Of a stretch of 64,000 bases of DNA, positions 1 through 64,000 are shown in pieces (within the stretch, counting starts at the first letter, position 1; each line of letters begins with the position of its first letter). Under the pieces are notes generated by a model. It ran no database searches. It saw only the letters and a program-made list of their open reading frames with translations, and was not told where the DNA came from. The DNA lies in NCBI RefSeq assembly GCF_022662495.1, contig NZ_JAKPBU010000005.1:310001-374000 (forward strand), given 5' to 3'. The position numbers and the translations under genes are program-made. The DNA comes from Lysobacter sp. M2-1 (lineage in GTDB: Bacteria > Pseudomonadota > Gammaproteobacteria > Xanthomonadales > Xanthomonadaceae).

Positions 1-368
1 CTTGCAGCCCGTCCCCACCCCCAAACCAACCTGAGGTCGAGCAACCGGCGGAGTCCATGTCCGAACCACTGCCCACTGCCGAATCGCCAGGGCCCACGCC
101 AGCCGTTCCCGCAATCGATCCTGAGCCCGGCAGCATGGTCGTATACGCTTGCGATGATGGAAGCGGTCTGGCCGTCACTTACGACGAACATGGTGCCTTG
201 GTGAAATTGCCCACAGGGTCGACCATGTTGTCGCGCGCAGAATCCGTGTCCAACGGCAGCGGCGAGGCCTACCTAGGCGAGGAGTTGTCCTTGTATCGCG
301 ACGGCGACCTTGTCCACTTGCAGGGGGCTGGAAAACCCCGCGTTTGCACGCAATCCCCTGGCAGCTAA
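1..368 (+). CDS. MliC-like lipoprotein, 5' end outside window
   Basis: The frame is open from the left edge (first full codon at nt 3) to a TAA at 366-368. An internal ATG lies at 57, but the frame upstream of it is open and proline-rich and begins with a Cys codon (nt 3-5), which could be the lipobox cysteine of a lipoprotein. The C-terminal half (YACDDGSGLAV, a GDLVHLQG stretch, a final Cys) has the spacing of the MliC/C-type lysozyme inhibitor fold, with two cysteines about 70 residues apart. The role would be periplasmic or outer-membrane lysozyme inhibition. The family assignment rests on pattern only. Confidence 0.55.
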   Translation, partial: CSPSPPPNQPEVEQPAESMSEPLPTAESPGPTPAVPAIDPEPGSMVVYACDDGSGLAVTYDEHGALVKLPTGSTMLSRAESVSNGSGEAYLGEELSLYRDGDLVHLQGAGKPRVCTQSPGS

Positions 369-568
369 AGGTTGCCCAGCAAAGGCGGCCCTGGGCGTGC
401 CGACGCTGGCGTCATCGCAACATAGCAATCCCTATTCGCTCGCAGCGCCCTGAGACATTGCACGCTATGCCGCAGTGACGGATGCTGCGTTATCCATAGC
501 CGTCGTTCTTCGTCTGTGGATGCGTTCGGGCGAAATGCGCCTTGCCTGGATGGCTCGCGAGCCCGTCA

Positions 569-593
569 GCCCGCCGCCACTCAGGCGGCGGGC
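569..593. terminator. Strong GC hairpin between convergent genes
   Basis: A perfect 10-bp stem (GCCCGCCGCC pairing with GGCGGCGGGC, loop ACTCA) lies in the 285-base gap between the lipoprotein gene and the convergent beta-helix gene. It has no clear U-tract on either strand, so it could be a weak bidirectional terminator or only a stable hairpin. Nothing else was recognised in 369-653. Confidence 0.35.
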
Positions 594-653
594 ATGACGG
601 GAACAGCCATTGACGATATAAAGCGCGACCATGACTGCCCGCACGCGGCGGTG

Positions 654-1631
654 CTATTTCAGAGGGACAGCCGTCGCTGAGCCGTCCACCGTGTTGCCAT
701 TGATCTGATTGTTTCCGTAGGACAGGATCTGGCCGCTGCTGGCAGCGGCGAGGCCGGTTCCATTGCCTGTCACGACCGAACTGCCGATCCGGATATCGGC
801 ATTGGCGCCGGCGGCCCGCACTCCTTCTCCGAGATTGTTGGTCGAGGTCACCCGATTCAGCATCATGCGAACGGGGCCGCCGGCACCCAGCGCGACAAAC
901 CCATGAAAAGGCGCGCCGGCCGCTGTCGAATCGGTGACGGTCACGTCGATCGCTCCGCTCGTCGCGGCTGAGTCCGCGCGGACACCAACGATGTTGTTCG
1001 AGAAGACGGAGTTCGTGATGGTGACATTGGCGCCACCTGTGCCGGTTGGTGCGATCTGGATCCCGGCTCCGGTTGTTCCTGTGCCATTGCCGCTGATGTT
1101 CGAATTGATGACATGGACGCTGGCGACAAGCGCACTGTTGATGACGATGATGCCGTTGCCATTCGGCGCCCCACCCTTGAAGTCGCGGATCACGCAATCG
1201 TCGACGATCAGTGATGCACCTTGAAGGAAGCGGATGCCGTTGAGACCTGGCGAGGCAGTCGGGCTGCCGTCGATATCGAGGCCGCGAAGCACAACATCGA
1301 TGCCAGCGCCATTGATGACGATGCCGTTGCTGAGGGACGCTAGGCCAGAACCCTCGACATGCTTGCATGAAATCGTAATCGATTTGGTGATCGTTACTGC
1401 GCCAAAACCGCCTGGGTCGATGCAGTTGATCATGCCGCCTGTCGCCGTCTTGGAAATCGCGCCAGCCCATGTCTTGCATGGGGCAGTACGACTGCAGGGA
1501 TTGGCATCGTCACCTACGCCCGACACCCATGTGCGCGTTGCCTGGGCAAAAGCAGCCCCGCTCGCAAGCAGGAGCAGGAGCAGGAACGACATGATCAACG
1601 AATTGCGAAATACTGCTCTTTTAAGGCTCAT
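654..1631 (-). CDS. Secreted right-handed parallel beta-helix protein
   Basis: 325 residues. The ATG at 1631 is preceded by GGGGAAA on the minus strand. A signal peptide with a run of leucines ends near AFAQA. The mature protein has repeated short strands with Asn/Gly/Val turns (GIVINGAG, GIIVINSA, VTITNSVFSNN, GVRADSAA), typical of pectate-lyase-like or NosD-like right-handed beta-helices. There are a few Cys in the N-terminal part (NPCSRTAPCKTW). No catalytic motif was recognised, so an enzyme activity is not assigned. It is likely extracellular or surface-exposed. It lies just beyond the distal end of the integron cassette array and is not flanked by attC sites. Confidence 0.8.
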   Translation of the reverse strand: MSLKRAVFRNSLIMSFLLLLLLASGAAFAQATRTWVSGVGDDANPCSRTAPCKTWAGAISKTATGGMINCIDPGGFGAVTITKSITISCKHVEGSGLASLSNGIVINGAGIDVVLRGLDIDGSPTASPGLNGIRFLQGASLIVDDCVIRDFKGGAPNGNGIIVINSALVASVHVINSNISGNGTGTTGAGIQIAPTGTGGANVTITNSVFSNNIVGVRADSAATSGAIDVTVTDSTAAGAPFHGFVALGAGGPVRMMLNRVTSTNNLGEGVRAAGANADIRIGSSVVTGNGTGLAAASSGQILSYGNNQINGNTVDGSATAVPLK

Positions 1632-1987
1632 GACAGTTTCCCCGAAAGGCATGATGAGTGATTTGATTTATCTGCGCGGATATTCCGCGCGGCAGGCGGC
1701 CAAACTCTAGGACCAGTAGCGATCCAAGCTTCCTCAGCCGCATGCACGGATATTCCCCCGGGGTGCGGCCAGCTGCCAGAGCAACCAATATGGGCTTGAG
1801 CCGTCTCCCTACGCCCTTCTATCACAAATTTTCTGTCTTGTGTAACGGAGCCCGGGCACGTCCTATTGATGCCCGTATTGAAGAGCTACCGATGGGCAGA
1901 CAATTTCCTTCCGTGCATCAGAAAACAAATTGATGGCGTCATTTGTGCGCTCTTTGCGAAGGGAAGCATCGCTTCATGAATCATCTG
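1632..1987. other. Intergenic stretch without a convincing gene
   Basis: 356 bases between the beta-helix gene and the distal methyltransferase gene. Short open frames exist on both strands, but none has a good ribosome site together with protein-like composition. The right end (1960-1990) contains a small GAAGC/GCTTC hairpin and a sequence vaguely like half an attC core, too decayed to call. Confidence 0.6.
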
Positions 1988-2722
1988 CTAGGTATTGGAC
2001 TTCACGGTCTTCGCAACAAATCGATTCCACGATATAGGGCCGCCATCAATCAGTGACGTGTCGTAGCATCTTTTTGAAAACAGCGCCCAGGTTTGGCGCG
2101 GGTGACTCCAATCGAGTACGCGAAAGTCGAGGCCAAACTCAGCAGCTATTCCGGCTAGCGTTTCTGGTTTATACCTTACGCACCCGGGGTATACCCAGCC
2201 GTCTCCACGATAGTCTTCATTGCCAATTAGAAATGTGGCCACAATCGCTGCGTCGTCTTTCAAATGGAAAGACATCTGCGACAGCCATTGCCTGATCAGA
2301 TCGTCGCCACAATGACTGAAAATTGATTGTGCTATCGCGTAATCAAGATGCAAGGAATCCTTGAAGTCGCACATTGACGCGCGAAATGAAAACCGTGGCT
2401 TCTTTATTCTAACGAGGTCCATACCTAGTTCATTCGCGATTCCGTCATCTACCAGCCACTTATTTGGCTCAACTCCAATGTAGTGGCTCTCGTTCAAATA
2501 GGGTATGAGAAGTCTTCCTATGCGCAGCGATCCACAGCCTACATCCAGCACGCGATGATGTTGGCGGAGGCCAAGGCATGTAAGGAGGTTGAATGCCATG
2601 GCAGAAACAAGATCGTAATCCTTCGGAGGCCCGACATAAGCACGGTAATGCTCATCACCAGGTTTCAAGTGCAGCGCCAATCCCTTGGTTCTTGGCTCGG
2701 CCATCGAGAAATCTTGCGTCAT
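1988..2722 (-). CDS. Class I SAM-dependent methyltransferase (distal cassette or flank gene)
   Basis: 244 residues from the ATG at 2722, which has GGGGAAAAG upstream. The frame stays open further upstream into a broken attC, so that extension is not credited. Motif I is VLDVGCGSLRIGRLL (around residue 60), followed by an acidic loop YIGVEPN and a GD-containing region, giving a Rossmann-fold methyltransferase. The substrate is unknown. Its composition is more AT-rich than the chromosome downstream of intI, like the cassettes. A truncated attC remnant lies just upstream (2753-2780) and no clear attC lies downstream, so it was probably a cassette now locked in place, or the first chromosomal gene beyond the array. 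Confidence 0.75.
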   Translation of the reverse strand: MTQDFSMAEPRTKGLALHLKPGDEHYRAYVGPPKDYDLVSAMAFNLLTCLGLRQHHRVLDVGCGSLRIGRLLIPYLNESHYIGVEPNKWLVDDGIANELGMDLVRIKKPRFSFRASMCDFKDSLHLDYAIAQSIFSHCGDDLIRQWLSQMSFHLKDDAAIVATFLIGNEDYRGDGWVYPGCVRYKPETLAGIAAEFGLDFRVLDWSHPRQTWALFSKRCYDTSLIDGGPISWNRFVAKTVKSNT

Positions 2723-2752
2723 CAACTTTTCCCCGGAATGTTCATTACCAAG

Positions 2753-2780
2753 TCGGTTCTGTTTGAATGAATTGTGAGGG
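2753..2780 (-). repeat. Truncated attC remnant
   Basis: Only one arm of an attC survives: TTTGAATGAATTGTGAGGG on the plus strand, compared with TTGAATGAATTGTTAGG in intact sites. The core GTTAG has become GTGAG and the opposite arm with CTAAC is missing. This should block excision of the flanking genes by the integrase. Confidence 0.65.
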
Positions 2781-2799
2781 TTCACTGACGGAACCCTGC

Positions 2800-3210
2800 T
2801 TAGAACCAACGTTCAACGCGACGAGTGTACTGCTGCCAAGCCGTGCCATGCCTCCGGGCCAGCGAAGGCTCCTCATCGAGCACGACCCGTAGGTGAAAAG
2901 CAACGACGACGGCAAACGCATAGGCCAGCATGCCGGCCGAGCGGAATGCGGCCGCCCAGCCGAGCAAGATGACAGCCACGGCCACATACATCGGGTTACG
3001 GCTGTACCGGTAAAGGCCGACAACCACCAGTTTTTGCGGCGGAGCCCATGGGGCGAGCGTGCCCTTGCCGGACACGTAGAAGTCGCGAACACACCATAGC
3101 AAGCCTAAGGTCCCGAGCACGACAAGAACCAAGCCGAAGGGCGACTGCAGTGGAAGTCGGGCGAGCCAGGCCCAGGCGACAGGCACAAAAAAAGCCACGA
3201 CCCCAGGCAA
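2800..3210 (-). CDS. ICMT/phospholipid-methyltransferase-like membrane protein (cassette)
   Basis: 136 residues from a TTG at 3210. Three to four hydrophobic segments precede the family signature GLYRYSRNPMY (about residue 66) and a C-terminal EEPSLARRHG...YTRRV block, which is the isoprenylcysteine carboxyl methyltransferase/PEMT-like fold that uses SAM on lipid-like substrates at the membrane. The frame upstream of the TTG (LTPIFTRAVIAFLALPGVV, up to 3261) still reads like the first membrane helix. The real N-terminus is therefore probably longer; a GTG that would sit in the attC core is GTA here. Its own downstream attC (2753-2780) is truncated. The substrate is unknown. Confidence 0.75.
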   Translation of the reverse strand: MPGVVAFFVPVAWAWLARLPLQSPFGLVLVVLGTLGLLWCVRDFYVSGKGTLAPWAPPQKLVVVGLYRYSRNPMYVAVAVILLGWAAAFRSAGMLAYAFAVVVAFHLRVVLDEEPSLARRHGTAWQQYTRRVERWF

Positions 3211-3252
3211 CGCCAGAAACGCAATGACGGCTCGCGTGAAAATGGGTGTGAG

Positions 3253-3312
3253 CCCTAATACCTGAGTAAAGCCGAGCCACGGAACGGCGTCGGCTTGAAT
3301 GAACCGTTAGGT
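3253..3312 (-). repeat. attC of the VOC cassette (degenerate)
   Basis: A 60-base imperfect palindrome with cores CCCTAAT and GTTAGGT on the plus strand. The first core has CTAAT instead of CTAAC, and the stem has several changes (CCACGGAACGGCGTCGG). It is the most degenerate full-length site of the array and sits near the distal end. Confidence 0.85.
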
Positions 3313-3687
3313 CGCAACACGCCAGGGTGGATTCTTGCGACTGTTGCCACCCCAGAACAAGCAGAGAATGTTGCCAGAAGGATCCGTGAGACGCGCCTCG
3401 CGCCAGAGCCAGCGCTCATCCGTGGGGAGTTGCGTGAACTCGAACCCTGCTGCGAGCAAGCGCTGAACCCGTGTGTCCAGGTCGGAGCACTCGAAGTACA
3501 CGACCACGCCGGAGGTGTTTACCGGATGATCCACTGTGTGTAGTGAGAACGTTGAGTCACCGTCCGGGCACCCGAAGCGGGCATAGCGTGGCGGCGAGTG
3601 AACGATCAGCTTAAAGCCCATTTCACGGTAGAACGCGACGGAGCGATCAAAGTCTGTAACGGGCAGGGTGAGTTGGTTGAGATTCAC
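3307..3687 (-). CDS. VOC-family (glyoxalase/bleomycin-resistance fold) protein (cassette)
   Basis: 126 residues, ATG at 3687. It shows the beta-alpha-beta-beta-beta pattern of the vicinal oxygen chelate fold: LTLPVTDFDRSVAFYREMGF at the N-terminus, VVVYFECSDLD in the middle and LTDPSGNILCLFWG at the end. One VOC module is present, so the protein should dimerise to form an active site. Members act as dioxygenases, lyases or antibiotic-sequestering proteins, and the substrate cannot be read from the sequence. The TAA stop is supplied by the attC core itself (3307-3309). Confidence 0.85.
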   Translation of the reverse strand: MNLNQLTLPVTDFDRSVAFYREMGFKLIVHSPPRYARFGCPDGDSTFSLHTVDHPVNTSGVVVYFECSDLDTRVQRLLAAGFEFTQLPTDERWLWREARLTDPSGNILCLFWGGNSRKNPPWRVAT

Positions 3688-3703
3688 GAGGACCTTGCTT
3701 GAA

Positions 3704-3763
3704 GCCTAACGCCGGAATCAAGCCGAGCCGCGAAGCGGCTTCGGTTTGAACGAATTGTCGGCC
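3704..3763 (-). repeat. attC of the CPBP cassette
   Basis: 60 bases, cores GCCTAAC and GTCGGCC on the plus strand. The second core has drifted from GTTAG to GTCGG; the central stem is intact. The stop codon of the CPBP gene (TGA, 3718-3720) lies inside it. Confidence 0.9.
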
Positions 3764-4551
3764 GTTGCGTGCGATACGGACCCGCTTGCACGTTTGGCAA
3801 AGAAAAACCGGTGGTTGATGGCAGCAAAGGCGCATGCAGCACCGAGATAGAACAGCGAGCCCTTGGAGCCGCCTGGCAGGATGCCGCCGTCTACGTATGG
3901 CAGCAGCGATTGCAAAACACTCGGGTGCGTATTGGCTGCCCAGTGGAGAGCAACGGCGGGCCAGACAGAGCCACCGCCACTCTCCACAAGAAAGACCATA
4001 AAAAGTGACCAAGTTACGAGGTAGGCAAAGAAATTGAATGCCGAGACTGGAGAGGCAAAGACCGACGCGCGGTACAACGCAAAGTGCCACACCCACCAGA
4101 TGGCGCCAACAATCAGCGCCGTCCAAAACGGTGCAAAACGGTTCAGTAGGCGGTGCTGGAGATAGCCGCGCCATCCAAACTCTTCAGCGATGGGACCTGT
4201 CACGAGTGCGGCACCGAGCGACAGCGCCAGTACGGCTGCAGGGGACCACGGCATGCTGAAAAGAGGTACACCCATTGTGAGCAGATAGCTCAGACCAAGA
4301 AGCAGCGGAAGTGCTACCCCCGCCAACACGTACGGCACTGAGGGAGCAATTGCGAAAACCCGGCGCGAGAACACTTTCAGTCCTTCCTTGCCACCCTCTG
4401 CATAGGCGGCCGAGAACCCAGCGATGCTCGCGAACAGCGGGAACAACCAAAGACTCATGTTCTCGTCGCGGACGAGAAGCCACCCGGCCCATGGAATGCC
4501 GAATGCGATTAAGAAGAAGGTGGCGATGCCGATCATTGATCTACGAGACAT
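3718..4551 (-). CDS. CPBP-family intramembrane metalloprotease (cassette)
   Basis: 277 residues from the ATG at 4551 (an upstream in-frame TTG at 4572 is less likely). About seven to eight hydrophobic segments are present. The CPBP/Abi signatures are all there: EEFGWRGYL (EExxxR, about residue 140), a WHFAL histidine about 35 residues later and a HWAAN histidine further on. These are the proposed metal ligands and catalytic glutamates of the family that includes CAAX prenyl proteases and bacteriocin-immunity proteins. The last 13 or so residues (ADNSFKPKPLRGSA) are encoded by the attC. Whether it processes peptides or protects from a toxin is not visible. Confidence 0.85.
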   Translation of the reverse strand: MSRRSMIGIATFFLIAFGIPWAGWLLVRDENMSLWLFPLFASIAGFSAAYAEGGKEGLKVFSRRVFAIAPSVPYVLAGVALPLLLGLSYLLTMGVPLFSMPWSPAAVLALSLGAALVTGPIAEEFGWRGYLQHRLLNRFAPFWTALIVGAIWWVWHFALYRASVFASPVSAFNFFAYLVTWSLFMVFLVESGGGSVWPAVALHWAANTHPSVLQSLLPYVDGGILPGGSKGSLFYLGAACAFAAINHRFFFAKRASGSVSHATADNSFKPKPLRGSA

Positions 4552-4573
4552 GAGTCTCCCAACGGTGAGCAAC

Positions 4574-4633
4574 GACTAACGCCTGAATTAAACCGAGCCG
4601 CGAAGCGGGTTCGGCTTGAGTGAATTGTTAGGC
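4574..4633 (-). repeat. attC of the NTF2-like cassette
   Basis: 60-base attC with cores GACTAAC and GTTAGGC on the plus strand and a central stem CCGCGAAGCGGG. It is nearly identical to the consensus of the array. Confidence 0.92.
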
Positions 4634-5128
4634 AACGCACTTGCCTGAGCTTCCACCACCTAGAGGAATGGGCAGCCCTTGCTTTTCCACATGGTAGTAC
4701 AGCGACAGGACCTGCCATTGCGACCCCACCTTGTACAGCTGGACGCTGTTGACGCCGACGAAATCGGGGGCGGTTGAAGTCTTGTCGGTCCTCGACTCCA
4801 CGACGCTATACGCGACCGAGAAACGGTCGTAGGTCTGTATGACTCGTGAGACCTCGCACTCATAGAAGCCTTTCTCCCCGGCGCTCTCGTAGTGCTTGAG
4901 GAAATCTTCGGCTGTCGAGCGGCGCATGACAGGGACACCCGCCTGGTACCGCCCGCCGAAGATCACGGCATCCTCATGGAAAATCCGCTTGAGTGCGGCG
5001 AGATCCGCACTGGTGCCAGGATCGTTGGACAAAGCGCTCCACAGCGTGGAAACCGCCGCCTCAGGCGTGCTTTCAACGGCAGACGCGCAAAGCGGTACCA
5101 ATAAGAGCGATAGCAGCAGACTTCGCAT
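4628..5128 (-). CDS. Exported NTF2-like (SnoaL/DUF4440-type) protein (cassette)
   Basis: 166 residues, ATG at 5128 with AGGATCCTCC immediately upstream on the minus strand. The signal peptide is short and leucine-rich (MRSLLLSLLLVPLCASA). The mature part has the cone-like NTF2 pattern: a helical start with a LWSALSN segment, IFHEDAVIFGG, a middle strand region and VQLYKVGSQWQVLSLYYHVEK at the end. Such proteins bind small molecules or act as accessory domains, and no catalytic residues can be assigned. The TAA stop is provided by the attC core. Confidence 0.8.
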   Translation of the reverse strand: MRSLLLSLLLVPLCASAVESTPEAAVSTLWSALSNDPGTSADLAALKRIFHEDAVIFGGRYQAGVPVMRRSTAEDFLKHYESAGEKGFYECEVSRVIQTYDRFSVAYSVVESRTDKTSTAPDFVGVNSVQLYKVGSQWQVLSLYYHVEKQGLPIPLGGGSSGKCVA

Positions 5129-5145
5129 GGAGGATCCTTGGTGTT

Positions 5146-5205
5146 GCCTAACGCCTGAATTAAGCCGAGCCGCGAAGCGGCCTCGGCTTGAATGGACTGT
5201 TAGGC
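5146..5205 (-). repeat. attC of the CHRD cassette
   Basis: 60-base attC with cores GCCTAAC and GTTAGGC on the plus strand. The right arm reads AATGGACTGTTAG in place of the usual AATGAATTGTTAG. Confidence 0.92.
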
Positions 5206-5211
5206 ATGTGC

Positions 5212-5763
5212 CTATGGTCTTCCAGCGCGGATTTGTCCTCGAATCTCGCCGCCAGGAGGGGCAAACCTATTGGTGCGAATGACAACGTAACTGTTTTTGC
5301 TTTGGAGGGCGCGTATCGCTGCGGCAAGGTCTCCCGTTGGAACCCCCTGCGACACGGGGCCCCGAATGTCCGAAGCAGTAATTGAACCTTGAAGGTTTCC
5401 GGACGAAGGACACGGGGGCTCATTGACCCCACACAAGATGGCGATAAATCCGCCATTAACTCCAGGTTGACCAAAATGTATGCTGATAAAGCCAACGGAA
5501 CCACCGATTAAGCCGGAGTATCGCAGCTCATAGCGGATGAGCTGCGAGTTTTCGATGAAAGCCTTGAATTCCCCTGAGCCGGGCGTCAGAACAGCGGGTA
5601 CAGCTTGAGCTCCGTTTAGCGTAGCTCTTAGCGGCTGACCACGGCGAAGCGTGTTCTCTACTGCTGCCGAGCGGGGGCTACTCTGCGCACTTGCCGGACA
5701 CGACGCAGACGAAAGAAGCGATGATGCAATTCCAAAACTGAGGATGAAGACGACTCTGTTCAT
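5212..5763 (-). CDS. Secreted CHRD-domain protein (cassette)
   Basis: 183 residues from the ATG at 5763, which has GGAGG 6-10 bases upstream; longer in-frame starts would run into the attC. A signal peptide (FILSFGIASSLLSSASCPASAQ) is followed by a single CHRD-like domain: LRATLNGAQAVPAVLTPGSG at the start, IRYELRYSGLIGG, ISIHFGQPGVNGG and a final GGEIRGQI. CHRD domains are found in chordin and in many bacterial secreted proteins of unknown role. One domain with no further modules is present. The TAG stop lies just before the attC. Confidence 0.82.
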   Translation of the reverse strand: MNRVVFILSFGIASSLLSSASCPASAQSSPRSAAVENTLRRGQPLRATLNGAQAVPAVLTPGSGEFKAFIENSQLIRYELRYSGLIGGSVGFISIHFGQPGVNGGFIAILCGVNEPPCPSSGNLQGSITASDIRGPVSQGVPTGDLAAAIRALQSKNSYVVIRTNRFAPPGGEIRGQIRAGRP

Positions 5764-5789
5764 CAGAACTCCTCCGTAAAGTGAGACAT

Positions 5790-5903
5790 GCCTAACGCCT
5801 GAGTTAAGCCGCGCTGCGTAGTGGGGGCTGCAGGCATGGCAAGCTTTCTGTGCCATGCCTGTGGCCGGAACGAAGCGGCGTCGGCTTGAACGAATTGTTA
5901 GGC
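5790..5903 (-). repeat. attC, long form, of the frameshifted cassette
   Basis: 114 bases, cores GCCTAAC and GTTAGGC. Between the usual arms is an insertion that forms its own hairpin (AGGCATGGCA pairing with TGCCATGCCT). The same inserted structure occurs in the attC sites at 7217 and 7557. Confidence 0.92.
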
Positions 5904-5909
5904 AGCATT

Positions 5910-6282
5910 CTACGTCTCCTCAGGTCCCCAGCCGCGTATCGTTTCTAAAGCGGGAAGAGGAGCCGGATTGTCGCTGTACCCGACAATTTCAAGGCCGGTA
6001 TAGCGCCCTCGGCTGGCCCAGACCAAATACACCAAGGTGCTCACCGGAGGGCGACTCTGCGACAGCGTCCGCTACGAGCTCCGCAATCTCTCCCGGCGGG
6101 AGGTGCGAGAAGTCTACGGACGCGCACCCGCAGTCGCAGCGACCCACGACCTGAAGCGACGCAGCCTGCGCTAGATCAGGTGGCTCTTTAGTGTCTGAGC
6201 ACTGTGCCTTCCGGACGGCCCGCTCCAGGACAGCCAACTCAGCTTCCGAAATGCACCTGAAGACTATTGGCGACCTACCCAT
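5910..6282 (-). pseudogene. Small Cys-motif protein, frameshifted (cassette)
   Basis: The ATG at 6282 opens a frame that stops at 5989 after 97 residues, ending GQPRALYRP. In the +1 frame the sequence continues as coding-like text (YTGLEIVGYSDNPAPLPALE, then TIRGWGPEET) to a TAG at 5910-5912, just before the attC. Rejoining the frames near 6000-6012 gives a protein of about 123 residues that matches a family I recognise by its VGRCDCGCASVDF motif, mid-region GVFxxGxxR and a C-terminal LEI(V)YS segment. The gene therefore carries a one-base indel, or the sequence has an error here. Function unknown. Confidence 0.7.
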
Positions 6283-6285
6283 GCT

Positions 6286-6345
6286 GCCTAACGCCTGAAT
6301 TAAGCCGAACCGCGAAGCGGTTTCGGCTTGAATGAATTGTTAGGG
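6286..6345 (-). repeat. attC of the 143-residue hypothetical cassette
   Basis: 60-base attC, cores GCCTAAC and GTTAGGG on the plus strand; stem ACCGCGAAGCGGTTTCGG. Confidence 0.92.
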
Positions 6346-6771
6346 CCATGACCCGGATAGCTGGGCCCGATTGGGTGAGCCTGCCACAAACGCTCGGATC
6401 TCCGAAACGAACTGATCAATACTTGCCGGATCAGTGCGATGAAACACGGACGCATGCTCATAGCGCCCCGAGCGGCCCACGGGATAGGTTGCCTCAAGCG
6501 TGGCCCATACACCCAGGTGGCCGAGATTGTCCAAGCAGGCGAACTCCAGCATGCAAGTGCCGGTGCCGTCAGTGCCGAATTTGTAGTTGAGGCTGGAAGA
6601 CGATGCCGCCGGAAACCCAGCGAGCGAGCCGGCAAACTTTAGATGCTCGTCCTCGTATCCCCAAGCAGAGGTGCTTGCGCGAAATCGATCGCTCTCGACT
6701 GTCAGGTAATAGCGAACAAGCCCGTCGCCGTCATGCTCTAAAGAACTCTCAAGAATTAGCACTGATTGCAT
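6340..6771 (-). CDS. Hypothetical protein, possibly DUF6228-like (cassette)
   Basis: 143 residues, ATG at 6771. There is no signal peptide or membrane segment, so it is likely cytoplasmic. It is predicted beta-rich, with a central LEFACLDNLGHLGVWATLE stretch and a later FHRTDPASIDQFVSEIRAFV helix. This order loosely recalls the small DUF6228 family, but I cannot confirm that. The TAA stop is provided by the attC core (6340-6342). Function unknown. Confidence 0.75.
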   Translation of the reverse strand: MQSVLILESSLEHDGDGLVRYYLTVESDRFRASTSAWGYEDEHLKFAGSLAGFPAASSSSLNYKFGTDGTGTCMLEFACLDNLGHLGVWATLEATYPVGRSGRYEHASVFHRTDPASIDQFVSEIRAFVAGSPNRAQLSGSWP

Positions 6772-6775
6772 AGGG

Positions 6776-6835
6776 CCCTAACGCCTGAATTAAGCCGAGC
6801 CGCGAAGCGGCTTCGGCTTGAATGAATTGTTAGGT
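6776..6835 (-). repeat. attC of the lipoprotein cassette
   Basis: 60-base attC with cores CCCTAAC and GTTAGGT; consensus stem CCGCGAAGCGGCTTCGG. Confidence 0.93.
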
Positions 6836-6837
6836 GC

Positions 6838-7212
6838 CTAGTCCGCGCAAATCTCACGGACAAGACCACCCTCGATGAACTTGTAGCAGCCAAAGGTTGC
6901 CACCCAATCTGAGCAGCTGCCAATTGCCTTGGAACCAGCTGGCAAAGAGTCAGAAACGAGGCAAGAACCTTCGCATTGAGCACTCTCAGTACAGATCTTG
7001 CGAGAGTCTGTCGTTTTGACGGCGCAAGACTTGCTGCCACCGGGAAGGCCTTGCTCCGTCCAGAATGCCCCAGCAGCGGAGCACTCTTGCTCAGTGGTTG
7101 GAACGGTTGGCTTTTTGGCAAGAGGGATGTTGGTCAACTGACCGCCCATTAGATTGGCGGCACAACCTCCGAGTGCAAGTATTAGAGAAAACGACAGCCA
7201 TTGAACTTTCAT
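6838..7212 (-). CDS. Cysteine-rich lipoprotein (cassette)
   Basis: 124 residues from the ATG at 7212, eleven bases after the preceding attC core. A lipoprotein signal peptide ends in the lipobox LGGC (Cys about residue 19). The mature part has about nine further cysteines, in short motifs such as EQECSAAG, KSCAVK, CTESAQCEGSC and SCSDW, which suggests a disulfide-stabilised periplasmic or outer-membrane protein. No known domain was recognised. It ends with TAG just before its attC. Confidence 0.8.
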   Translation of the reverse strand: MKVQWLSFSLILALGGCAANLMGGQLTNIPLAKKPTVPTTEQECSAAGAFWTEQGLPGGSKSCAVKTTDSRKICTESAQCEGSCLVSDSLPAGSKAIGSCSDWVATFGCYKFIEGGLVREICAD

Positions 7213-7216
7213 AGGC

Positions 7217-7330
7217 ACCTAACGCCTGAGTTAAGCCGCGCTGCGTAGTGCAGGTGCCAGGCATGGCAAGCTTTCTCTGCCATGCCTGGTGCCGGAACGA
7301 AGCGGCGTCGGCTTGAACGAATTGTTAGAT
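7217..7330 (-). repeat. attC, long form, of the 64-residue cassette
   Basis: 114 bases with cores ACCTAAC and GTTAGAT. It carries the internal hairpin AGGCATGGCA/TGCCATGCCT between the two arms. Confidence 0.92.
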
Positions 7331-7354
7331 TGCACCAGCGACGATACTTGCATG

Positions 7355-7549
7355 CTAGTCACGGCTGCGCTGAATGGCCCACGCCCAAATCTTTGCAGGA
7401 TTAATCTCGGGATTCTCGGCACGCACAAGCTCACGAGCCTTATCCAAAGCTTCTCTCTCATCTGACGCGGCTACAGACTTCCAGATCTCATGATTAGAGT
7501 CTGCAGGTTCGTCAATAGAGACCGTCATCATCACGCGGTAGGTTTTCAT
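7355..7549 (-). CDS. Small hypothetical protein, 64 residues (cassette)
   Basis: ATG at 7549, seven bases inside the preceding attC core. A short strand (YRVMMTVSI) is followed by an acidic linker and a helix (DEREALDKARELV) and ends in KIWAWAIQRSRD. It is soluble and probably a single alpha/beta unit; no family was recognised. It is the smallest gene of the array. The 24 bases between its stop and the attC hold nothing. Confidence 0.65.
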   Translation of the reverse strand: MKTYRVMMTVSIDEPADSNHEIWKSVAASDEREALDKARELVRAENPEINPAKIWAWAIQRSRD

Positions 7550-7556
7550 GTGTGCA

Positions 7557-7669
7557 ATCTAACGCCTGAGTTAAGCCGCGCTGCGTAGTGGAGGCTGCAG
7601 GCATGGCAAGCTTTTCCTGCCATGCCTGTGGCGGAACGAAGCGGCGTCGGCTTGAACGAATTGTTAGGT
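7557..7669 (-). repeat. attC, long form, of the 131-residue exported cassette
   Basis: 113 bases, cores ATCTAAC and GTTAGGT, with the same internal AGGCATGGCA/TGCCATGCCT hairpin as the sites at 5790 and 7217. Confidence 0.92.
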
Positions 7670-8059
7670 GCCATCCGACAGCACTCGGAAGTCTGACAGT
7701 TGGGAGAGGTAGATGCCCCAAGGATAACCGCGACCGTCAGACGGCGGCATGGTGAATTCAACTGTGTCGCCAACCTTGATGATTTGGCCCGCCGCCATGG
7801 GCTCGCCTTGATACAGCACAGGGACCACTGCGCCTTTGGCCTCTCGTGGCAGGCGCAGTTGCACTACAACGGCATCAAAAGTTGCCGAGCCACGGTCGAA
7901 GTGAACGATCGAGTCGTTCTGCTTGAACTCAATCACGGTGCCGACGACAGGGGTCGGCGAAGTCGGCTCGAAGGCAGTCGTCTGCCCCGGGGCCGCGCCA
8001 AGGCAAAGCGGCGTGGCAGTTGCGAGAGTGGCAGCTATGAATGCAGAGAACTTGCCCAT
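7664..8059 (-). CDS. Exported hypothetical protein, 131 residues (cassette)
   Basis: ATG at 8059, six bases from the preceding attC core. A signal peptide (FIAATLATATPLCLGAA) is followed by a beta-rich mature domain (PVVGTVIEFKQNDSIVHF, FDAVVVQLRLP, VKVGDTVEFTMP-like strands). The overall look is of a small periplasmic beta-barrel or OB-like protein, but no family was recognised. The TAA stop comes from the attC core. Confidence 0.75.
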   Translation of the reverse strand: MGKFSAFIAATLATATPLCLGAAPGQTTAFEPTSPTPVVGTVIEFKQNDSIVHFDRGSATFDAVVVQLRLPREAKGAVVPVLYQGEPMAAGQIIKVGDTVEFTMPPSDGRGYPWGIYLSQLSDFRVLSDGT

Positions 8060-8062
8060 GGC

Positions 8063-8122
8063 ACCTAACGCCTGAGTTAAGCCGGGCCGCGAAGCGGCCT
8101 CGGCTTGAACGAACTGTTAGGC
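8063..8122 (-). repeat. attC of the 90-residue cassette
   Basis: 60 bases, cores ACCTAAC and GTTAGGC; right arm AACGAACTGTTAG. Confidence 0.92.
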
Positions 8123-8349
8123 CGCACTGTAGCGCGGCCCGGGAACAGTGAGGAGGCGATGGACCGCCGCCCCATGTGGCCGGCAGCCGACCACGGCAGG
8201 GCGCAGCCCAAGAATGCCGCTGGAAACGCAACATGGGTCGACCAAGCACCGATGCCCCGATGCCGCGAGAGCACTCGGGCGCCAAGGCGAGCCAGGTCGG
8301 ACAGAAACCGGAGAACGATTGGCGGCATGGCGCGAATTGACCACTCCAT
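8077..8349 (-). CDS. Hypothetical protein with attC-encoded tail, 90 residues (cassette)
   Basis: The ATG at 8349 lies seventeen bases inside the cassette. The N-terminus MEWSIRAMPPIVLRFLSDLA is followed by a moderately hydrophobic segment (VAFPAAFLGCALPWSAAG) that may be membrane-associated. The gene has no stop before the attC and reads through it in the frame that gives NSSFKPRPLRGPA, ending at a TAA in the attC stem. Other frames are open here too, but this one has the better start context and composition. No family was recognised. Confidence 0.5.
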   Translation of the reverse strand: MEWSIRAMPPIVLRFLSDLARLGARVLSRHRGIGAWSTHVAFPAAFLGCALPWSAAGHMGRRSIASSLFPGRATVRPNSSFKPRPLRGPA

Positions 8350-8365
8350 GTTGGTTCTACGTGCG

Positions 8366-8425
8366 GCCTAACGCCTGAATTAAGCCGACCCGCGAAGCGG
8401 GTTCGGCTTGAATGAATTGTTAGGG
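8366..8425 (-). repeat. attC of the HIRAN cassette
   Basis: 60 bases, cores GCCTAAC and GTTAGGG; stem CCCGCGAAGCGGGTTCGG. Confidence 0.92.
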
Positions 8426-8426
8426 G

Positions 8427-8879
8427 CTATGCGACCGGTAGATCAAGTTTGACACCGAAGTGTCCTTGGTCTGTCCGAGATCGACGCCACCCGCCTACGA
8501 TCATTGCATCACACCTACAGACTATCCGCTCATGCCCGAGTTGCCTGAGTTGTTGGCGGTAGGAGCGAGCGTCTTTGCGCGACAAGTAGCCAACCGTATG
8601 GCCTCCGATGTCCACGCGTACAGCAAGGTTGTCGTAAGGGTTTGAATCCTCAAGGTACAAGACTGCTTCCGTTTGGTGCTCGGCACCGTCCTCGGTGCGA
8701 CCGCCGCAGATCGCCTCAAGCGCGTCTTGATACTTCGACTCGCCGACAATGTCGAACTCGTAGGTGCCGGGACCGGGGAGATGCCCTTGCACCGAAGGCG
8801 AGTGACTGCTGCTAAAGCGGTCGCGCAGTAAGAAGTACGCGACAGCTCCTATGGCCAAGATTACGAGAATGCTGGACAT
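8427..8879 (-). CDS. Membrane-anchored HIRAN-domain protein (cassette)
   Basis: 150 residues, ATG at 8879. One N-terminal membrane helix (ILVILAIGAVAYFLL) is followed by a polar linker and then a HIRAN-like module: YEFDIVGESKYQ, DSNPYDNLAVRVDI, GHTVGYLSRKDARSY and a final VKLDLPV. The (D/N)PYDxxAV and VGYL motifs are the signatures of HIRAN, a domain that binds 3' DNA ends in HLTF-type helicases and occurs alone in some phage or defence contexts. A membrane-tethered HIRAN domain without a helicase is unusual. TAG stops one base before the attC core. Confidence 0.78.
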   Translation of the reverse strand: MSSILVILAIGAVAYFLLRDRFSSSHSPSVQGHLPGPGTYEFDIVGESKYQDALEAICGGRTEDGAEHQTEAVLYLEDSNPYDNLAVRVDIGGHTVGYLSRKDARSYRQQLRQLGHERIVCRCDAMIVGGWRRSRTDQGHFGVKLDLPVA

Positions 8880-8882
8880 AGC

Positions 8883-8942
8883 CCCTAACGCCTGAATTAA
8901 GCCGAGCCGCGAAGCGGCTTCGGCTTGAATGAATTGTTAGGC
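8883..8942 (-). repeat. attC of the 91-residue cassette
   Basis: 60-base consensus attC, cores CCCTAAC and GTTAGGC. Confidence 0.93.
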
Positions 8943-9212
8943 CTCATGCCCATTGTCGGACACGCGCCGTATGTCACTTTGGATAACTGCGTCATGGAAG
9001 GCAGATTGAACCATGTCTCTGACCTGCCGGTAGAGGCGACGGCCTGCATGTTGGGCATCAAGCCCTTCAGCCTTGAACACAGCCGATACAAAGGCTTCAA
9101 CATCATCGGGCGGATCTGCTGCGATCGCGAGGGCAGCATCCGGCGGCAAGCAAAAGCCTAGCTCTACACAGAGCCTCTCAAGAAGCAAACGACAATCGCG
9201 ATTGGCCAACAT
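8937..9212 (-). CDS. Hypothetical soluble protein, 91 residues (cassette)
   Basis: ATG at 9212. Predicted all-helical and acidic (LLLERLCVELGFCLPP, DDVEAFVSAVFKAEG, LYRQVRDMVQSAFHDAV). Helical content and length resemble small regulatory or immunity proteins, but no family was recognised. The TAA stop comes from the attC core. About 37 bases of leader separate the start from the preceding attC, longer than in most cassettes here. Confidence 0.68.
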   Translation of the reverse strand: MLANRDCRLLLERLCVELGFCLPPDAALAIAADPPDDVEAFVSAVFKAEGLDAQHAGRRLYRQVRDMVQSAFHDAVIQSDIRRVSDNGHEA

Positions 9213-9248
9213 GCTCTTGTGTCAAATCTCTAGTGGCTGCCGGATGAG

Positions 9249-9308
9249 GCCTAACACCTGAATTAAGCCGAGCCGCGAAGCGGCTTCGGCTTGAATGAAT
9301 TGTTAGCG
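9249..9308 (-). repeat. attC of the 132-residue membrane cassette
   Basis: 60-base attC, cores GCCTAAC and GTTAGCG; the left arm reads CTAACACC rather than CTAACGCC. Confidence 0.92.
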
Positions 9309-9701
9309 CTCAGCCAGGAACTGCGGGGCGATGCGCTTGTTGTAAGAGAGTACCAGCGCACCGAACCATGCTGCTGCCGAGATCACCAGGAGGGCAATGG
9401 CAACTGGGGATGCAGTGCTCCCAAACGGGAAGTCCGACAGAAAGGTAACGGTAGAAATAACTAACAAAAAGGACGCCAGCATAGAAAGTGATCTAGACCA
9501 GCGACGGAAGGCCAAGAGGCCAAGTGCCGAGACAAGAAGTAAGGGGATAGCAACGATTCCGAGTAGCGCAGCTACCAACCAAAGAGGTGGCGGCTGATCC
9601 AATTCGACGGAAATTGGGTAAGAGTGATCAAACGGAATCAATAACGCGACGCTCGCGGCGGCGATAGATGCGACAACAAGGACGCGGAATAAAGCCTTCA
9701 T
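9303..9701 (-). CDS. Four-helix membrane protein, 132 residues (cassette)
   Basis: ATG at 9701, directly after the preceding attC core (GTTAGCGCTC-ATG). Four hydrophobic segments are visible: VLVVASIAAASVALLIPF, LWLVAALLGIVAIPLLLVSA, SLSMLASFLLVISTVTFL and PVAIALLVISAAAWFGALVL, separated by short polar loops. No signature motif was found. It is an inner-membrane protein of unknown role. The TAA stop is in the attC core. Confidence 0.75.
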   Translation of the reverse strand: MKALFRVLVVASIAAASVALLIPFDHSYPISVELDQPPPLWLVAALLGIVAIPLLLVSALGLLAFRRWSRSLSMLASFLLVISTVTFLSDFPFGSTASPVAIALLVISAAAWFGALVLSYNKRIAPQFLAER

Positions 9702-9704
9702 GAG

Positions 9705-9764
9705 CGCTAACACCTGAATTAAGCCGAGCCGCGAAGCGGCTTCGGCTTGAATGAATTGTTAGGC
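9705..9764 (-). repeat. attC of the 112-residue cassette
   Basis: 60-base attC, cores CGCTAAC and GTTAGGC; CTAACACC variant of the left arm. Confidence 0.92.
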
Positions 9765-10097
9765 CGCAAACCTGAGCTCTGCAGCCCGCCAAGTATCCGC
9801 AAAATCCTGTGGATCAACGTCCGGTAAGCCTGCCTGGATAGGCGAGCCCGAGTCAGTAAAGATGCCATAGTTGTTGCGATACGGAGCAATCGCCACGGGC
9901 TGATCATTTGCATCAAAGCCAATCTCGCGCAGCACTTCCCCGCCGACGTCAATCTCGAGCCACCAATGAGTGACTCTTTGGTACGCCTCGTCAAAGTCTG
10001 GGTTGGCACGAGGCAGAATCATTGAGAGAAGCTTGACTGCGCGTCCAGGTGCTGGCCACGGACCGCAGTCGAATCTCAAATAGCGAAGATCTGTCAT
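9759..10097 (-). CDS. Hypothetical soluble protein, 112 residues (cassette)
   Basis: ATG at 10097, six bases inside the cassette. It contains a WWLEIDVGGEVLREIGFD strand pair, an AIAPYRNNYGIFTDSG segment and a C-terminal helix DFADTWRAAELRF. The composition (Trp and Tyr rich, acidic) fits a small soluble alpha/beta protein. Similar short proteins are common in integron cassettes, and no function is known to me. The TAA stop comes from the attC core. Confidence 0.72.
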   Translation of the reverse strand: MTDLRYLRFDCGPWPAPGRAVKLLSMILPRANPDFDEAYQRVTHWWLEIDVGGEVLREIGFDANDQPVAIAPYRNNYGIFTDSGSPIQAGLPDVDPQDFADTWRAAELRFAA

Positions 10098-10102
10098 TTG
10101 CG

Positions 10103-10162
10103 GCCTAACACCTGAGTTAAGCCGAGCCGCGGAGCGGCTTCGGCTTGAACGAATTGTTAGAA
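10103..10162 (-). repeat. attC of the first cassette
   Basis: 60 bases, cores GCCTAAC and GTTAGAA; the stem reads CCGCGGAGCGGCTTCGG. The core GTTAGAA is the same 7-mer as at the attI junction (10504-10510), as expected when a cassette integrates at attI. Confidence 0.93.
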
Positions 10163-10500
10163 CTCATCAGCGATGCAATGTAAGCCAACATGCAAACGGC
10201 GAAGTTGATGGCAGTGCCAGGAAGGTCCAGCCACCCATTTAGGGACCCCGATAGAACGAAAAGAACGGCCAGATCTATCAATTGGATTAGCACGAATAGA
10301 GCTATGCCTAGCAACACCTTGTGATTAGTTGTTCGGCGGAAGAACGAGAAGTACAAGATAAAGGCGCAGGACTGCGCCGCGAAGTAGCTGGCGGAGTCGA
10401 ATGGAGTTGCGAATACAAGCAGGGCCACGGCTTGGAAGACGACGAAGATCAGAACGGCCCAGCCGATAAGCCTTTTCCAGTTAGCGAGAAAGGTTGGCAT
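10117..10500 (-). CDS. Four-helix membrane protein with attC-encoded tail, 127 residues (first cassette)
   Basis: ATG at 10500, right after the attI crossover core (GTTAGAACTC-ATG), so it is the cassette nearest the integrase and the one likeliest to be transcribed from the cassette promoter. Four hydrophobic segments: LIGWAVLIFVVFQAVALLVF, a SASYFAAQSCAFILYFSFF helix, VLLGIALFVLIQLIDLAVLF and INFAVCMLAYIASL. The last residues NNSFKPKPLRGSA are encoded by its attC and end at a TAA in the stem. No family was recognised. Confidence 0.75.
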   Translation of the reverse strand: MPTFLANWKRLIGWAVLIFVVFQAVALLVFATPFDSASYFAAQSCAFILYFSFFRRTTNHKVLLGIALFVLIQLIDLAVLFVLSGSLNGWLDLPGTAINFAVCMLAYIASLMSSNNSFKPKPLRGSA

Positions 10501-10503
10501 GAG

Positions 10504-10570
10504 TTCTAACAACTATTCGACCCCCGAAACGGGGCGTTGCGCGAAGTATGCGGCAGCTGGGGCGGCCCGC
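10504..10570 (-). other. attI recombination site region
   Basis: The core GTTAGAA (minus strand, 10510 to 10504) marks the junction between the integrase side and the first cassette. The 60 bases to the right contain no palindrome of the attC kind, only a small CCCCGAAACGGGG hairpin, as expected for an attI. The exact extent cannot be set without footprinting. Confidence 0.7.
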
Positions 10571-10573
10571 CAA
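10545..10573 (-). promoter_or_regulatory. Candidate cassette promoter (Pc)
   Basis: On the minus strand TTGGCG (10573-10568) and CATACT (10550-10545) are separated by 17 bases, each matching the sigma70 consensus in 4 of 6 positions. It would start transcription just upstream of attI and read into the array, which is where integron Pc promoters lie. Confidence 0.35.
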
Positions 10574-10669
10574 TCAGAAAAATCCCACCCGGATTCAATC
10601 TGTTAGCCGATAGGCCGGATGTAGGCGTTGGGCCATCCTTCCTGCGTTATCAGGCGGGAAGAGAGGCGT

Positions 10670-11671
10670 ATGAAATACGCAGGCACAAGGGAGGGTGTAA
10701 CAGGGGCGGGCACCGGGTCGCCCAGGTTGCTGGATCGGGTGCGCGAGGCGATTCGGGTGCGGCACTACAGCCGCCGGACGGAACAGGCCTATGTGGCATG
10801 GATTCGGCGCTTCATCTTGGCGAACGCCCGCATGCATCCGCTCGATCTGGGCGCGCGCGAAGTCGAAGCCTTCCTCACCCGGCTGGCGACCGACCGCAAC
10901 GTGGCTGCCGGGACCCAGAACCAGGCGCTGGCGGCGATCCTGTTCCTGTACCGCGAGGTGTTGGGCGTCGAATTGCCGTGGATGGAGGATGTGGTGCGGG
11001 CGAAGCGGCCGCGCCGGATTCCGTCGGTGCTCACGCGCGAGGAGGTTGGCCGCCTGCTTGCGGTGCTCGACGGGCAGCCCTGGTTGATGGCGGCGCTGCT
11101 GTACGGCACCGGCATGCGCCTGATGGAATGCGTGCGCCTGCGGGTCAAGGACGTGGACTTCGCGCGCAACGAGATCGTGGTGCGGGACGGAAAGGGCGGC
11201 AAGGACCGCCGCGTGCCGCTGCCGCAGCGGTTGCGCGCCGCGCTCGCCTCGGCGGTGGAGCGGGTGCGGGTGCTGCACGCGCACGACCTGGCCCAGGGCG
11301 CGGGCGAGGTGTGGCTGCCGCACGCGTTGGCGAAGAAGTACCCGAACGCCGGTCGCGAGCTGGGCTGGCAGTACGTGTTTCCGGCGCCGCGCCTGTCGCA
11401 GGATCCGCGCAGCGGACGCGTGCGTCGTCATCATGTCGATGAAAGCGTGCTGCAGCGGGCGGTCAGGGTCGCACGCGAAACGGCGCGGATCGAAAAGCCC
11501 ACCACCTGCCATACGCTGCGTCATTCGTTCGCGACCCATCTGCTCGACGCTGGCGCCGACATCCGCACGGTCCAGGAGCTGCTCGGGCACAGCGATGTGG
11601 CCACCACCCAGATATACACGCACGTGCTGCAGCGTGGCGCCGGCGGCGTGCTCAGTCCGCTGGACCGCTGA
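10670..11671 (+). CDS. intI: Integron integrase IntI
   Basis: 333 residues from the ATG at 10670 (GAAGAGAGG upstream), close to the 337 of IntI1. Tyrosine recombinase boxes are complete: Arg in [19 protein letters not shown] (about R149), [12 protein letters not shown] (about 281-292), [16 protein letters not shown] with the nucleophilic Tyr near 316. The integron-specific patch between the boxes is present ([19 protein letters not shown] near 222-241, then the [13 protein letters not shown] segment), which separates IntI from XerCD. It should cut folded attC and attI sites. No frameshift or stop is seen, so the integron is probably active. It reads away from the cassettes and ends 3 bases before comEC. 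No convincing LexA box was found upstream. Confidence 0.96.
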
Positions 11672-11674
11672 GCG

Positions 11675-14026
11675 ATGCGCACGCCCTTGGGAATCGCCGC
11701 GGCAGCGTCGCTGGTGGCGGGCACGCTGGGCTGTCTGCTGTTGCCCGCTTTGCCTTGGTGGCCATGTCTCGCGCTGGCGTTCGCCTGCGGGTTGGGTAGT
11801 TGGCTGCGCGGCGGGCATCTGAGTCTGGTCGGGCCTGCGCTGCTGGGCTTCGGTCTCGCGGGCCTGCACGCTGCGGGCGCGCTGGACGGACAGCTTCCGG
11901 CGGCGCTGGAAGGCGGTGAAGTGGAACTCAGCGGGCGCGTGCTCGAACTGCCCCAGGTCGAAACCCGACGCACGCGCTTCCTGTTCCTGGTCGAAAACAC
12001 GGCGCCAAACATGGCATCGGCGGCCGCACTGCGCGGCAAGCGCCTGCGGCTGGCGTGGTACGACGAGTACGGCAGCACGACACCCGGGCCGCGCATGCGG
12101 TTGCATGCGGGCGAACGCTGGCGCCTGCGGGTGAAACTGCGCGCGCCGCGTGGGCTGCGCAATCCCGGCGGTTTCGATAGCGAGCGCCATGCCCTGGCGC
12201 AGCGCATCGCCGCGATGGGCTACGTGCGCGATCCGGAACAGGCGCGCAGGCTGGCGCCCGGTCATGGTATCGACGCATGGCGCGATCGCATGTCGCGACG
12301 CATCGCGACCGCCGTGCCGAAGCCGTCTTCCCGCTTCGTGCGGGCGCTTGCGCTCGGCGACACCGGCGGCCTCGAGGATGCCGACTGGAACGTGCTGCGC
12401 GCGAACGGCCTGACCCATCTGATCGCGATCTCCGGCTTCCACGTGGGACTTGCGGCCGGCTTCTTCGCCCTGTTCGCACGGGGCCTGTGGTGGCTGTGGC
12501 CCGCGCTTGGACGGCGCTGGCCGCGCACCCAGGCGGCGGGTCTGGCCGCTGCTTGCGGAGGGTTGGTGTATGCCGCGGTGGCGGGTTTCGCGCTCCCCAC
12601 GGTGCGGACGCTGCTGATGATCGTGATCGTGGTGGCTGCGCGTCTGTGGCGCCGGCAACAGCCGGCTGCGGATGCACTTGCGCTGGCGGCGATCGCGGTG
12701 CTGCTGGTGGACCCGTTGGCGCCGCTAGGGGCTGGCTTCTGGCTGAGTTTCGCGGGCGTGGCCTGGCTGCTGTGGTGTCTGCCGCAGGGACGGCAGCATC
12801 CGTTGCGCGAGTTCCTCGGGGCGCAGGGTGTGGCTTCGCTGGGCCTGCTGCCGTTGACGGTGGTGCTGTTCGGTCAGGCTTCACTGGCCGGTCCGTTCGC
12901 CAACCTGGTGGCGGTGCCGTGGTGGAGCCTGGTGGTGGTGCCGCTGGCCTTGCTCGGCACCGCCGCCGAGTCGCTGCACGCCGGCGCGGGACAGGTGCTG
13001 TGGTCGCTGTCGGCCACCGCGTTCGACGCGTCGTGGCCGCTGTTCGAGCGGCTTGCGAGCTCGCCGTTCGCGCTGTGGTGGCTGCCGGAGGCGCGCTGGT
13101 TCGCGTTGCCGCTCGCGCTGGCCGGCGCGTTCTGGCTGCTGCTGCCGCGCGGCGTTCCCGGCAAACCGTTGGCGTTGCTGCTGTGGCTGCCGCTGCTGTG
13201 GCCCTCACGGGGGTTGCCGGAGCCGGGGAGAGTCGAGGTCACCATGCTCGACGTAGGGCAGGGACTGTCGGTGCTGGTGCGCACGCATCGCCATGCGCTG
13301 CTCTACGACATGGGTCCGAAGGTGGAGGAGGGCTTCGATGCGGGCGAACGCGTGGTCGTGCCGGCGCTGCGCGCGCTGGGCGTGCGCCGGCTGGACGTGG
13401 CGATGGCCAGCCACGGCGACAACGATCATGCCGGCGGACTGGCGGCGGTCGCGGCGGCGTTCCCGTCGGCGCGCCTGTTCGGCGCCCCGGGCGACCCGTT
13501 GCCGGAGACCCGCGACTGCATCGCCGGCCGGGAATGGCGCTGGGATGGCGTGCGTATCCGGGTGCTGCATCCGGGGCTGCATTTTCCTTATCTGAAGAAC
13601 GATTCCAGCTGCGTGCTGCGGGTGGAAACCGCGCACGGCGCTGCTCTGTTGACCGGCGACATCGGCGAGGTGATCGAACGCAAGCTGCTGCGCGAGCGGC
13701 CGGGCGCGATCCGGGCCAGGATCGTGACGGTCGCGCACCACGGCAGCCGCAGCTCTTCCGATCCGGGGTTCGTCGAAGCGATCGGCGCTGCGGTCGCGCT
13801 GGTCTCGGCCGGGCACGGCAACCGGTTCCGGCATCCGGCCGGCGATGTGGTCGAGCGCTGGCAAGCCGCGGGTGCGCAGGTGCCGGTCAGCGCGGAGACC
13901 GGCGCGGTCCGGATCCGGCTGGGGCGTGGCGGTCTGGGGGTGGATCTGAGACGTACATCGCATCCACGGTTGTGGGATGCGGTGCGCCGCGCTGTGCACG
14001 TGGGCGAAGCATCCGTCGAGGAATGA
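11675..14026 (+). CDS. comEC: ComEC/Rec2 DNA-uptake channel protein
   Basis: 783 residues. Inner-membrane channel that carries single-stranded DNA into the cytoplasm during natural transformation. N-terminal helices and a DUF4131/OB-like region (ELSGRVLELP around 90) precede the Competence domain (HLIAISGFHVGL near residue 250) with many membrane segments. The C-terminal third is a metallo-beta-lactamase-like domain: VTMLDVGQGLSVLV (about 523) and SHGDNDHAGG (about 577-586), a HxDxDH-type metal site. The start ATG lies 3 nt after the intI stop codon, so it may be translated partly by coupling. The downstream order exbB-exbD-msbA-lpxK is the one usual for Xanthomonadaceae. Confidence 0.95.
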   Translation: MRTPLGIAAAASLVAGTLGCLLLPALPWWPCLALAFACGLGSWLRGGHLSLVGPALLGFGLAGLHAAGALDGQLPAALEGGEVELSGRVLELPQVETRRTRFLFLVENTAPNMASAAALRGKRLRLAWYDEYGSTTPGPRMRLHAGERWRLRVKLRAPRGLRNPGGFDSERHALAQRIAAMGYVRDPEQARRLAPGHGIDAWRDRMSRRIATAVPKPSSRFVRALALGDTGGLEDADWNVLRANGLTHLIAISGFHVGLAAGFFALFARGLWWLWPALGRRWPRTQAAGLAAACGGLVYAAVAGFALPTVRTLLMIVIVVAARLWRRQQPAADALALAAIAVLLVDPLAPLGAGFWLSFAGVAWLLWCLPQGRQHPLREFLGAQGVASLGLLPLTVVLFGQASLAGPFANLVAVPWWSLVVVPLALLGTAAESLHAGAGQVLWSLSATAFDASWPLFERLASSPFALWWLPEARWFALPLALAGAFWLLLPRGVPGKPLALLLWLPLLWPSRGLPEPGRVEVTMLDVGQGLSVLVRTHRHALLYDMGPKVEEGFDAGERVVVPALRALGVRRLDVAMASHGDNDHAGGLAAVAAAFPSARLFGAPGDPLPETRDCIAGREWRWDGVRIRVLHPGLHFPYLKNDSSCVLRVETAHGAALLTGDIGEVIERKLLRERPGAIRARIVTVAHHGSRSSSDPGFVEAIGAAVALVSAGHGNRFRHPAGDVVERWQAAGAQVPVSAETGAVRIRLGRGGLGVDLRRTSHPRLWDAVRRAVHVGEASVEE

Positions 14027-14120
14027 AGGCGGCAGCGCGCTGGAATGCGGCTCAAGGCCCGCGCGGCTATCCTATCGACGGATCGGCTGCGTTCGCGGCC
14101 GCAGAGCGGGAGTGTTGCGC

Positions 14121-14813
14121 GTGCTGGAGCTGGTGAAGGCCGGGGGATGGCCGATGATCCCGTTGCTGCTGCTGTCGGCGGTGGCGCTGGCGATCATCGT
14201 GGAGCGTTTCTGGTCGCTGCGGCGCAAGGCGGTGCTGCCGCCCGGGTTGGGCGCCGAGGTGCGCGCCTGGGCCTCGCGCGGGCGCCTGAATCCCGAGCAC
14301 ATCGAGTCCCTGCGCCAGACCTCGCCGCTGGGCGCGCTGCTGGCGGCGGCGCTGGACGTGCGCAACCGTCCGCGCGACCAGATCCGCGAGCGGATCGAGG
14401 ACGTGGGCCGGCACCTGGTGCACCGGATGGAACGTTTCCTCAACGGGCTCGGCACGATCGCCGCCGCCGGGCCGCTGCTGGGCCTGTTCGGCACCGTGGT
14501 CGGCATGATCCAGATGTTCCTGGGCATCCTCGACCACGGCATCGGCGATGCCAACGAACTGGCCGGCGGCATCGGCAAGGCGCTGGTGTGCACTGCCGCA
14601 GGCATGATCGTGGCGATTCCGGCACTCATGTTCCATCGCTACTTCCGCGGCCGCATCGCCGGCTACATCGTGGACATGGAGCACGAGGCGATCCAGCTGC
14701 TCGACACCCTGGACGCGCCTGAAGATCCGCATGAAGCGGGCGGACTGCGCCCGGCCTCGGCCCGCGTGGCCCCGGGCGCGCATGGCATCACGCCGCCGAT
14801 CGCTGCGAGCTGA
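14121..14813 (+). CDS. exbB: ExbB/TolQ/MotA-family proton channel protein
   Basis: 230 residues from a GTG at 14121 (GGGAG 9 bases upstream); an in-frame GTG at 14112 is an alternative. Three membrane helices: MIPLLLLSAVALAIIVERFW, then TIAAAGPLLGLFGTVVGMIQMF and GGIGKALVCTAAGMIVAIPA. The GLFGTVVGM and AL(V)CTA(A)GM patterns are the proton-path helices of the family. It works with the ExbD encoded 21 bases downstream to energise a TonB protein. Because the family members are alike, TolQ is possible, but the partner and absence of tolA or tolB favour ExbB. Confidence 0.9.
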   Translation: MLELVKAGGWPMIPLLLLSAVALAIIVERFWSLRRKAVLPPGLGAEVRAWASRGRLNPEHIESLRQTSPLGALLAAALDVRNRPRDQIRERIEDVGRHLVHRMERFLNGLGTIAAAGPLLGLFGTVVGMIQMFLGILDHGIGDANELAGGIGKALVCTAAGMIVAIPALMFHRYFRGRIAGYIVDMEHEAIQLLDTLDAPEDPHEAGGLRPASARVAPGAHGITPPIAAS

Positions 14814-14834
14814 CGGGACTAGGGTCACTGACGT

Positions 14835-15290
14835 ATGCGCATCCGCGATTTCCGCGCCGACGACGAACCCGAGATCAACCTGATCCCGCTGATCGACGTG
14901 GTGCTGTGCCTGATCATTTTCTTCGTGATCACGACGACCTTCGACGCACGCTCGGTGCTGAAGCTGGAACTGCCGCGCGCCGAAGGCGAGCCGAACGAAG
15001 CGCAGGCCAAGCCCTTGAGCTTGCTGATCAATGCCGACGGCCGCTATTTCGTGGGCGATCGCGAAGTGCTGCAGACCGACGTGGATTCGCTCAAGCGCAG
15101 CATCGCCGAAGTGGCGGGCGACGATCGCGACCGCACCGTGCTGATCCGGGCCGATGCGCGCACGCCCTGGCAGGCGGTGATCACCGCCTACGATGCGCTC
15201 GGCCAGCTCGGCTTCCGCCGGATCGCCAATGCCACCGCGCCCGAGGCTGCGGCCGCCAGCGCAAACGCACCGCCCCGGAGCCCGCGTTGA
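14835..15290 (+). CDS. exbD: ExbD/TolR-family biopolymer transport protein
   Basis: 151 residues. Short cytoplasmic N-terminus, one membrane helix ([21 protein letters not shown]) carrying the essential Asp of the family (ID at about residue 21), then a periplasmic domain. A tail rich in Ala and Pro follows. The stop TGA (15288-15290) overlaps the TTG start of msbA. It forms a proton-motive complex with ExbB for TonB, which the receptor at 31394 would need. Confidence 0.93.
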
Positions 15291-17074
15291 GCAAGCCCGC
15301 CAGCGACCGCGCCTGGCCGGTCTATCGCCGACTGCTGGGCTTCGCCCGCGGTTACCGCGGCCTGCTCTGGTTCGCGCTGCTGGGCATGGCGCTCGAGGCA
15401 GCTGCCGGCGGTGCGTTCACCAAGCTGATGCAGCCGCTGATCGACGACACCTTCGTCGCCGGCAGCAAGGGGCCGGCCTACTGGATGCCGCTGGCGATCG
15501 TGGGCCTGTTCGTGGTGCGCGGCATCGCCGGCTACGTGGCCGACTACAACATGGCCCGGGCCGGGCGCGGCATCGCCCGCGACATGCGCGTGCAGGTCTT
15601 CGGCAAGTATCTGCGCCTGCCTGGGCTGCGCTTCGATTCCGAACCGGTGACCTCGATGCTGGTGCGCCTGGGCACCGACAGCGACCACGTCGCGCAGGCG
15701 GCGATCGACGCGGCCAAGGTGATGCTGCAGCAGTCCTTCCAGGTGATCGCGGCGCTGGTGGTGATGCTCTGGACCAGCTGGCAGGTGACCCTGGTGGTGC
15801 TGCTGCTGGCACCGCCGCTGGCCTGGGTGATGGGCAAGGTGGGCAAGCGCTACCGGCGCTTCAGCCATCGCATCCAGGAAAGCTCCGCGCGGCTGATGCA
15901 GACCGCCAACCAGTCGCTCGGCGGGCAGCAGGAAGTCAAGGTGTACGGCGCGCAGGAGGTGGAGTTCGACCGCTATGCCGCCATCGCCGACAACCACCGC
16001 AAGCTCGCGCTGAAGGTCGAATCCACCCGCAGCATTTCCTCGGCCCTGGTCCAGCTGATGGGCGCGGTGGGCCTGGCGGTGCTGGTGCTGGCCGCAGGGC
16101 ACGAGGCCAGCGCCGGCAGGCTGTCGGCGGGCGGTTTCGTCACCCTGATGACCGCGATGATCGCGATCATCCCGTCGATCAAGCAGCTGACCAACGTGCA
16201 GAACATGCTGCAGCGGGGTGTGGCCTCGGCCGAGCGCCTGTTCGGGATCCTGGATTCGGAAGAGGAAGCCGACCACGGCACGCGCACGCTCGATCGCGCG
16301 CAGGGGCTGATCGAATTCCGCAATGTCGACGCGCGCTACCAGGGCGAAGGCGCACCGGCGCTGCAGGACGTCAGCTTCACCGCGCGCCCCGGCACCGTCA
16401 CCGCCATCGTCGGCCGCTCGGGCAGCGGCAAGTCGACCCTGGTGAAGCTGATCCCCCGGTTCTACGAGGTCGCCGGCGGGCAGATCCTGCTCGACGGCTT
16501 TCCCCTGCAGGATTACCGCCTGGCCGACCTGCGCCGGCAGATCGCACTGGTCGGACAGCAGGTCATGCTGTTCGACGGCAGCGTGGCGACCAACGTGGCC
16601 TATGGCGAAATGCGCAGCGCGGACGAGTCTGTGCTCGCGGATGCGGTGCGCGCGGCGAATGCGATGGAATTCGTCGAACGCATGCCCGAGGGCCTGCAGT
16701 CCGACATCGGCATCAGCGGTGCGCGACTGTCGGGTGGCCAGCGCCAGCGCCTGGCCATCGCGCGGGCCATGCTCAAGGACGCGCCGATCCTGATCCTGGA
16801 CGAGGCCACCGCCGCGCTCGACAACGAATCCGAACGCCTGGTCCAGGACGCGCTGGACCGGCTGATGCCGGATCGCACCACCCTGGTGATCGCGCACCGA
16901 CTTTCGACGATCGAGCACGCCGACCAGGTGCTGGTGCTCGATCACGGACGCCTGGTGGAGCAGGGCACGCCGCAGGAGCTGCTCGCACGCGGTGGGCTGT
17001 ATGCGCACCTGCACCGCAGCCAGTTCCGCGACCAGCCGCCCGCAGCGGAAGCCGACGACGGCGCGCCGGCATGA
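15287..17074 (+). CDS. msbA: Lipid A export ATP-binding/permease MsbA
   Basis: 595 residues from TTG 15287 (overlapping the exbD stop). N-terminal ABC-transporter membrane domain of six helices (about 1-320) and a C-terminal ATPase with Walker [10 protein letters not shown] (about 383), the signature [14 protein letters not shown] (about 481-494) and Walker [13 protein letters not shown] (about 502). It flips core-lipid A across the inner membrane. It is followed by lpxK with a 4-base start/stop overlap, as in E. coli. Confidence 0.95.
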
Positions 17075-18105
17075 GTCCGCAGCGCAAGGCCCGCACGCCC
17101 GGCTACTGGTTCGACGCCGGCATCGGCGTGCCGCTGGGCGCGCGCGTCCTGTCGCAGGCGTACGCGCGCGCCGTCGCGCTGCGACGCGACCTGTTCGCGC
17201 GCGGCTGGCGCAGGCGCATCCGCATCGGCCGGCCGGTGCTGGTGGTCGGCAACCTGATCGCTGGCGGCAGCGGCAAGACTCCGCTCACCATCGCCATCGT
17301 CGAGCGCCTGCGCGACGAGGGGTTCACGCCCGGTGTCGCCACCCGTGGCTACGGACGCCGCGACGAGACGCGACCGCTCTGGGTCGACGCGCGCACCGAT
17401 CCTGCCGAGGGCGGCGATGAACCGGTGCTCGTGGCCCGGCGCACCGGGATGAAAGTGCGTGCGGATCGCGATCGGGTGGCTGCGGGCAGGGCGCTGATCG
17501 ATGCGGGTTGCGACGTGGTGGTCTGCGATGACGGCCTGCAGCATTACCGCCTGGCGCGCGATCTCGAGATCGAAGTGATCGATGGACGCCGGCGCTACGG
17601 CAACGGCCTGATGCTGCCGGCCGGACCGCTGCGCGAGCCGCCCGCGCGTGGCGCGGAATGTGATTTCAGGGTCGTCAACCTGGCCACGTCGCCGGCGGAG
17701 GCCGATACGCCGGACGACGCGGGCTTCGGTGAATGGCCGATGCGCCTGCACGCCGAACGCGCGATGCCGCTGGTCGGCGTGCGCGCCCGCCCGCTCTCGG
17801 CGTTCGCCGGCCAGCGCGTGCATGCCGTGGCCGGCATCGGCGACCCCGAACGCTTCTTCGCCATGCTGCGCGCGCTGGGTATCGGCGTGGTGCCGCATGC
17901 GTTCGCCGACCATCACGCCTACGTCGCCGAGGACCTGCAGTTCGGCAGCGACCTGCCGGTGCTGATGACCGAGAAGGACGCGGTCAAGTGCACCGGCTTC
18001 GCCAGCGATCGCCACTATGCCGTTCCGGTGGAGGCGCAGCTTCCGGAGGCATTTTGGGTGGCGTTGCTCGATCGCGTGCGACACGCGCGCCCCGCCGCGC
18101 CATGA
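17071..18105 (+). CDS. lpxK: Tetraacyldisaccharide 4'-kinase LpxK
   Basis: 344 residues, ATG at 17071 inside the msbA stop (ATGA). Phosphorylates the 4' position of lipid A precursor at the inner membrane face. The P-loop is [15 protein letters not shown] (near residue 60), followed by a VATRGYGRR stretch and [12 protein letters not shown], both typical of LpxK. The C-terminal part carries the AFADHHAY and MTEKDAVKC motifs. Overlaps kdsB by 4 bases. Confidence 0.95.
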
Positions 18106-18872
18106 ACGCGCCCGAATTCGTCGTCGCCATCCCCGCGCGCTACGCCGCCACGCGCCTGCCGGGCAAACCGCTGCGGCCGCTCGGCGGCGAGCCGCTCGTG
18201 CTGCACGTGGCGCGCCGCGCGCTGGCCGCCGGCGCGCGCGAGGTCTGGGTCGCGGCCGATGACGAGCGGATCGTCCGGGCGCTGGAAGGCTCGGGCGTGC
18301 GCATCGCGATGACCTCGCCGGCGCACGCGTCGGGCAGCGATCGCCTGGCCGAATGCGCGGATCTCGCGAGTTGGAACGACGATGCCATCGTGGTCAACCT
18401 GCAGGGCGACGAGCCTTTCGCCCCGGCCAGCGGCATCCGCCGCGTGGCCGAGCTGGTCGCCTCGAGCGGCGCGCCGATGGCCACGCTGGCCGCGCCGATC
18501 CTCGATCCGGAAACGATGTTCGATCCCGATGCGGTCAAGCTGGTGCGCAACGCAGCCGGCGACGCGCTGTATTTCAGCCGCGCGCCGGTGCCGTGGCATC
18601 GCGATGCCTGGTCGTACGATCGAGCAGCGGTGGAACCGGGCGAATGCCTGCGCCATATCGGCATCTACGGCTACCGTGCCGGCGCGCTGCGCGCGTTCAC
18701 GCGCCTGCCGCCGGGACGGCTGGAGCGGCTCGAGTCGCTGGAACAGCTGCGCGCGCTGGAAGCGGGCTGGCGGATCGCGGTCGACCTGACCCCGGAACCC
18801 TTTCCACCCGGCGTGGACACACCCGAAGACCTGGCGCGCGCCGAGGCACGGCTGGCCGGGACGCATGGCTGA
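18102..18872 (+). CDS. kdsB: 3-deoxy-manno-octulosonate cytidylyltransferase KdsB
   Basis: 256 residues, ATG at 18102. Activates Kdo with CTP for LPS inner core synthesis. Motifs: [15 protein letters not shown] at the N-terminus (nucleotide binding), [10 protein letters not shown] (about 98-107, with the metal-binding Asp), YFSRAPVPW and [12 protein letters not shown]. The length is normal. Overlaps the phosphatase gene by 8 bases. Confidence 0.95.
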
Positions 18873-19335
18873 GACGCTGCGCCTGCTGGTGGTCTGCCTG
18901 GGCAACATCTGCCGTTCGCCGATGGCCGAGGGCGCGCTGCGTGCGCGTCTGCGCGAAGCCGGTTTGGACGAGGTGGTGGAAGTCGATTCGGTGGGCACCG
19001 GCGAGTGGCACGTGGGTCAGCCGCCCGATCGCCGCGCCATCGCCTGCGCGGCGCGCAACAACGTCGACATCGCCGGCCTGCGCGGCCGGCAGCTGTCGCG
19101 CCGCGACTTCGAGGCGTTCGACTACATCCTGTGCGCCGATCGCAGCACCTTGCGCGAGACGGCCGCCCTCGCACCCGATGGCGCGCGCGAACGCTGCATG
19201 CTGCTGTCGGCCTACGCAGGGCAGGGCGAGGTGGAGATCCCGGACCCATATACAGGCGGGACGCCCGAGTTCGACTATGCCTGGGAACTGGCCGACGGCA
19301 TGGCGCGGGCCATCGTTGGCCGTTTGTCCCGGTAG
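18865..19335 (+). CDS. Low-molecular-weight protein tyrosine phosphatase
   Basis: 156 residues. The catalytic loop CLGNICRSP (CX5R, Cys about residue 11) is at the N-terminus, and the general-acid motif DPYTGG (about 130) near the end. In Gram-negative bacteria such enzymes often act on exopolysaccharide kinases, but no partner kinase is nearby. It overlaps kdsB, so it is co-transcribed with the LPS genes. Eukaryotic-type ACP1-like members share the fold. Confidence 0.93.
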
Positions 19336-19450
19336 CCGCCGCGCCCCCGACGCGTGCGCAGGCATGCGTCGCCTCCCCGCAGGCCGAGTCGACGACGCAT
19401 CGACGTCGTCGCGCCGACCCGCATTCGATCCTGCGGGATAATGGCCGCGT

Positions 19451-21324
19451 ATGAGCGTCGCCAAGCCCGCCACTACCCCCGTCTTCGATGGCAAGGCCTT
19501 CGTCCGCGGCCTGAGCACCGCGCCTGGCGTCTACCGCATGCTCGCGGCCGATGGCGGCGTGCTGTACGTGGGCAAGGCCGGTGCGCTGAAGAAGCGCGTC
19601 GCCAGCTACTTCAACAGCGCCCCCAAGGGGCCGCGCACCCAGGCCATGCTGGCCCAGACCGCATCCATGGAGGTCACGGTCACCCGCACCGAAGGCGAGG
19701 CGCTGCTGCTGGAAAACCAGCTGATCAAGGCGCACCGCCCGCGCTACAACGTGATGCTGCGCGACGACAAGAGCTATCCCTATGTGCTGCTGACCGACGA
19801 GCAGTGGCCGCGGATCGCGTTCCATCGCGGCGGGCGCAGCATGCCGGGGCGTTACTTCGGCCCGTATCCGGGCGCGGGTGCCGTGCGCGAGACGCTGGGC
19901 ATGATGCACAAGCTGTTCAAGTTGCGCAGCTGCGAGGACAGCGTGTTCCGCAATCGCTCCCGCCCCTGCCTGCAGTACCAGATCGGACGTTGCAGCGCGC
20001 CGTGCGTGGGGCTGGTGGAGGCGGGCGAATATGCCGATGCGGTGCGACGGGCCGCGTTGTTCCTCGAAGGGCGCAGCGATGAGCTCAACGCCGAACTCGG
20101 GCAGGAGATGGAAGCGGCCGCTGGGCGGCTGGATTTCGAACAGGCAGCGCGCCTGCGCGACATGGTCGCGACCCTGCGCAAGATCCAGGCGCGCCAGTAC
20201 GTGGACGGCAAGGCCGCCGAGCTCGACGTCCTGGCTGTCGCCATGCAGGGCAGCGCTGCCTGTGTGCTGCTGCTGGCCTTCCGCGACGGGCGCAACCTGG
20301 GCACGCGCAGCTTCTTCCCCAGGACCAATGGCGAGGAGAGCGCCCAGGAAGTGCTGTCGGCCTTCGTGTCGCAGTACTACGCCGAGCTGCCGGCGCCGCG
20401 CGAGATCGTGCTGGATCGCGAGATCGCCGATCTCGAGCTGCTCGAGCAGGCGCTGTCGGACGCGGCGGGGCGCAAGGTCTCGATCAAGACCAGCGTGCGC
20501 GGCGACCGCGCCGGCTATCTGGATCTTGCGCGGCGCAACGCCGAGCTGTCGCTGGCCAGCGAAATCAGCAGCCATGCCGCGCAGGCGGCGCGCGCGGAGG
20601 ACCTGCGCGCATTGCTGGGGCTGGAAGCGCCGGCGCAGCGGATCGAATGTTTCGACATCAGCCACACCATGGGCGAGGCGACGGTCGCCTCGTGCGTGGT
20701 CTTCGATGCCAACGGCCCGGTGCGCAGCCAGTACCGGCGCTTCAACATTGCCGGGATCGAGCCGGGCGACGACTACGCCGCCATGCACCAGGCGCTGGAC
20801 CGCCGCTTCCGGCGCGCGGTGGAGGAGGACGGCGTGCTGCCCGATGTGCTGCTGATCGACGGCGGGGCGGGGCAGGTGGCGCAGGCCAATGCGGTGCTGG
20901 CCGACCTCGGCGTGAACGATGTGACGGTGGTGGGCGTGGCCAAGGGCGAGGAGCGCCGCGCCGGCCACGAAACGCTGCTGCTGCCGGGCGTGAATGGGCA
21001 GCCAGGGCGCGAACTGCGGCCCGGCGCGCAGTCGCCGGGCCTGCAGCTGATCCAGCAGGTCCGCGACGAGGCGCACCGCTTCGCCATCACCGGCCATCGC
21101 GGCCGGCGGCAGAAGGCGCGCAGCAGCAGCCGGCTGGAGGACATCCCCGGCATCGGACCGCGCCGGCGCGCCAGCCTGCTCAAGCATTTCGGCGGCCTGG
21201 TTGGCCTCAAGGCCGCCGGCATCGAGGAAATCGCCCGTGTCGAAGGCGTCAATGCCGCCCTCGCGCAGCGGATTTACGCGACACTGCACGGGTTGCCCGG
21301 CACCCAGCCCGACCTCGGAACGCA

Positions 21325-21328
<4 letters not shown>
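19451..21328 (+). CDS. uvrC: Excinuclease ABC subunit C
   Basis: 625 residues, ATG at 19451. Makes both incisions at DNA lesions with UvrAB. N-terminal GIY-YIG nuclease domain (PGVYRMLAADGGVLYVGKAGALKKR, the first box reads GVY), UVR motif (LGQEMEAAAGRLDFEQAARLRD, about 217), RNase H-like endonuclease domain with the EC-FDISHTMG and LLIDGGAGQ motifs (about 397-480) and a C-terminal helix-hairpin-helix pair (IPGIGPRRRASLLKHF). A GATAAT box at 19437-19442 sits just upstream of the start but has no convincing -35 element. Overlaps pgsA by 4 bases. Confidence 0.96.
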
Positions 21329-22050
<722 letters not shown>

Positions 22051-22108
22051 AGATGTTCCTCCCTGAACGCATTGCGGCCGAGTCAGGCCAGTGTTCCAGG
22101 GAACCAGA

Positions 22109-22130
22109 CCCCGGGCGATCCGGGGTTTTT
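22109..22130 (+). terminator. Rho-independent terminator after tRNA-Gly
   Basis: Stem CCCCGG/CCGGGG with loop GCGAT, followed by TTTTT. Confidence 0.85.
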
Positions 22131-22185
22131 CATGCCCATCGCCGGCCCATCCGGCGACGCGATGTGAAAGAATGAAGCAGTCACC

Positions 22186-22259
22186 GGCCGGGTGGCAGAG
22201 TGGTTATGCAGCGGACTGCAAATCCGCGTACGCCGGTTCAATTCCGACCTCGGCCTCCA
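22186..22259 (+). tRNA. tRNA-Cys (GCA)
   Basis: 74 bases with CCA; acceptor GGCCGGG/CTCGGCC; anticodon GCA at 22218-22220. Confidence 0.96.
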
Positions 22260-22287
22260 ATTCGCGCGATTGCCTCGCGCGCACGCT

Positions 22288-22310
22288 AAACCCGGCTTCG
22301 GCCGGGTTTT
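22288..22310 (+). terminator. Rho-independent terminator after tRNA-Cys
   Basis: Stem AAACCCGGC/GCCGGGTTT closed by a TTCG tetraloop and followed by a T-rich stretch. Confidence 0.88.
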
Positions 22311-22520
22311 CCTTTTGAAGCATGGGCTGGCGGGTTTCCAGGGCCGCTGCGGCGGCGCGAAGGCAGTCACGGCGGAGGTTGATCGCGGCGCGGCCGGGGT
22401 TCGTGTTTGTGGCCACTTGATCTGCGGTCGACTGCCTGGGCGGGCTGGTCCTCTCCGTCATGGGCGGATTCATGGCCGGTTTCTTCCCCGGCCCGCGTCA
22501 GGCACCCTATGTCCCGCACC

Positions 22521-22607
22521 GCCCGGATGGCGAAACTGGTATACGCAAGGGACTTAAAATCCCTCGGCCGCAAGGCCATGTCGGTTCGATCCCGACTCCG
22601 GGCACCA
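22521..22607 (+). tRNA. tRNA-Leu (TAA)
   Basis: 87 bases with long variable arm and encoded CCA; acceptor GCCCGGA/TCCGGGC; anticodon TAA at 22555-22557. It lies 14 bases before the tviB-type gene. Confidence 0.96.
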
Positions 22608-22621
22608 ATCCAAGGAACAGC

Positions 22622-23902
22622 ATGCTCAAGCTAGAAGATGCCCGCGTCGCCGTGATCGGCCTGGGCTACGTGGGGCTGCCGCTGGCGGTCGAATTCGGCA
22701 AGCGCTACGAGACGCTCGGCTTCGACATCGATGAGGCGCGGGTGGGCCGCCTGCAGCAGGGCAACGACAGCAACGGCGAGTGCGAGCCGGCCGAGATCGC
22801 CGCGGCCACCCGCCTGCAGTTGAGCGCCGACCCACAGGCGCTGCGCGATCGCAATGTCTACATCGTCACCGTGCCCACGCCGGTCGACGAGCACAAGCGG
22901 CCCGACTTGTCGCCGCTGGTGAAGGCCAGCGGCACCATCGGCGCGATGCTCAAGCCGGGCGACGTGGTGGTGTACGAGTCGACCGTGTACCCCGGTGCCA
23001 CCGAGGAGATCTGCGTTCCGGAACTCGAGCGCGTCTCGGGCCTGCGCTTCAACCAGGATTTCTTCGTGGGCTACAGCCCCGAGCGCATCAATCCCGGCGA
23101 CAAGCTGCGCCGGCTGCCGGACATCCCCAAGGTCACCTCCGGCTCGACGCCGGAAGCGGCGGATTTCATCGACGCGCTGTATTCGAGCATCATCCGCGCC
23201 GGCACCCACAAGGCATCCAGCCTGAAGGTGGCCGAGGCGGCGAAGGTCATCGAGAACACCCAGCGCGACGTCAACATCGCCCTGATTAACCAGCTTGCGC
23301 TGATCTTCCAGCGCCTTGGCATCGACACCCACGATGTGCTGGAGGCGGCCGAGACCAAGTGGAACTTCCTGCCGTTCCGACCCGGCCTGGTGGGCGGGCA
23401 TTGCATCGGCGTGGATCCTTACTACCTGATCCAGAAATCGCAGTCGCTGGGCTACTACCCGGACATCCTGATGGCCTCGCGCCGGATCAACGATTCGATG
23501 GGCCGCCACGTGGCCGCGTCGGTGATCAAGCGGATGATCCAGAAACGCATCTCGCTGTCCGATGCGCGGATCCTGATCCTGGGCCTCACTTTCAAGGAGA
23601 ACTGCCCCGACCTGCGCAACACGCGCGTGGTGGAACTTGCGCGGGAGTTCGAACAGTACGGTGCGAAGGTCGACATCCACGACCCGTGGGCCGATCCGGA
23701 ACAGACCCGGCACGAATACGGGATCGAACTGCTGGGCACGCTGCCGCACCAGGCCGATTACGACGCCGTCCTGCTGGCGGTGGCGCACGACCAGTACCGC
23801 GCGCTCGGGATCGAGGGCGTGCGCCGACTGGGCCAGCCCGACGTCGTGGTTTACGACATCAAGAGCATCTTCCCCAAAGACACCGTCGACGGACGGCTAT
23901 GA
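22622..23902 (+). CDS. tviB: UDP-GlcNAc 6-dehydrogenase, TviB/WbpO type
   Basis: 426 residues, ATG at 22622 with AAGGA upstream. Oxidises the C6 hydroxyl of a UDP-hexosamine to the uronate, feeding capsule or O-antigen. NAD site VAVIGLGYVGLPLAVEFGK at the N-terminus, VPTPVDEHKRPDLS, the catalytic Cys in GLVGGHCIGVDPYY (about 257-270), and the C-terminal SGST- and LTFKENCPDLRNTR segments of the UDP-glucose/GDP-mannose dehydrogenase family. No other polysaccharide genes are next to it. The pairing to UDP-GlcNAc versus UDP-GalNAc is not certain. Confidence 0.88.
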   Translation: MLKLEDARVAVIGLGYVGLPLAVEFGKRYETLGFDIDEARVGRLQQGNDSNGECEPAEIAAATRLQLSADPQALRDRNVYIVTVPTPVDEHKRPDLSPLVKASGTIGAMLKPGDVVVYESTVYPGATEEICVPELERVSGLRFNQDFFVGYSPERINPGDKLRRLPDIPKVTSGSTPEAADFIDALYSSIIRAGTHKASSLKVAEAAKVIENTQRDVNIALINQLALIFQRLGIDTHDVLEAAETKWNFLPFRPGLVGGHCIGVDPYYLIQKSQSLGYYPDILMASRRINDSMGRHVAASVIKRMIQKRISLSDARILILGLTFKENCPDLRNTRVVELAREFEQYGAKVDIHDPWADPEQTRHEYGIELLGTLPHQADYDAVLLAVAHDQYRALGIEGVRRLGQPDVVVYDIKSIFPKDTVDGRL

Positions 23903-23903
23903 A

Positions 23904-25580
23904 ATGAAGGCACGGCTGCGGCATCTGCCCCGTTTCCCGCTGGACTCGGGGACGCTGCGCTATGCCGTGTACGTGCTGAGCGTGACCGCCCTGCTGGTAT
24001 CGCTGGGCATGCTGTGGTGGCGCGGCCGCGATGGGTGGGCGGTGGTAGCCGTGATCTCCGCGGCGCTGGCGCTGGTGGGGAGCTGGGATCTGCTGCAGCG
24101 CCGGAGCACGCTGCGCCGCAACTATCCGATCCTCGCTCACTTTCGTTACGGCCTGGAATCGATCGGGCCGGAAATCCGCCAGTACTTCATCCAGGCCGAC
24201 ATCGAGAAGGCGCCGTTCTCGCGAGAGCAGCGCGCGCTGGTCTACCAGCGCAGCAAGTCGGTGCAGGACACGGTGCCGTTCGGCAGCGAGCTCAATCCCT
24301 ATGGCGTGGACTACGAATGGATCAACCATTCGATGGCGCCGGTGCCGGGCGATCGCCACGACTTCCGCATCCTGGTGGGCGAGGGCTGCGCGCAACCGTA
24401 CTCGGTCAGCGTGTTCAACATCTCCGCGATGAGCTTCGGTTCGCTTTCGGCCAGCGCGATCCGTGCACTCAATGCCGGCGCCAGGCGTGGCCGCTTCTAC
24501 CACGACACTGGCGAGGGCTCGCTCTCCCCGTATCACCGGGAGCATGGGGGCGACATCGTCTGGGAAATCGGTTCGGGCTACTTCGGCTGTCGCAACGCCG
24601 ACGGCAGTTTCAGCGCGGAGCGCTTCGCTGCGGTGGCGCGCGACCCGCAGGTGAAGATGGTGGAGCTGAAGCTGTCCCAGGGCGCCAAGCCGGGTCATGG
24701 CGGAGTGCTGCCGGCGGCGAAGGTCACGCGTGAGATCGCGGAAACCCGCGGCGTGCCGATCGGGGTGGACTGCGTATCGCCGGCGCGGCATAGCGTGTTC
24801 GACACGCCGGTGGGATTGCTCGAGTTCATCGCGCGCATGCGCGAACTGTCCGGCGGCAAACCCGCGGGTTTCAAGCTGGCCATCGGCCACCCCTGGGAAT
24901 GGTTCGGGATCGCCAAGGCGATGCGCGAGACCGGGCTGCTGCCGGACTTCATCGTGGTCGACGGCGCCGAGGGCGGTACCGGGGCGGCTCCGGCGGAATT
25001 CATCGACCATGTCGGCGTGCCGATGCACGAGGGCCTGCTGCTCGTGCATAACACCCTGGTCGGCCTGGGCCTGCGCGACCGGATCAAGCTCGGCGCGGCC
25101 GGGCAGATCGTCAGCGCGTTCGACATCGCCCGGACCATCGCCCTGGGCGCGGACTGGTGCAACTCGGCGCGTGGCTTCATGTTCTCGCTGGGCTGCATCC
25201 AGTCGCAGGCCTGCCACACCGACAAGTGCCCGACCGGCGTGGCCACGCAGAACCCCGGACGCTGGCGCAAGCTCGATGTGCCCGACAAGGCGACGCGTGT
25301 GTTCCAGTTCCACGAGAACACGCTCAAGGCACTGCGTGACCTGCTGTGCGCAGCGGGGCTGGAGCATCCGCAGCAGCTGGGGCCCGAGCACATCCTGCGG
25401 CGCGTGTCGCCGGTCGAGATCCGCTCGCTCGCGGCGCTCTATACGTATCTGCAGCCCGGTGAACTGCTGGACCGGGTTCCCAGGCATGCCGTGTTCCAGG
25501 AGTTCTGGGCCGATGCGCGCAGCGACAGCTTCGCCGCACCGGAGAAGGTGGGCGCCCTGCGTCTGGCCAAATCCTTGTAG
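23904..25580 (+). CDS. Membrane-anchored FMN-binding glutamate-synthase-like protein
   Basis: 558 residues, ATG at 23904, one base after the tviB stop. Two N-terminal membrane helices (YAVYVLSVTALLVSLGML, WAVVAVISAALALVGSW) precede a domain like the FMN/Fe-S half of glutamate synthase: FNISAMSFGSLSASAIRALN, DTGEGSLSPYH, the phosphate-binding DGAEGGTGAAP, and a cysteine cluster (CIQSQACHTDKCPTGVATQNP, about 431-451) typical of the iron-sulfur cofactor. There is no amidotransferase domain, so it is not a full GOGAT. The reaction is unknown. Confidence 0.88.
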   Translation: MKARLRHLPRFPLDSGTLRYAVYVLSVTALLVSLGMLWWRGRDGWAVVAVISAALALVGSWDLLQRRSTLRRNYPILAHFRYGLESIGPEIRQYFIQADIEKAPFSREQRALVYQRSKSVQDTVPFGSELNPYGVDYEWINHSMAPVPGDRHDFRILVGEGCAQPYSVSVFNISAMSFGSLSASAIRALNAGARRGRFYHDTGEGSLSPYHREHGGDIVWEIGSGYFGCRNADGSFSAERFAAVARDPQVKMVELKLSQGAKPGHGGVLPAAKVTREIAETRGVPIGVDCVSPARHSVFDTPVGLLEFIARMRELSGGKPAGFKLAIGHPWEWFGIAKAMRETGLLPDFIVVDGAEGGTGAAPAEFIDHVGVPMHEGLLLVHNTLVGLGLRDRIKLGAAGQIVSAFDIARTIALGADWCNSARGFMFSLGCIQSQACHTDKCPTGVATQNPGRWRKLDVPDKATRVFQFHENTLKALRDLLCAAGLEHPQQLGPEHILRRVSPVEIRSLAALYTYLQPGELLDRVPRHAVFQEFWADARSDSFAAPEKVGALRLAKSL

Positions 25581-25600
25581 GAGCGCCTTTCAGGCGCAGC
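25577..25600 (+). repeat. REP element, first copy
   Basis: GTAGGAGCGCCTTTCAGGCG, the type of short repeat starting GTAGGAGCG with an internal GCGCC/GGCGC palindrome found dispersed in Xanthomonadaceae. It overlaps the stop codon region of the preceding gene. Confidence 0.8.
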
Positions 25601-25628
25601 TAGCGATCTGCGTCTGGGGCACGTCGTT

Positions 25629-25653
25629 GTAGGAGCGCCGCTTCGGCGCGACC
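25629..25653 (+). repeat. REP element, second copy
   Basis: GTAGGAGCGCCGCTTCGGCG, direct copy of the element at 25577 with a longer palindrome. Confidence 0.8.
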
Positions 25654-25673
25654 GAAGGTGCGGCATCGGTCTC

Positions 25674-25698
25674 GGTCGCGCTTGAGAGGCGTTCCTAC
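25674..25698 (-). repeat. REP element, inverted copy
   Basis: The minus strand reads GTAGGAACGCCTCTCAAGCG, an inverted, slightly diverged copy that can pair with the two upstream ones. Confidence 0.75.
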
Positions 25699-25909
25699 AG
25701 GAGCCATCGCGGATACAGAATGCCGTCGCGCTCCGCGCGGACGCGGCTGTTGCGCGCACGTGTGACGTGCCCAGCGAAAGCCTGGCGGCGTTGCCCACGT
25801 CATTCCATGACCGTCGATCGGCACGGCATGGCGATGGCAGATTCGTGGCAACCCATGCACGCCGATCGTGGTATGGATACTGCCTCCCCCGAGCAGCCGT
25901 GATGTCGCC

Positions 25910-27199
25910 ATGGTCTGGAGGCTCGCCCCCGCTACCCTCATCCTGCTGCTTGCGGCCTGCAGCGCAGGGATCCAGGAGCGCAACAGCGATCGGCAGTCGG
26001 CCGCGCGCGATCGGACTGCGCCAAGCACCTTGTTCGTCTCAGGCAGGGTGGTTCGAGGCAGTACAGCCGACATGGATTCGATTGGAGCGCCGTCCGCCGC
26101 GGCCACGGCGGTCCAGACGATGCGCACCGGCGGACCCCAACAGGCGTTCCGTGTTCCCGATCCGCCCTTCGTCGCGCGCGAAGTGGGCCGATTCACCGAA
26201 CCGTGGGCGATGACATTCCTTCCCGACGGACGCTTGTTGGTGACGGAGAAGACCGGGCATCTGCGGCTTTTCGACGTCGCGGCCCGGGCGACCGGCGAGA
26301 TCCGGGGCGTCCCTGCAGTTGCCTATGGTGGTCAGGGGGGGCTGGGGGACGTGGTGCTGCATCCGCAGTTTGCCAGCAACCACCTGGTCTATCTCAGCTA
26401 CGTGGAGGCCGGGGCGAACGACACCCGTGGCGCCGTCGTGGTGCGTGCGCGCCTGGATCTGGATTCCAGCGGCAATGGCGGCAGCCTTGCGGGGCTGCAA
26501 GTGGTGTGGCGGCAGGCACCCAAGGTGACCGGCTACGGCCATTACAGCCATCGCATCGCATTCGGGCGCGAGGGCAAGTTGTGGATCACCTCCGGCGACC
26601 GCCAGAAGTTCGATCCGGCGCAGGACCTGCAGCAGAACCTGGGCAAGGTGCTGCGGCTCAACGCCGACGGCTCGGTTCCGTCGGACAATCCATTCGCCGC
26701 CCAGGGGGGCATCGCCGCGCAGGTCTGGAGTCTGGGCCACCGCAATCTGCTGGGAATTGCATTCGATGCGGGCGGAACGCTATGGACCCACGAGATGGGA
26801 CCGGCCGGCGGCGACGAGCTCAACCGGATCGAACGCGGCAGCAACTACGGGTGGCCGATCGTTTCCAATGGCGATCACTACGACGGCACCCCGATTCCCG
26901 ATCACTCGACGCGTCCGGAGTTCAACGCGCCCGAAGCATGGTGGACGCCGGTGATCGCGCCCTCGGGCTTCATCATTTACAGCGGCAGCCTCTTTCCCTA
27001 TTTCCGCGGCGAAGGGTTCATCGGTGGCCTGGCCTCGCAGGCGCTGGTGCGCGTTCGATTCGCAAGCGGCGGTGCGCAGGAGATCAGGCGCCACGCGATG
27101 GGCGCGCGCATCCGCGAAGTCGAGCAGGGGCCTGACGGCGCCATCTGGCTGCTCGAGGATGGCGCGAACGCACGCCTGCTCAAGCTCACGCCGCGCTGA
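25910..27199 (+). CDS. Lipoprotein PQQ-dependent aldose sugar dehydrogenase
   Basis: 429 residues from the ATG at 25910. The signal peptide ends in the lipobox LAAC. After a 70-residue linker comes a six-bladed propeller of the soluble glucose dehydrogenase/YliI type: [60 protein letters not shown] (likely substrate/PQQ His), [14 protein letters not shown], and the [14 protein letters not shown] Ca/PQQ site region. These oxidise aldoses such as galactose and glucose to lactones in the periplasm. Located next to dgoDK, which would use galactonate, though it points toward them on the opposite strand. Confidence 0.85.
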
Positions 27200-27256
27200 T
27201 CCCATCCGGCGACTGCAAACGACACGTCAACTGATCGATGGCACCCTGGCTGGGCA

Positions 27257-28210
27257 CTAGGCCTTGACCATCGCCAGCCGATGCAGACCTGCGGCAGCGA
27301 GGTCCTCCGAATGGCGCTGGACCTGGATGCCGAACACTTCCAGCGCCCGCGCATAAGCGACCTGCAGGCGATCGTTGCCGATCAGGTGAACGCGGGAGGG
27401 ATGCGGGTCCTGTCCGCGGAGTTCGTGGCCGATCAGCAGCCCCGACAGATAGGACGGCGACTGGGTGCGCGACAGGCGGCCGAGTAGCGCCATCGTGCGC
27501 ACGCCGAAAAGATGATGCAGCAGCCCGCCGGCATCGCCGCTGCGGCGCAGGCCTTCATCGAAGGCCGGCACATGCAGCGGTGGTTCGTCCGCAGCCATCA
27601 GCCGGGCCAGCACGCTCTGGTTCCGGAACAGCGCGTAAGCCTCGCCCGTCATCGTGGTCTGTACCGATACGATGTTGCTGCCGCGGATGTCGACCCATTT
27701 GCTGTGGGTGCCGGGAAGACACACGGTGTGGTCGCCGTCGCCAAGGCGGTCGAGCAGCCCGATGATCTGCGTTTCCTCGCCGCGCATCACGTCGGCGACT
27801 TCGGACGAGGTTTGGTCGATCATCCCGGGCACGATCAACAGCTCGCGCTCGGCCAGGGCGGGCGTACCGCCCTCCAGGGCCACGATCGCCGCTGCGATCT
27901 CGCGTTCGCCGGCCGGGCATTCCACGTACGGCACTTCCATCCATCCGCCGCGCCCGCCGATCATGCCGCACATCATCACGCGCGTATCGTCCCAGCCATC
28001 GAGCTGGCGGGCGAGGACCTCGGCGAAGCGGCCGTCGCAGGACAGTACGCCCAGGTCGGCGCGACGCTGCTCGAGGATGGTGCCGTCCGCGCCGAGGCGG
28101 TAGGCGCGCAGGTTGCTGCTGCCCCAGTCGACGGCGATCACGAAGCGATCCCCCTCGGTTGGCGCGAGCAACGCGCGCGGCGGATGCGATAGGCCGGTGC
28201 CACTCGCCAC
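27257..28210 (-). CDS. dgoK: 2-dehydro-3-deoxygalactonokinase
   Basis: 317 residues from a GTG at 28210; a shorter start before the VIAVDWGSSN motif is possible because the first 20 residues look disordered. Phosphorylates 2-keto-3-deoxygalactonate with ATP. The ATPase pattern VIAVDWGSSNLRAYRL is at the N-terminus, then MCGMIGGRGGW, VPGMIDQT and CLPGTHSKWV motifs known from DgoK. It lies 27 bases after dgoD on the same strand. Confidence 0.9.
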   Translation of the reverse strand: MASGTGLSHPPRALLAPTEGDRFVIAVDWGSSNLRAYRLGADGTILEQRRADLGVLSCDGRFAEVLARQLDGWDDTRVMMCGMIGGRGGWMEVPYVECPAGEREIAAAIVALEGGTPALAERELLIVPGMIDQTSSEVADVMRGEETQIIGLLDRLGDGDHTVCLPGTHSKWVDIRGSNIVSVQTTMTGEAYALFRNQSVLARLMAADEPPLHVPAFDEGLRRSGDAGGLLHHLFGVRTMALLGRLSRTQSPSYLSGLLIGHELRGQDPHPSRVHLIGNDRLQVAYARALEVFGIQVQRHSEDLAAAGLHRLAMVKA

Positions 28211-28237
28211 TCCGTCGCTGCGCGCATGCTCATCCCG

Positions 28238-29389
28238 TCACCACTCCGCGATGCTGCCGTCGGCATGGCGCCACACCGGGTTGCGCCAGTGCGGCGGGTC
28301 TGCGGCTGCGGCGCGTAGCCGCTGCTCGTCGATCTCCACGCCCAGGCCCGGGCCGGGCAGGATGCCAATGCTTCCGTCGACGCAGGCGAAGTCGTCCTTG
28401 TTGAGCACGTAGTCGAGCAGGTCGGCGCCGTTGTGGTTGTAGTGGATGCCGATGCTTTGTTCCTGCAGCACCGCGTTCCACGCGACGAAGTCGACCTGCA
28501 GGCAGGCTGCCAGCGCCACCGGACCCAGCGGGCAGTGCGGGGCGAGGGCGACATCGTGGGCCTCGGCCATGGCCGCGATCCTCACGCATTCGGTGATCCC
28601 GCCGGCGTGCGACAGGTCCGGCTGCACGATCGCCAGGCCGCCGCGCTCGAACACGCGTTTGAAGTCGAAGCGCGAATACATGCGCTCGCCGGCGGCCAGC
28701 GGGATCGAGGTCGCTGCCGCGAGCTGCGGATAGTATTCGCACTGCTCGGGCAGCACCGGCTCCTCGACGAACAGCGGCCGCAGCGGTTCGAGTTCGCGCA
28801 GCAGCACCTTGGCCATCGGCATGCCGACCCGGCCATGGAAATCGATGCCGAAGTCGATCGAGTGGCCGAACGCGGCGCGGATCTCGGCCACTTTTTCCAC
28901 CGCCGCATCGACCGCACGCGTGCTGTCGAGCGGGCGGAATTCCTCGGTGCCGTTGAACTTGAAGGTGTCGTAACCGAGTTCCTTCAGCGTTTTCACCTGC
29001 TCGATGATGTCCGCGGGCCGGTCGCCACCGACCCAGCGGTAGGTCTTCATGCGATCGCGCACGCGCCCGCCGAGCAACTCGTGCACCGGCACGCCCAGGG
29101 CCTTGCCCTTGATGTCCCACAGCGCCTGATCGATTCCGGCGATGGCGCTCATCAGCACCGGACCACCGCGGTAGAAGCCGCCGCGATACAGGGTCTGCCA
29201 CAGGTCGTTGATGCGAGAGGGATCCTTGCCGATCAGGTATTCGCACAGTTCCTGCACGGCGGCCTCGACGGTCGCGGCACGGCCCTCGATGATCGGCTCG
29301 CCCCAGCCGACCACGCCGTCGTCGGTCTCGATCCTGAGGAACAGCCAGCGTGGCGCTGCGTGAAAGGTTTCTGCGCGGGCGATCTTCAT
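28238..29389 (-). CDS. dgoD: D-galactonate dehydratase
   Basis: 383 residues, ATG at 29389. Enolase-superfamily enzyme converting D-galactonate to 2-keto-3-deoxygalactonate. Extensive agreement with E. coli DgoD is visible, for example [39 protein letters not shown], the metal ligands in [15 protein letters not shown] and [25 protein letters not shown] and the final ...W. The dehydratase capping residues are in [14 protein letters not shown]. It is transcribed divergently from the LysR gene and leads the two-gene dgoDK operon. Confidence 0.93.
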
Positions 29390-29772
29390 CGTGTCACTTC
29401 CATGTCGGCCTGGTCGAAGGTGTCGCCGCGCGCCTGGTGCGGCGCAGCCGGGACCGCCGGGCTGGCCGCGTCCAGGAGATGTAAATACGGCTGCGCGGAC
29501 GCATGGTCATGCAGGCAGCCGCGGCGATCGGTATTGCCTTCCTGCCTGGCCATGCCGGTGTCTCCTGCCCCTGGATCTACGGTTGCCTGTCTGCCGCCGC
29601 CTGTCAGCGGGCCGGGCGCGAACGCATATCGATTCCGGCGATGTCGCCGCAATGGACCCGCCTGTCGGAGCCAGGCATAGCGATCGGGGCATAACGATGC
29701 GCGGTAAAGCTATATTCAACCAATGAAATTTTCGTCATATGATATTCCCCGTGAGAATACTGAGGACGGGGC
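29390..29772. promoter_or_regulatory. Divergent intergenic region between dgoD and the LysR gene
   Basis: 383 bases with no supported gene. The right end holds the motif ACCAATGAAAT (29719-29729), 44 bases before the LysR start, and an AT-rich stretch TCATATGATATTCC just after it, both suited to LysR binding. Promoters for both genes are expected here. Confidence 0.55.
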
Positions 29773-30783
29773 ATGAGTCAGACCGGTACGAACTGGGCCA
29801 ATGCCACGCGGTTGAAAACGCGGCAGTTGTCGCTGTTGCTGGAGCTGGCCGAACACGGTTCGGTGCTACGCGCGGCCCAGGCGGCCAGCATGACCCAGCC
29901 GGCGGCGTCCAAGCTGCTCGCCGAAATGGAGAGCATGCTCGGGGTCAAGTTGTTCGAGCGCCATGCGCGGGGAGTGGAGCCGACCTGGTACGGCCAGGTG
30001 CTGGTGCGGCATGCGCGCACCGCCTTGACCGAGCTCAGCCGGGCGCACGACGAGATCGCCGCGCTGCGCAACGGGCGCATGGGCCAGGCAGCCATCGGCA
30101 CCGTGGTCAACCCGGGTACCAACCTGGTACCGCAGGCGATCGCGGCGGTAAAGCGCGAGTACCCGGACCTGCTGATCCGGGTGGAAATGGACTACAGCCG
30201 CCCGCTGGTCGCGCGCCTGGTCGATGGGCAGTTGGACATGGTGGTCGGCCGCATCCTTGGGCCCGACGGGCTGGGAGATCTGGATTTCGAACCGCTTGCC
30301 GACGAGCCGCACTCGCTGATCGCACGCGCAGGCCACCCGTTGACCCGCCGCCGTCGCCTGGACCATGCCGATCTGCTCGAGTTTGGCTGGATCCTGCCGC
30401 CTGCGGCCAGCCTGCTGCGTTCGCGCATGGACGCGATGTTCCTCGAACACGGCCTGCCATGGCCGCAGAACATCGTCGAGACCTCGGCGTTGCCGGTCAT
30501 CACCAACCTGTTGCGCACCAGCGATCTGCTGACCGCGCTGCCGGTGGATTCGATCGCGCCGTACACCCAGGCGAACATGCTGACCGTGCTGCCGATCGAA
30601 CTGGGCGTGAGCATCGAATCGTTCGGTATCGTCCGCCGCCGCGACCATCTACTTTCCCCGGGGGGGCAACGGGTACTGGAAGCGCTGCGCGTCACCGCGC
30701 GCCGGTTGTACGCCGAGCTGCCACCGCCGCAGGGCACACGGCGTAGTCCGGCCAAGGGGCTGGGCTATCTCGGAGAGGACTGA
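29773..30783 (+). CDS. LysR-family regulator of the dgo region
   Basis: 336 residues, ATG at 29773. N-terminal winged helix-turn-helix (LKTRQLSLLLELAEHGSVLRAAQAASMTQPAASKLLAEMESMLG, about 15-60), then a substrate-binding-like effector domain (GTVVNPGTNLVPQAI, MVVGRILGPDG, SLIARAGHPL). It stands divergent to dgoD, as for a regulator responding to galactonate or a related sugar acid. This subfamily includes the galactose-responsive GbpR, which the context fits. The effector is an inference. Confidence 0.9.
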   Translation: MSQTGTNWANATRLKTRQLSLLLELAEHGSVLRAAQAASMTQPAASKLLAEMESMLGVKLFERHARGVEPTWYGQVLVRHARTALTELSRAHDEIAALRNGRMGQAAIGTVVNPGTNLVPQAIAAVKREYPDLLIRVEMDYSRPLVARLVDGQLDMVVGRILGPDGLGDLDFEPLADEPHSLIARAGHPLTRRRRLDHADLLEFGWILPPAASLLRSRMDAMFLEHGLPWPQNIVETSALPVITNLLRTSDLLTALPVDSIAPYTQANMLTVLPIELGVSIESFGIVRRRDHLLSPGGQRVLEALRVTARRLYAELPPPQGTRRSPAKGLGYLGED

Positions 30784-31393
30784 GGGTCTTGCGTCGACGC
30801 GGCGCGCTCAATCTATTCCATAAGAAGATATCTAGGTTGGAATATTTCATTGGTATGGCATGAGAGTGACGCATATCCTCCGGCTCGAAAGTCGTGCGGA
30901 ACATCGCAATTCCGGAAGATCCGGCACCGGGAATCCGCCCTGAGAGCGGGTATCGGCAAGCCGGCGTGAAGCGGCAATCGGAGCCAATGGGAGGCTCCGG
31001 CCACAACCAGACATCGTTGCGGGTCCTGGGAGGGAACAATCATGTCGACGCGCCAGAGCCGCCGCCGCTCCGTCGGAAAGCTGCGCGACGCCAGCATTTC
31101 CGACCCGTTACAGCGCCTCACCAGTGTGCAGATCGGGAGCATCCGTGAAGTCGACCTCCTCGCGATCCTCGGCCCGGCCCAGGTTCATAGCGAGTTGAAC
31201 GACTCGCGGTCTTCCGCGTTCGCTACCGCGAGCGATTTTGTTAGCGGTAACACCGCGGGTTTGGACCATGCCCCCGACATTGATGGCGCCAGCAGCGCGC
31301 CAGACGGCTCCCTGCCGATCTACTCCAACACCAGTCTCCCCACGCGCCACTAACCATCTCGACACAACGCCAGTTCCTCTGGAGGGAGCAGCC
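30784..31393. promoter_or_regulatory. Leader region of the xyloglucan locus
   Basis: 610 bases between the LysR gene and the receptor gene. An inverted copy of ACCAATGAAAT lies at 30844-30854 and a xyl-box-like palindrome at 31239. At 31026-31063 there is a ribosome-site/start-codon sequence that copies that of the receptor at 31380-31417. The 103-residue frame starting there (31042) is low in structure and contains the operator, so it is not called as a gene. Confidence 0.6.
31239..31252. promoter_or_regulatory. Operator matching the Xanthomonas xyl-box
   Basis: TGTTAGCGGTAACA is a near-palindrome. On the minus strand it reads TGTTACCGCTAACA, which agrees in 12 of 14 positions with the xyl-box TGGTAGCGCTAACA that I recall for the LacI-family repressor XylR of Xanthomonas. 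A further GGTAGCG half-site on the minus strand lies 10-20 bases upstream. It sits 142 bases before the receptor start. Confidence 0.65.
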
Positions 31394-34300
31394 ATGTCAA
31401 TCCGTCAAAGCCACCCCGCAAGTCGCCGGGCGAACAAGGGTTTCAGCCGCCAGGCGAGGCGTTCGGCCATGGCGCTCGCCATTGCCGCCTTCCTCAGCGC
31501 CAACGCGCACGCGCAGGAGGCGGCCCAGGCTCCTGCCGACGCCGAGCAGGACAGCGAGGATGTGAAGGAGTTCGACGCGGTCATCGTGACCGGCATCCGT
31601 GGTTCCATCTACCGGGCGCAGGACATCAAGCGCGACGCCGATACCTTTGTCGATTCGGTCACCGCGGAGGACATCGGCGCGCTGCCCGACCGCAGCGTCA
31701 CCGAAACGCTCTCGCGCATCCCCGGCGTGACCATCGACCGCTTCCTCTCGGCGGGCGATCCGGAACACCCCTCCGCCGAAGGCAGCGGCGTGCAGGTCCG
31801 CGGCATGACCCAGGTGCGTTCCGAACTCAACGGCCGCGACACTTTCTCGGCGAACGGTGGCCGTTCCATCGGCTTCCAGGACGTGCCCTCAGAACTGATG
31901 GCCGGCGTCGACGTGTACAAGAACCAGAAGGCCGAGATGATCGAGGGTGGCCTCGGCGGCACCGTCGACCTGCGCACCTTCAAGCCGTTCGACTTCGACG
32001 GCCAGAGGATCGCTGCCAGCGTCAGCGAGAACTACGGCAACTTCTCCGAACAGTACAAGCCGTCCGCTTCCGCGCTGTACAGCAACCACTGGGAAACCGA
32101 CTTCGGCAAGGTCGGCTTCCTGGTCGATGTCGCGCATTCGGAACTCGCCACCCGCACCGACGGCATGTTCGTGCGGCCGTTCTTCGAGACCGACAACACC
32201 GATGTCGACGGCGACGGCACCAACGAGCGACTCTGGCTGCCGCGCGGCGCCGACTGGCGCACGCTGGATTTCGAACGCGAACGCCAGGGCGTCTACCTCG
32301 CCCTGCAATGGCAACCCAGCGACGACGTCGAGCTACACGCCACTGGCTTCCAGAGCCGGTACGACGAGCTCTGGTTCGAGGACGCCATCTTCGTCGGCAA
32401 CGATCCCACCGCGGTCAGGATCGACACCAGCCAGCCGTTCGAACTGGATGGCGGCGTGTTCCGCTCGGGCCGGCTCGTCCAGGACGGCAATATCCCCATG
32501 GGCACGGACATCCGCGCCTCGAACAGCAACTCCAAGGTCACCGACTTCTCCCTCGGCCTGAAGTGGACGCTCACCGACAGCACCGAACTGACGACCGAAC
32601 TGCAGTACGTCAAGGCGGAGACCCGGAGGCTGGATTCCACGGTCTCGCTCGGCATCAACGTGCCCTATATCGACGTCGACCTCACCGGCGGCACGCCGTC
32701 GGTCGGCATCGACCAAGAGTTCACGGGAAACCCCGCCAACTATTACTGGGGTTTCACCATGGACCATCGCGACGACAACGTCGCCGACCAGCTGGCCTGG
32801 CGCGCCGACCTCAAGCACAGCTTCGACAACGGCTTCTTCCGTGCGATCAAGTTCGGCGTGCGCCTGACCGATCGTTCCGCCACCAGCCGGGATACCGGCT
32901 ACGACTGGCAAGCGGTGTTCCAGCCCTGGATGCAGTGGTGGGCCCTGCCGGGCGACCAGCCGCTGCCGGGACTGGACCTCAACGACGTAGTCAACGGCAG
33001 CCTGACGCACCTCAACACCTTCGACAATTTCTACCGCGGCGATGTCAATGTACCGGGCTCCTTCTTCGCGCCCGTGCTGGACACTGCGCTCGGGTTCCCG
33101 GGCAGCTATCTGGACATCCACGAGGCCGCCACCCCGTACTACAGCTGCTGCTATGGGCAGATCACGCCGCGGAACATCCGCGATCCGCAGTGGACCAACG
33201 TGCAGAACGAGAGCACCACCGCCGCCTACGCGATGCTGGATTTCGCGCTGGACAGCATTCGTTTGGACGGCAATGTCGGCGTGCGCGCGGTGCGCACCGA
33301 GAATGCCGCCAAGGGGTTCCTGGTCTATCCGAGCCAAATCGCTGCGCCGTATCTGGGTGCCGGTGAATCGGAGCCGATCAACGCCAGCAATTCCTATACC
33401 GACGTGCTGCCCAGCCTGAACGTGCGCTGGGAGCCGATCGACAACCTGATCGTGCGTTTCGCCGCATCCAAGGCCATCGCCCGGCCGGCGTTCAGCGACA
33501 TGCAGGCCTACCGAATCCTCAGCGCCAGCGTCAATGACGACAACATGGTCGGTGGGGTGAGGTGCGAGGACATCAGAATCGGGGATCCGGATGATCCCGC
33601 TGACGATGTGACGGTTTTGCCTGCCGGGTGTCTGGACCTGACAGGCGGTTCCACCGACAACCCCTACCTGGAGCCGATGAAGGCCAACCAATTCGATCTG
33701 TCGCTGGAGTGGTATTTCGATCCGGACAAGGGCGGCATGGCCTGGGTCAACTTCTTCCACAAGGACATCAAGGACTACTTCCGCAACCAGGCGCAGCTGG
33801 TGACATATCCGGGCGCCGACGGCAACGACTACGAGTACCTGGTTACGCAGACCATCAACACCGGCACCGCGCGCATCCAGGGTGCGGAGATCGGCTGGAC
33901 CCAGTTCTTCGACTTCCTGCCGGCGCCGTTCGACGGCTTCGGAATCGCGGCGAACTACACCTACATCGACAGCTCGACCGACGTGCCGATCGAAGCGGAT
34001 GCGGACCCGGTCGATACCGATGGCTCGAGGTACGGCGAGATGCCGGCCGACGGCCTGTCCAAGAACTCCTACAACGTGGCCGCGTTCTACGAGAAGGGCC
34101 CCTGGCAGATCCGCCTGGCCTACAACTGGCGCAGCGAGTACCTGCTGGGGATCGGCGCCAACGGCTACAACGGCACCAACGACAACCTCGCTGGCGAAAC
34201 CGTTGCCTGGAAACTGCCGGTGTACAGCGACGAGTACGGACAGCTGGACGGTTCGATCTTCTACAGCATCAACGACAACGTCAAGATCGGCCTGGAGATG

Positions 34301-34420
34301 AACAACCTCAATAACGCCGAGCAGCGCACGATCATGGAGCAGAATGGAGGCGGACGGCGGGTCACTTCCTGGTACGTGAACGACACGCGCTATGCGGCGA
34401 CACTGCGCGTGCAGTTCTGA
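31394..34420 (+). CDS. TonB-dependent receptor for oligosaccharides
   Basis: 1008 residues, ATG at 31394 with GGAGGGAG upstream. Outer-membrane transporter. A signal peptide (ALAIAAFLSANAHAQ) is followed by a TonB box-like FDAVIVTGIR (about 61-70), a plug domain (DIGALPDRSVTETLSRIPGVTI, VQVRGM, GGLGGTVDLRT), and a long beta-barrel ending YAATLRVQF with terminal Phe. The plug signature and length are those of the Xanthomonas/Caulobacter subfamily that imports plant cell-wall oligosaccharides. In this context the cargo should be xyloglucan fragments. It needs TonB and the ExbBD pair encoded at 14.1 kb or elsewhere. Confidence 0.93.
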   Translation: MSIRQSHPASRRANKGFSRQARRSAMALAIAAFLSANAHAQEAAQAPADAEQDSEDVKEFDAVIVTGIRGSIYRAQDIKRDADTFVDSVTAEDIGALPDRSVTETLSRIPGVTIDRFLSAGDPEHPSAEGSGVQVRGMTQVRSELNGRDTFSANGGRSIGFQDVPSELMAGVDVYKNQKAEMIEGGLGGTVDLRTFKPFDFDGQRIAASVSENYGNFSEQYKPSASALYSNHWETDFGKVGFLVDVAHSELATRTDGMFVRPFFETDNTDVDGDGTNERLWLPRGADWRTLDFERERQGVYLALQWQPSDDVELHATGFQSRYDELWFEDAIFVGNDPTAVRIDTSQPFELDGGVFRSGRLVQDGNIPMGTDIRASNSNSKVTDFSLGLKWTLTDSTELTTELQYVKAETRRLDSTVSLGINVPYIDVDLTGGTPSVGIDQEFTGNPANYYWGFTMDHRDDNVADQLAWRADLKHSFDNGFFRAIKFGVRLTDRSATSRDTGYDWQAVFQPWMQWWALPGDQPLPGLDLNDVVNGSLTHLNTFDNFYRGDVNVPGSFFAPVLDTALGFPGSYLDIHEAATPYYSCCYGQITPRNIRDPQWTNVQNESTTAAYAMLDFALDSIRLDGNVGVRAVRTENAAKGFLVYPSQIAAPYLGAGESEPINASNSYTDVLPSLNVRWEPIDNLIVRFAASKAIARPAFSDMQAYRILSASVNDDNMVGGVRCEDIRIGDPDDPADDVTVLPAGCLDLTGGSTDNPYLEPMKANQFDLSLEWYFDPDKGGMAWVNFFHKDIKDYFRNQAQLVTYPGADGNDYEYLVTQTINTGTARIQGAEIGWTQFFDFLPAPFDGFGIAANYTYIDSSTDVPIEADADPVDTDGSRYGEMPADGLSKNSYNVAAFYEKGPWQIRLAYNWRSEYLLGIGANGYNGTNDNLAGETVAWKLPVYSDEYGQLDGSIFYSINDNVKIGLEMNNLNNAEQRTIMEQNGGGRRVTSWYVNDTRYAATLRVQF

Positions 34421-34434
34421 GGTGTAGAACGGTG

Positions 34435-34459
34435 GGAAGGGGAGACGTTCTCCCCTTCC
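34435..34459 (+). terminator. Hairpin after the receptor gene
   Basis: An 11-bp perfect stem GGAAGGGGAGA/TCTCCCCTTCC with loop CGT, starting 15 bases after the stop. No U-tract follows, so it may slow rather than stop transcription and stabilise the receptor mRNA. Confidence 0.5.
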
Positions 34460-34652
34460 TAGCCCGCTGGGTCTGGCCGTTCCATACCGTCGACGACCAT
34501 GTCCGGATCGTGGGCCACCTGGCAGTCTGGCGTTGACGCCAGTGCTGCGCGCGGTTGGTGAGAGGGAGCGCGCATGCAGACGTGTCTCCTGGAGCGAATG
34601 TAGAAGCGACGCGAGTCGCGTTCTTTTCTGAAACGACGAAGTAATCATCAGA

Positions 34653-34700
34653 CCAACAACGAGCAGACGTCTCGCTCTTGCAGGCGAGCTTCGTTGTTGG
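34653..34700 (+). other. Structured leader before the GH3 gene
   Basis: CCAACAACGA at 34653-34662 pairs with TCGTTGTTGG at 34691-34700; inside is a second stem CTCGC/GCGAG. The 48-base element ends 18 bases before the start codon, near the ribosome site. Confidence 0.45.
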
Positions 34701-34718
34701 CGGGAATCCAGTGACCGC

Positions 34719-37331
34719 ATGAAGCCGACAAATCCCCCGACGTCCGCACTTCCGACACGACCGATCGCACTGTTAGTAACGATCCTGCTCACCGCGGCGC
34801 CGATGCTGGGCGGCTGCGAACGGCAGCCCGCGACTACGCAGAATGAAGCGGCGGCGCCAAAAGCAGCGGTGGCAGGCGTCACCGATCCGGCACTGTGGCC
34901 CAAGGCGGCGAGCCGTGGCTTGAAGAATGCGGAAACCGAAGCGTTCGTCGAGCAGCTGCTGGCGAAGATGAGCCTGGAGGAAAAGGTCGGCCAGATGGTG
35001 CAGGGCGATACGTCCAGCGTGCGGCCGGAGGATCTGAGGAAGTACCCGCTCGGGTCGATCCTGGCTGGCGGCAGCTCGCCGCCGCTGGGAGCGCCCGACC
35101 GTTCGCCGGCAGGGCCGTGGGTGGAAACCGCACGCGCCTACCGCGCCGTCTCGCTCGAACAGCGCGAAGGCCACGTGCCGATCCCGGTGATGTTCGGCAT
35201 CGACGCGGTGCACGGCAACAACAACGTGATCGGCGCGGTGATCTTTCCGCACAACATCGGGCTGGGTGCCGCCAACGATCCCGGCCTGATCCAGCGCATC
35301 GGCGCGGCCACCGCCGCCGAAACCGCAGCCGCCGGATTCGACTGGGCGTTCGGACCCACGCTCGCCGTGCCGCAGAACGATGGCTGGGGCCGTGCCTACG
35401 AAGGCTATTCCGAGGATCCCGACCTGGTCCGTCGCTATGCCGGCCCGATGGTGCGCGGGCTGCAGGGCGAACCCGGCGCATCGCTGCCGCTGCAGCAGGG
35501 CCACGTCGCGTCTTCGCCCAAGCATTTCCTCGGCGATGGCGGCACGAAGGACGGCATGGACCAGGGCGACAACCTGTCCAGCGAGGCCGAACTGATCCGG
35601 ATCCACGCCGCCGGGTATCCGGCCGCGATCGAAGCCGGCGCGATGACCGTGATGGCGTCGTTCTCGAGCTGGCAGGGCGTGAAGATGCACGGCAACAAGA
35701 GCCTGCTGACCGATGTGCTCAAGGGGCGCATGGGCTTCGACGGTTTCGTTGTCGGCGACTGGAACGGGCATGGCCAGATTCCCGGCTGCAGCAACGAGAA
35801 CTGCGCGGCGACATTCAATGCCGGGCTGGACATGGCGATGGCGCCGGACAGCTGGAAGGGCGTGTACGAAAGCCTGCTGGCGCAGGCACGCTCGGGCGAG
35901 GTGCCGATGGCGCGCATCGACGATGCGGTGCGCAGGATCCTGCGGGTCAAGCATCGCCTTGGACTGTTCGATTCCGCGCGCCCGTGGGAAGGCAAGGCCG
36001 GGGTGATCGGTGCGCCGGAGCATCGCGCAGTAGCGCGGGAAGCAGTGCGTAAGTCGCTGGTGTTGCTGAAGAACAACGGCGGCGTGCTGCCGATCAAGCC
36101 ATCGGCGAAGGTGCTGGTGGCCGGCTCCGGTGCCGACGACATCGGCCAGCAGAGCGGTGGCTGGACGCTGTCCTGGCAAGGGACGGGCAACCAGCGCAGC
36201 GATTTCCCCAATGCGCAGACCATCTTCGAGGGCCTGCGCGAAGCGTTGGCCGCCGCCGGCGGACAGGCCGAGCTCGGCATCGACGGGACGTTCAAGCAGC
36301 GCCCCGACGTGGCCATCGTTGTCTATGGCGAAACCCCGTACGCGGAGATGGCCGGCGACCTGCAGACACTCGAATTCCAGCCCGGCGAAAAGCAGGACCT
36401 GGCCTTGCTGAGGAAGCTGAAGGCGCAGGGCATTCCGGTGGTGTCCGTCTTCCTGTCGGGGCGGCCGCTGTGGGTGAATCCCGAACTCAATGCGTCCGAT
36501 GCCTTCGTCGCCGCGTGGCTGCCGGGCACGGAAGGCGGCGGCATCGCCGACGTGCTCGTCGCCGGCGCCGACGGCAAGCCGCGGCACGACTTCCACGGCA
36601 GATTGTCGTTCTCCTGGCCACGCACTGCGGCGCAGCTTGAGTTGAACAAGGGCCAGCCTGACTACGAGCCCCTGTTCGCCCTGGGCCATGGTCTGGATTA
36701 CGGGTCCACCACCACGCTACCGGTTCTGCCCGAAGTATCCGGCGTCAATGCAGCGACCACCAACGCGGGCAACTACTACCGCCGCGGCCGCACACCACCG
36801 CCATGGCGGCTGGCACTGCGCGAGGACGGAAAGGCGACGGTCGTCGAAGGCAACCGCACGGCCTCCGCCAGCGGCGCGCTGTCGCTCGAGGCGGTCGATG
36901 CCAACGGCCTGCAGGAAGGCGGGCGCCGGCTGCGCTGGAACGGCAGCGGCGAGGCCGAAGCGGCGATCATCGGCAGCGCCGATGCCGGGCCGCTGGATCT
37001 GCAGCGCCAGGCCAATGCCGACATGGTGCTGCAGGTCCAATATCGCGTCGATGCGGCGCCCAAGGGTCCGGTCACCATGGCGATGGGCTGCGCTGGTGCG
37101 GACGATGCGCCCTGTCGCGGCACGGTCGACGTCACGGCGCTGCTGAAGGCCGCGCCGGTGGGACAGTGGCGCACCGCGAAGATCAGGCTGACCTGCTTCC
37201 GCAAGGCGGGGACCGACATGGCCCGCGTCGACGAACCCTTCGTGCTGGGCACGGCTGCGGCGCTGGATCTGTCGTTCGCGGAGGTACGCCTGGTCGCGGA
37301 TCCGACCGACGCGGTGTGCCCGGGGCAGTGA
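34719..37331 (+). CDS. Lipoprotein GH3 beta-glucosidase-type enzyme
   Basis: 870 residues from the ATG at 34719. Signal peptide with lipobox LGGC. GH3 N-terminal domain (MSLEEKVGQMVQGD, GIDAVHGNN, SPKHFLGDGGTKDGMDQGD) with the nucleophile Asp in FDGFVVGDWNG (about residue 344), then the second alpha/beta domain (VLLKNNGGVLPI, VVYGETPYAE), and a C-terminal extra domain of about 170 residues of beta type. Family members of this ExoP-like subgroup cleave beta-1,4-glucans. Here it would remove glucose from debranched xyloglucan oligosaccharides in the periplasm. Its stop overlaps the GTG start of the next gene. Confidence 0.88.
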   Translation: MKPTNPPTSALPTRPIALLVTILLTAAPMLGGCERQPATTQNEAAAPKAAVAGVTDPALWPKAASRGLKNAETEAFVEQLLAKMSLEEKVGQMVQGDTSSVRPEDLRKYPLGSILAGGSSPPLGAPDRSPAGPWVETARAYRAVSLEQREGHVPIPVMFGIDAVHGNNNVIGAVIFPHNIGLGAANDPGLIQRIGAATAAETAAAGFDWAFGPTLAVPQNDGWGRAYEGYSEDPDLVRRYAGPMVRGLQGEPGASLPLQQGHVASSPKHFLGDGGTKDGMDQGDNLSSEAELIRIHAAGYPAAIEAGAMTVMASFSSWQGVKMHGNKSLLTDVLKGRMGFDGFVVGDWNGHGQIPGCSNENCAATFNAGLDMAMAPDSWKGVYESLLAQARSGEVPMARIDDAVRRILRVKHRLGLFDSARPWEGKAGVIGAPEHRAVAREAVRKSLVLLKNNGGVLPIKPSAKVLVAGSGADDIGQQSGGWTLSWQGTGNQRSDFPNAQTIFEGLREALAAAGGQAELGIDGTFKQRPDVAIVVYGETPYAEMAGDLQTLEFQPGEKQDLALLRKLKAQGIPVVSVFLSGRPLWVNPELNASDAFVAAWLPGTEGGGIADVLVAGADGKPRHDFHGRLSFSWPRTAAQLELNKGQPDYEPLFALGHGLDYGSTTTLPVLPEVSGVNAATTNAGNYYRRGRTPPPWRLALREDGKATVVEGNRTASASGALSLEAVDANGLQEGGRRLRWNGSGEAEAAIIGSADAGPLDLQRQANADMVLQVQYRVDAAPKGPVTMAMGCAGADDAPCRGTVDVTALLKAAPVGQWRTAKIRLTCFRKAGTDMARVDEPFVLGTAAALDLSFAEVRLVADPTDAVCPGQ

Positions 37332-39553
37332 AGGGATTCCGGGCAACCGCACTTGCCATTCTGATCGCTATTGCAGGCGTCGCGACCCGGCTGCACGCCG
37401 CCGAACAGGCAACGCCGTATACCTGGAACCATGTTCCCATCGGCGGCGGGGGTTTCGTCAGCGGGCTGGTGTTCCATCCGCGCGAGCCGGGCCTGCTTTA
37501 TGCACGCACCGACATCGGCGGCGCCTACCGCTGGGATGCGGCGTCGCGGCGATGGGTCGCGCTGACCGATGGCCTCGGCCTTGAAGACGTCAACCTGATG
37601 GGCATCGACGGCCTCGCCGTCGATCCGTCCGATCCCGAGCGCGTGTACCTTGCCGCCGGCACCTATACCCACGAACGCGCCGGCAATGCCGCGATCCTGC
37701 GTTCCTCCGACCGCGGCCGCAGCTTCGAGCGCACCAATCTGCCGTTCAAGCTCGGCGGCAACGAAATGGGCCGGGGCAACGGCGAACGGCTCGCGGTCGA
37801 TCCCAAGGATGGCCGGGTGCTGTTGCTGGGTTCGCGCACCCACGGGCTGTGGCGCAGCGAAGATCGCGGCGTGCGTTGGCAGCGGGTGGATGGCTTTCCG
37901 GCGATCGCGACCTCGCCGTCGGCGAGTGCTTCGAACAACCGTCGCACCCAGGCCATCGGCATCGTCTTCGTCGTGTTCGATCCGCAAAGCGCGGCATCGG
38001 AACGCGTTGAAGCCGGCACTCCGAGCCAGCGCATCTACGCCGGCGTATCCACGCGCGAGATCAGTCTGTACGTCTCCGAGGATGCCGGCACGACCTGGTC
38101 GCCGGTGGCCGGCCAGCCGACCGGTTTGCGCCCGAACCACATGGTGCGCTCCAGCGACGGCAGCTACTACCTCAGCTACGGCGACGAGCCCGGCCCGGAC
38201 CGGATGCAGGACGGTGCGGTGTGGAAATACGAGCCCGCGCAGCAACGCTGGACCGAGATCACACCGGCGCCGCAGACGATCGACAGCGAGGGCGACGGCT
38301 TCGGCTGGGGCGCGGTCGCGGTGGATCCGCGCAACCCGCAGGCGCTGATCGCCAGCACATTCACCCGCTATGGCCCGCGCGACGAAATCTTCCGCAGCAT
38401 CGACGGCGGCAGGAGCTGGAAACCGCTGTTTGAACATTCCGATTTCGATCATGGCGCCTCGCCGTGGACGGCGCAGGCGACGCCGCACTGGATGGCCGAT
38501 GTCGAGATCGATCCGTTCGACAGCGATCGCGCGCTGTTCGTCACCGGCTACGGGGTCTGGGCATCGCGTAACCTCAGCGCATTCGAGCGTGGCGCTCGCG
38601 TGCAGTGGCGCTTCGAGAACGAAGGCCTGGAAGAAACCGTACCGCTGGCGTTGCTCAGCCCACCGCAGGGCGCGCCGCTGATCAGCGGCCTGGGCGATAT
38701 CGACGGCTTCGTGCACGACAGGCTAGACCGGACCACTGTGCAGTTCGCCAGGCCGCCGCGCTACAGCAACACCGAGAGCATGGCCAACGCCGGTCAGGCA
38801 CCGGAACTGATCGTGCGCAGCGGCCATTTTCACGACGATCCGGGCAACGTGGTGCATGCGGCGTATTCGCGCGACGGCGGCCGCAGCTGGCGTGAGCTGG
38901 CGGGCGAACCGCCGGAAGGCGAGGGCGCCGGACAGGTCGCCATCACCGCCGATGGCAAACGGGTGCTTTGGCAGCCGCGCAGAGCCGGACACTGGCTGAG
39001 CGACGATTTCGGCGCGCATTGGCGCCGTGTCCTTGGCCTGCCACCGACTGCCGTGGTCGAAGCCGATCGGGTCGACCCGGAGCGTTTGTACGGCTTCGAT
39101 CCAGCCGATGGCAGGCTCTACGTCAGCCGCAACGGCGGCTTGGAATTCGAATCGGCCGAACGCCCCGTCGGCGCGATCGGCGAGCGAGTCCGCGTACAGC
39201 TGCGTGCCGCACCCGGCCACAGCGGCCTGGTGTACATCGCTGCTTCATCGCGCGGACTGCTGCGGTTGGGCGCGAAAGGGCTGGAACGGCTGCCGGGCGT
39301 GGAGAACGCGCTGGCACTGGGCCTGGGCAAGCCGGAACAAGAAGACGGCACGCCGACGCTGTTCGTCTACGGCCAGCTCGACGGCAAGGTCGGGCTGTAC
39401 CGCTCCGGCGACGAGGGCCGCCACTGGACCCGCATCGACGACGATGCGCATCGCTACGGCGAGGTCCGCCTCGTCGTCGGCGATCCGCGTGTGTACGGTC
39501 GTGTGTACCTGGGAACGCATGGACGGGGGATCGTGTATGGCGATCCGCGTTGA
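37328..39553 (+). CDS. GH74 endo-xyloglucanase
   Basis: 741 residues from a GTG at 37328 (GTGA overlap). Signal peptide (ALAILIAIAGVATRLHA) then the paired seven-bladed propellers of GH74. The catalytic aspartates are visible: RTDIGGAYRWD (about D61) and GDIDGFVHD (about D456). Many Asp-box-like turns (SSDRGRSFERT, SEDAGTTW, SIDGGRSWKPL, SRDGGRSWREL) mark the blades. It cuts the beta-1,4-glucan backbone of xyloglucan, making this the initiating enzyme of the locus. It has no carbohydrate-binding module. Confidence 0.88.
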   Translation: MKGFRATALAILIAIAGVATRLHAAEQATPYTWNHVPIGGGGFVSGLVFHPREPGLLYARTDIGGAYRWDAASRRWVALTDGLGLEDVNLMGIDGLAVDPSDPERVYLAAGTYTHERAGNAAILRSSDRGRSFERTNLPFKLGGNEMGRGNGERLAVDPKDGRVLLLGSRTHGLWRSEDRGVRWQRVDGFPAIATSPSASASNNRRTQAIGIVFVVFDPQSAASERVEAGTPSQRIYAGVSTREISLYVSEDAGTTWSPVAGQPTGLRPNHMVRSSDGSYYLSYGDEPGPDRMQDGAVWKYEPAQQRWTEITPAPQTIDSEGDGFGWGAVAVDPRNPQALIASTFTRYGPRDEIFRSIDGGRSWKPLFEHSDFDHGASPWTAQATPHWMADVEIDPFDSDRALFVTGYGVWASRNLSAFERGARVQWRFENEGLEETVPLALLSPPQGAPLISGLGDIDGFVHDRLDRTTVQFARPPRYSNTESMANAGQAPELIVRSGHFHDDPGNVVHAAYSRDGGRSWRELAGEPPEGEGAGQVAITADGKRVLWQPRRAGHWLSDDFGAHWRRVLGLPPTAVVEADRVDPERLYGFDPADGRLYVSRNGGLEFESAERPVGAIGERVRVQLRAAPGHSGLVYIAASSRGLLRLGAKGLERLPGVENALALGLGKPEQEDGTPTLFVYGQLDGKVGLYRSGDEGRHWTRIDDDAHRYGEVRLVVGDPRVYGRVYLGTHGRGIVYGDPR

Positions 39554-41426
39554 CATGCGAATCGGCGCGTCACGCTGGCTGATGGCCGCGTTGCTGGCGG
39601 GCCTGCCGTTGCTGGCGGACGCGCAGGGCTACGCGCCACGTCCGCAGGCCAGTGCGAATGTAGCTCCGGCTTTGGATGACGCCGAAGCCGGATCCGTGCC
39701 TCTGGCTAACCTGCCGGCGCGCCAGCGGCGCAGCCTCAACGGCACCTGGCAGGCGCTGGTCGACCCGTACGCCGATGGCATCGGCCAGTGGAAGGCGGTG
39801 TGGAAGGACCGTACCGCCAGCGGCAACACCGAGTTCATCGAGTACGGCTTCGACGATGCCAACACGCTGCAGGTGCCGGGCGATTTCAACACCCAACGGC
39901 CCGAGCTGCTGTATCTGGAAGGTTCGGTCTGGTATCGCAAGACGTTCGACTACGAGCTCGCCGACGCGCGTCGCGCCGGGCGGCGCGTGTTCGTGCATTT
40001 CGGTGGCGCGAACTACCGCACCGATGTGTTCCTCAACGGAGAGAAACTCGGCAGCCACGAAGGCGGCTTCACGCCGTTCCAGTTCGAACTGACGGGGCGG
40101 GTGAAGCAGGGCGAGAACCGCCTGTTGGTGCACGTCAACAACGCACGCCGCAAGGACGGCATCCCGGCACTGGGCTTCGACTGGTTCAACTACGGCGGCC
40201 TGACCCGCGACGTGGATCTGGTGGAAACGCCGGCCACCTACATCCAGGACTACTTCATCCAGCTCGCGCCGGGCTCGCAGCGGCGCGTCGAGGGTTGGGT
40301 GAAACTGGCCGGCAGCGCGCCGCAACAATTCGTGCGCGTGCGCATTCCCGAGCTGGATGTCGACGAGCAGGTGCAGGCCGGTGCCGACGGTTACGCACCG
40401 GTGCGTTTCGAGGCGCCGTTCGCGCTGTGGTCGCCGGCGCAGCCCAGGCTCTACAGGGTGCAGGTCTCCACCCCGGACGATGCGCTGGAGGAGGACATCG
40501 GCTTCCGCAGCCTCGCCGTACGTGGCGACGAGATTCTGCTCAACGGCAAACCCCTGTTCCTGCGCGGGGTCAATGTCCACGAAGAAATCGACGGTCGCCG
40601 CGCGCATTCGCCGGAAGATGCGCGCCGCCTGCTGCAGCACGCCCGCGACCTTGGCGCCAACTTCGTGCGCCTGGCGCATTACCCGCACACCGAGCACCTG
40701 GTGCGCATGGCCGACCGCATGGGCCTGCTGCTGTGGCAGGAGATCCCGGTCTACCAGGGCATCGACTTCGCCGATGCCGGCATGCAGGCCCGGCTCGATG
40801 CGATGCTGAGCGAAATGATCGCCCGCGATCGCAACCGCGCGGGTGTCGCGTTCTGGGGCGTCGCCAACGAAACCAGCCCCGGTCCGGAGCGCAATGCCGC
40901 GCTGGCGGCACTGGCGCGACGCTCGCGCGAACTCGATCCGACGCGGCTGGTCGCGGCGGCGCTCTACGCGCCCGGAATCGATGGCGGCAAGGTAACCGTG
41001 AGCGACCCGCTGGTCGCCGCGCTGGACGTGGTCGGCATCAATGAATATTTCGGCTGGTACGTGCCGTGGCCGGCCGAGCCCGAACAGGTGACGTGGACGC
41101 CGTTCGGCAAGCCGTTGATCGTCAGCGAATTCGGCGCCGAGTCGCGCCATGGCCGCCACGGCGCCGACGACATCGCCAGCGCCTGGAACGAGGAGTTCCA
41201 GGCCGAGTTCTATCGCAAGCAGCTGCGCATGCTGGCGCGGATCCCGTTCCTGCGCGGCACCGCGCCCTGGGTGATGATGGATTTCCGCTCGCCGGTGCGC
41301 ATGCATCCGTTCCAGGCCGGCTACAACCGCAAGGGGCTGCTGTCCGAACGCGGCGAGCGCAAGCTGGCCTGGTCGGTGATACGGGACCACTACATCCGTG
41401 ACGACCACAGGGAGCTCGAACCTTGA
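39537..41426 (+). CDS. GH2 beta-galactosidase/glucuronidase-type enzyme
   Basis: 629 residues from the ATG at 39537, which has GGGGG seven bases upstream; ATG 39555 is an alternative without a ribosome site. The gene overlaps the GH74 gene by 17 bases. Signal peptide, then sugar-binding domain (LEGSVWYRKTFDYEL, HFGGANYRTDVFLNGEKLGSHEGGFTPF), an Ig-like domain and the TIM barrel with the acid/base Glu in GVANETSPG (about E445) and the nucleophile in VSEFGAES (about E531). GH2 enzymes may act on galactosides, glucuronides or mannosides. In xyloglucan loci of Bacteroides a GH2 removes the beta-galactosyl side chain, so that role is inferred. Confidence 0.87.
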   Translation: MAIRVDMRIGASRWLMAALLAGLPLLADAQGYAPRPQASANVAPALDDAEAGSVPLANLPARQRRSLNGTWQALVDPYADGIGQWKAVWKDRTASGNTEFIEYGFDDANTLQVPGDFNTQRPELLYLEGSVWYRKTFDYELADARRAGRRVFVHFGGANYRTDVFLNGEKLGSHEGGFTPFQFELTGRVKQGENRLLVHVNNARRKDGIPALGFDWFNYGGLTRDVDLVETPATYIQDYFIQLAPGSQRRVEGWVKLAGSAPQQFVRVRIPELDVDEQVQAGADGYAPVRFEAPFALWSPAQPRLYRVQVSTPDDALEEDIGFRSLAVRGDEILLNGKPLFLRGVNVHEEIDGRRAHSPEDARRLLQHARDLGANFVRLAHYPHTEHLVRMADRMGLLLWQEIPVYQGIDFADAGMQARLDAMLSEMIARDRNRAGVAFWGVANETSPGPERNAALAALARRSRELDPTRLVAAALYAPGIDGGKVTVSDPLVAALDVVGINEYFGWYVPWPAEPEQVTWTPFGKPLIVSEFGAESRHGRHGADDIASAWNEEFQAEFYRKQLRMLARIPFLRGTAPWVMMDFRSPVRMHPFQAGYNRKGLLSERGERKLAWSVIRDHYIRDDHRELEP

Positions 41427-43366
41427 AACGCCATTTCGCCCTGCTCGGGGTGCTGCTTGCGATCTCGCCGGCACACGCCGAGATCAACCTGCCGCTGCTG
41501 TTTACCGACGGCGCGGTGGTGCAACGCGACCGGCCGCTGCCGGTATGGGGTTGGGCGACACCGGGTGCCAGGATCGAAGTCGGGTTCGACGGTGCCCAGG
41601 CCACGACGGTGGCCGGAGGCGATGGCGCATGGCGCATCGAGCTGCCTGCACACGCGGCGGGCGGACCTTACGTGCTGACGGTTCGCGAGGGCAAAGACGA
41701 GGTCGTCACCGTGCGCGACGTACTGATCGGCGACGTATGGCTGGCGTCGGGTCAGTCGAACATGGAATGGCCGGTGGCGCAGGCACAGGGCGCCGAGCAG
41801 TTGATCGCGAGCGCGCACGACGCCGGCATCCGCCATTTCAAGGTACCCAAATCCTGGTCCGGCGAACCCGAGGCGCGCCTCGCCGGCGGCGAGTGGCGGA
41901 CCGCTTCGCCGCAGACCGTCGCCGAATTCTCTGCGGTCGCCTATTCCTTTGCGCGCGAGCTGCGCGCCCGCGACCGCGACGTGCCGATCGGCATCATCGA
42001 CAGCACCTGGGGCGGCAGCCGCATCGAGGCGTGGATGGATGCGGAATCGTTGGGCGTGGAGCCCGCGGCGATGGCGGCAAAGATGCATGAGGTACGCGCC
42101 GCCGAAGATCGCGCCCTGGCGGAGGCGCGTGCGCGCCTGGCACGCTGGCCGGCGAACCCGGACGATGCCTCGTGGAAGGATGTCGATCTGGACGACGGCG
42201 ACTGGGACACGATTCCCGTGCCAGGCCTGTGGGAGGCCGCGGGCTACAAGATGGATGGCGTGGCCTGGTACCGGACCAGCTTCGAGCTGAGCGCCGCGGA
42301 GGCGGCGAAAGGGGTCACGCTCGGCCTGGGGATGATCGACGATAGCGACGACACCTGGGTCAACGGGATTCGCGTCGGCGGGCTGAGCAATCGATGGGAT
42401 GCGCCACGCGAATACCGGGTCGGCCCCGAAGCGCTGCGCGCCGGGACCAACCACATCGCCGTGCGGGTGACCGACACCGGCGGCGGTGGTGGCATCCACG
42501 ACACCCACAGCGATTCCGACCGCCACGCCGAAAGCGATCTGCCCTACGTGCAACCGCTGGGCGGCTCGCGGCGCGCGCTGCCCGGGCAATGGAAGTTCCG
42601 TCCGGCGGCGGTCACCGTCGTCGTGGACGATGACAAGAACCAGATCGAGACCCTGTTGTTCAACCGCATGATCCACCCGCTGCAGCCCTATCCGCTGGGC
42701 GGATTCCTGTGGTACCAGGGCGAAGCCAACGCCAACACCGTTGCCGAGGCGCATCGCTATCGCGATCAGTTCGCATCCCTGATCCGCGGCTGGCGCGCCG
42801 ACTGGGCGCAGCCGGATCTGCCGTTCCTGTGGGTGCAGCTGGCCAGCTTCCGCTCAGGCGCGGACACCGCGAGCGAGAGCCCGTGGTCGGTTCTGCGCGA
42901 GTCGCAGTCGGCGACGCTCGGACTGCCGGGGACCGCCCAGGTCGTGACGATCGACATCGGCGATCCCGACGACATCCACCCGCGCAACAAGCAGGAAGTC
43001 GGCCGGCGCATGGCCTTGGCGGCGCGCCATGTCGCCTATGGCGAGTCGCTGGTGTATTCCGGGCCGGTGTATCGCGCCGTGCAATTCGACGGCCGCAACG
43101 CGCGCATCGCATTCGACACGCAGGGCAGCACGCTGGCAGTGCGCGGCGGCGGGCAGTCCGTGCAAGGCTTCGAGGTCGCCGGCGACGATCGCAGCTTCCA
43201 TCCGGCGCAGGCTACGATCGAAGGCGATGGCGTCGTGGTGAGTAGCGAGGCCGTCGCGCAGCCGAAGGCCGTACGCTATGCGTGGCGTGACAATCCGGAA
43301 GACGCGGATCTGGCCAATCGCGAAGGGCTGCCGGCTTCGCCGTTCCGGACGGACGACTGGCAGTGA
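41423..43366 (+). CDS. CE20-like xyloglucan acetylesterase (SGNH)
   Basis: 647 residues, ATG overlapping the GH2 stop. Signal peptide then an SGNH hydrolase commonly annotated as sialate O-acetylesterase: Ser in WLASGQSNMEWP (about S112), the GIIDSTWGGSRIEAW block, WYQGEANANT, and the DxxH pair in DDIHPRNKQE (about D517/H519). A beta-sandwich is inserted in the middle (about 250-375; GVAWYRTSFEL, DDTWVNGIRVGG). This split SGNH layout and its place in the locus match the CE20 xyloglucan acetylesterase described from Xanthomonas citri. Removing galactosyl O-acetyl groups would let the galactosidases act. Confidence 0.85.
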   Translation: MKRHFALLGVLLAISPAHAEINLPLLFTDGAVVQRDRPLPVWGWATPGARIEVGFDGAQATTVAGGDGAWRIELPAHAAGGPYVLTVREGKDEVVTVRDVLIGDVWLASGQSNMEWPVAQAQGAEQLIASAHDAGIRHFKVPKSWSGEPEARLAGGEWRTASPQTVAEFSAVAYSFARELRARDRDVPIGIIDSTWGGSRIEAWMDAESLGVEPAAMAAKMHEVRAAEDRALAEARARLARWPANPDDASWKDVDLDDGDWDTIPVPGLWEAAGYKMDGVAWYRTSFELSAAEAAKGVTLGLGMIDDSDDTWVNGIRVGGLSNRWDAPREYRVGPEALRAGTNHIAVRVTDTGGGGGIHDTHSDSDRHAESDLPYVQPLGGSRRALPGQWKFRPAAVTVVVDDDKNQIETLLFNRMIHPLQPYPLGGFLWYQGEANANTVAEAHRYRDQFASLIRGWRADWAQPDLPFLWVQLASFRSGADTASESPWSVLRESQSATLGLPGTAQVVTIDIGDPDDIHPRNKQEVGRRMALAARHVAYGESLVYSGPVYRAVQFDGRNARIAFDTQGSTLAVRGGGQSVQGFEVAGDDRSFHPAQATIEGDGVVVSSEAVAQPKAVRYAWRDNPEDADLANREGLPASPFRTDDWQ

Positions 43367-43377
43367 CCGGGAATTGC

Positions 43378-45084
43378 ATGATGAACAGGTGTGTAGGAGC
43401 GCATGCGCTTTTGAGGCACATCGCGCTGGCCGCGGTGTTCGTTCTCGCCGCCTGCAGCCCGCCGTCCGCCACGCACAATGGCGCCGATGCGGCCGAAACC
43501 CCCACCGCCGCTGCAGCGGCCAGGAAGGCCGAGGCGCCGATTCCCAAGCTGGTCACCGAGCATGGCCGCCACGCATTGCTGGTCGACGGCGAGCCCTTCC
43601 TGATCCTCGGCGCGCAGGTCAACAACTCCAGCAACTATCCGGCAGTGCTGCCGCAGGTGTGGCCTGCGATCGAGATCCTCGATCCCAACACGGTGATGGT
43701 GCCGATCGCCTGGGAGCAGATCGAGCCGAAGGAAGGCACGTTCGATTTCTCCTTCCTCGACACCCTGCTGGCGCAGGCGCGCGAGCGCGACAAGCGCCTG
43801 GTGCTGCTCTGGTTCGCCACCTGGAAGAACAACGGCCCCAACTACGCGCCGGCCTGGGTCAAGCTGGATAACAAGCGCTTCCCGCGCGTGATCACCGCCG
43901 AGGGCAAAACCCTCAACTCGCTGTCGCCGCATGCCGGGGCCACGCTGGAAGCGGACAGGAAGGCGTTCGTGCAGTTGATGCGGCATCTGAAACAGGCCGA
44001 TCCGCAGCGTACGGTGATCATGGTGCAGCCGCAGAACGAACCGGGTACCTATGGTTCGCCGCGCGACTTCTCGCCGCTGGCGCAGCAGGTGTTCGACGCC
44101 GCGGTGCCGGAGGTGCTGGTCAAAGGGCTGAAGAAACAGCCGGGCACATGGCGGGAAGTGTTCGGCACCGATGCCGATGAATACTTCCACGCCTGGCACG
44201 TCGCCCACTACATCGACCAGGTCGCCGCGGCCGGCAAGGCCGAATATCCGCTGCCGATGTACGTCAACGCTGCGCTGCGCGACCCGTTCACGCCCGGCCT
44301 GCCGGGCCAGTACGAGAGCGGCGGGCCAACCGACAACGTACTCGACATCTACAAGCTGGCGGCGCCCAACATCGACCTGCTGACGCCGGACATCTACATG
44401 CGCGAGTACGAGAAACACACCACCGTGCTCGACCGCTATTCGCGCCCGGACAATGCGCTGTTCGTCTCGGAAACCGGCAACGACACACCGTTCGCCCGCT
44501 ATTTCTTCGCCGCGCTCGGGCAGCAGGCGATCGGCTGGTCGCCGTTCGGGATCGACTTCACCAGATATTCCAATTGGCCGCTGGGCGCCAGGCGCATGGA
44601 CGCCGAAACGCTGGCGCCGTTCGCGCTGAACTACAAGCTGGTCAAGCCGGCGGCGCGCCTGATCGCGAAGCAGAGTTTTGCCGGCAAGGTGCACGGCACG
44701 GCGGAGCGCGCGGGCGAACCCGAGCAGCAGCTGACGTTGAACGAGCGCTGGAACGCGACCATCACCTACGGCGTGCCCCAGTTCTGGTTCCAGGGGCCGC
44801 CGCCGGGCAACCCGGAGCCGACCGGCGCGGCCCTGATCGTCGAACTGGCGCCGGACGAGTTCCTCGTCACCGGCTACCACGCGCGGGTATCGATCCATCC
44901 GGCCGACGATGACGTGCACATGATCTACGACCGCGTCGAAGAAGGCACGTACGACCAACGCGGCGCATGGAAATTCATGCGCGTGTGGAACGGCGACCAG
45001 ACCGATTACGGACTCAACTTCTCCAGCGCCGTGCAGTTGCTGCGGGTGAAGCTGGCGACCTACGACAGCACAGGTGGGCCATGA
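43378..45084 (+). CDS. Lipoprotein GH35 beta-galactosidase (DUF5597 type)
   Basis: 568 residues from the ATG at 43378; a GTG at 43363 overlapping the previous stop is also open. Lipobox LAAC. GH35 TIM barrel: LILGAQVNNSSNYPAV, acid/base Glu in MVQPQNEPGTYG (about E221), nucleophile in FVSETGND (about E365), and the C-terminal DUF5597-type beta domain. Presumed to release terminal galactose of xyloglucan side chains in the periplasm. The bases 43393-43410 (GTAGGAGCGCATGCGCTT), within the signal peptide coding, look like a REP half. Confidence 0.88.
   Translation: MMNRCVGAHALLRHIALAAVFVLAACSPPSATHNGADAAETPTAAAAARKAEAPIPKLVTEHGRHALLVDGEPFLILGAQVNNSSNYPAVLPQVWPAIEILDPNTVMVPIAWEQIEPKEGTFDFSFLDTLLAQARERDKRLVLLWFATWKNNGPNYAPAWVKLDNKRFPRVITAEGKTLNSLSPHAGATLEADRKAFVQLMRHLKQADPQRTVIMVQPQNEPGTYGSPRDFSPLAQQVFDAAVPEVLVKGLKKQPGTWREVFGTDADEYFHAWHVAHYIDQVAAAGKAEYPLPMYVNAALRDPFTPGLPGQYESGGPTDNVLDIYKLAAPNIDLLTPDIYMREYEKHTTVLDRYSRPDNALFVSETGNDTPFARYFFAALGQQAIGWSPFGIDFTRYSNWPLGARRMDAETLAPFALNYKLVKPAARLIAKQSFAGKVHGTAERAGEPEQQLTLNERWNATITYGVPQFWFQGPPPGNPEPTGAALIVELAPDEFLVTGYHARVSIHPADDDVHMIYDRVEEGTYDQRGAWKFMRVWNGDQTDYGLNFSSAVQLLRVKLATYDSTGGP
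43393..43410 (+). repeat. REP-like half element inside the GH35 signal peptide
   Basis: GTAGGAGCGCATGCGCTT shares its GTAGGAGCGC start with the REP copies near 25.6 kb and has a GCGCATGCGC palindrome. Confidence 0.45.
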
Positions 45085-45146
45085 AGCCCCCGAATCTCCC
45101 ACCGTTTGCGAGTCATCCCACTCCTGTCTCACAGAGGCTTATCGGC

Positions 45147-48104
45147 ATGATCCATATCCCGCGTTCGCTCCCAGCACCGTCGCGGCCGCAGCCGCTTGCG
45201 GTTCCGACCATCCGGCGCTGGGCGCCATTGCTGATGGCCGCACTGCTGTCGGCATGCGCAGCGGCGGAGGACTCGCCGGCATCGCAAGCCGCCGCGTCGC
45301 AGGGTTATGAGAAGACCGACCGTGGCATCGTCGTGCATCCGACTGCCGAAGGCGCCGCCGACGTGCGGCTGCAGGTGGTGAACGACGGCATCATCCGGGT
45401 CAGCGCTGATCCCGATGGCGACTTCGCTCGCTCCGAGAGCCTGATGCGGGTGAAGGACGAAGGGGCGCCGCCTTCGTTCGAGGTCACCAGCAGCGACGGC
45501 AAGGTGCGCCTGGCGACCGCGCGCGTGACCGCGGAGGTGGCGCAGGACACCGGCCGTGTCAGCTTTCTCGACCAGAACGGCAAGCCGATCCTGTCGGAAG
45601 TGCCCGGTGGCCGTACGTTCACGCCGCTGAAGGTCGAAGGCAAGGACTATCTCAGCGTGCGCCAGCGCTTCGAGTCGCCGGACGACGAGGCGATCTACGG
45701 CTTCGGCCAGCACCAGCAGGGCTGGATGAACCAGAAGGGCCGCGACGTCGAACTGCAGCAAAACAACATCGACATGGCGGTGCCGTTCCTGGTATCGAGC
45801 CGTAACTACGGCCTGCTGTGGGACAACAATTCGATCACCCGCATGGGCGATCCGCGCGGCCTGCAGCCGCTGCCGAAGTCGCTGACGTTGTACGACGCCA
45901 ACGGCAAGGAGGGCGCATTGACTGCGCGCTACTCGGTGGGCGGCGTGCAGAAGGTCGAGCGGCGCGAATCTGAGATCAACTACCAGTACATCAAGGACCT
46001 CAAGCAGTGGCCGGCCGAAGCGAAGGCGACGGCTGAGCAGGGGCAGGCGCCGCCGCGTCTGCAGGCGACCTGGGAAGGCGAGATCGAGGCGCAGACGCCA
46101 GGGCGGCATACGTTCTCGCTGTATTCCAGCGAGTACGCGAAACTGTGGGTCGACGGCAAGCTGGTGATCGACCGCTGGCGCCAGAACTGGAACCCGTGGC
46201 ACCACGAGTTCGCACTGGAGATGAAGCCCGGCCAGCGCCACAAGCTGAAGATCGAATGGGACCTGATCGATCCCAGCTACATCGCCCTGCTGCACCGCGA
46301 CCCGCTGCCGTCGGCCGAAGCGAAGGACCTGTCGCTGTGGTCCGAAGCCGGGCAGATGATCGACTACTACTTCGTCGCCGGTGACTCCCTCGACGCGGCG
46401 GTCGCCGGCTATCGCCAGCTCACCGGCAAGTCGGTGCTGCTGCCGAAGTGGGCCTATGGCTTCTGGCAGAGCCGCGAACGCTACAAGACCCAGGACGAAC
46501 TCACCGGCGCGCTGGACGAATACCGCAAGCGCAAGCTGCCCATCGACAACATCGTGATGGACTGGTCGTACTGGCCGGAGGACGCCTGGGGCTCGCACGA
46601 TTTCGACAAGGCGCGTTTCCCGGACGCGAAGGGCATGGTCGACCATGTCCACGCCAACAATGCGCAGATCATGATCTCGGTGTGGCCGAAGTTCTATCCC
46701 AGCACCGCCAACTTCAAGGAGCTCGACAGCAAGGGCTACATGTACAAGCGCAACATCGAAGTCGGCGAGAAGGACTGGATCGGCCCCGGCTACACCTCGT
46801 CGTTCTACGATCCTTACGCCAAGCAGGCACGCGACATCTACTGGCGCCAGATCGACGAGAAGCTCAACGCGATCGGCATGGACGCGTGGTGGCTGGACGC
46901 CGACGAGCCCGACCTGCATTCCAACCTCGATGTCGAAGAACGCAAGGCGCGCACCACGCCGACCGCGCTGGGCCCGTCGACGGAACTCTTCAACTCCTAT
47001 CCGCTGCCGCACACCCAGGGCGTCTACGAGGGCGATCGGGCGAAGGATCCGGACAAGCGCGTGTTCATCCTTTCGCGCAAGGGCTATGCCGGCACCCAGC
47101 GCAACGCGGTGGCGGTGTGGAGCGGCGATGTGGTCTCGCGCTGGGACGACCTGCGCGACCAGATCTCGGCCGGCGTCAACCTGTCGATGTCGGGCCTGGC
47201 CAACTGGACCTTCGACATCGGCGGCTTCGCGGTCGAGAAGCGCTACGAGAACCAGGATCCCGCGCATCTGCCGGAGTGGCGCGAGCTGAACCTGCGCTGG
47301 TTCCAGTTCGGCGCGTTCGCGCCGATCTTCCGCTCGCACGGGCAGTTGCCGTATCGCGAGATCTGGAACATCTCGCCGGAAGGCACGCCGGTCTACGACA
47401 GTCTGGTCTACTACGACAAGCTGCGCTACACGCTGCTGCCGTACATCTACACGCTGGCCGGCGACGTGCATCACCGCGACGGCACCTTCATGCGTGCGCT
47501 GGCGATGGACTTTCCGGGTGATGCCAGGGTGCGCGACATCAACGACCAGTACCTGTTCGGCCCCGCGTTCCTGGTCGCTCCGGTGACGAAGTTCAAGGCC
47601 ACCAGCCGCGAGGTTTACCTGCCTGCGGGCACGTCGTGGATCGATTTCAACACCGGCAAGCGCTTCGATGGCGGGCAGGCGATCCAGGCCGATGCGCCGT
47701 TGGCGCGGATGCCGTTGTTCGTGCGGGCCGGTTCGATCGTGCCGACGGGTCCGGTGCTGCAACACGTCGACGAGCAGCCAAACGCTCCGCTCACGGTCGT
47801 GGTCTATACCGGCGCCGACGGGAAGTTCTCGCTGTACGAGGACGACGGCCGCAGCTACGGCTACGAAAAAGGTCAGTTCAGCCGTATCCCGCTCGCTTGG
47901 AGCGAAAAGAGCGGCGAGCTGACGATCGGTGCGCGCGAAGGATCGTGGCCCGGCATGCAGGCCACGCGCACGATCCATGTGCGTTGGGTGGACGGTCCGC
48001 GCAACGATGCGGGTGCCCTGGAACCGGCGACCGATGCCACCGTGCAGTACGACGGCAAGGCAGTCACCGTGCGCAAGGCGCCGGCAACCGGGTCCGGCAA
48101 GTGA
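45147..48104 (+). CDS. Lipoprotein GH31 alpha-xylosidase with PA14 insert
   Basis: 985 residues from the ATG at 45147, chosen because it leaves a normal-length lipoprotein signal (LLSAC). An ATG at 45081 overlapping the previous stop (ATGA) is the alternative. N-terminal beta-sandwich, then a PA14 domain (about 304-388; TWEGEIEAQTPGRHTFSLYS, LWVDGKLVIDRW) as in Cellvibrio Xyl31A, then the barrel with nucleophile in DAWWLDADEPD (about D584) and acid in WSGDVVSRWDDL (about D661). It removes alpha-1,6-xylose from the non-reducing end of xyloglucan oligosaccharides. Confidence 0.92.
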   Translation: MIHIPRSLPAPSRPQPLAVPTIRRWAPLLMAALLSACAAAEDSPASQAAASQGYEKTDRGIVVHPTAEGAADVRLQVVNDGIIRVSADPDGDFARSESLMRVKDEGAPPSFEVTSSDGKVRLATARVTAEVAQDTGRVSFLDQNGKPILSEVPGGRTFTPLKVEGKDYLSVRQRFESPDDEAIYGFGQHQQGWMNQKGRDVELQQNNIDMAVPFLVSSRNYGLLWDNNSITRMGDPRGLQPLPKSLTLYDANGKEGALTARYSVGGVQKVERRESEINYQYIKDLKQWPAEAKATAEQGQAPPRLQATWEGEIEAQTPGRHTFSLYSSEYAKLWVDGKLVIDRWRQNWNPWHHEFALEMKPGQRHKLKIEWDLIDPSYIALLHRDPLPSAEAKDLSLWSEAGQMIDYYFVAGDSLDAAVAGYRQLTGKSVLLPKWAYGFWQSRERYKTQDELTGALDEYRKRKLPIDNIVMDWSYWPEDAWGSHDFDKARFPDAKGMVDHVHANNAQIMISVWPKFYPSTANFKELDSKGYMYKRNIEVGEKDWIGPGYTSSFYDPYAKQARDIYWRQIDEKLNAIGMDAWWLDADEPDLHSNLDVEERKARTTPTALGPSTELFNSYPLPHTQGVYEGDRAKDPDKRVFILSRKGYAGTQRNAVAVWSGDVVSRWDDLRDQISAGVNLSMSGLANWTFDIGGFAVEKRYENQDPAHLPEWRELNLRWFQFGAFAPIFRSHGQLPYREIWNISPEGTPVYDSLVYYDKLRYTLLPYIYTLAGDVHHRDGTFMRALAMDFPGDARVRDINDQYLFGPAFLVAPVTKFKATSREVYLPAGTSWIDFNTGKRFDGGQAIQADAPLARMPLFVRAGSIVPTGPVLQHVDEQPNAPLTVVVYTGADGKFSLYEDDGRSYGYEKGQFSRIPLAWSEKSGELTIGAREGSWPGMQATRTIHVRWVDGPRNDAGALEPATDATVQYDGKAVTVRKAPATGSGK

Positions 48105-48116
48105 TCGCGGCCTGAG

Positions 48117-50483
48117 ATGAGCGCCGACCTCACCAGGCGGGAGTTGTGCAAAGCGATAGGCGCGGGCGTCGCGATCGCGGGCCTTGCGCCGTCCGCGATC
48201 GCGCGCGCGCAGGAAGGCGCCGCTGCGGCTGGAGATGAAGCGCTCAAACTCTGGTACCGCAGCCCGGCGACGCGATGGGTCGAAGGGTTGCCGCTGGGCA
48301 ATGGGCGCCTTGGCGCGATGGTCTGGGGTGGCATCGAACACGAACGACTGCAGCTCAACGAGGACACGCTGTATGCCGGCGGCCCCTACGACGCCAACAA
48401 TCCGGAGGCGCTGGCCGCGCTACCGGAGGTGCGCCGGCTGATCTTCGCTGGGAGGTATGCGGAAGCCGAGGCGCTGGCGGATGCGAAACTGATGTCGCGC
48501 CCGCTCAAGCAGATGCCGTACCAGCCGCTGGCCGACCTGGTCCTGGATTTCCGCGACGTTCCCGACACATCCGAATACCGCCGCGAGCTCGACCTCGATA
48601 CCGCCATCACCTGCACCCAGTTCCGGACCTGGAAGACACTGCATACGCGGGAGGCCTTCGTGTCGCCGGTCGATCAGTGCATCGCGGTGCGCGTGGCCAC
48701 CGACGGCCCTGGCGGCGTCAACCTGCGCGTTGGGCTCGACAGCGACCAGGAGAACGAGGTGCGGGTCGAAGACGGCGCCCTGCTGCTGCGTGGCCGCAAC
48801 GGATCGGCCCACGGCGTCGAGGGCAGGCTGAAGTTCGCGCTGCGGGTGCGCGTGCTGCCCCGGGGCGGCACGCTGAAAATGGATCGGGGGCGCATCGAGA
48901 TCGAAGGGGCGGACGAAGTGGTGCTGCTGGCCACCGCCGCCACGGGTTACCGCCGCTACGACGACGTCGGCGGCGATCCGGAAGAAATCACTCGCCGGCA
49001 GCTGGCGGCAGCTCACAAGCGCGGCTTCGACGCACTGCGCGCTGCACACGTGGCCGAGCACCGGCGCCTGTTCCGCCGCGTGGCCATCGACCTGGGCCAT
49101 AGCGAGGCGGAGAAGCTGTCGACCGACGAGCGCGTCGAGCGGTTCGCCGACGGCAACGATCCCGCGCTCGCCGCGCTCTACCACCAGTACGGCCGCTACC
49201 TGCTGATCTGCAGCTCGCGACCCGGTACCCAGCCGGCCAACCTGCAGGGCGTCTGGAACGACCTGATGGATCCGCCGTGGGGAAGCAAGTACACCATTAA
49301 CATCAACACCGAGATGAACTACTGGCCCAGCGAGGCCAATGCGCTGCACGAATGCGTCGAGCCGCTGGAGCGCATGCTGTTCGATCTCGCTGAAACCGGC
49401 GCGCGCACCGCGAAGCATATGTATGGCGCTCCAGGCTGGGTCGTACACCACAACACCGACCTGTGGCGCCAGAGCAGTCCGATCGACGGTGCGCAGTGGG
49501 GCCTGTGGCCGATGGGTGGTGCCTGGCTGCTGCAGCAGCTATGGGATCGCTGGGACTACGGCCGCGATCGCGCCTACCTGGCCAGGATCTACCCGCTGTT
49601 CAAGGGTGCGGCCGAGTTCTTCGCAGCCACCCTGGTGCGTGATCCTGCCAGCGGCGAGATTGTCACCAATCCTTCGATGTCCCCGGAGAACGTGCACCCG
49701 CACGGCGCATCGCTGTGCGCCGGGCCTGCGATGGATTCGCAGCTGCTGCGGGACCTGTTTGCGCAATGCATCGAAGCGGCGGGCCTCCTCGACGTCGATG
49801 CGGACTTCGCGAAGAGCCTGACCACGTTGCGCGCGCAGCTGCCACCGGACCGGATCGGCAGGGCGGGGCAGCTGCAGGAATGGCGTGAGGACTGGGACAT
49901 GGAGGCGCCGGAAATCCATCATCGTCATGTCTCCCACCTGTACGCTCTGCACCCGAGTTCGCAGATCAACGTGCGCGACACGCCCGAGCTGGCGGCGGCG
50001 GCGAAGAAATCGCTGGAAATCCGCGGCGACGAAGCCACCGGCTGGGGCATCGGCTGGCGCCTGAACCTGTGGGCGAGACTGGGCGATGGCGAACACGCGC
50101 ACAAAATACTGGGGATGCTGCTGAGTCCCGACCGCACCTACCCGAATCTGTTCGATGCGCATCCGCCGTTCCAGATCGACGGCAACTTCGGCGGCACCAC
50201 CGGCATTACCGAGATGCTGCTGCAAAGCTGGGGCGGGTCGATCTTCCTGCTGCCGGCGTTGCCCAGGCAATGGCCGATGGGGCAAGTGCGCGGGCTGCGA
50301 GTGCGCGGCGCGGCCGGGATGGATCTGAAATGGCGAAACGGACGGCTCGTGCAGGCGCGGTTGTCCAGCGATAAGGGCGGCGACTATTCCCTGGTGTACG
50401 GCGAGCAGGTCGTGGAGACGACATTGCAGGCGGGACATTCGGCTGAGTTCGGCCTGCGCGGCGACAGGCTGGTTCGGCTATGA
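48117..50483 (+). CDS. GH95 alpha-L-fucosidase
   Basis: 788 residues, ATG at 48117. N-terminal Tat-type signal (TRRELCKAIGAGVAIAGLA) and a short linker, then GH95: WVEGLPLGNGRLGAMVWGG, LNEDTLYAGGPYD, and the catalytic region with the conserved Asn pair in NINTEMNYWPSEANA, NPSMSPEN and the final DGNFGGTTGITEMLLQ. It removes alpha-1,2-L-fucose from galactosyl side chains of plant xyloglucan. It lies 12 bases after the GH31 gene and closes the run of tightly packed hydrolase genes. Confidence 0.93.
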   Translation: MSADLTRRELCKAIGAGVAIAGLAPSAIARAQEGAAAAGDEALKLWYRSPATRWVEGLPLGNGRLGAMVWGGIEHERLQLNEDTLYAGGPYDANNPEALAALPEVRRLIFAGRYAEAEALADAKLMSRPLKQMPYQPLADLVLDFRDVPDTSEYRRELDLDTAITCTQFRTWKTLHTREAFVSPVDQCIAVRVATDGPGGVNLRVGLDSDQENEVRVEDGALLLRGRNGSAHGVEGRLKFALRVRVLPRGGTLKMDRGRIEIEGADEVVLLATAATGYRRYDDVGGDPEEITRRQLAAAHKRGFDALRAAHVAEHRRLFRRVAIDLGHSEAEKLSTDERVERFADGNDPALAALYHQYGRYLLICSSRPGTQPANLQGVWNDLMDPPWGSKYTININTEMNYWPSEANALHECVEPLERMLFDLAETGARTAKHMYGAPGWVVHHNTDLWRQSSPIDGAQWGLWPMGGAWLLQQLWDRWDYGRDRAYLARIYPLFKGAAEFFAATLVRDPASGEIVTNPSMSPENVHPHGASLCAGPAMDSQLLRDLFAQCIEAAGLLDVDADFAKSLTTLRAQLPPDRIGRAGQLQEWREDWDMEAPEIHHRHVSHLYALHPSSQINVRDTPELAAAAKKSLEIRGDEATGWGIGWRLNLWARLGDGEHAHKILGMLLSPDRTYPNLFDAHPPFQIDGNFGGTTGITEMLLQSWGGSIFLLPALPRQWPMGQVRGLRVRGAAGMDLKWRNGRLVQARLSSDKGGDYSLVYGEQVVETTLQAGHSAEFGLRGDRLVRL

Positions 50484-50531
50484 GCCTGGCGTACGTGATG
50501 CGGCAGGCGCTTTCTCATCCGATCGATGCGG

Positions 50532-50545
50532 TCATGCCGCTAACA
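50532..50545. promoter_or_regulatory. Degenerate xyl-box before xylA
   Basis: TCATGCCGCTAACA keeps the half-site CGCTAACA exactly and matches the recalled 14-bp xyl-box in 10 positions. It lies 69 bases before the xylA start in a 130-base gap. Confidence 0.45.
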
Positions 50546-50613
50546 CCTGATATGGATCGATTTCGAAATCAAACGCGCTGCTTCCCGGCGCATCCCACGG
50601 CGGAAACAGGATC

Positions 50614-51954
50614 ATGAGCAACGACTTCTTCATCGGCACCCGAGAATATTTCCCCGGCCTCGGCCGCATCCCGTTCGAGGGCATCGGCTCCGACAACCCG
50701 CTGGCGTTCAAGCATTACGACGCCGGCAAGAGGATCGGCGAGAAAACCATGGCCGAGCACCTGCGCTTCGCCGTGTGCTACTGGCACAGCTTCTGCAATG
50801 CCGGCCACGATCCGTTCGGTCCGGGCACCCGCGCCTATCCATGGGACGCGCCGGCCACGGCCATGGGGCGCGCCGAAGCACGGGTCGACGCTGCGTTCGA
50901 ATTCTTCAGCAAGCTTGGCGTGCCTTACTACTGCTTCCATGACATCGATCTGGCACCGGACGCCAGCGATGTAGGCGAGTACGAGCGCAACCTCAGGCAC
51001 ATGGTCGCACTGGCGAAAGAGCGCCAGCAGGCGACCGGCGTCAAGCTGCTATGGGGCACCGCGAACCTGTTCAGCCATCCGCGCTACATGAACGGTGCAT
51101 CCACCAATCCCGATTTCGCCGTGGTCGCGCGCGCCGCGGTGCAGGTCAAGGCGGCGCTGGAGGCGACCGTGGAGCTGGGTGGGGAGAACTACGTGTTCTG
51201 GGGCGGGCGCGAAGGCTATGCCAGCCTGCACAACACCGACATGAAGCGCGAGCTGGCGCATATGGGACGCTTCCTGACGATGGCTCGCGACTACGGCCGC
51301 AGCATCGGATTCGATGGCGTGTTCCTGATTGAGCCCAAGCCGATGGAGCCGATGAAGCACCAGTACGATTTCGACTCGGCCACGGTGGTGGGGTTCCTGC
51401 GCGAGCACGGCCTGGACCGGGACTTCAAGCTCAACATCGAAGCCAATCACGCCACGCTGTCCGGGCATACCTTCGAACACGATCTGCAGGTGGCCTCGGA
51501 TGCGGGCCTGCTCGGCAGCATCGACGCCAACCGCGGCAATCCGCAGAACGGCTGGGACACCGACCAGTTCCCGGTGGATCTGTACGACACCGTGGCCGCG
51601 ATGCTGGTGGTGCTGCGCCAGGGTGGCCTGCAGCCGGGCGGGTTGAACTTCGATGCCAAGGTGCGGCGCGAATCCACCGATCCGCAGGACCTGTTCCTGG
51701 CGCATATCGGCGGCATGGACGCGTTCGCACGCGGCCTGGAGGTGGCGCATGCCCTGCTGACGGCTTCGCCGATGGAGGGCTGGCGCCAGCGGCGCTATGC
51801 CAGCTTCGATCAGGGCGCCGGGCGTGATTTCGAGGACGGCAGGAGTACGCTGGCCGACCTGCGTGACCTGGCGGCGCAGGCAGGCGAGCCGGAACAACGC
51901 AGTGGCCGGCAGGAGGTGTACGAGAACCTGTTCAACCAGTACCTGCTCCGTTGA
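50614..51954 (+). CDS. xylA: D-xylose isomerase
   Basis: 446 residues, ATG at 50614. Converts D-xylose to D-xylulose in the cytoplasm. The longer class II form is recognised: [12 protein letters not shown], the metal ligands in [34 protein letters not shown] (about 237-254), [22 protein letters not shown] and [12 protein letters not shown]. No xylulokinase gene is nearby, so that step must be encoded elsewhere. It follows the GH95 gene with its own candidate operator. Confidence 0.96.
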
Positions 51955-51977
51955 TCCAGGCGCTCGAAATCGGAATG

Positions 51978-52016
51978 TGCGGGATTTCCGCACTGTCATT
52001 CCCGCCGGGGCGGGAA
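51978..52016 (+). repeat. Two small hairpins between xylA and the porter gene
   Basis: TGCGGGATTTCCGCA (51978-51992) is a 5-bp stem. GTCATTCCCGCCGGGGCGGG (from 51995) resembles the dispersed GTCATTCCCGC...GCGGGAA repeat of many Gram-negatives. Either may end or protect the xylA mRNA. Confidence 0.5.
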
Positions 52017-52096
52017 ACACGAGCGCAAAGTTGTTCGCTGTACCCCTTTAACGCCCGGCGTCGGTCCGGCAACCCCAACACAACCAAGGTGTCCTC

Positions 52097-53527
52097 ATGA
52101 CGAGCGTCTCCCTACCGCAAGCAGCCGCAGCCGGTGGTGAAAACACCCGCCTCATCATCCTGATCAGCTGCGTGGCCACCATCGGCGGATTCCTGTTTGG
52201 ATTCGACAGCGGCGTGATCAACGGCACGGTCGATGGACTCAAGCAGACTTTCCAGTCCAGCTCGGCAGGCACCGGCTTCGAAGTGGCGTCGATGTTGCTG
52301 GGTTGCGCGGTCGGTGCGTTCTTCGCCGGTCGCCTGGCCGACCGCTGGGGCCGGCGTGCAGTGCTGATCATCTCGGCGGTGCTGTTCCTGTTGTCCTCGA
52401 TCGGTTCCGGCATGGCGAACACCTCGCTGATGTTCATCGCCGCGCGGGTGCTGGGCGGCTTCGCCGTCGGCGCCGCGAGCGTCATGTCGCCGGCCTACAT
52501 CGCGGAGGTCGCATCCGCGCGCTATCGCGGACGGCTGGCGACTGTGCAGCAGATCGCGATCATCAGCGGCCTGTTCTGCGCCTTCCTCAGCAACTATCTG
52601 CTGGCGAAGACCGCGGGCGCTTCCACCGAGGCGTTGTGGCTCGGATACGCGGCATGGCGCTGGATGTTCTGGATGATGGCGATTCCGTCGACGGTCTTCC
52701 TGCTGCTGCTGCTGTTCATCCCCGAAAGCCCGCGCTACCTGGTGGTGAAAGGCCGCAAGCAGGACGCGTTGCAGGTGCTGACCCGGCTCTACGGCGCGAC
52801 GGAGGCGAACACCAAGCTGGCCGAGATCGATGCCTCGCTGTCGGCGGACCACCATCGTCCGCGCCTGTCCGACCTGATCAACAAGTCGACCGGCAAGATC
52901 CGCAAGATTGTCTGGGTCGGCATCGGCCTGGCGACGTTCCAGCAGCTGGTCGGTATCAACGTGGTGTTCTACTACGGCGCGGTGCTGTGGCAGGCGGTGG
53001 GCTTCTCCGAAAGCGATGCGCTGCTGATCAACGTGCTGTCCGGCGCGCTCAGCATCGGTGCCTGCCTGGTGACGGTGGTGCTGATCGACAAGATCGGACG
53101 CAAGCCGCTGCTGTGGGTCGGCTCGGCAGGCATGGCGGTATCACTGGCGCTGGTGACGTATGCATTCGCCACTGCCGGCCTGGATGCGGCCGGCAAGCTG
53201 GCGCTTTCCGATTCTATGGGCGTTCTCGCCTTGGTGGCGGCCAATGTGTACGTGGTGTTCTTCAACATGTCGTGGGGGCCGGTGATGTGGGTGATGTTGG
53301 GCGAGATGTTCCCCAACCAGATTCGCGGCTCGGGTCTGGCGGTCGCCGGCGCGGCGCAATGGACTTCCAACTTCGCGATCACCATGACCTTCCCGATCCT
53401 GCTGACCAGCATCGGTCTGGCCGGTGCCTACGGCCTGTACACCATCGCCGCGGTCATCTCGGTGTTCTTCGTGCTCAAGTACGTGCACGAGACCAAGGGC
53501 AAGGAACTGGAGCAGATGGAAGGCTGA
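52097..53527 (+). CDS. MFS sugar porter, probable xylose symporter
   Basis: 476 residues, ATG at 52097. Twelve membrane segments with the sugar porter marks: GFLFGFDSGVINGT, GRLADRWGRR (about 78), PESPRYLVVKGR (about 212), QQLVGINVVFYYG, and VHETKGKELEQME at the C-terminus in place of the usual PETKG. Proton symport of xylose, glucose or galactose into the cytoplasm is likely; xylose is favoured by the location after xylA. It is the last gene of the xyloglucan locus. Confidence 0.9.
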   Translation: MTSVSLPQAAAAGGENTRLIILISCVATIGGFLFGFDSGVINGTVDGLKQTFQSSSAGTGFEVASMLLGCAVGAFFAGRLADRWGRRAVLIISAVLFLLSSIGSGMANTSLMFIAARVLGGFAVGAASVMSPAYIAEVASARYRGRLATVQQIAIISGLFCAFLSNYLLAKTAGASTEALWLGYAAWRWMFWMMAIPSTVFLLLLLFIPESPRYLVVKGRKQDALQVLTRLYGATEANTKLAEIDASLSADHHRPRLSDLINKSTGKIRKIVWVGIGLATFQQLVGINVVFYYGAVLWQAVGFSESDALLINVLSGALSIGACLVTVVLIDKIGRKPLLWVGSAGMAVSLALVTYAFATAGLDAAGKLALSDSMGVLALVAANVYVVFFNMSWGPVMWVMLGEMFPNQIRGSGLAVAGAAQWTSNFAITMTFPILLTSIGLAGAYGLYTIAAVISVFFVLKYVHETKGKELEQMEG

Positions 53528-53582
53528 CAGGCTCGCGGCCTGCGCGACACTTCGCTGCAAGCGAAGTCACGCCGCATAAACG

Positions 53583-53609
53583 CTTAGGCCACCTAAAAGG
53601 TGGCCTAAG
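53583..53609. terminator. Bidirectional hairpin between the porter and tRNA-Val
   Basis: A perfect 12-bp stem CTTAGGCCACCT/AGGTGGCCTAAG with loop AAA between convergent genes. No long U-tract is present. Confidence 0.65.
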
Positions 53610-53622
53610 TCGTTGAAATTGA

Positions 53623-53697
53623 TGGTGGGCGGTGCAGGGATCGAACCTGCGACCCTTGCCGTGTGAAGGCAATGCTCTACCGCTGAGCTAACCGCCC
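53623..53697 (-). tRNA. tRNA-Val (CAC)
   Basis: 75 bases on the minus strand, GGGCGGTTAGCTCAGCGGT at the 5' end, CCA encoded, anticodon loop TTCACAC giving CAC. Acceptor GGGCGGT/ACCGCCC. Confidence 0.95.
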
Positions 53698-53762
53698 GAT
53701 GCTGCGCTCGGGCCGCGCATTCTACGGGCCGGGGCAGGGCGGGACAAGGCCGGTTGCCGCGT

Positions 53763-54614
53763 TCATTCGATCTGCGAGCGGGCGTAGGCGGCGTCCAGAG
53801 CTTCCATGGCGTCCTGTGGTTTCAGGCCGGCCGCCTTCTCGTAGGCGGCGGCCGCAGCGTCTTCCTTGCGGTCGCCGTACAGCAGCATCAGCACGTTGCC
53901 GTGCTCGATGTGGGCGATGGGCGAGGCGGGGGTGAGCCTGAGCGCTTCCCTGATGTGCTTTTCCGCCTCGCTGGCCTTTGCTCCGTAGGTCAGGCCACCG
54001 ATCATGGCGCCGATCTTGCCGATGATCTCGGCGTGATACAGGGCCAGTGCCGTGTGCGCTTCGGCGTGCTTGGGCGCGAGCTCCAGGGCGGCGTCGAGCG
54101 ACTCACGCACCTTGCCGGCGATGCCCTGCTTGAGCGCCTTGGCGATGCTCAGGCCCTGGCTGTAGCGGCCCAGCGCGAAAGCATGGCGGTAGTGGCTGTT
54201 GGCTTCCTCCGGCAGGGCCTTGATCGCGCCCTCGGCCAGTTTGGCGGCCTGTTCGAAACGTTTGAGTTTCTCGGCCTCGTCGTCCACCAGGTAAGTGGCA
54301 TGGATGCCGATCGCCTTGGCCGCCACCGACGCGCCGATGGGGCCGAGTTTCTCGCCGGCGTCGAAGGCGGCCTTGAAGTCGCCGGAATGGAACGCGCGCC
54401 AGGCCTCCTGCAGCGCCGACGCCAGTGTGGAGGCGTCCAGCTTGGGCGCGGCCTTGCCGGCGGCCTTGATCAGCGCGGCGGCGCGTTTGTCGTCGGGGAA
54501 GGGCTCGGCGTCGCCCGCGTGCAGTTTTGGCCAGGCCTTCTTCAGCGCATCGCCGGGGTAGGCGTAGGCCTTGGCGTCGTGCGGGAATGCAGCCCATCCG
54601 GTCCTGGCGGCCAT
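53763..54614 (-). CDS. Helical TPR-like hypothetical protein
   Basis: 283 residues from the ATG at 54614 (CAAGGACA upstream); earlier in-frame starts look untranslated. All-helical with Ala-rich, repeat-like helices (EKLKRFEQAAKLAEGAIKALPEEA, SLDAALELAPKHAEAHTALALYHAEI, AEKHIREALRLTPASPIAHIEHGNVLMLL, AAAAYEKAAGLKPQDAMEAL) whose spacing matches tetratricopeptide repeats. No signal peptide. Likely a cytoplasmic scaffold. Unknown role; neighbours are a tRNA and a phasin-like gene. Confidence 0.78.
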   Translation of the reverse strand: MAARTGWAAFPHDAKAYAYPGDALKKAWPKLHAGDAEPFPDDKRAAALIKAAGKAAPKLDASTLASALQEAWRAFHSGDFKAAFDAGEKLGPIGASVAAKAIGIHATYLVDDEAEKLKRFEQAAKLAEGAIKALPEEANSHYRHAFALGRYSQGLSIAKALKQGIAGKVRESLDAALELAPKHAEAHTALALYHAEIIGKIGAMIGGLTYGAKASEAEKHIREALRLTPASPIAHIEHGNVLMLLYGDRKEDAAAAAYEKAAGLKPQDAMEALDAAYARSQIE

Positions 54615-54766
54615 GCGGTGTCCTTGCGGTTGGCGAGGCGCGCAGCATCCCGCCATTGCCACGTTGCTGGCAAGCCTGGCGCGCGCGCGTCGATAGTGTG
54701 ATTGCTCCATCGCAGGCGGTCAGGCTGTAGCGGTCGATATCGGCCTCAGGGCCAGAGGAGTCAACG

Positions 54767-55192
54767 ATGGTCGTTCGCAGATCCGTCCGCCGTGCAGCCG
54801 GTGCGTACCGGCAAACCACGCCCCGCCACCTGTGGCTGGCCGCCCTCGGCGCGATCTCGGTGGCGCGCCGCGAAGCGCGGACCGCGCTAGGCATCGCCCT
54901 GGACGAAGCCGGAAGGTTCGGACGCCAGGCCGCGCAGTTCGCCGGCGATGCGCGCGATCTCGCCCGCGGCGTCGCGATGACGCTGGGCGAAAAGGCCGAG
55001 CCGCAGGTCGGACGCTTCAGCACCGACATCGAGGCACGCCTCGCTCCGGTGCTGGACAAGCTCGGCGTACCGAGGACTGGTCGCAAGCCCGCACGCAAGG
55101 CGCGTACCGCCGCGAAGAAGCCGGGCCAGCGCCGCGCCAGCCCGCGCACGCAGGCGGCCGTACGGGTGGCGCGCAAGGGGCGCGGGGCCTAG
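54767..55192 (+). CDS. Phasin-like protein with basic tail
   Basis: 141 residues, ATG at 54767 with GAGGAG upstream. Helical N-terminal half (LWLAALGAISVARREARTALGIALDEAGRFGRQ) like polyhydroxyalkanoate-granule phasins, followed by a lysine/arginine/alanine tail (TGRKPARKARTAAKKPGQRR) of histone H1 style. PhaF proteins combine such parts and bind both granules and DNA. A second protein of the kind is encoded at 59557. No PHA synthase is in the window, so the granule role is an inference. Confidence 0.62.
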   Translation: MVVRRSVRRAAGAYRQTTPRHLWLAALGAISVARREARTALGIALDEAGRFGRQAAQFAGDARDLARGVAMTLGEKAEPQVGRFSTDIEARLAPVLDKLGVPRTGRKPARKARTAAKKPGQRRASPRTQAAVRVARKGRGA

Positions 55193-55221
55193 TACCAGGC
55201 CGGCACCCGCCGGCCCTCCCG

Positions 55222-55848
55222 CTATTCGCGATAGGCCCGCGTGAGCGTGTTGAGGTGCATGCGCTCGGCGTCGCGCAAGAACGGCGCCAGCGACATCATC
55301 ACCTGCACGATGCCGTCGCGGATCGCCGCCTGTTCGTCCTTGTCGCCGCGCACCGCAGCGTAGTTGAGCCAGAACGTGGCGATCACCAGGATGTTGGTCG
55401 ATGCCGCATCCAGCTCGGCCGCCGACGCGCGCATGACCCCGGCCTGCGACAGGCCGCGCATGACCAGGTGGGCCTGGTCGTCGGCGCGCTTGAGGATCCG
55501 GGCGAAGCGGATGCGCAGGCGCCGGTTGCGGCTGAGGATGTCCACCAGGTCGCGATACAGGAAGCGGTAATCCCAGATGCACTCGAACACCAGGTGCAGC
55601 TGCAGCCACACGTCTTCCAGGCCAGGGAGGCGCCCGCTCGGAGGCGTCAGCGCGTTATCGATCCGCTCCTCGTACTTGCCGAAGAGCTGCTCGATGATGT
55701 CGTCCTTGTTGCGGAAGTGGTAGTACAGGTTGCCGGGGCTGATCTCCAGCTCGTCGGCGATGTGGTTGGTGGTGACGTTGGGCTCGCCCTGCGCGTTGAA
55801 CATCGCAAGCGAGCAGTCGAGGATGCGCTGGCGGGTATCGCGGGCCAT
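55222..55848 (-). CDS. TetR-family transcriptional regulator
   Basis: 208 residues, ATG at 55848. N-terminal helix-turn-helix: TRQRILDCSLAMFNAQGEPNVTTNHIADELEISPGNLYYHFRNKDDIIEQLF (about 4-55). The helical effector domain is unlike well-known drug-pump repressors. Lipid and acyl-CoA genes on both sides suggest a fatty-acyl effector, which is an inference. Confidence 0.9.
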   Translation of the reverse strand: MARDTRQRILDCSLAMFNAQGEPNVTTNHIADELEISPGNLYYHFRNKDDIIEQLFGKYEERIDNALTPPSGRLPGLEDVWLQLHLVFECIWDYRFLYRDLVDILSRNRRLRIRFARILKRADDQAHLVMRGLSQAGVMRASAAELDAASTNILVIATFWLNYAAVRGDKDEQAAIRDGIVQVMMSLAPFLRDAERMHLNTLTRAYRE

Positions 55849-55958
55849 CGGTGTCTATTCCTTCCCTCCAGCGGGGAAGGCGCGTGCGGGGCGGGAGCGG
55901 GTTGGCGTCACGGGCAAGGCACCTGCGGACCCAGGTTCCTCCCCTGGTGGGAAAAACT

Positions 55959-56225
55959 TCAATTGGTCAGCTTCTTCACCAGGTCCACGTACTTCTGCAT
56001 AGCCTCGTCCTGGTCGGTCCCCTTGAGCTTGGCCCACGCCTCGTACTTGGCGGTACCGACGAAATCGAAGAAGCCGGGCTTGGGGCCGCTGACATCGCCT
56101 TCCGCGCCCTGCTTGTAGAGCGCGTACAGGCGTAGCAGGGTCTCGTTCTCGGGGCGCTCCGGCAGGTTCTGGACATCCTTTGCCGCCTGTTCGAACTGCC
56201 GCTTCAGATCGCCGGTCGTGGCCAT
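55959..56225 (-). CDS. Acyl-CoA-binding protein
   Basis: 88 residues from the ATG at 56225, the usual size of the family (86-92). Characteristic helices: LKRQFEQAAKDVQNLPERPENETLLRLYALYKQ, GDVSGPKPGFFDFVGTAKYEAW and the conserved KYVDLVKKL end. It binds long-chain acyl-CoA in the cytosol and delivers it to enzymes. Such proteins are infrequent in bacteria. It is divergent from the reductase gene next to it. Confidence 0.92.
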   Translation of the reverse strand: MATTGDLKRQFEQAAKDVQNLPERPENETLLRLYALYKQGAEGDVSGPKPGFFDFVGTAKYEAWAKLKGTDQDEAMQKYVDLVKKLTN

Positions 56226-56368
56226 GGCGCACCTCCTGGGGGACCGGCATGACAGCACGGGCCCGGTGAAGGGTCAATACACCTGCGGATTGTCGCAGCG
56301 CTTGCGCTCTGGCACCGTAAGCGGCACGGACGTCGCGGAGTGCGGCCTCCCCCGACCGGACTGCAGGC

Positions 56369-58360
56369 ATGAGCTATTTCGTAACCGGCGCCACGGGTTT
56401 CATCGGCCGCTACCTCGTCAGCAACCTGCTCCGGCGCAAGGGCACGATCCACGTGCTGGTGCGCAAGGATTCGCAGAAGAAACTCGAGACGGTCGGGAAG
56501 AAGATGGGTTGGGACATGCGCCGCATCGTCCCGGTGGTGGGCGACATGACCGCGCCCAGGTGCGGCCTGAGCGCAGCGCAGATAAAGGCGTTGCACGGCA
56601 AGGTCCGGCATTTCTTCCACCTCGCGGCGATCTACGACCTGCAGGCAAGCGCCGAGAGCCAGCGGGCGGCGAATATCGATGGCACCGCGCATGCGCTCGA
56701 GCTGGCGGTGGCGATCGATGCCGGCTGCTTCCACCACACCAGCTCGATCGCGGCCGCCGGGCTGTACCCGGGCGTATTCCGCGAGGACATGTTCGAAGAA
56801 GCCGAGGGCCTGGACGATCCCTATCTGCGCACCAAGCACGACAGCGAGGGCCTGGTGCGCGCGGAGAAGCGGATCAAATGGCGCATCTACCGCCCCGGGA
56901 TGGTGGTGGGTCATTCGCAGACCGGCGAAATGGACAAGATCGACGGGCCGTACTACTTCTTCACCCTGCTCAAGAAGCTGCGCGAGCTGCTGCCGCCGTG
57001 GATGCCGGTGCTCGGCATCGAAGGCGGACGGATCAACATCGTCCCGGTGGATTTCGTCGCCGACGCAATGGACCACATCGCGCACAAGCCCAAGCTGGAC
57101 GGGCATACCTTCCACCTGACCGACCCCGAGCCCATGCGCGTGGGCGAGGTGCTCAATACCTTCGCCCGCGCCGGCCATGCACCGGAGATGACCATGCGCA
57201 TCGATGCGCGCATGTTCGCCTTCGTGCCCGGTGGTATCCGCATGGCGGTGGGCAACCTGCCGCCGGTGCGGCGCTTCATCGGCATGCTGCTGCGCGATTT
57301 CCGCATTCCGAAATCGGTGCTCAAATTCATCACCTATCCGACCCGGTTCGACAATCGCGAGACCGAGCGCGCACTGCGCGGCAGCGGCATCGGCGTGCCG
57401 CGGCTCGACGATTACGCCTGGCGGCTGTGGGACTACTGGGAGCGGCACCTCGATCCGGACCTGTTCGTCGACCGCACCCTGCGCGGCAAGGTGCGCAACA
57501 AGGTGGTGGTGATCACCGGCGGCTCGTCGGGTATCGGCCTGTCGACCGCGCAGCGCGTGGCCGAAGCCGGGGCGACCACGATCATCGTGGCGCGCGGGCA
57601 GGACGAGCTGTACAAGGCCCGCGACGAAATGAAGAAGGCCGGCGGCAAGGTCTTCGCCTATACCGCGGACCTATCGGACATGGCCGACTGCGACCGCCTG
57701 GTGCAGAAGGTGCTCAAGGAGCACGGGCACGTCGACATCCTGATCAACAACGCCGGCCGTTCGATCCGGCGGTCGATCGAGCTCAGCTACGACCGCTTCC
57801 ACGACTTCGAGCGCACCATGCAGCTGAACTACTTCGGCAGCCTGCGCCTGATCATGGGCTTCATGCCGTCGATGACCCAGCGACGCAAGGGTCATGTCAT
57901 CAACATCAGTTCGATCGGTGTGTTGGCGAACTCGCCGCGGTTCTCCGCTTACGTGGCCTCGAAGGCCGCACTGGACGCGTTCAGCCGTTGCGCCCAGGGC
58001 GAGCTCTCGGGCAAGGGCATCAGCTTCACCACCGTCAATATGCCGCTGGTGAAGACGCCGATGATCGCGCCGACCAAGATGTACGACAGCGTGCCGACGC
58101 TGACTCCGGATGAGGCCGCGGATCTGCTGGTCAAGGCGATCATCGAGAAGCCCAGCCGCATCGCCACCCGCCTGGGCATCTTCTCTGCCCTGATCAATGC
58201 GCTGGCGCCGAAGGCCTACGAGGTGATCATGAACACCGCGTTCGAACTGTTCCCGGATTCGGCCGCGGCCAAGGGCGACAAGAAAGCGCTCAAGGGCGAG
58301 GAGCAGCCGAGCAACGAGCAGATCGCCTTCGCCGCGCTGATGCGGGGCGTGCACTGGTAA
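56369..58360 (+). CDS. Fused fatty acyl-CoA reductase-like/short-chain dehydrogenase
   Basis: 663 residues, ATG at 56369. Two Rossmann domains in one chain. The first (about 1-370) is an extended SDR of the NAD_binding_4 type: YFVTGATGFIGRYLV, TSSIAAAG, YLRTKHDSE with the active-site Tyr/Lys, GMVVGHSQTGEMDKIDG. The second (about 375-620) is a classical SDR: VVVITGGSSGIGLSTAQ, NNAGRSIRRS, ISSIGVLANSPRFSAYVASKAALDAF. The layout is known as a short-chain dehydrogenase of about 660 residues in several proteobacteria and mycobacteria. It may turn acyl-CoA into alcohol; the adjacent acyl-CoA-binding protein fits. Confidence 0.88.
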   Translation: MSYFVTGATGFIGRYLVSNLLRRKGTIHVLVRKDSQKKLETVGKKMGWDMRRIVPVVGDMTAPRCGLSAAQIKALHGKVRHFFHLAAIYDLQASAESQRAANIDGTAHALELAVAIDAGCFHHTSSIAAAGLYPGVFREDMFEEAEGLDDPYLRTKHDSEGLVRAEKRIKWRIYRPGMVVGHSQTGEMDKIDGPYYFFTLLKKLRELLPPWMPVLGIEGGRINIVPVDFVADAMDHIAHKPKLDGHTFHLTDPEPMRVGEVLNTFARAGHAPEMTMRIDARMFAFVPGGIRMAVGNLPPVRRFIGMLLRDFRIPKSVLKFITYPTRFDNRETERALRGSGIGVPRLDDYAWRLWDYWERHLDPDLFVDRTLRGKVRNKVVVITGGSSGIGLSTAQRVAEAGATTIIVARGQDELYKARDEMKKAGGKVFAYTADLSDMADCDRLVQKVLKEHGHVDILINNAGRSIRRSIELSYDRFHDFERTMQLNYFGSLRLIMGFMPSMTQRRKGHVINISSIGVLANSPRFSAYVASKAALDAFSRCAQGELSGKGISFTTVNMPLVKTPMIAPTKMYDSVPTLTPDEAADLLVKAIIEKPSRIATRLGIFSALINALAPKAYEVIMNTAFELFPDSAAAKGDKKALKGEEQPSNEQIAFAALMRGVHW

Positions 58361-58442
58361 CCGGCTCCCGGGCCTGCTCCGGTGCGGGCGCGCGATTGCG
58401 GTCGGCTGGTTGGGCCTGCATCGGCTGCGTGAGCCGGCCGCG

Positions 58443-59384
58443 TCAGTAGGCGTGGCACTGGATGAAGCGCACCGGCGTATCGCTGTCGCGCGGCGGCTGC
58501 AGCTGCAGGCGCGACGCGCGCAGCTCGGCATACGGCTCGAGCAGGGCGCACAGCCCGGCCCTGTCGGGTGCGCCGGCGAGATGCACGACCAGGGTCGATC
58601 GCGTCGACCACACGGCGCGATCCACCCAGGGCAGGGTCGCCACGGCATCTGCGACCTTGCGTCGGCGGCTGGCCAGTGCGGCGGGATCTTCGGGAACAGG
58701 CGCGGTCATCGGCGGCGCCGCGGTCGATGCGGGCTGGCGTGGGGGAGCAGCAGGGGTTGCCGCCGGCGTGGCAGCTTGTTGCGAAGCTGCCGGCGCCGGC
58801 GCATCGCGTCCTGAGAGTAGGAATATGGCGATGCCTGCGACTCCGGCCAGGACCCAGACAAGCATCACATGCCGGTTCGCTCGCGCACGGACAGCGCCCA
58901 TGATCTCGGCCCGCTGCGCCGGATCCAGCTGCGGTTCAATTTCTTTCCACAGCGTCTGGCCATCCAGCAGCTCGATCTTCTGCACGCGGGCGAGCGACCG
59001 GGTATCGGCCGCGACGCTGCCCAGGGTGGTCATCCAGCCACCGGTGGCGCCGCGCAGCTGCAGGTCACTGGCAAATTCCGCGATGGTTGCCGGTCCCAGG
59101 ACGTAAGCGGTGCCGTGCTTGGTGGACAGTAGCGACATGCGGCCGCCGTGTTCCAGCTCGATCAGTCCGTGATCGTCGGACATGTCGGTGCTGCCGGTCT
59201 GGCGGTAACCGCGCCGGGCCATCACCTCGAGTACTAGGCGCTGGAATTCGCGCCAGTGCATCCCTGCCAGCGCCATGATCCCGGTGGCCTGCTGCTCGCG
59301 GCGCAGGCGAACGCCGAGCAGCCACGCGCTGGCCAGCCCGCCGATCAGCAGGAATACGACGATAGGAAGAAGGATGCCGCTCAT
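58443..59384 (-). CDS. Membrane protein with restriction-endonuclease-like domain
   Basis: 313 residues, ATG at 59384. Two membrane helices (LLPIVVFLLIGGLASAWLLGV near the N-terminus, MLVWVLAGVAGIAIFLL around 175) flank a domain like Mrr-type nucleases (WREFQRLVLEVMARRGYRQTG, LLSTKHGTAYVLG, RVQKIELLDGQTLWKEI). The usual D...ExK nuclease centre is not clear (DHGLIELEHGGRMSLLSTKH has Ser where Glu is expected), so it may be inactive. After an Ala/Pro linker a small C-terminal domain follows. Function unknown. Confidence 0.68.
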   Translation of the reverse strand: MSGILLPIVVFLLIGGLASAWLLGVRLRREQQATGIMALAGMHWREFQRLVLEVMARRGYRQTGSTDMSDDHGLIELEHGGRMSLLSTKHGTAYVLGPATIAEFASDLQLRGATGGWMTTLGSVAADTRSLARVQKIELLDGQTLWKEIEPQLDPAQRAEIMGAVRARANRHVMLVWVLAGVAGIAIFLLSGRDAPAPAASQQAATPAATPAAPPRQPASTAAPPMTAPVPEDPAALASRRRKVADAVATLPWVDRAVWSTRSTLVVHLAGAPDRAGLCALLEPYAELRASRLQLQPPRDSDTPVRFIQCHAY

Positions 59385-59556
59385 GCGCGACCTGTTCGAT
59401 GCGGGGTCGCCAAGGATAACGGAACCGGTTCAAGGCAACGTCGCGAACCTTGCGCCCGGACGTGGGTGCGAATCAGGTCGCCCGCCAGTCCAAGGCCGCA
59501 AGGGGAGGGAGCATACGGTCTTCGTGCGGACTGGCGGGCGAGAAAGTTGCGCGGCC

Positions 59557-60084
59557 TCAGGCGGTGGGCGCGCCCTTGCGCTTGCGCGCGACGGTCTTCT
59601 TGCCCGCGGCCTTCTTAGCCGGCGCCTTGCGCGCTGGCGCGCTGCGCGGTGCGGCGGACGTGCGCTGACGGCGCAATTCTGCGGTAAGCGTGTCGACCCG
59701 CTGCGCCAGATCGGCAAGGTCCTCGCGGCCTGGCACGCCCAGTTTCACGAGCGCGCGCTGCACGCGGTCCTCGAAGACCTTCTCCAGGCGGTCCCAGGTG
59801 TCGCTGGCCCGCTCGCGCGCCTGGCCGACGCGGGCCTCGACGGCATCGCGCACCACATCGGCGCGACCACCGGCGAACCTGCGTGCGCCCTGTTCGAAAT
59901 TCATGCCTTCCTTCACCAGCGCCTCGAACAGCTTGGTGCCTTCGGCCTGGGCGCGGCCGAACGCGCCGACGCCGGCCAGCCAGACCTGCTGCGCGGATTC
60001 GCTGAGCTTCTTCGACAGCTGGTCGGCCTGCGCCTGTGCGCTGGAAGGACCGGTCTTCTTGCCCGCTTTCTTGAACTTGGCCAT
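59557..60084 (-). CDS. Phasin-family polyhydroxyalkanoate granule-associated protein
   Basis: 175 residues, ATG at 60084 with GGGAGGG upstream. Helical phasin domain (SKKLSESAQQVWLAGVGAFGRAQAEGTKLFEALVKEG, about 22-60) followed by a coiled part and a tail of Lys/Ala/Pro repeats (APARKAPAKKAAGKK, about 149-175) as in PhaF of Pseudomonas. PhaF coats storage granules and binds DNA. It is divergent from nothing close and likely single-gene. Confidence 0.82.
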   Translation of the reverse strand: MAKFKKAGKKTGPSSAQAQADQLSKKLSESAQQVWLAGVGAFGRAQAEGTKLFEALVKEGMNFEQGARRFAGGRADVVRDAVEARVGQARERASDTWDRLEKVFEDRVQRALVKLGVPGREDLADLAQRVDTLTAELRRQRTSAAPRSAPARKAPAKKAAGKKTVARKRKGAPTA

Positions 60085-60158
60085 CTGGAATCCCTCCCGG
60101 GGATCGGTTGCGTGCCGTGCAGCATCTTCCGCATCGCTAGAGCATTCACACCATGCGC

Positions 60159-61424
60159 TCAGCGCCGCGAGCGGCGGCGCCTGTGCGCGGGCTTGAGCAG
60201 ATGCTCGGTATCGTCCAGCGCGCGCCGCAGCCGCGCGGTGGTTTCGGTGCTGCGCGGCGGTGTCCGCTCGAGGCCGGAAAGGATCGTGCGTTCGGGGTCG
60301 TCGAGGATGGCATCGCGCAGGCCGATGCCATGGGCGGCCAGCAGCGGGCGCAGTGTTTCGCGTCGGCGCCCGAGATCGTCGAGGGTGTTGCGGTAGGCGA
60401 GCTGGCAGATGCGGCGGCGGGCACTGAAACTGAAGGCGTTGGAGAAGAACAGCTCGCCATCGGCCGCGTTGGGTTCGAACACCAGCTGGTCCACGTCCGG
60501 ATACTGCTGCGCATACCGGGACAGCCCGACCTGCATGCGCGACTGCAGCAGCGTGCGAAATGTCTGCGACAGCACCGCAGGCAGCCCGCCTTGCGCCAGG
60601 CCACGCCTGCGCGTGCCGGGCGCGCGCGCGTCCGCCGGCGCGTGACCGGAGTCGAACGGCACCAGCGGGTTGACGCCGATCAGCAGGTCGATGCCGCGAT
60701 CCAGCAGCACCGAGGCATGCATGGTGCGGCGCAATGCGCCGTCGACGAACTGGCGTCCGCGTACTTCCACCGGCGGATACAGGCCGGGCAGTGCGGCGCT
60801 GGCCTGCACGGCCCTGGAAATCGGCACGTCGTCCCAGCCTTCGCCGCCAAAAGTGACCGTCTCGCCGTTGTCCAGATCCACCGCAACCACAGCGAGACGT
60901 CCCTGCAACTGGCGGAAGTCGTTGCTGCGCCCGCGACGGGTGAAGACGTCGCGCAGGAAGCGCTCTACTTCGGTGTTGTCGAACAGTCCGGTCGGCACCA
61001 GGCCGCCGAAGCGCGTCAACAGTTCCGACCAACGCGACTCCTTCGGTTCCAACAGTAGCCCGCGCCACCATTCGAACGTCAGCCTTGGCAGGCTGGCGGC
61101 GCGACGCAGGTATTCGTACACCGCCGGCCGCAGGAAGGTCTCCGGGCGGAATTGCACGTCGTCGCTGTCGCCGGTGATGAAGATCCGGCACATCTCGGCA
61201 GTGGACATCCGGTTGGCGAGGCCCGCGGCAAGAAATGCGCCGCTGCTGACGCCCACGTAGCAGTCCAGACGCGACAGGTCGAGGCCTTCCATCGCCTCTT
61301 CGAGCGCGCGCAGGGCGCCCAGTTCGTACATGCCGCCGATCGGTCCGCCCCCGGCGACGGCCAGGCCGATGCGCGGGGCGCCCCGATCGTTCGCCCGGTT
61401 GCGGGCGGCGTGGACTGAGAGCAT
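60159..61424 (-). CDS. Patatin-like phospholipase
   Basis: 421 residues, ATG at 61424. Catalytic dyad of patatins: oxyanion motif GLAVAGGGPIGGMYELG (about 20-36), the nucleophile in YVGVSSGAFLAAG (GxSxG, Ser near 60), and the Asp in FVDGALRRT (about 229). Hydrolyses acyl esters of lipids. The C-terminal 100 residues include a basic tail (AHRRRRSRR). There is no signal peptide, so it works in the cytoplasm or at the inner membrane. Fits with the acyl-lipid genes nearby. Confidence 0.9.
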   Translation of the reverse strand: MLSVHAARNRANDRGAPRIGLAVAGGGPIGGMYELGALRALEEAMEGLDLSRLDCYVGVSSGAFLAAGLANRMSTAEMCRIFITGDSDDVQFRPETFLRPAVYEYLRRAASLPRLTFEWWRGLLLEPKESRWSELLTRFGGLVPTGLFDNTEVERFLRDVFTRRGRSNDFRQLQGRLAVVAVDLDNGETVTFGGEGWDDVPISRAVQASAALPGLYPPVEVRGRQFVDGALRRTMHASVLLDRGIDLLIGVNPLVPFDSGHAPADARAPGTRRRGLAQGGLPAVLSQTFRTLLQSRMQVGLSRYAQQYPDVDQLVFEPNAADGELFFSNAFSFSARRRICQLAYRNTLDDLGRRRETLRPLLAAHGIGLRDAILDDPERTILSGLERTPPRSTETTARLRRALDDTEHLLKPAHRRRRSRR

Positions 61425-61485
61425 GGAAAAGGTAAAAGCGGAAGTCGGGCGAGTGTAGCGAATGCCGGACCCGTATCATGTTCCG

Positions 61486-62211
61486 ATGCCCGAAATGCCC
61501 CTCGCCACACGCATCGTGGAACTCATCGAGCGGCATCGGCAACTCAACGATCCCGTGCGCGAGCCGCGCAACGGTTTGGACTGGCTGCCCGTGCTGCGGC
61601 GTTGGCAGGCGGAGCGCCTGCGCGCCAGTTTCGCCGGTTTTCTCGAAGACCCCGGCCAGCGGCCGGCCGCCGAATTCTTCCTGACCGACATCTATGGGGA
61701 CCGCGACTTCACCCAGCGCGATGCCGACATCGCCCGGGTCATGCCGATGATGCAGCGCCTGTTGCCGGCCCCGCTGCTGGAGACCATCGCGGCCGGCATC
61801 GAGCTCGGCGCGCTGACCCATGCGCTGGACCTGGACATGGCCGCAGTGCTTGAACGCCTCGCGCCCCGGCGCCGGGTGCTGGATGCCGCGCTGTATGCGC
61901 AGGCCTATCGGGAGGTAGGCGGAAAGGCGCGCCGCGATCGACAGATCGCGTTGATCGGCCAGGTCGGTCGCGGTCTGGGGTCGGCGCTGCGGACCCACGG
62001 CGTGGCGACCTTGCTGCGTCTGGCCCGGGGCCCGGCGCGCGCGGCCGGACTGTCGGAATTGCAGGGCTTCCTGGAGCGGGGTTTCGAAGCCTTTGCCGCC
62101 CTGGACGATCCGGTCGGGTTCATCGATGGCATCGTCGCCGATGAACGACGGGTGTCGCGCCGGCTGTTTGCGGGCGATCCCGACCCCTTCGATGCAGCGC
62201 GCGGCGCATAA
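61486..62211 (+). CDS. Conserved hypothetical protein of 241 residues
   Basis: From the ATG at 61486; one at 61462 is also possible. All-helical and soluble: MPLATRIVELIERHRQLND, WLPVLRRWQAERLRASFAGF, the motif FFLTDIYGDRDFTQRDADIARVM, ALLETIAAGIELGAL-like helices and a C-terminal DDPVGFIDGIVADERRVSRRLF. I recognise the FFLTDIYG block as belonging to a family of Xanthomonadales proteins without known function. Confidence 0.75.
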   Translation: MPEMPLATRIVELIERHRQLNDPVREPRNGLDWLPVLRRWQAERLRASFAGFLEDPGQRPAAEFFLTDIYGDRDFTQRDADIARVMPMMQRLLPAPLLETIAAGIELGALTHALDLDMAAVLERLAPRRRVLDAALYAQAYREVGGKARRDRQIALIGQVGRGLGSALRTHGVATLLRLARGPARAAGLSELQGFLERGFEAFAALDDPVGFIDGIVADERRVSRRLFAGDPDPFDAARGA

Positions 62212-62289
62212 CCATTGGCTTGAACGGCGGGATTTCCGCGCCTGGCCGCACGGGTACGTATCATTTTCCTCTCTTGAGGCAGGTGCCAT

Positions 62290-62541
62290 ATGGCGAACGA
62301 CAACGTCGAACTCGGACGCCTGCGCTGGCGGTGCCGCCGTGGGATGGGCGAGCTCGACCAGCTGATGTCTCGCTATCTGGACCAGGTCTGGGCGGCGGAT
62401 TCCGAGGCGCAGCGCGGGGTTTTCCTAAGGCTCCTGGACTGCGAAGACGACAGACTCTGGCGCTGGTTCATGGGCTATGAGGTCCCCGAGGATGCCGAAC
62501 TCGCAACGCTTGTCACACGGATCCGAAACCTGCCGGCTTGA
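62290..62541 (+). CDS. sdhE: Succinate dehydrogenase assembly factor SdhE
   Basis: 83 residues. Small helical DUF339 protein that attaches FAD to SdhA. The conserved RRGMGELD motif (about 16-23, consensus RGMxE) and the following helix DQLMSRYL, plus the C-terminal [15 protein letters not shown], are diagnostic. The next gene overlaps it by 50 bases in another frame, the same arrangement as sdhE-ygfX in E. coli. Confidence 0.92.
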
Positions 62542-62944
62542 ATGGCGGCCCTCAAGGGCGTTCGTCGTCGCCCAGATGAGCCTGGGCGTGCTGGGCGCAT
62601 GCTCGGTGCTGGCCTCGGAGATGCCACGAACCGCGGCATGGCTGATCGCGGCCGCCGCCATGGTGTACGCGGCACTGCTGTCCGATCGGCATCTGCGGCT
62701 CGGAAGGGTGCCCGTGGTCTGGAACGGCCGGTTGGGTACAGCGACGATCGATGGCGTCGCGACCGGGGAGGCTTCGCTGCAGTGGCGTGGCCCGATCGCC
62801 TTCCTGCACTGGCGCGACGGCGCGCGGCGCAGACGCTGCCTGGCGTTCTGGCCGGACGCGCTGGACCGGAAGGCGCGACGTGAACTGCGACTGGCCGCCG
62901 GGCCTCCCGCGGCTTCGCGAACGGGACCTTCGATGGCACCATAA
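62492..62944 (+). CDS. YgfX-like inner membrane protein
   Basis: 150 residues from the ATG at 62492 (an ATG at 62477 is in frame). Starts inside sdhE. The [15 protein letters not shown] motif (about 15-30) and two adjacent membrane helices ([35 protein letters not shown]) followed by a soluble [13 protein letters not shown] domain resemble YgfX (CptA). In E. coli YgfX has been described as a toxin partner of YgfY/SdhE. It ends 46 bases before the lipoprotein transporter gene. Confidence 0.7.
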
Positions 62945-62990
62945 TGGATTGATCCGTGTGGGCCTCTCCCGCACTGGCGCCCGAGGCCTG

Positions 62991-64000
62991 ATGTTCAAAC
63001 CCATTCCTGTCGCCATCGGCCTGCGCTACCTGCGCGCCAAGCGCCGCAACGGCTTCATTTCCTTCATTTCGCTGGCCTCGATCCTCGGCATCGCCATCGG
63101 CGTCGCCGCGCTGATCACGACGCTGGCGGTGATGAGCGGGTTCCAGCGCGAGATCCGCGACCGCATGTTGCAGATGGCGGCGCATGCCACCGTCAGTTCG
63201 GACGGGGCGATGGACGACTGGCAGCTGGCGGTGGACGAAGCGCGCGAGGACAAGCGCGTGGCCGGCGCAGCGCCCTATATCGAGATCCCGGCCATGCTCG
63301 CCGGCCCACGCACCGAGGGCGCACTGGTGCGGGCGGTGATCCCGGACGAGGAGCGCAAGGTCTCGGTGATCGCCGACCGCATGGTGCAGGGCAAGCTCTC
63401 CGACCTGGCGCCGGGCAGCTTCAACATCGTGCTCGGCAAGGAACTGGCGCTGTGGGCAGGCGTGGGCGTGGGCGACAAGGTGGTGCTGACCCTTGCCGAC
63501 GCACGCGCGACCCCTGTCGGCGCCATCCCCCCGCTGAAGCGTTTCACGGTGAGCGGCATCTTCGAGGCCGGCTACCAGGAATACGACCGCAACCTGGCCA
63601 TCATCAATTTCCGCGATGCCCAGCGCCTGCTGCGCATGGGCGATGCGGCCACCGGGGTGCGCCTGCGGCTGCACGACATGAACCTGGCCTGGGACGTGGC
63701 ATACGACCTGGCGGGTCGCCTGGCGCGCCGTGGCGCTGCTTACCGGGTCAGCGACTGGAGCCATGAGAACGCGAACATGTTCCGCGCGCTCAAGCTGGAG
63801 AAGACGATGATGGCGATCCTGCTGTCGCTGATCATCGCGATGGGCGCGTTCAACCTGGTGTCCTCGCAGGTCATGCTGGTCACCGACAAGCAGGCCGACA
63901 TCGCGATCCTGCGCACGCTCGGGCTCACACCGCGCGGAGTCATGCAGGTCTTCATGGTCCAGGGCAGCCTGATCGGCGTGATCGGCACGGTGATGGGCGT
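62991..64000 (+). CDS. Lipoprotein-releasing permease LolC/LolE, truncated by window
   Basis: ATG at 62991; the reading frame continues past the right edge (336 codons seen). Permease subunit of the LolCDE ABC transporter that detaches lipoproteins from the inner membrane. N-terminal helix (FISLASILGIAIGVAALITTLAVMSGFQ, about 23-50), periplasmic domain, then the second helix block (KTMMAILLSLIIAMGAFNLVSSQVML, about 273-298) and the DIAILRTLGLTPRGVM coupling segment. The N-terminal IGLRYLRAKRRNGFISFIS is the signature of LolC/E. Confidence 0.93.
   Translation, partial: MFKPIPVAIGLRYLRAKRRNGFISFISLASILGIAIGVAALITTLAVMSGFQREIRDRMLQMAAHATVSSDGAMDDWQLAVDEAREDKRVAGAAPYIEIPAMLAGPRTEGALVRAVIPDEERKVSVIADRMVQGKLSDLAPGSFNIVLGKELALWAGVGVGDKVVLTLADARATPVGAIPPLKRFTVSGIFEAGYQEYDRNLAIINFRDAQRLLRMGDAATGVRLRLHDMNLAWDVAYDLAGRLARRGAAYRVSDWSHENANMFRALKLEKTMMAILLSLIIAMGAFNLVSSQVMLVTDKQADIAILRTLGLTPRGVMQVFMVQGSLIGVIGTVMG

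Follow-up and report, generated by a model that had tools for sequence, protein, structure and literature searches.

The window analysed here, a stretch of 64,000 nucleotides of the Lysobacter sp. M2-1 genome, carries two genes for middle steps of the De Ley-Doudoroff pathway. dgoD (28238..29389, minus strand) encodes a D-galactonate dehydratase scoring 650 bits against NF010624 (cut-off 311), whose best solved relative is PDB 3rr1, a 'putative D-galactonate dehydratase' (E 1e-190). On the same strand and after a gap of 27 bp lies dgoK (27257..28210; start codon uncertain), encoding a 2-keto-3-deoxygalactonokinase (PF05035 DGOK, 306 bits, cut-off 25; solved relative PDB 3t69), which is the only DGOK match in the genome. 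A gene on the plus strand (25910..27199) converges on dgoK with 57 bp between them and encodes a soluble PQQ-type aldose dehydrogenase of the GSDH/Asd/YliI family (PF07995 glucose/sorbosone dehydrogenase, 420 bits, cut-off 25) with a lipoprotein-like N-terminus (...LLAAC...; by eye). The original prediction had placed these three genes next to a xyloglucan locus, and all three are found there.

A LysR-type regulator gene (29773..30783, plus strand; PF03466, PF00126), occupying the place that GamR (XAC1767) has in X. citri, separates the dgo genes from the TonB-dependent receptor gene of the xyloglucan locus (31394..34420, plus strand, start assumed; TIGR01782, 674 bits, cut-off 310). The same strand further encodes a GH3 glycosidase (34719..37331; PF00933, 249 bits), a GH2-type enzyme that is possibly a beta-galactosidase (39552..41426, start assumed; PF02836 and PF02837 on the frame 39027-41423) and a GH35-type beta-galactosidase (43363..45084; PF18120, and NF051902 with 498.6 bits, slightly below the cut-off of 500), which is likely the galactose-releasing enzyme. 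Judged from its content, the locus appears to be of the Xanthomonas type.

The divergent promoter region between gamR and dgoD contains a site (29720..29761, plus strand) that is conserved upstream of gamR in 19/19 other gamR-linked loci and scores 57.0, against a maximum of 11.3 across 100 shuffled windows; these controls were made from the 64 kb window, not from all DNA scanned. An inverted copy (30812..30853, minus strand) lies upstream of the TonB receptor gene, and its score of 14.6 ranks second among 1,047,516 positions of the own genome and exceeds all 100 shuffled windows. Since the training sites all derive from one orthologous promoter, conservation by itself is no proof of GamR binding. 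Through these two sites as a shared candidate operator, the LysR regulator probably acts on both dgoDK and the TonB receptor gene.

A second set of genes on contig C1

Neither a lactonase nor a KDPGal aldolase is encoded in the window, as originally noted; this holds for the families tested, as PF01081 and PF08450 each match twice in the genome, on contigs C10 and C1 and not on C6. The prediction that these steps are supplied from elsewhere was borne out, as both genes form a tight operon with a symporter gene on C1. dgoA (1660584-1661237) passes NF006600 (259.7 bits, cut-off 207) and fails the eda model (115.4, cut-off 156). It overlaps by 1 base with a vSGLT-type Na+/galactose symporter gene (end at 1662844; 2xq2 match, E 8.5e-155), which is followed after 4 bp by the gene for an SMP-30-type lactonase (1662849-1663754; PF08450, 270 bits). 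By its family and operon context, the latter appears to catalyse the galactonolactonase step of the route. By eye, its sequence lacks a signal peptide, an indication that oxidation takes place in the cytoplasm following uptake. Another SMP-30 protein, encoded at C1:1571386, begins like a lipoprotein.

With a dedicated dgoA and lactonase on C1, the Entner-Doudoroff aldolase, which had been suggested as a stand-in for the KDPGal aldolase, is not needed, and this part of the prediction was dropped. A separate Eda (222.6 bits) is encoded on C10 beside an edd gene, which scores 594.7 bits, under the cut-off of 708, its frame beginning near the edge of the locus read.

Over the first 307 aligned positions, the symporter shares 58% identity with vSGLT of Vibrio parahaemolyticus (2xq2, 3dh4). 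Among the six galactose hydrogen-bonding residues that a passage of PMC13099297 names for vSGLT 3DH4, it keeps five (Q69, E88, N260, K294 and Q428; chain 2xq2 itself carries Ala at 294). It differs from vSGLT in having Ala at S91 and in its gene being flanked by dgoA and a lactonase gene. Symporters of ~70% identity also occur widely where dgo genes are absent, often next to GH3, so the C1 protein may carry glucose too, or instead.

Lineages of the two gene sets

We read 28 of the 32 other DGOK places, leaving out two in G103, one in G076 (G076:C97) and the G029 fragment. The DgoK search additionally gave four distant loci (37-40% identity), which were kept out of the counts. In 19 of the 28 loci, the dgo cluster adjoins the same LysR gene as well as a TonB receptor gene and forms a single operon, (SDR)-dgoA-dgoD-lactonase-dgoK, divergent from the LysR gene in the GamR position; dgoD is absent in one of these and the SDR gene in 12. 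The present genome retains just dgoD and dgoK of this operon, with SDR, dgoA and lactonase genes gone from the place.

A tblastn search of the window's dgo cluster gave no convincing trace of SDR or dgoA. The frame holding the lactonase of the gamR-linked relative L029 matched the dgoD tail and the bases following it (E 2.5e-10), and blastn aligned 52 columns (79%, E 2.6e-5; 23 bases in dgoD and 26 beyond its stop) to L029 8481-8532, where the L029 lactonase begins. The 26 bases after the dgoD stop (28212..28237, minus strand) may be a faint trace of a lost lactonase start.

The nearest relatives of the C1 genes belong to another, rare kind of cluster associated with GntR (type 2). In G387, dgoA-SSS-SGL (71, 86 and 75% identity) follows dgoK and is divergent from dgoD, while G045 and G346 likewise combine SSS and SGL with dgoD, dgoK and dgoA. 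Trees pair DgoD and DgoK with L029 (97/99 and 100/99), and SGL and SSS with G387 (94/97, and SH-aLRT 100 in a quick tree). The C1 DgoA falls outside the gamR-linked clade (100/98) with G387 nearest by path; G387 DgoA does not group with DgoA of G045 and G346. In the DgoK tree, which carries a long-branch warning, G045 and G346 fall among the gamR-linked rows. The two types of cluster therefore do not separate cleanly in all trees. On this basis we assign the dgoA-symporter-lactonase genes to the type 2 lineage, an assignment that for DgoA means proximity to G387 only. Searching 20 kb around the C1 operon revealed no match to GntR, dgoK or dgoD. The 983 bases that precede C1 dgoA yielded no copy of the conserved site (best score -18.3); a weaker hit (7.5), located before a second symporter gene of L091, falls within the shuffled range (95% 7.7).

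Candidates for the first step

Galactokinase (PF10509) has no match in the genome, whereas the same model matches in 10/14 control genomes. Judging from gene position only, the SDR of the relatives' clusters would be the galactose dehydrogenase; NCBIfam describes it merely as an 'SDR family oxidoreductase' (NF005469, 379.8 over 306). All 26 SDR places of the genome were read, and none qualified as an orthologue of either cluster SDR. The best identities were 43% to the L029 SDR (C1:1157417) and 37% to the L020 SDR (C8:46581), compared with 57-79% between cluster members of different genomes. Because the places were located using the L029 SDR as query, an L020-type orthologue could in principle be missed. 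The SDR at C1:1157417 belongs to a cluster for L-fucose oxidation, whose fuconolactonase scores 445 against NF052480 (cut-off 400). The one at C8:46581 passes the broad subfamily model NF005559, 'glucose 1-dehydrogenase' (238.6 over 215), and is a weak candidate for the galactose dehydrogenase. Three of the eight Gfo/Idh/MocA family places were scanned and none was named galactose dehydrogenase: one protein passes NF008607 'oxidoreductase' and two pass no cut-off. A role of the three stronger GSDH genes of the genome is also conceivable.

A probable split pathway, its rivals and its counterparts

We propose, with a probability of roughly three in four, a De Ley-Doudoroff galactose route split over two loci, the window (dgoD, dgoK) and C1 (dgoA, symporter, lactonase). 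With substrates, direction of flux and regulation read from gene families and positions, GH35 and perhaps GH2 would release galactose from xyloglucan fragments in the periplasm, the C1 symporter would import it, and a cytoplasmic dehydrogenase, to which no gene is assigned, would oxidise it. The C1 lactonase would open the lactone, the window DgoD and DgoK would dehydrate galactonate and phosphorylate the product, and C1 DgoA would cleave this to pyruvate and glyceraldehyde 3-phosphate, with the GamR-position regulator acting on dgoDK and the TonB receptor gene via the shared operator. The predicted tie between a galactose branch and the xyloglucan locus is supported: dgoD and dgoK are genuine, galactokinase has no family match, and 19 of 28 related loci share the arrangement by LysR and TonB receptor genes.

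What did not hold up well is the choice of the neighbouring periplasmic dehydrogenase (25910-27199) as first enzyme. GSDH family proteins oxidise a broad range of aldoses, and the best PDB relatives of this one are 7cdy and 2g8s, the latter of which we take to be E. coli YliI/Asd, a soluble PQQ aldose dehydrogenase. The window protein differs from YliI/Asd in its lipoprotein-like start, and it stays below the subfamily model TIGR03606 (103.8 vs 434.55). It could oxidise galactose in the periplasm, an exported lactonase opening the lactone and galactonate being imported for DgoD, a sequence of events to which its adjacency to dgoK, its own resemblance to a lipoprotein, the lipoprotein-like second SMP-30 protein, the missing cluster-type SDR and a 41%-identical GSDH relative ~7 kb from the lactonase gene in G387 all lend something. 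In X. axonopodis pv. glycines, moreover, sorbosone dehydrogenase is among the proteins more abundant with extra LcrX, alongside galactonate dehydratase and galactose dehydrogenase, according to a section of PMC6965072. We nevertheless consider periplasmic oxidation unlikely. PqqE is absent by its cut-off (TIGR02109, 55.6 bits vs 381), so PQQ would need an outside source; the cut-off is passed by 6/60 family genomes, the present genome counted, and 0/14 control genomes, and E. coli fails it as well. A GSDH match near dgo occurs in 0/28 other DGOK loci, the gene is transcribed towards dgoK, one of the four GSDH places in the genome is a 63%-identical paralogue (another is weak at 46 bits), and a dgoA operon that also encodes lactonase and symporter suits galactose import. 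The 25910-27199 dehydrogenase probably has no part in the galactose route.

That the two loci are unrelated leftovers of a dead pathway is highly unlikely in our view: the losses from the gamR-linked cluster and the lack of GntR, dgoK and dgoD around the C1 operon would fit, but the open frames of dgoD, dgoK, dgoA and the lactonase gene are intact, the loci jointly hold all four later steps, and no galactokinase was found. About as unlikely is a role of the dgo genes in the use of imported galactonate, with symporter and lactonase serving otherwise. DgoD, DgoK and DgoA would suffice for galactonate, and galactose dehydrogenase has no assigned gene; yet the window and C1 proteins that were scanned include no recognisable galactonate transporter, and lactonase and vSGLT-type symporter share the dgoA operon here and dgo clusters in other genomes.

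We give even odds to an origin of the pathway from complementary remains of two independent operons, dgoD/dgoK from the GamR-linked xyloglucan cluster and dgoA/symporter/lactonase from the rare GntR-associated one, both cluster SDRs having been lost and replaced by another enzyme. GamR would then directly control only half of the pathway, and a catabolic route would have survived as a mosaic of two operons. The second locus closes the pathway gap left by single-locus annotation and points to galactose dehydrogenase as the step without an assigned gene; an L029-like SDR is also absent from the dgo operon in 12/19 gamR-linked relatives.

In X. citri, GamR (XAC1767) lies beside the XyGUL XAC1768-1774, and galactose raises hrpX expression, as described in the main text of PMC8245568, so galactose consumption there bears on that signal. 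Since that main text contains no word starting with galacton or dgo, the dgo neighbourhood of XAC1767 goes unremarked in it. Both loci, as far as that text describes the XyGUL, place a LysR regulator next to TonB receptor genes, GH74, esterase, GH35, GH31, GH95, xylose isomerase and an MFS gene. The present locus differs in having a single TonB receptor gene where X. citri has two, in carrying inserted GH3 and GH2 genes, and in the reduction of dgo to dgoD/dgoK. De Ley-Doudoroff genes are also split between loci in Pseudoalteromonas carrageenovora 9T, where, according to part of PMC6262041, a polysaccharide locus holds the genes for galactonate dehydratase and lactonase, with galactose dehydrogenase and KDGal kinase encoded elsewhere. 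That genome divides the genes differently and has a complete galactokinase route, unlike the present one, in which no galactokinase was found. The De Ley-Doudoroff pathway itself is known; the arrangement described here is new.

The dgo genes of the window and their counterparts on contig C1

The window clearly encodes the KDGal kinase DgoK (27257-28210, minus strand; PF05035, 306 bits) and the galactonate dehydratase DgoD (28238-29389, minus strand; NF010624, 650 bits against a cut-off of 311), whose genes have the same direction and lie 27 bp apart. The gene for a soluble PQQ-type aldose dehydrogenase (GSDH; 25910-27199, plus strand; PF07995, 420 bits) points towards the pair. All three genes are at the positions given in the original prediction. 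The gap preceding the GSDH gene (25570-25700) holds, by eye, several short copies of a repeat resembling GTAGGAGCGCC...GGCGCGACC. Divergent from and upstream of dgoD lies a LysR-type gene (29773-30783). The genes that follow encode a TonB receptor, a GH3 enzyme, a GH74-like protein (assigned solely by its BNR/sortilin-type repeats), a GH2 enzyme, a SASA-type esterase, GH35, GH31 and GH95 enzymes, xylose isomerase and an MFS sugar porter; the GH35 protein scores slightly below its NCBIfam cut-off. Only ~130 bp (50483-50614) separate the GH95 and xylose isomerase genes. None of the window proteins scanned could be recognised as a D-xylulokinase; in X. citri the gene for this enzyme is reported to adjoin the xyloglucan cluster (PMC8245568).

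The assembly (3.88 Mb, 12 contigs, 99.98% complete; the window belongs to contig C6) contains two members of the aldolase family, Eda on contig C10 and a second on contig C1. The latter is dgoA: it scores 259.7 on the KDPGal aldolase model NF006600 (cut-off 207) but only 115.4 on the eda model (cut-off 156). It heads an operon with a sodium:solute symporter gene and an SMP-30/gluconolactonase-family gene (C1:1660584-1663754), in which the dgoA stop and the symporter start share one base and the lactonase gene begins 4 bp past the symporter gene. Among solved structures, the symporter is closest to vSGLT, the Na+/galactose symporter of Vibrio (E 8.5e-155). Five of the six residues that a 2026 paper names as hydrogen-bonding galactose in 3DH4 (PMC13099297) are kept, with S91 replaced by Ala. 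No galactokinase sugar-binding domain was found in the genome, while 10 of 14 control genomes gave a match. Lactonase and aldolase thus exist, together with a symporter that is likely the importer for the route. The original prediction had proposed a search for both enzymes outside the window, and both are indeed encoded on C1, but the dedicated dgoA displaces the Entner-Doudoroff aldolase that it had suggested as supplier.

No vSGLT-type symporter gene follows the MFS gene in the window's xyloglucan locus; one stands at the end of that locus in three relatives (L073, L080, L081) and next to GH3 in many more. A separate L-fucose oxidative cluster on C1 (L052, 6053-11244 of C1:1147001-1167000), encoding a fuconolactonase, an FAA-family hydrolase, two short-chain oxidoreductases (SDRs), an enolase-family protein and a rhaM-type mutarotase, would consume fucose that GH95 may free from xyloglucan.

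Cluster types in relatives and the origin of the split

DgoK was found in 30 of 119 family genomes, our own included, and 28 of the 32 other places were examined, mostly with ~10 kb per side (L045 less). In 19 of these 28 loci, the dgo cluster is separated from a TonB receptor gene by a LysR gene with 68-86% identity to that of the window. These loci are gamR-linked: in X. citri, GamR is XAC1767, which adjoins XyGUL XAC1768-1774 according to PMC8245568. All 19 carry dgoA, lactonase and dgoK, and 18 carry dgoD. The exception, L034, has no dgoD match between dgoA and lactonase, and its genome (G027) may be another case of a step lost from the cluster. With only dgoD and dgoK, the window cluster is unlike all 19.

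The C1 operon appears not to be a relocated copy of the missing part, since its lactonase is only 37-43% identical to those of gamR-linked clusters and 62-75% identical to those of a second, GntR-associated type (75% in G387, 64% in G346, 62% in G045). Among 395 family genomes, with up to five candidates scored per genome, only these three and our own have such a lactonase at an identity of at least 60%. In G387, dgoD is divergent from dgoK-dgoA-symporter-lactonase, followed by a GntR/FCD regulator gene that is also present in G045 (PF00392, PF07729) and, by eye, in G346; in the latter two, dgoD, dgoK, dgoA and another SDR accompany symporter and lactonase.

In phylogenetic trees, DgoD and DgoK join the gamR-linked locus L029 (support 97/99 and 100/99), while the C1 lactonase joins G387 (94/97), as does the symporter (SH-aLRT 100, quick tree). 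The C1 DgoA is placed outside the gamR-linked clade (100/98); its nearest neighbour by path is G387, in an unsupported pair, and the DgoA of G387 in turn stands apart from those of G045 and G346. In the DgoK tree, G045 and G346 lie among gamR-linked rows, a placement that carries a long-branch warning. Given these separate affinities of DgoD/DgoK, of lactonase and symporter, and of DgoA, the pathway in Lysobacter sp. M2-1 is, on sequence evidence, a mosaic of two lineages. It may go back either to two full clusters in one ancestor or to the acquisition of a partial cluster. A weak sequence trace past the dgoD stop, at the position where the L029 lactonase starts, would fit loss of the lactonase gene there.

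A conserved site upstream of gamR

A 42-base site is present upstream of gamR in all 19 other gamR-linked loci. With a matrix from 14 non-redundant training sites, excluding the window's own, the window's gamR site scored 57.0 and an inverted copy preceding the TonB receptor gene 14.6. These were the top two of 1,047,516 own-genome positions scanned on both strands, against a maximum of 11.3 in 100 shuffled windows. The best inverted site past gamR has the core [AC]AATGAA in 13 of 19 relatives (in a scan with two rows one base out of register). The site was not found in the 983 bases before C1 dgoA (best score -18.3). From this distribution of sites, the LysR protein probably controls dgoDK and the receptor gene, so that the C1 operon would be under other control. 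In X. citri, galactose is reported to increase hrpX expression (PMC8245568), and a review has GamR binding the hrpG/hrpX region (PMC7831014). Locus L091 holds near-identical sites (9117-9158 and 16951-16992) before a second symporter gene and another gene, which resemble the start of the gamR site and are perhaps an operator of another regulator.

The first enzyme and comparison with known systems

An SDR gene, the inferred galactose dehydrogenase, heads the operon in seven of the 19 gamR-linked loci (one, L033, a partial match). No orthologues of the two cluster SDRs were found in our genome, where the best of 26 SDR places were 43% and 37% identical. The GSDH gene had been the original candidate, oxidizing galactose in the periplasm as the first step, which we consider unlikely: PqqE is absent from the genome (55.6 bits versus a cut-off of 381, passed in 6 of 60 family genomes as positive control), and the GSDH protein had no match at E 1e-8 in any of the 28 other DgoK loci. 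Uptake of external PQQ, as occurs in E. coli, could make up for the missing PqqE. The periplasmic route also needs an exported lactonase, for which a second SMP-30 family gene with a lipoprotein-like start is a candidate (L008 1447-2547, C1:1571386; convergent, by eye, with a GH3-like frame). In favour of this route, G387, outside the 28-locus set, holds a 41%-identical GSDH relative ~7 kb from its lactonase gene, and sorbosone dehydrogenase, galactonate dehydratase and galactose dehydrogenase are described as jointly more abundant in an X. axonopodis pv. glycines strain with extra LcrX (PMC6965072). The GSDH family occupies four places in our genome, one of them weak and another 63% identical to the window's GSDH. 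As the dgo operon lacks an SDR of the cluster kind in 12 of 19 gamR-linked relatives, a further galactose dehydrogenase may await discovery in this group.

Among the literature matches listed for the De Ley-Doudoroff route, for GamR and for clusters of dgo or symporter genes, mostly judged at listing level, none describes the dgo split as found here. The pathway is an ordinary one in a new arrangement, in which one enzyme, galactose dehydrogenase, is without an assigned gene. A split De Ley-Doudoroff pathway as such is already known, as reported for Pseudoalteromonas carrageenovora (PMC6262041).
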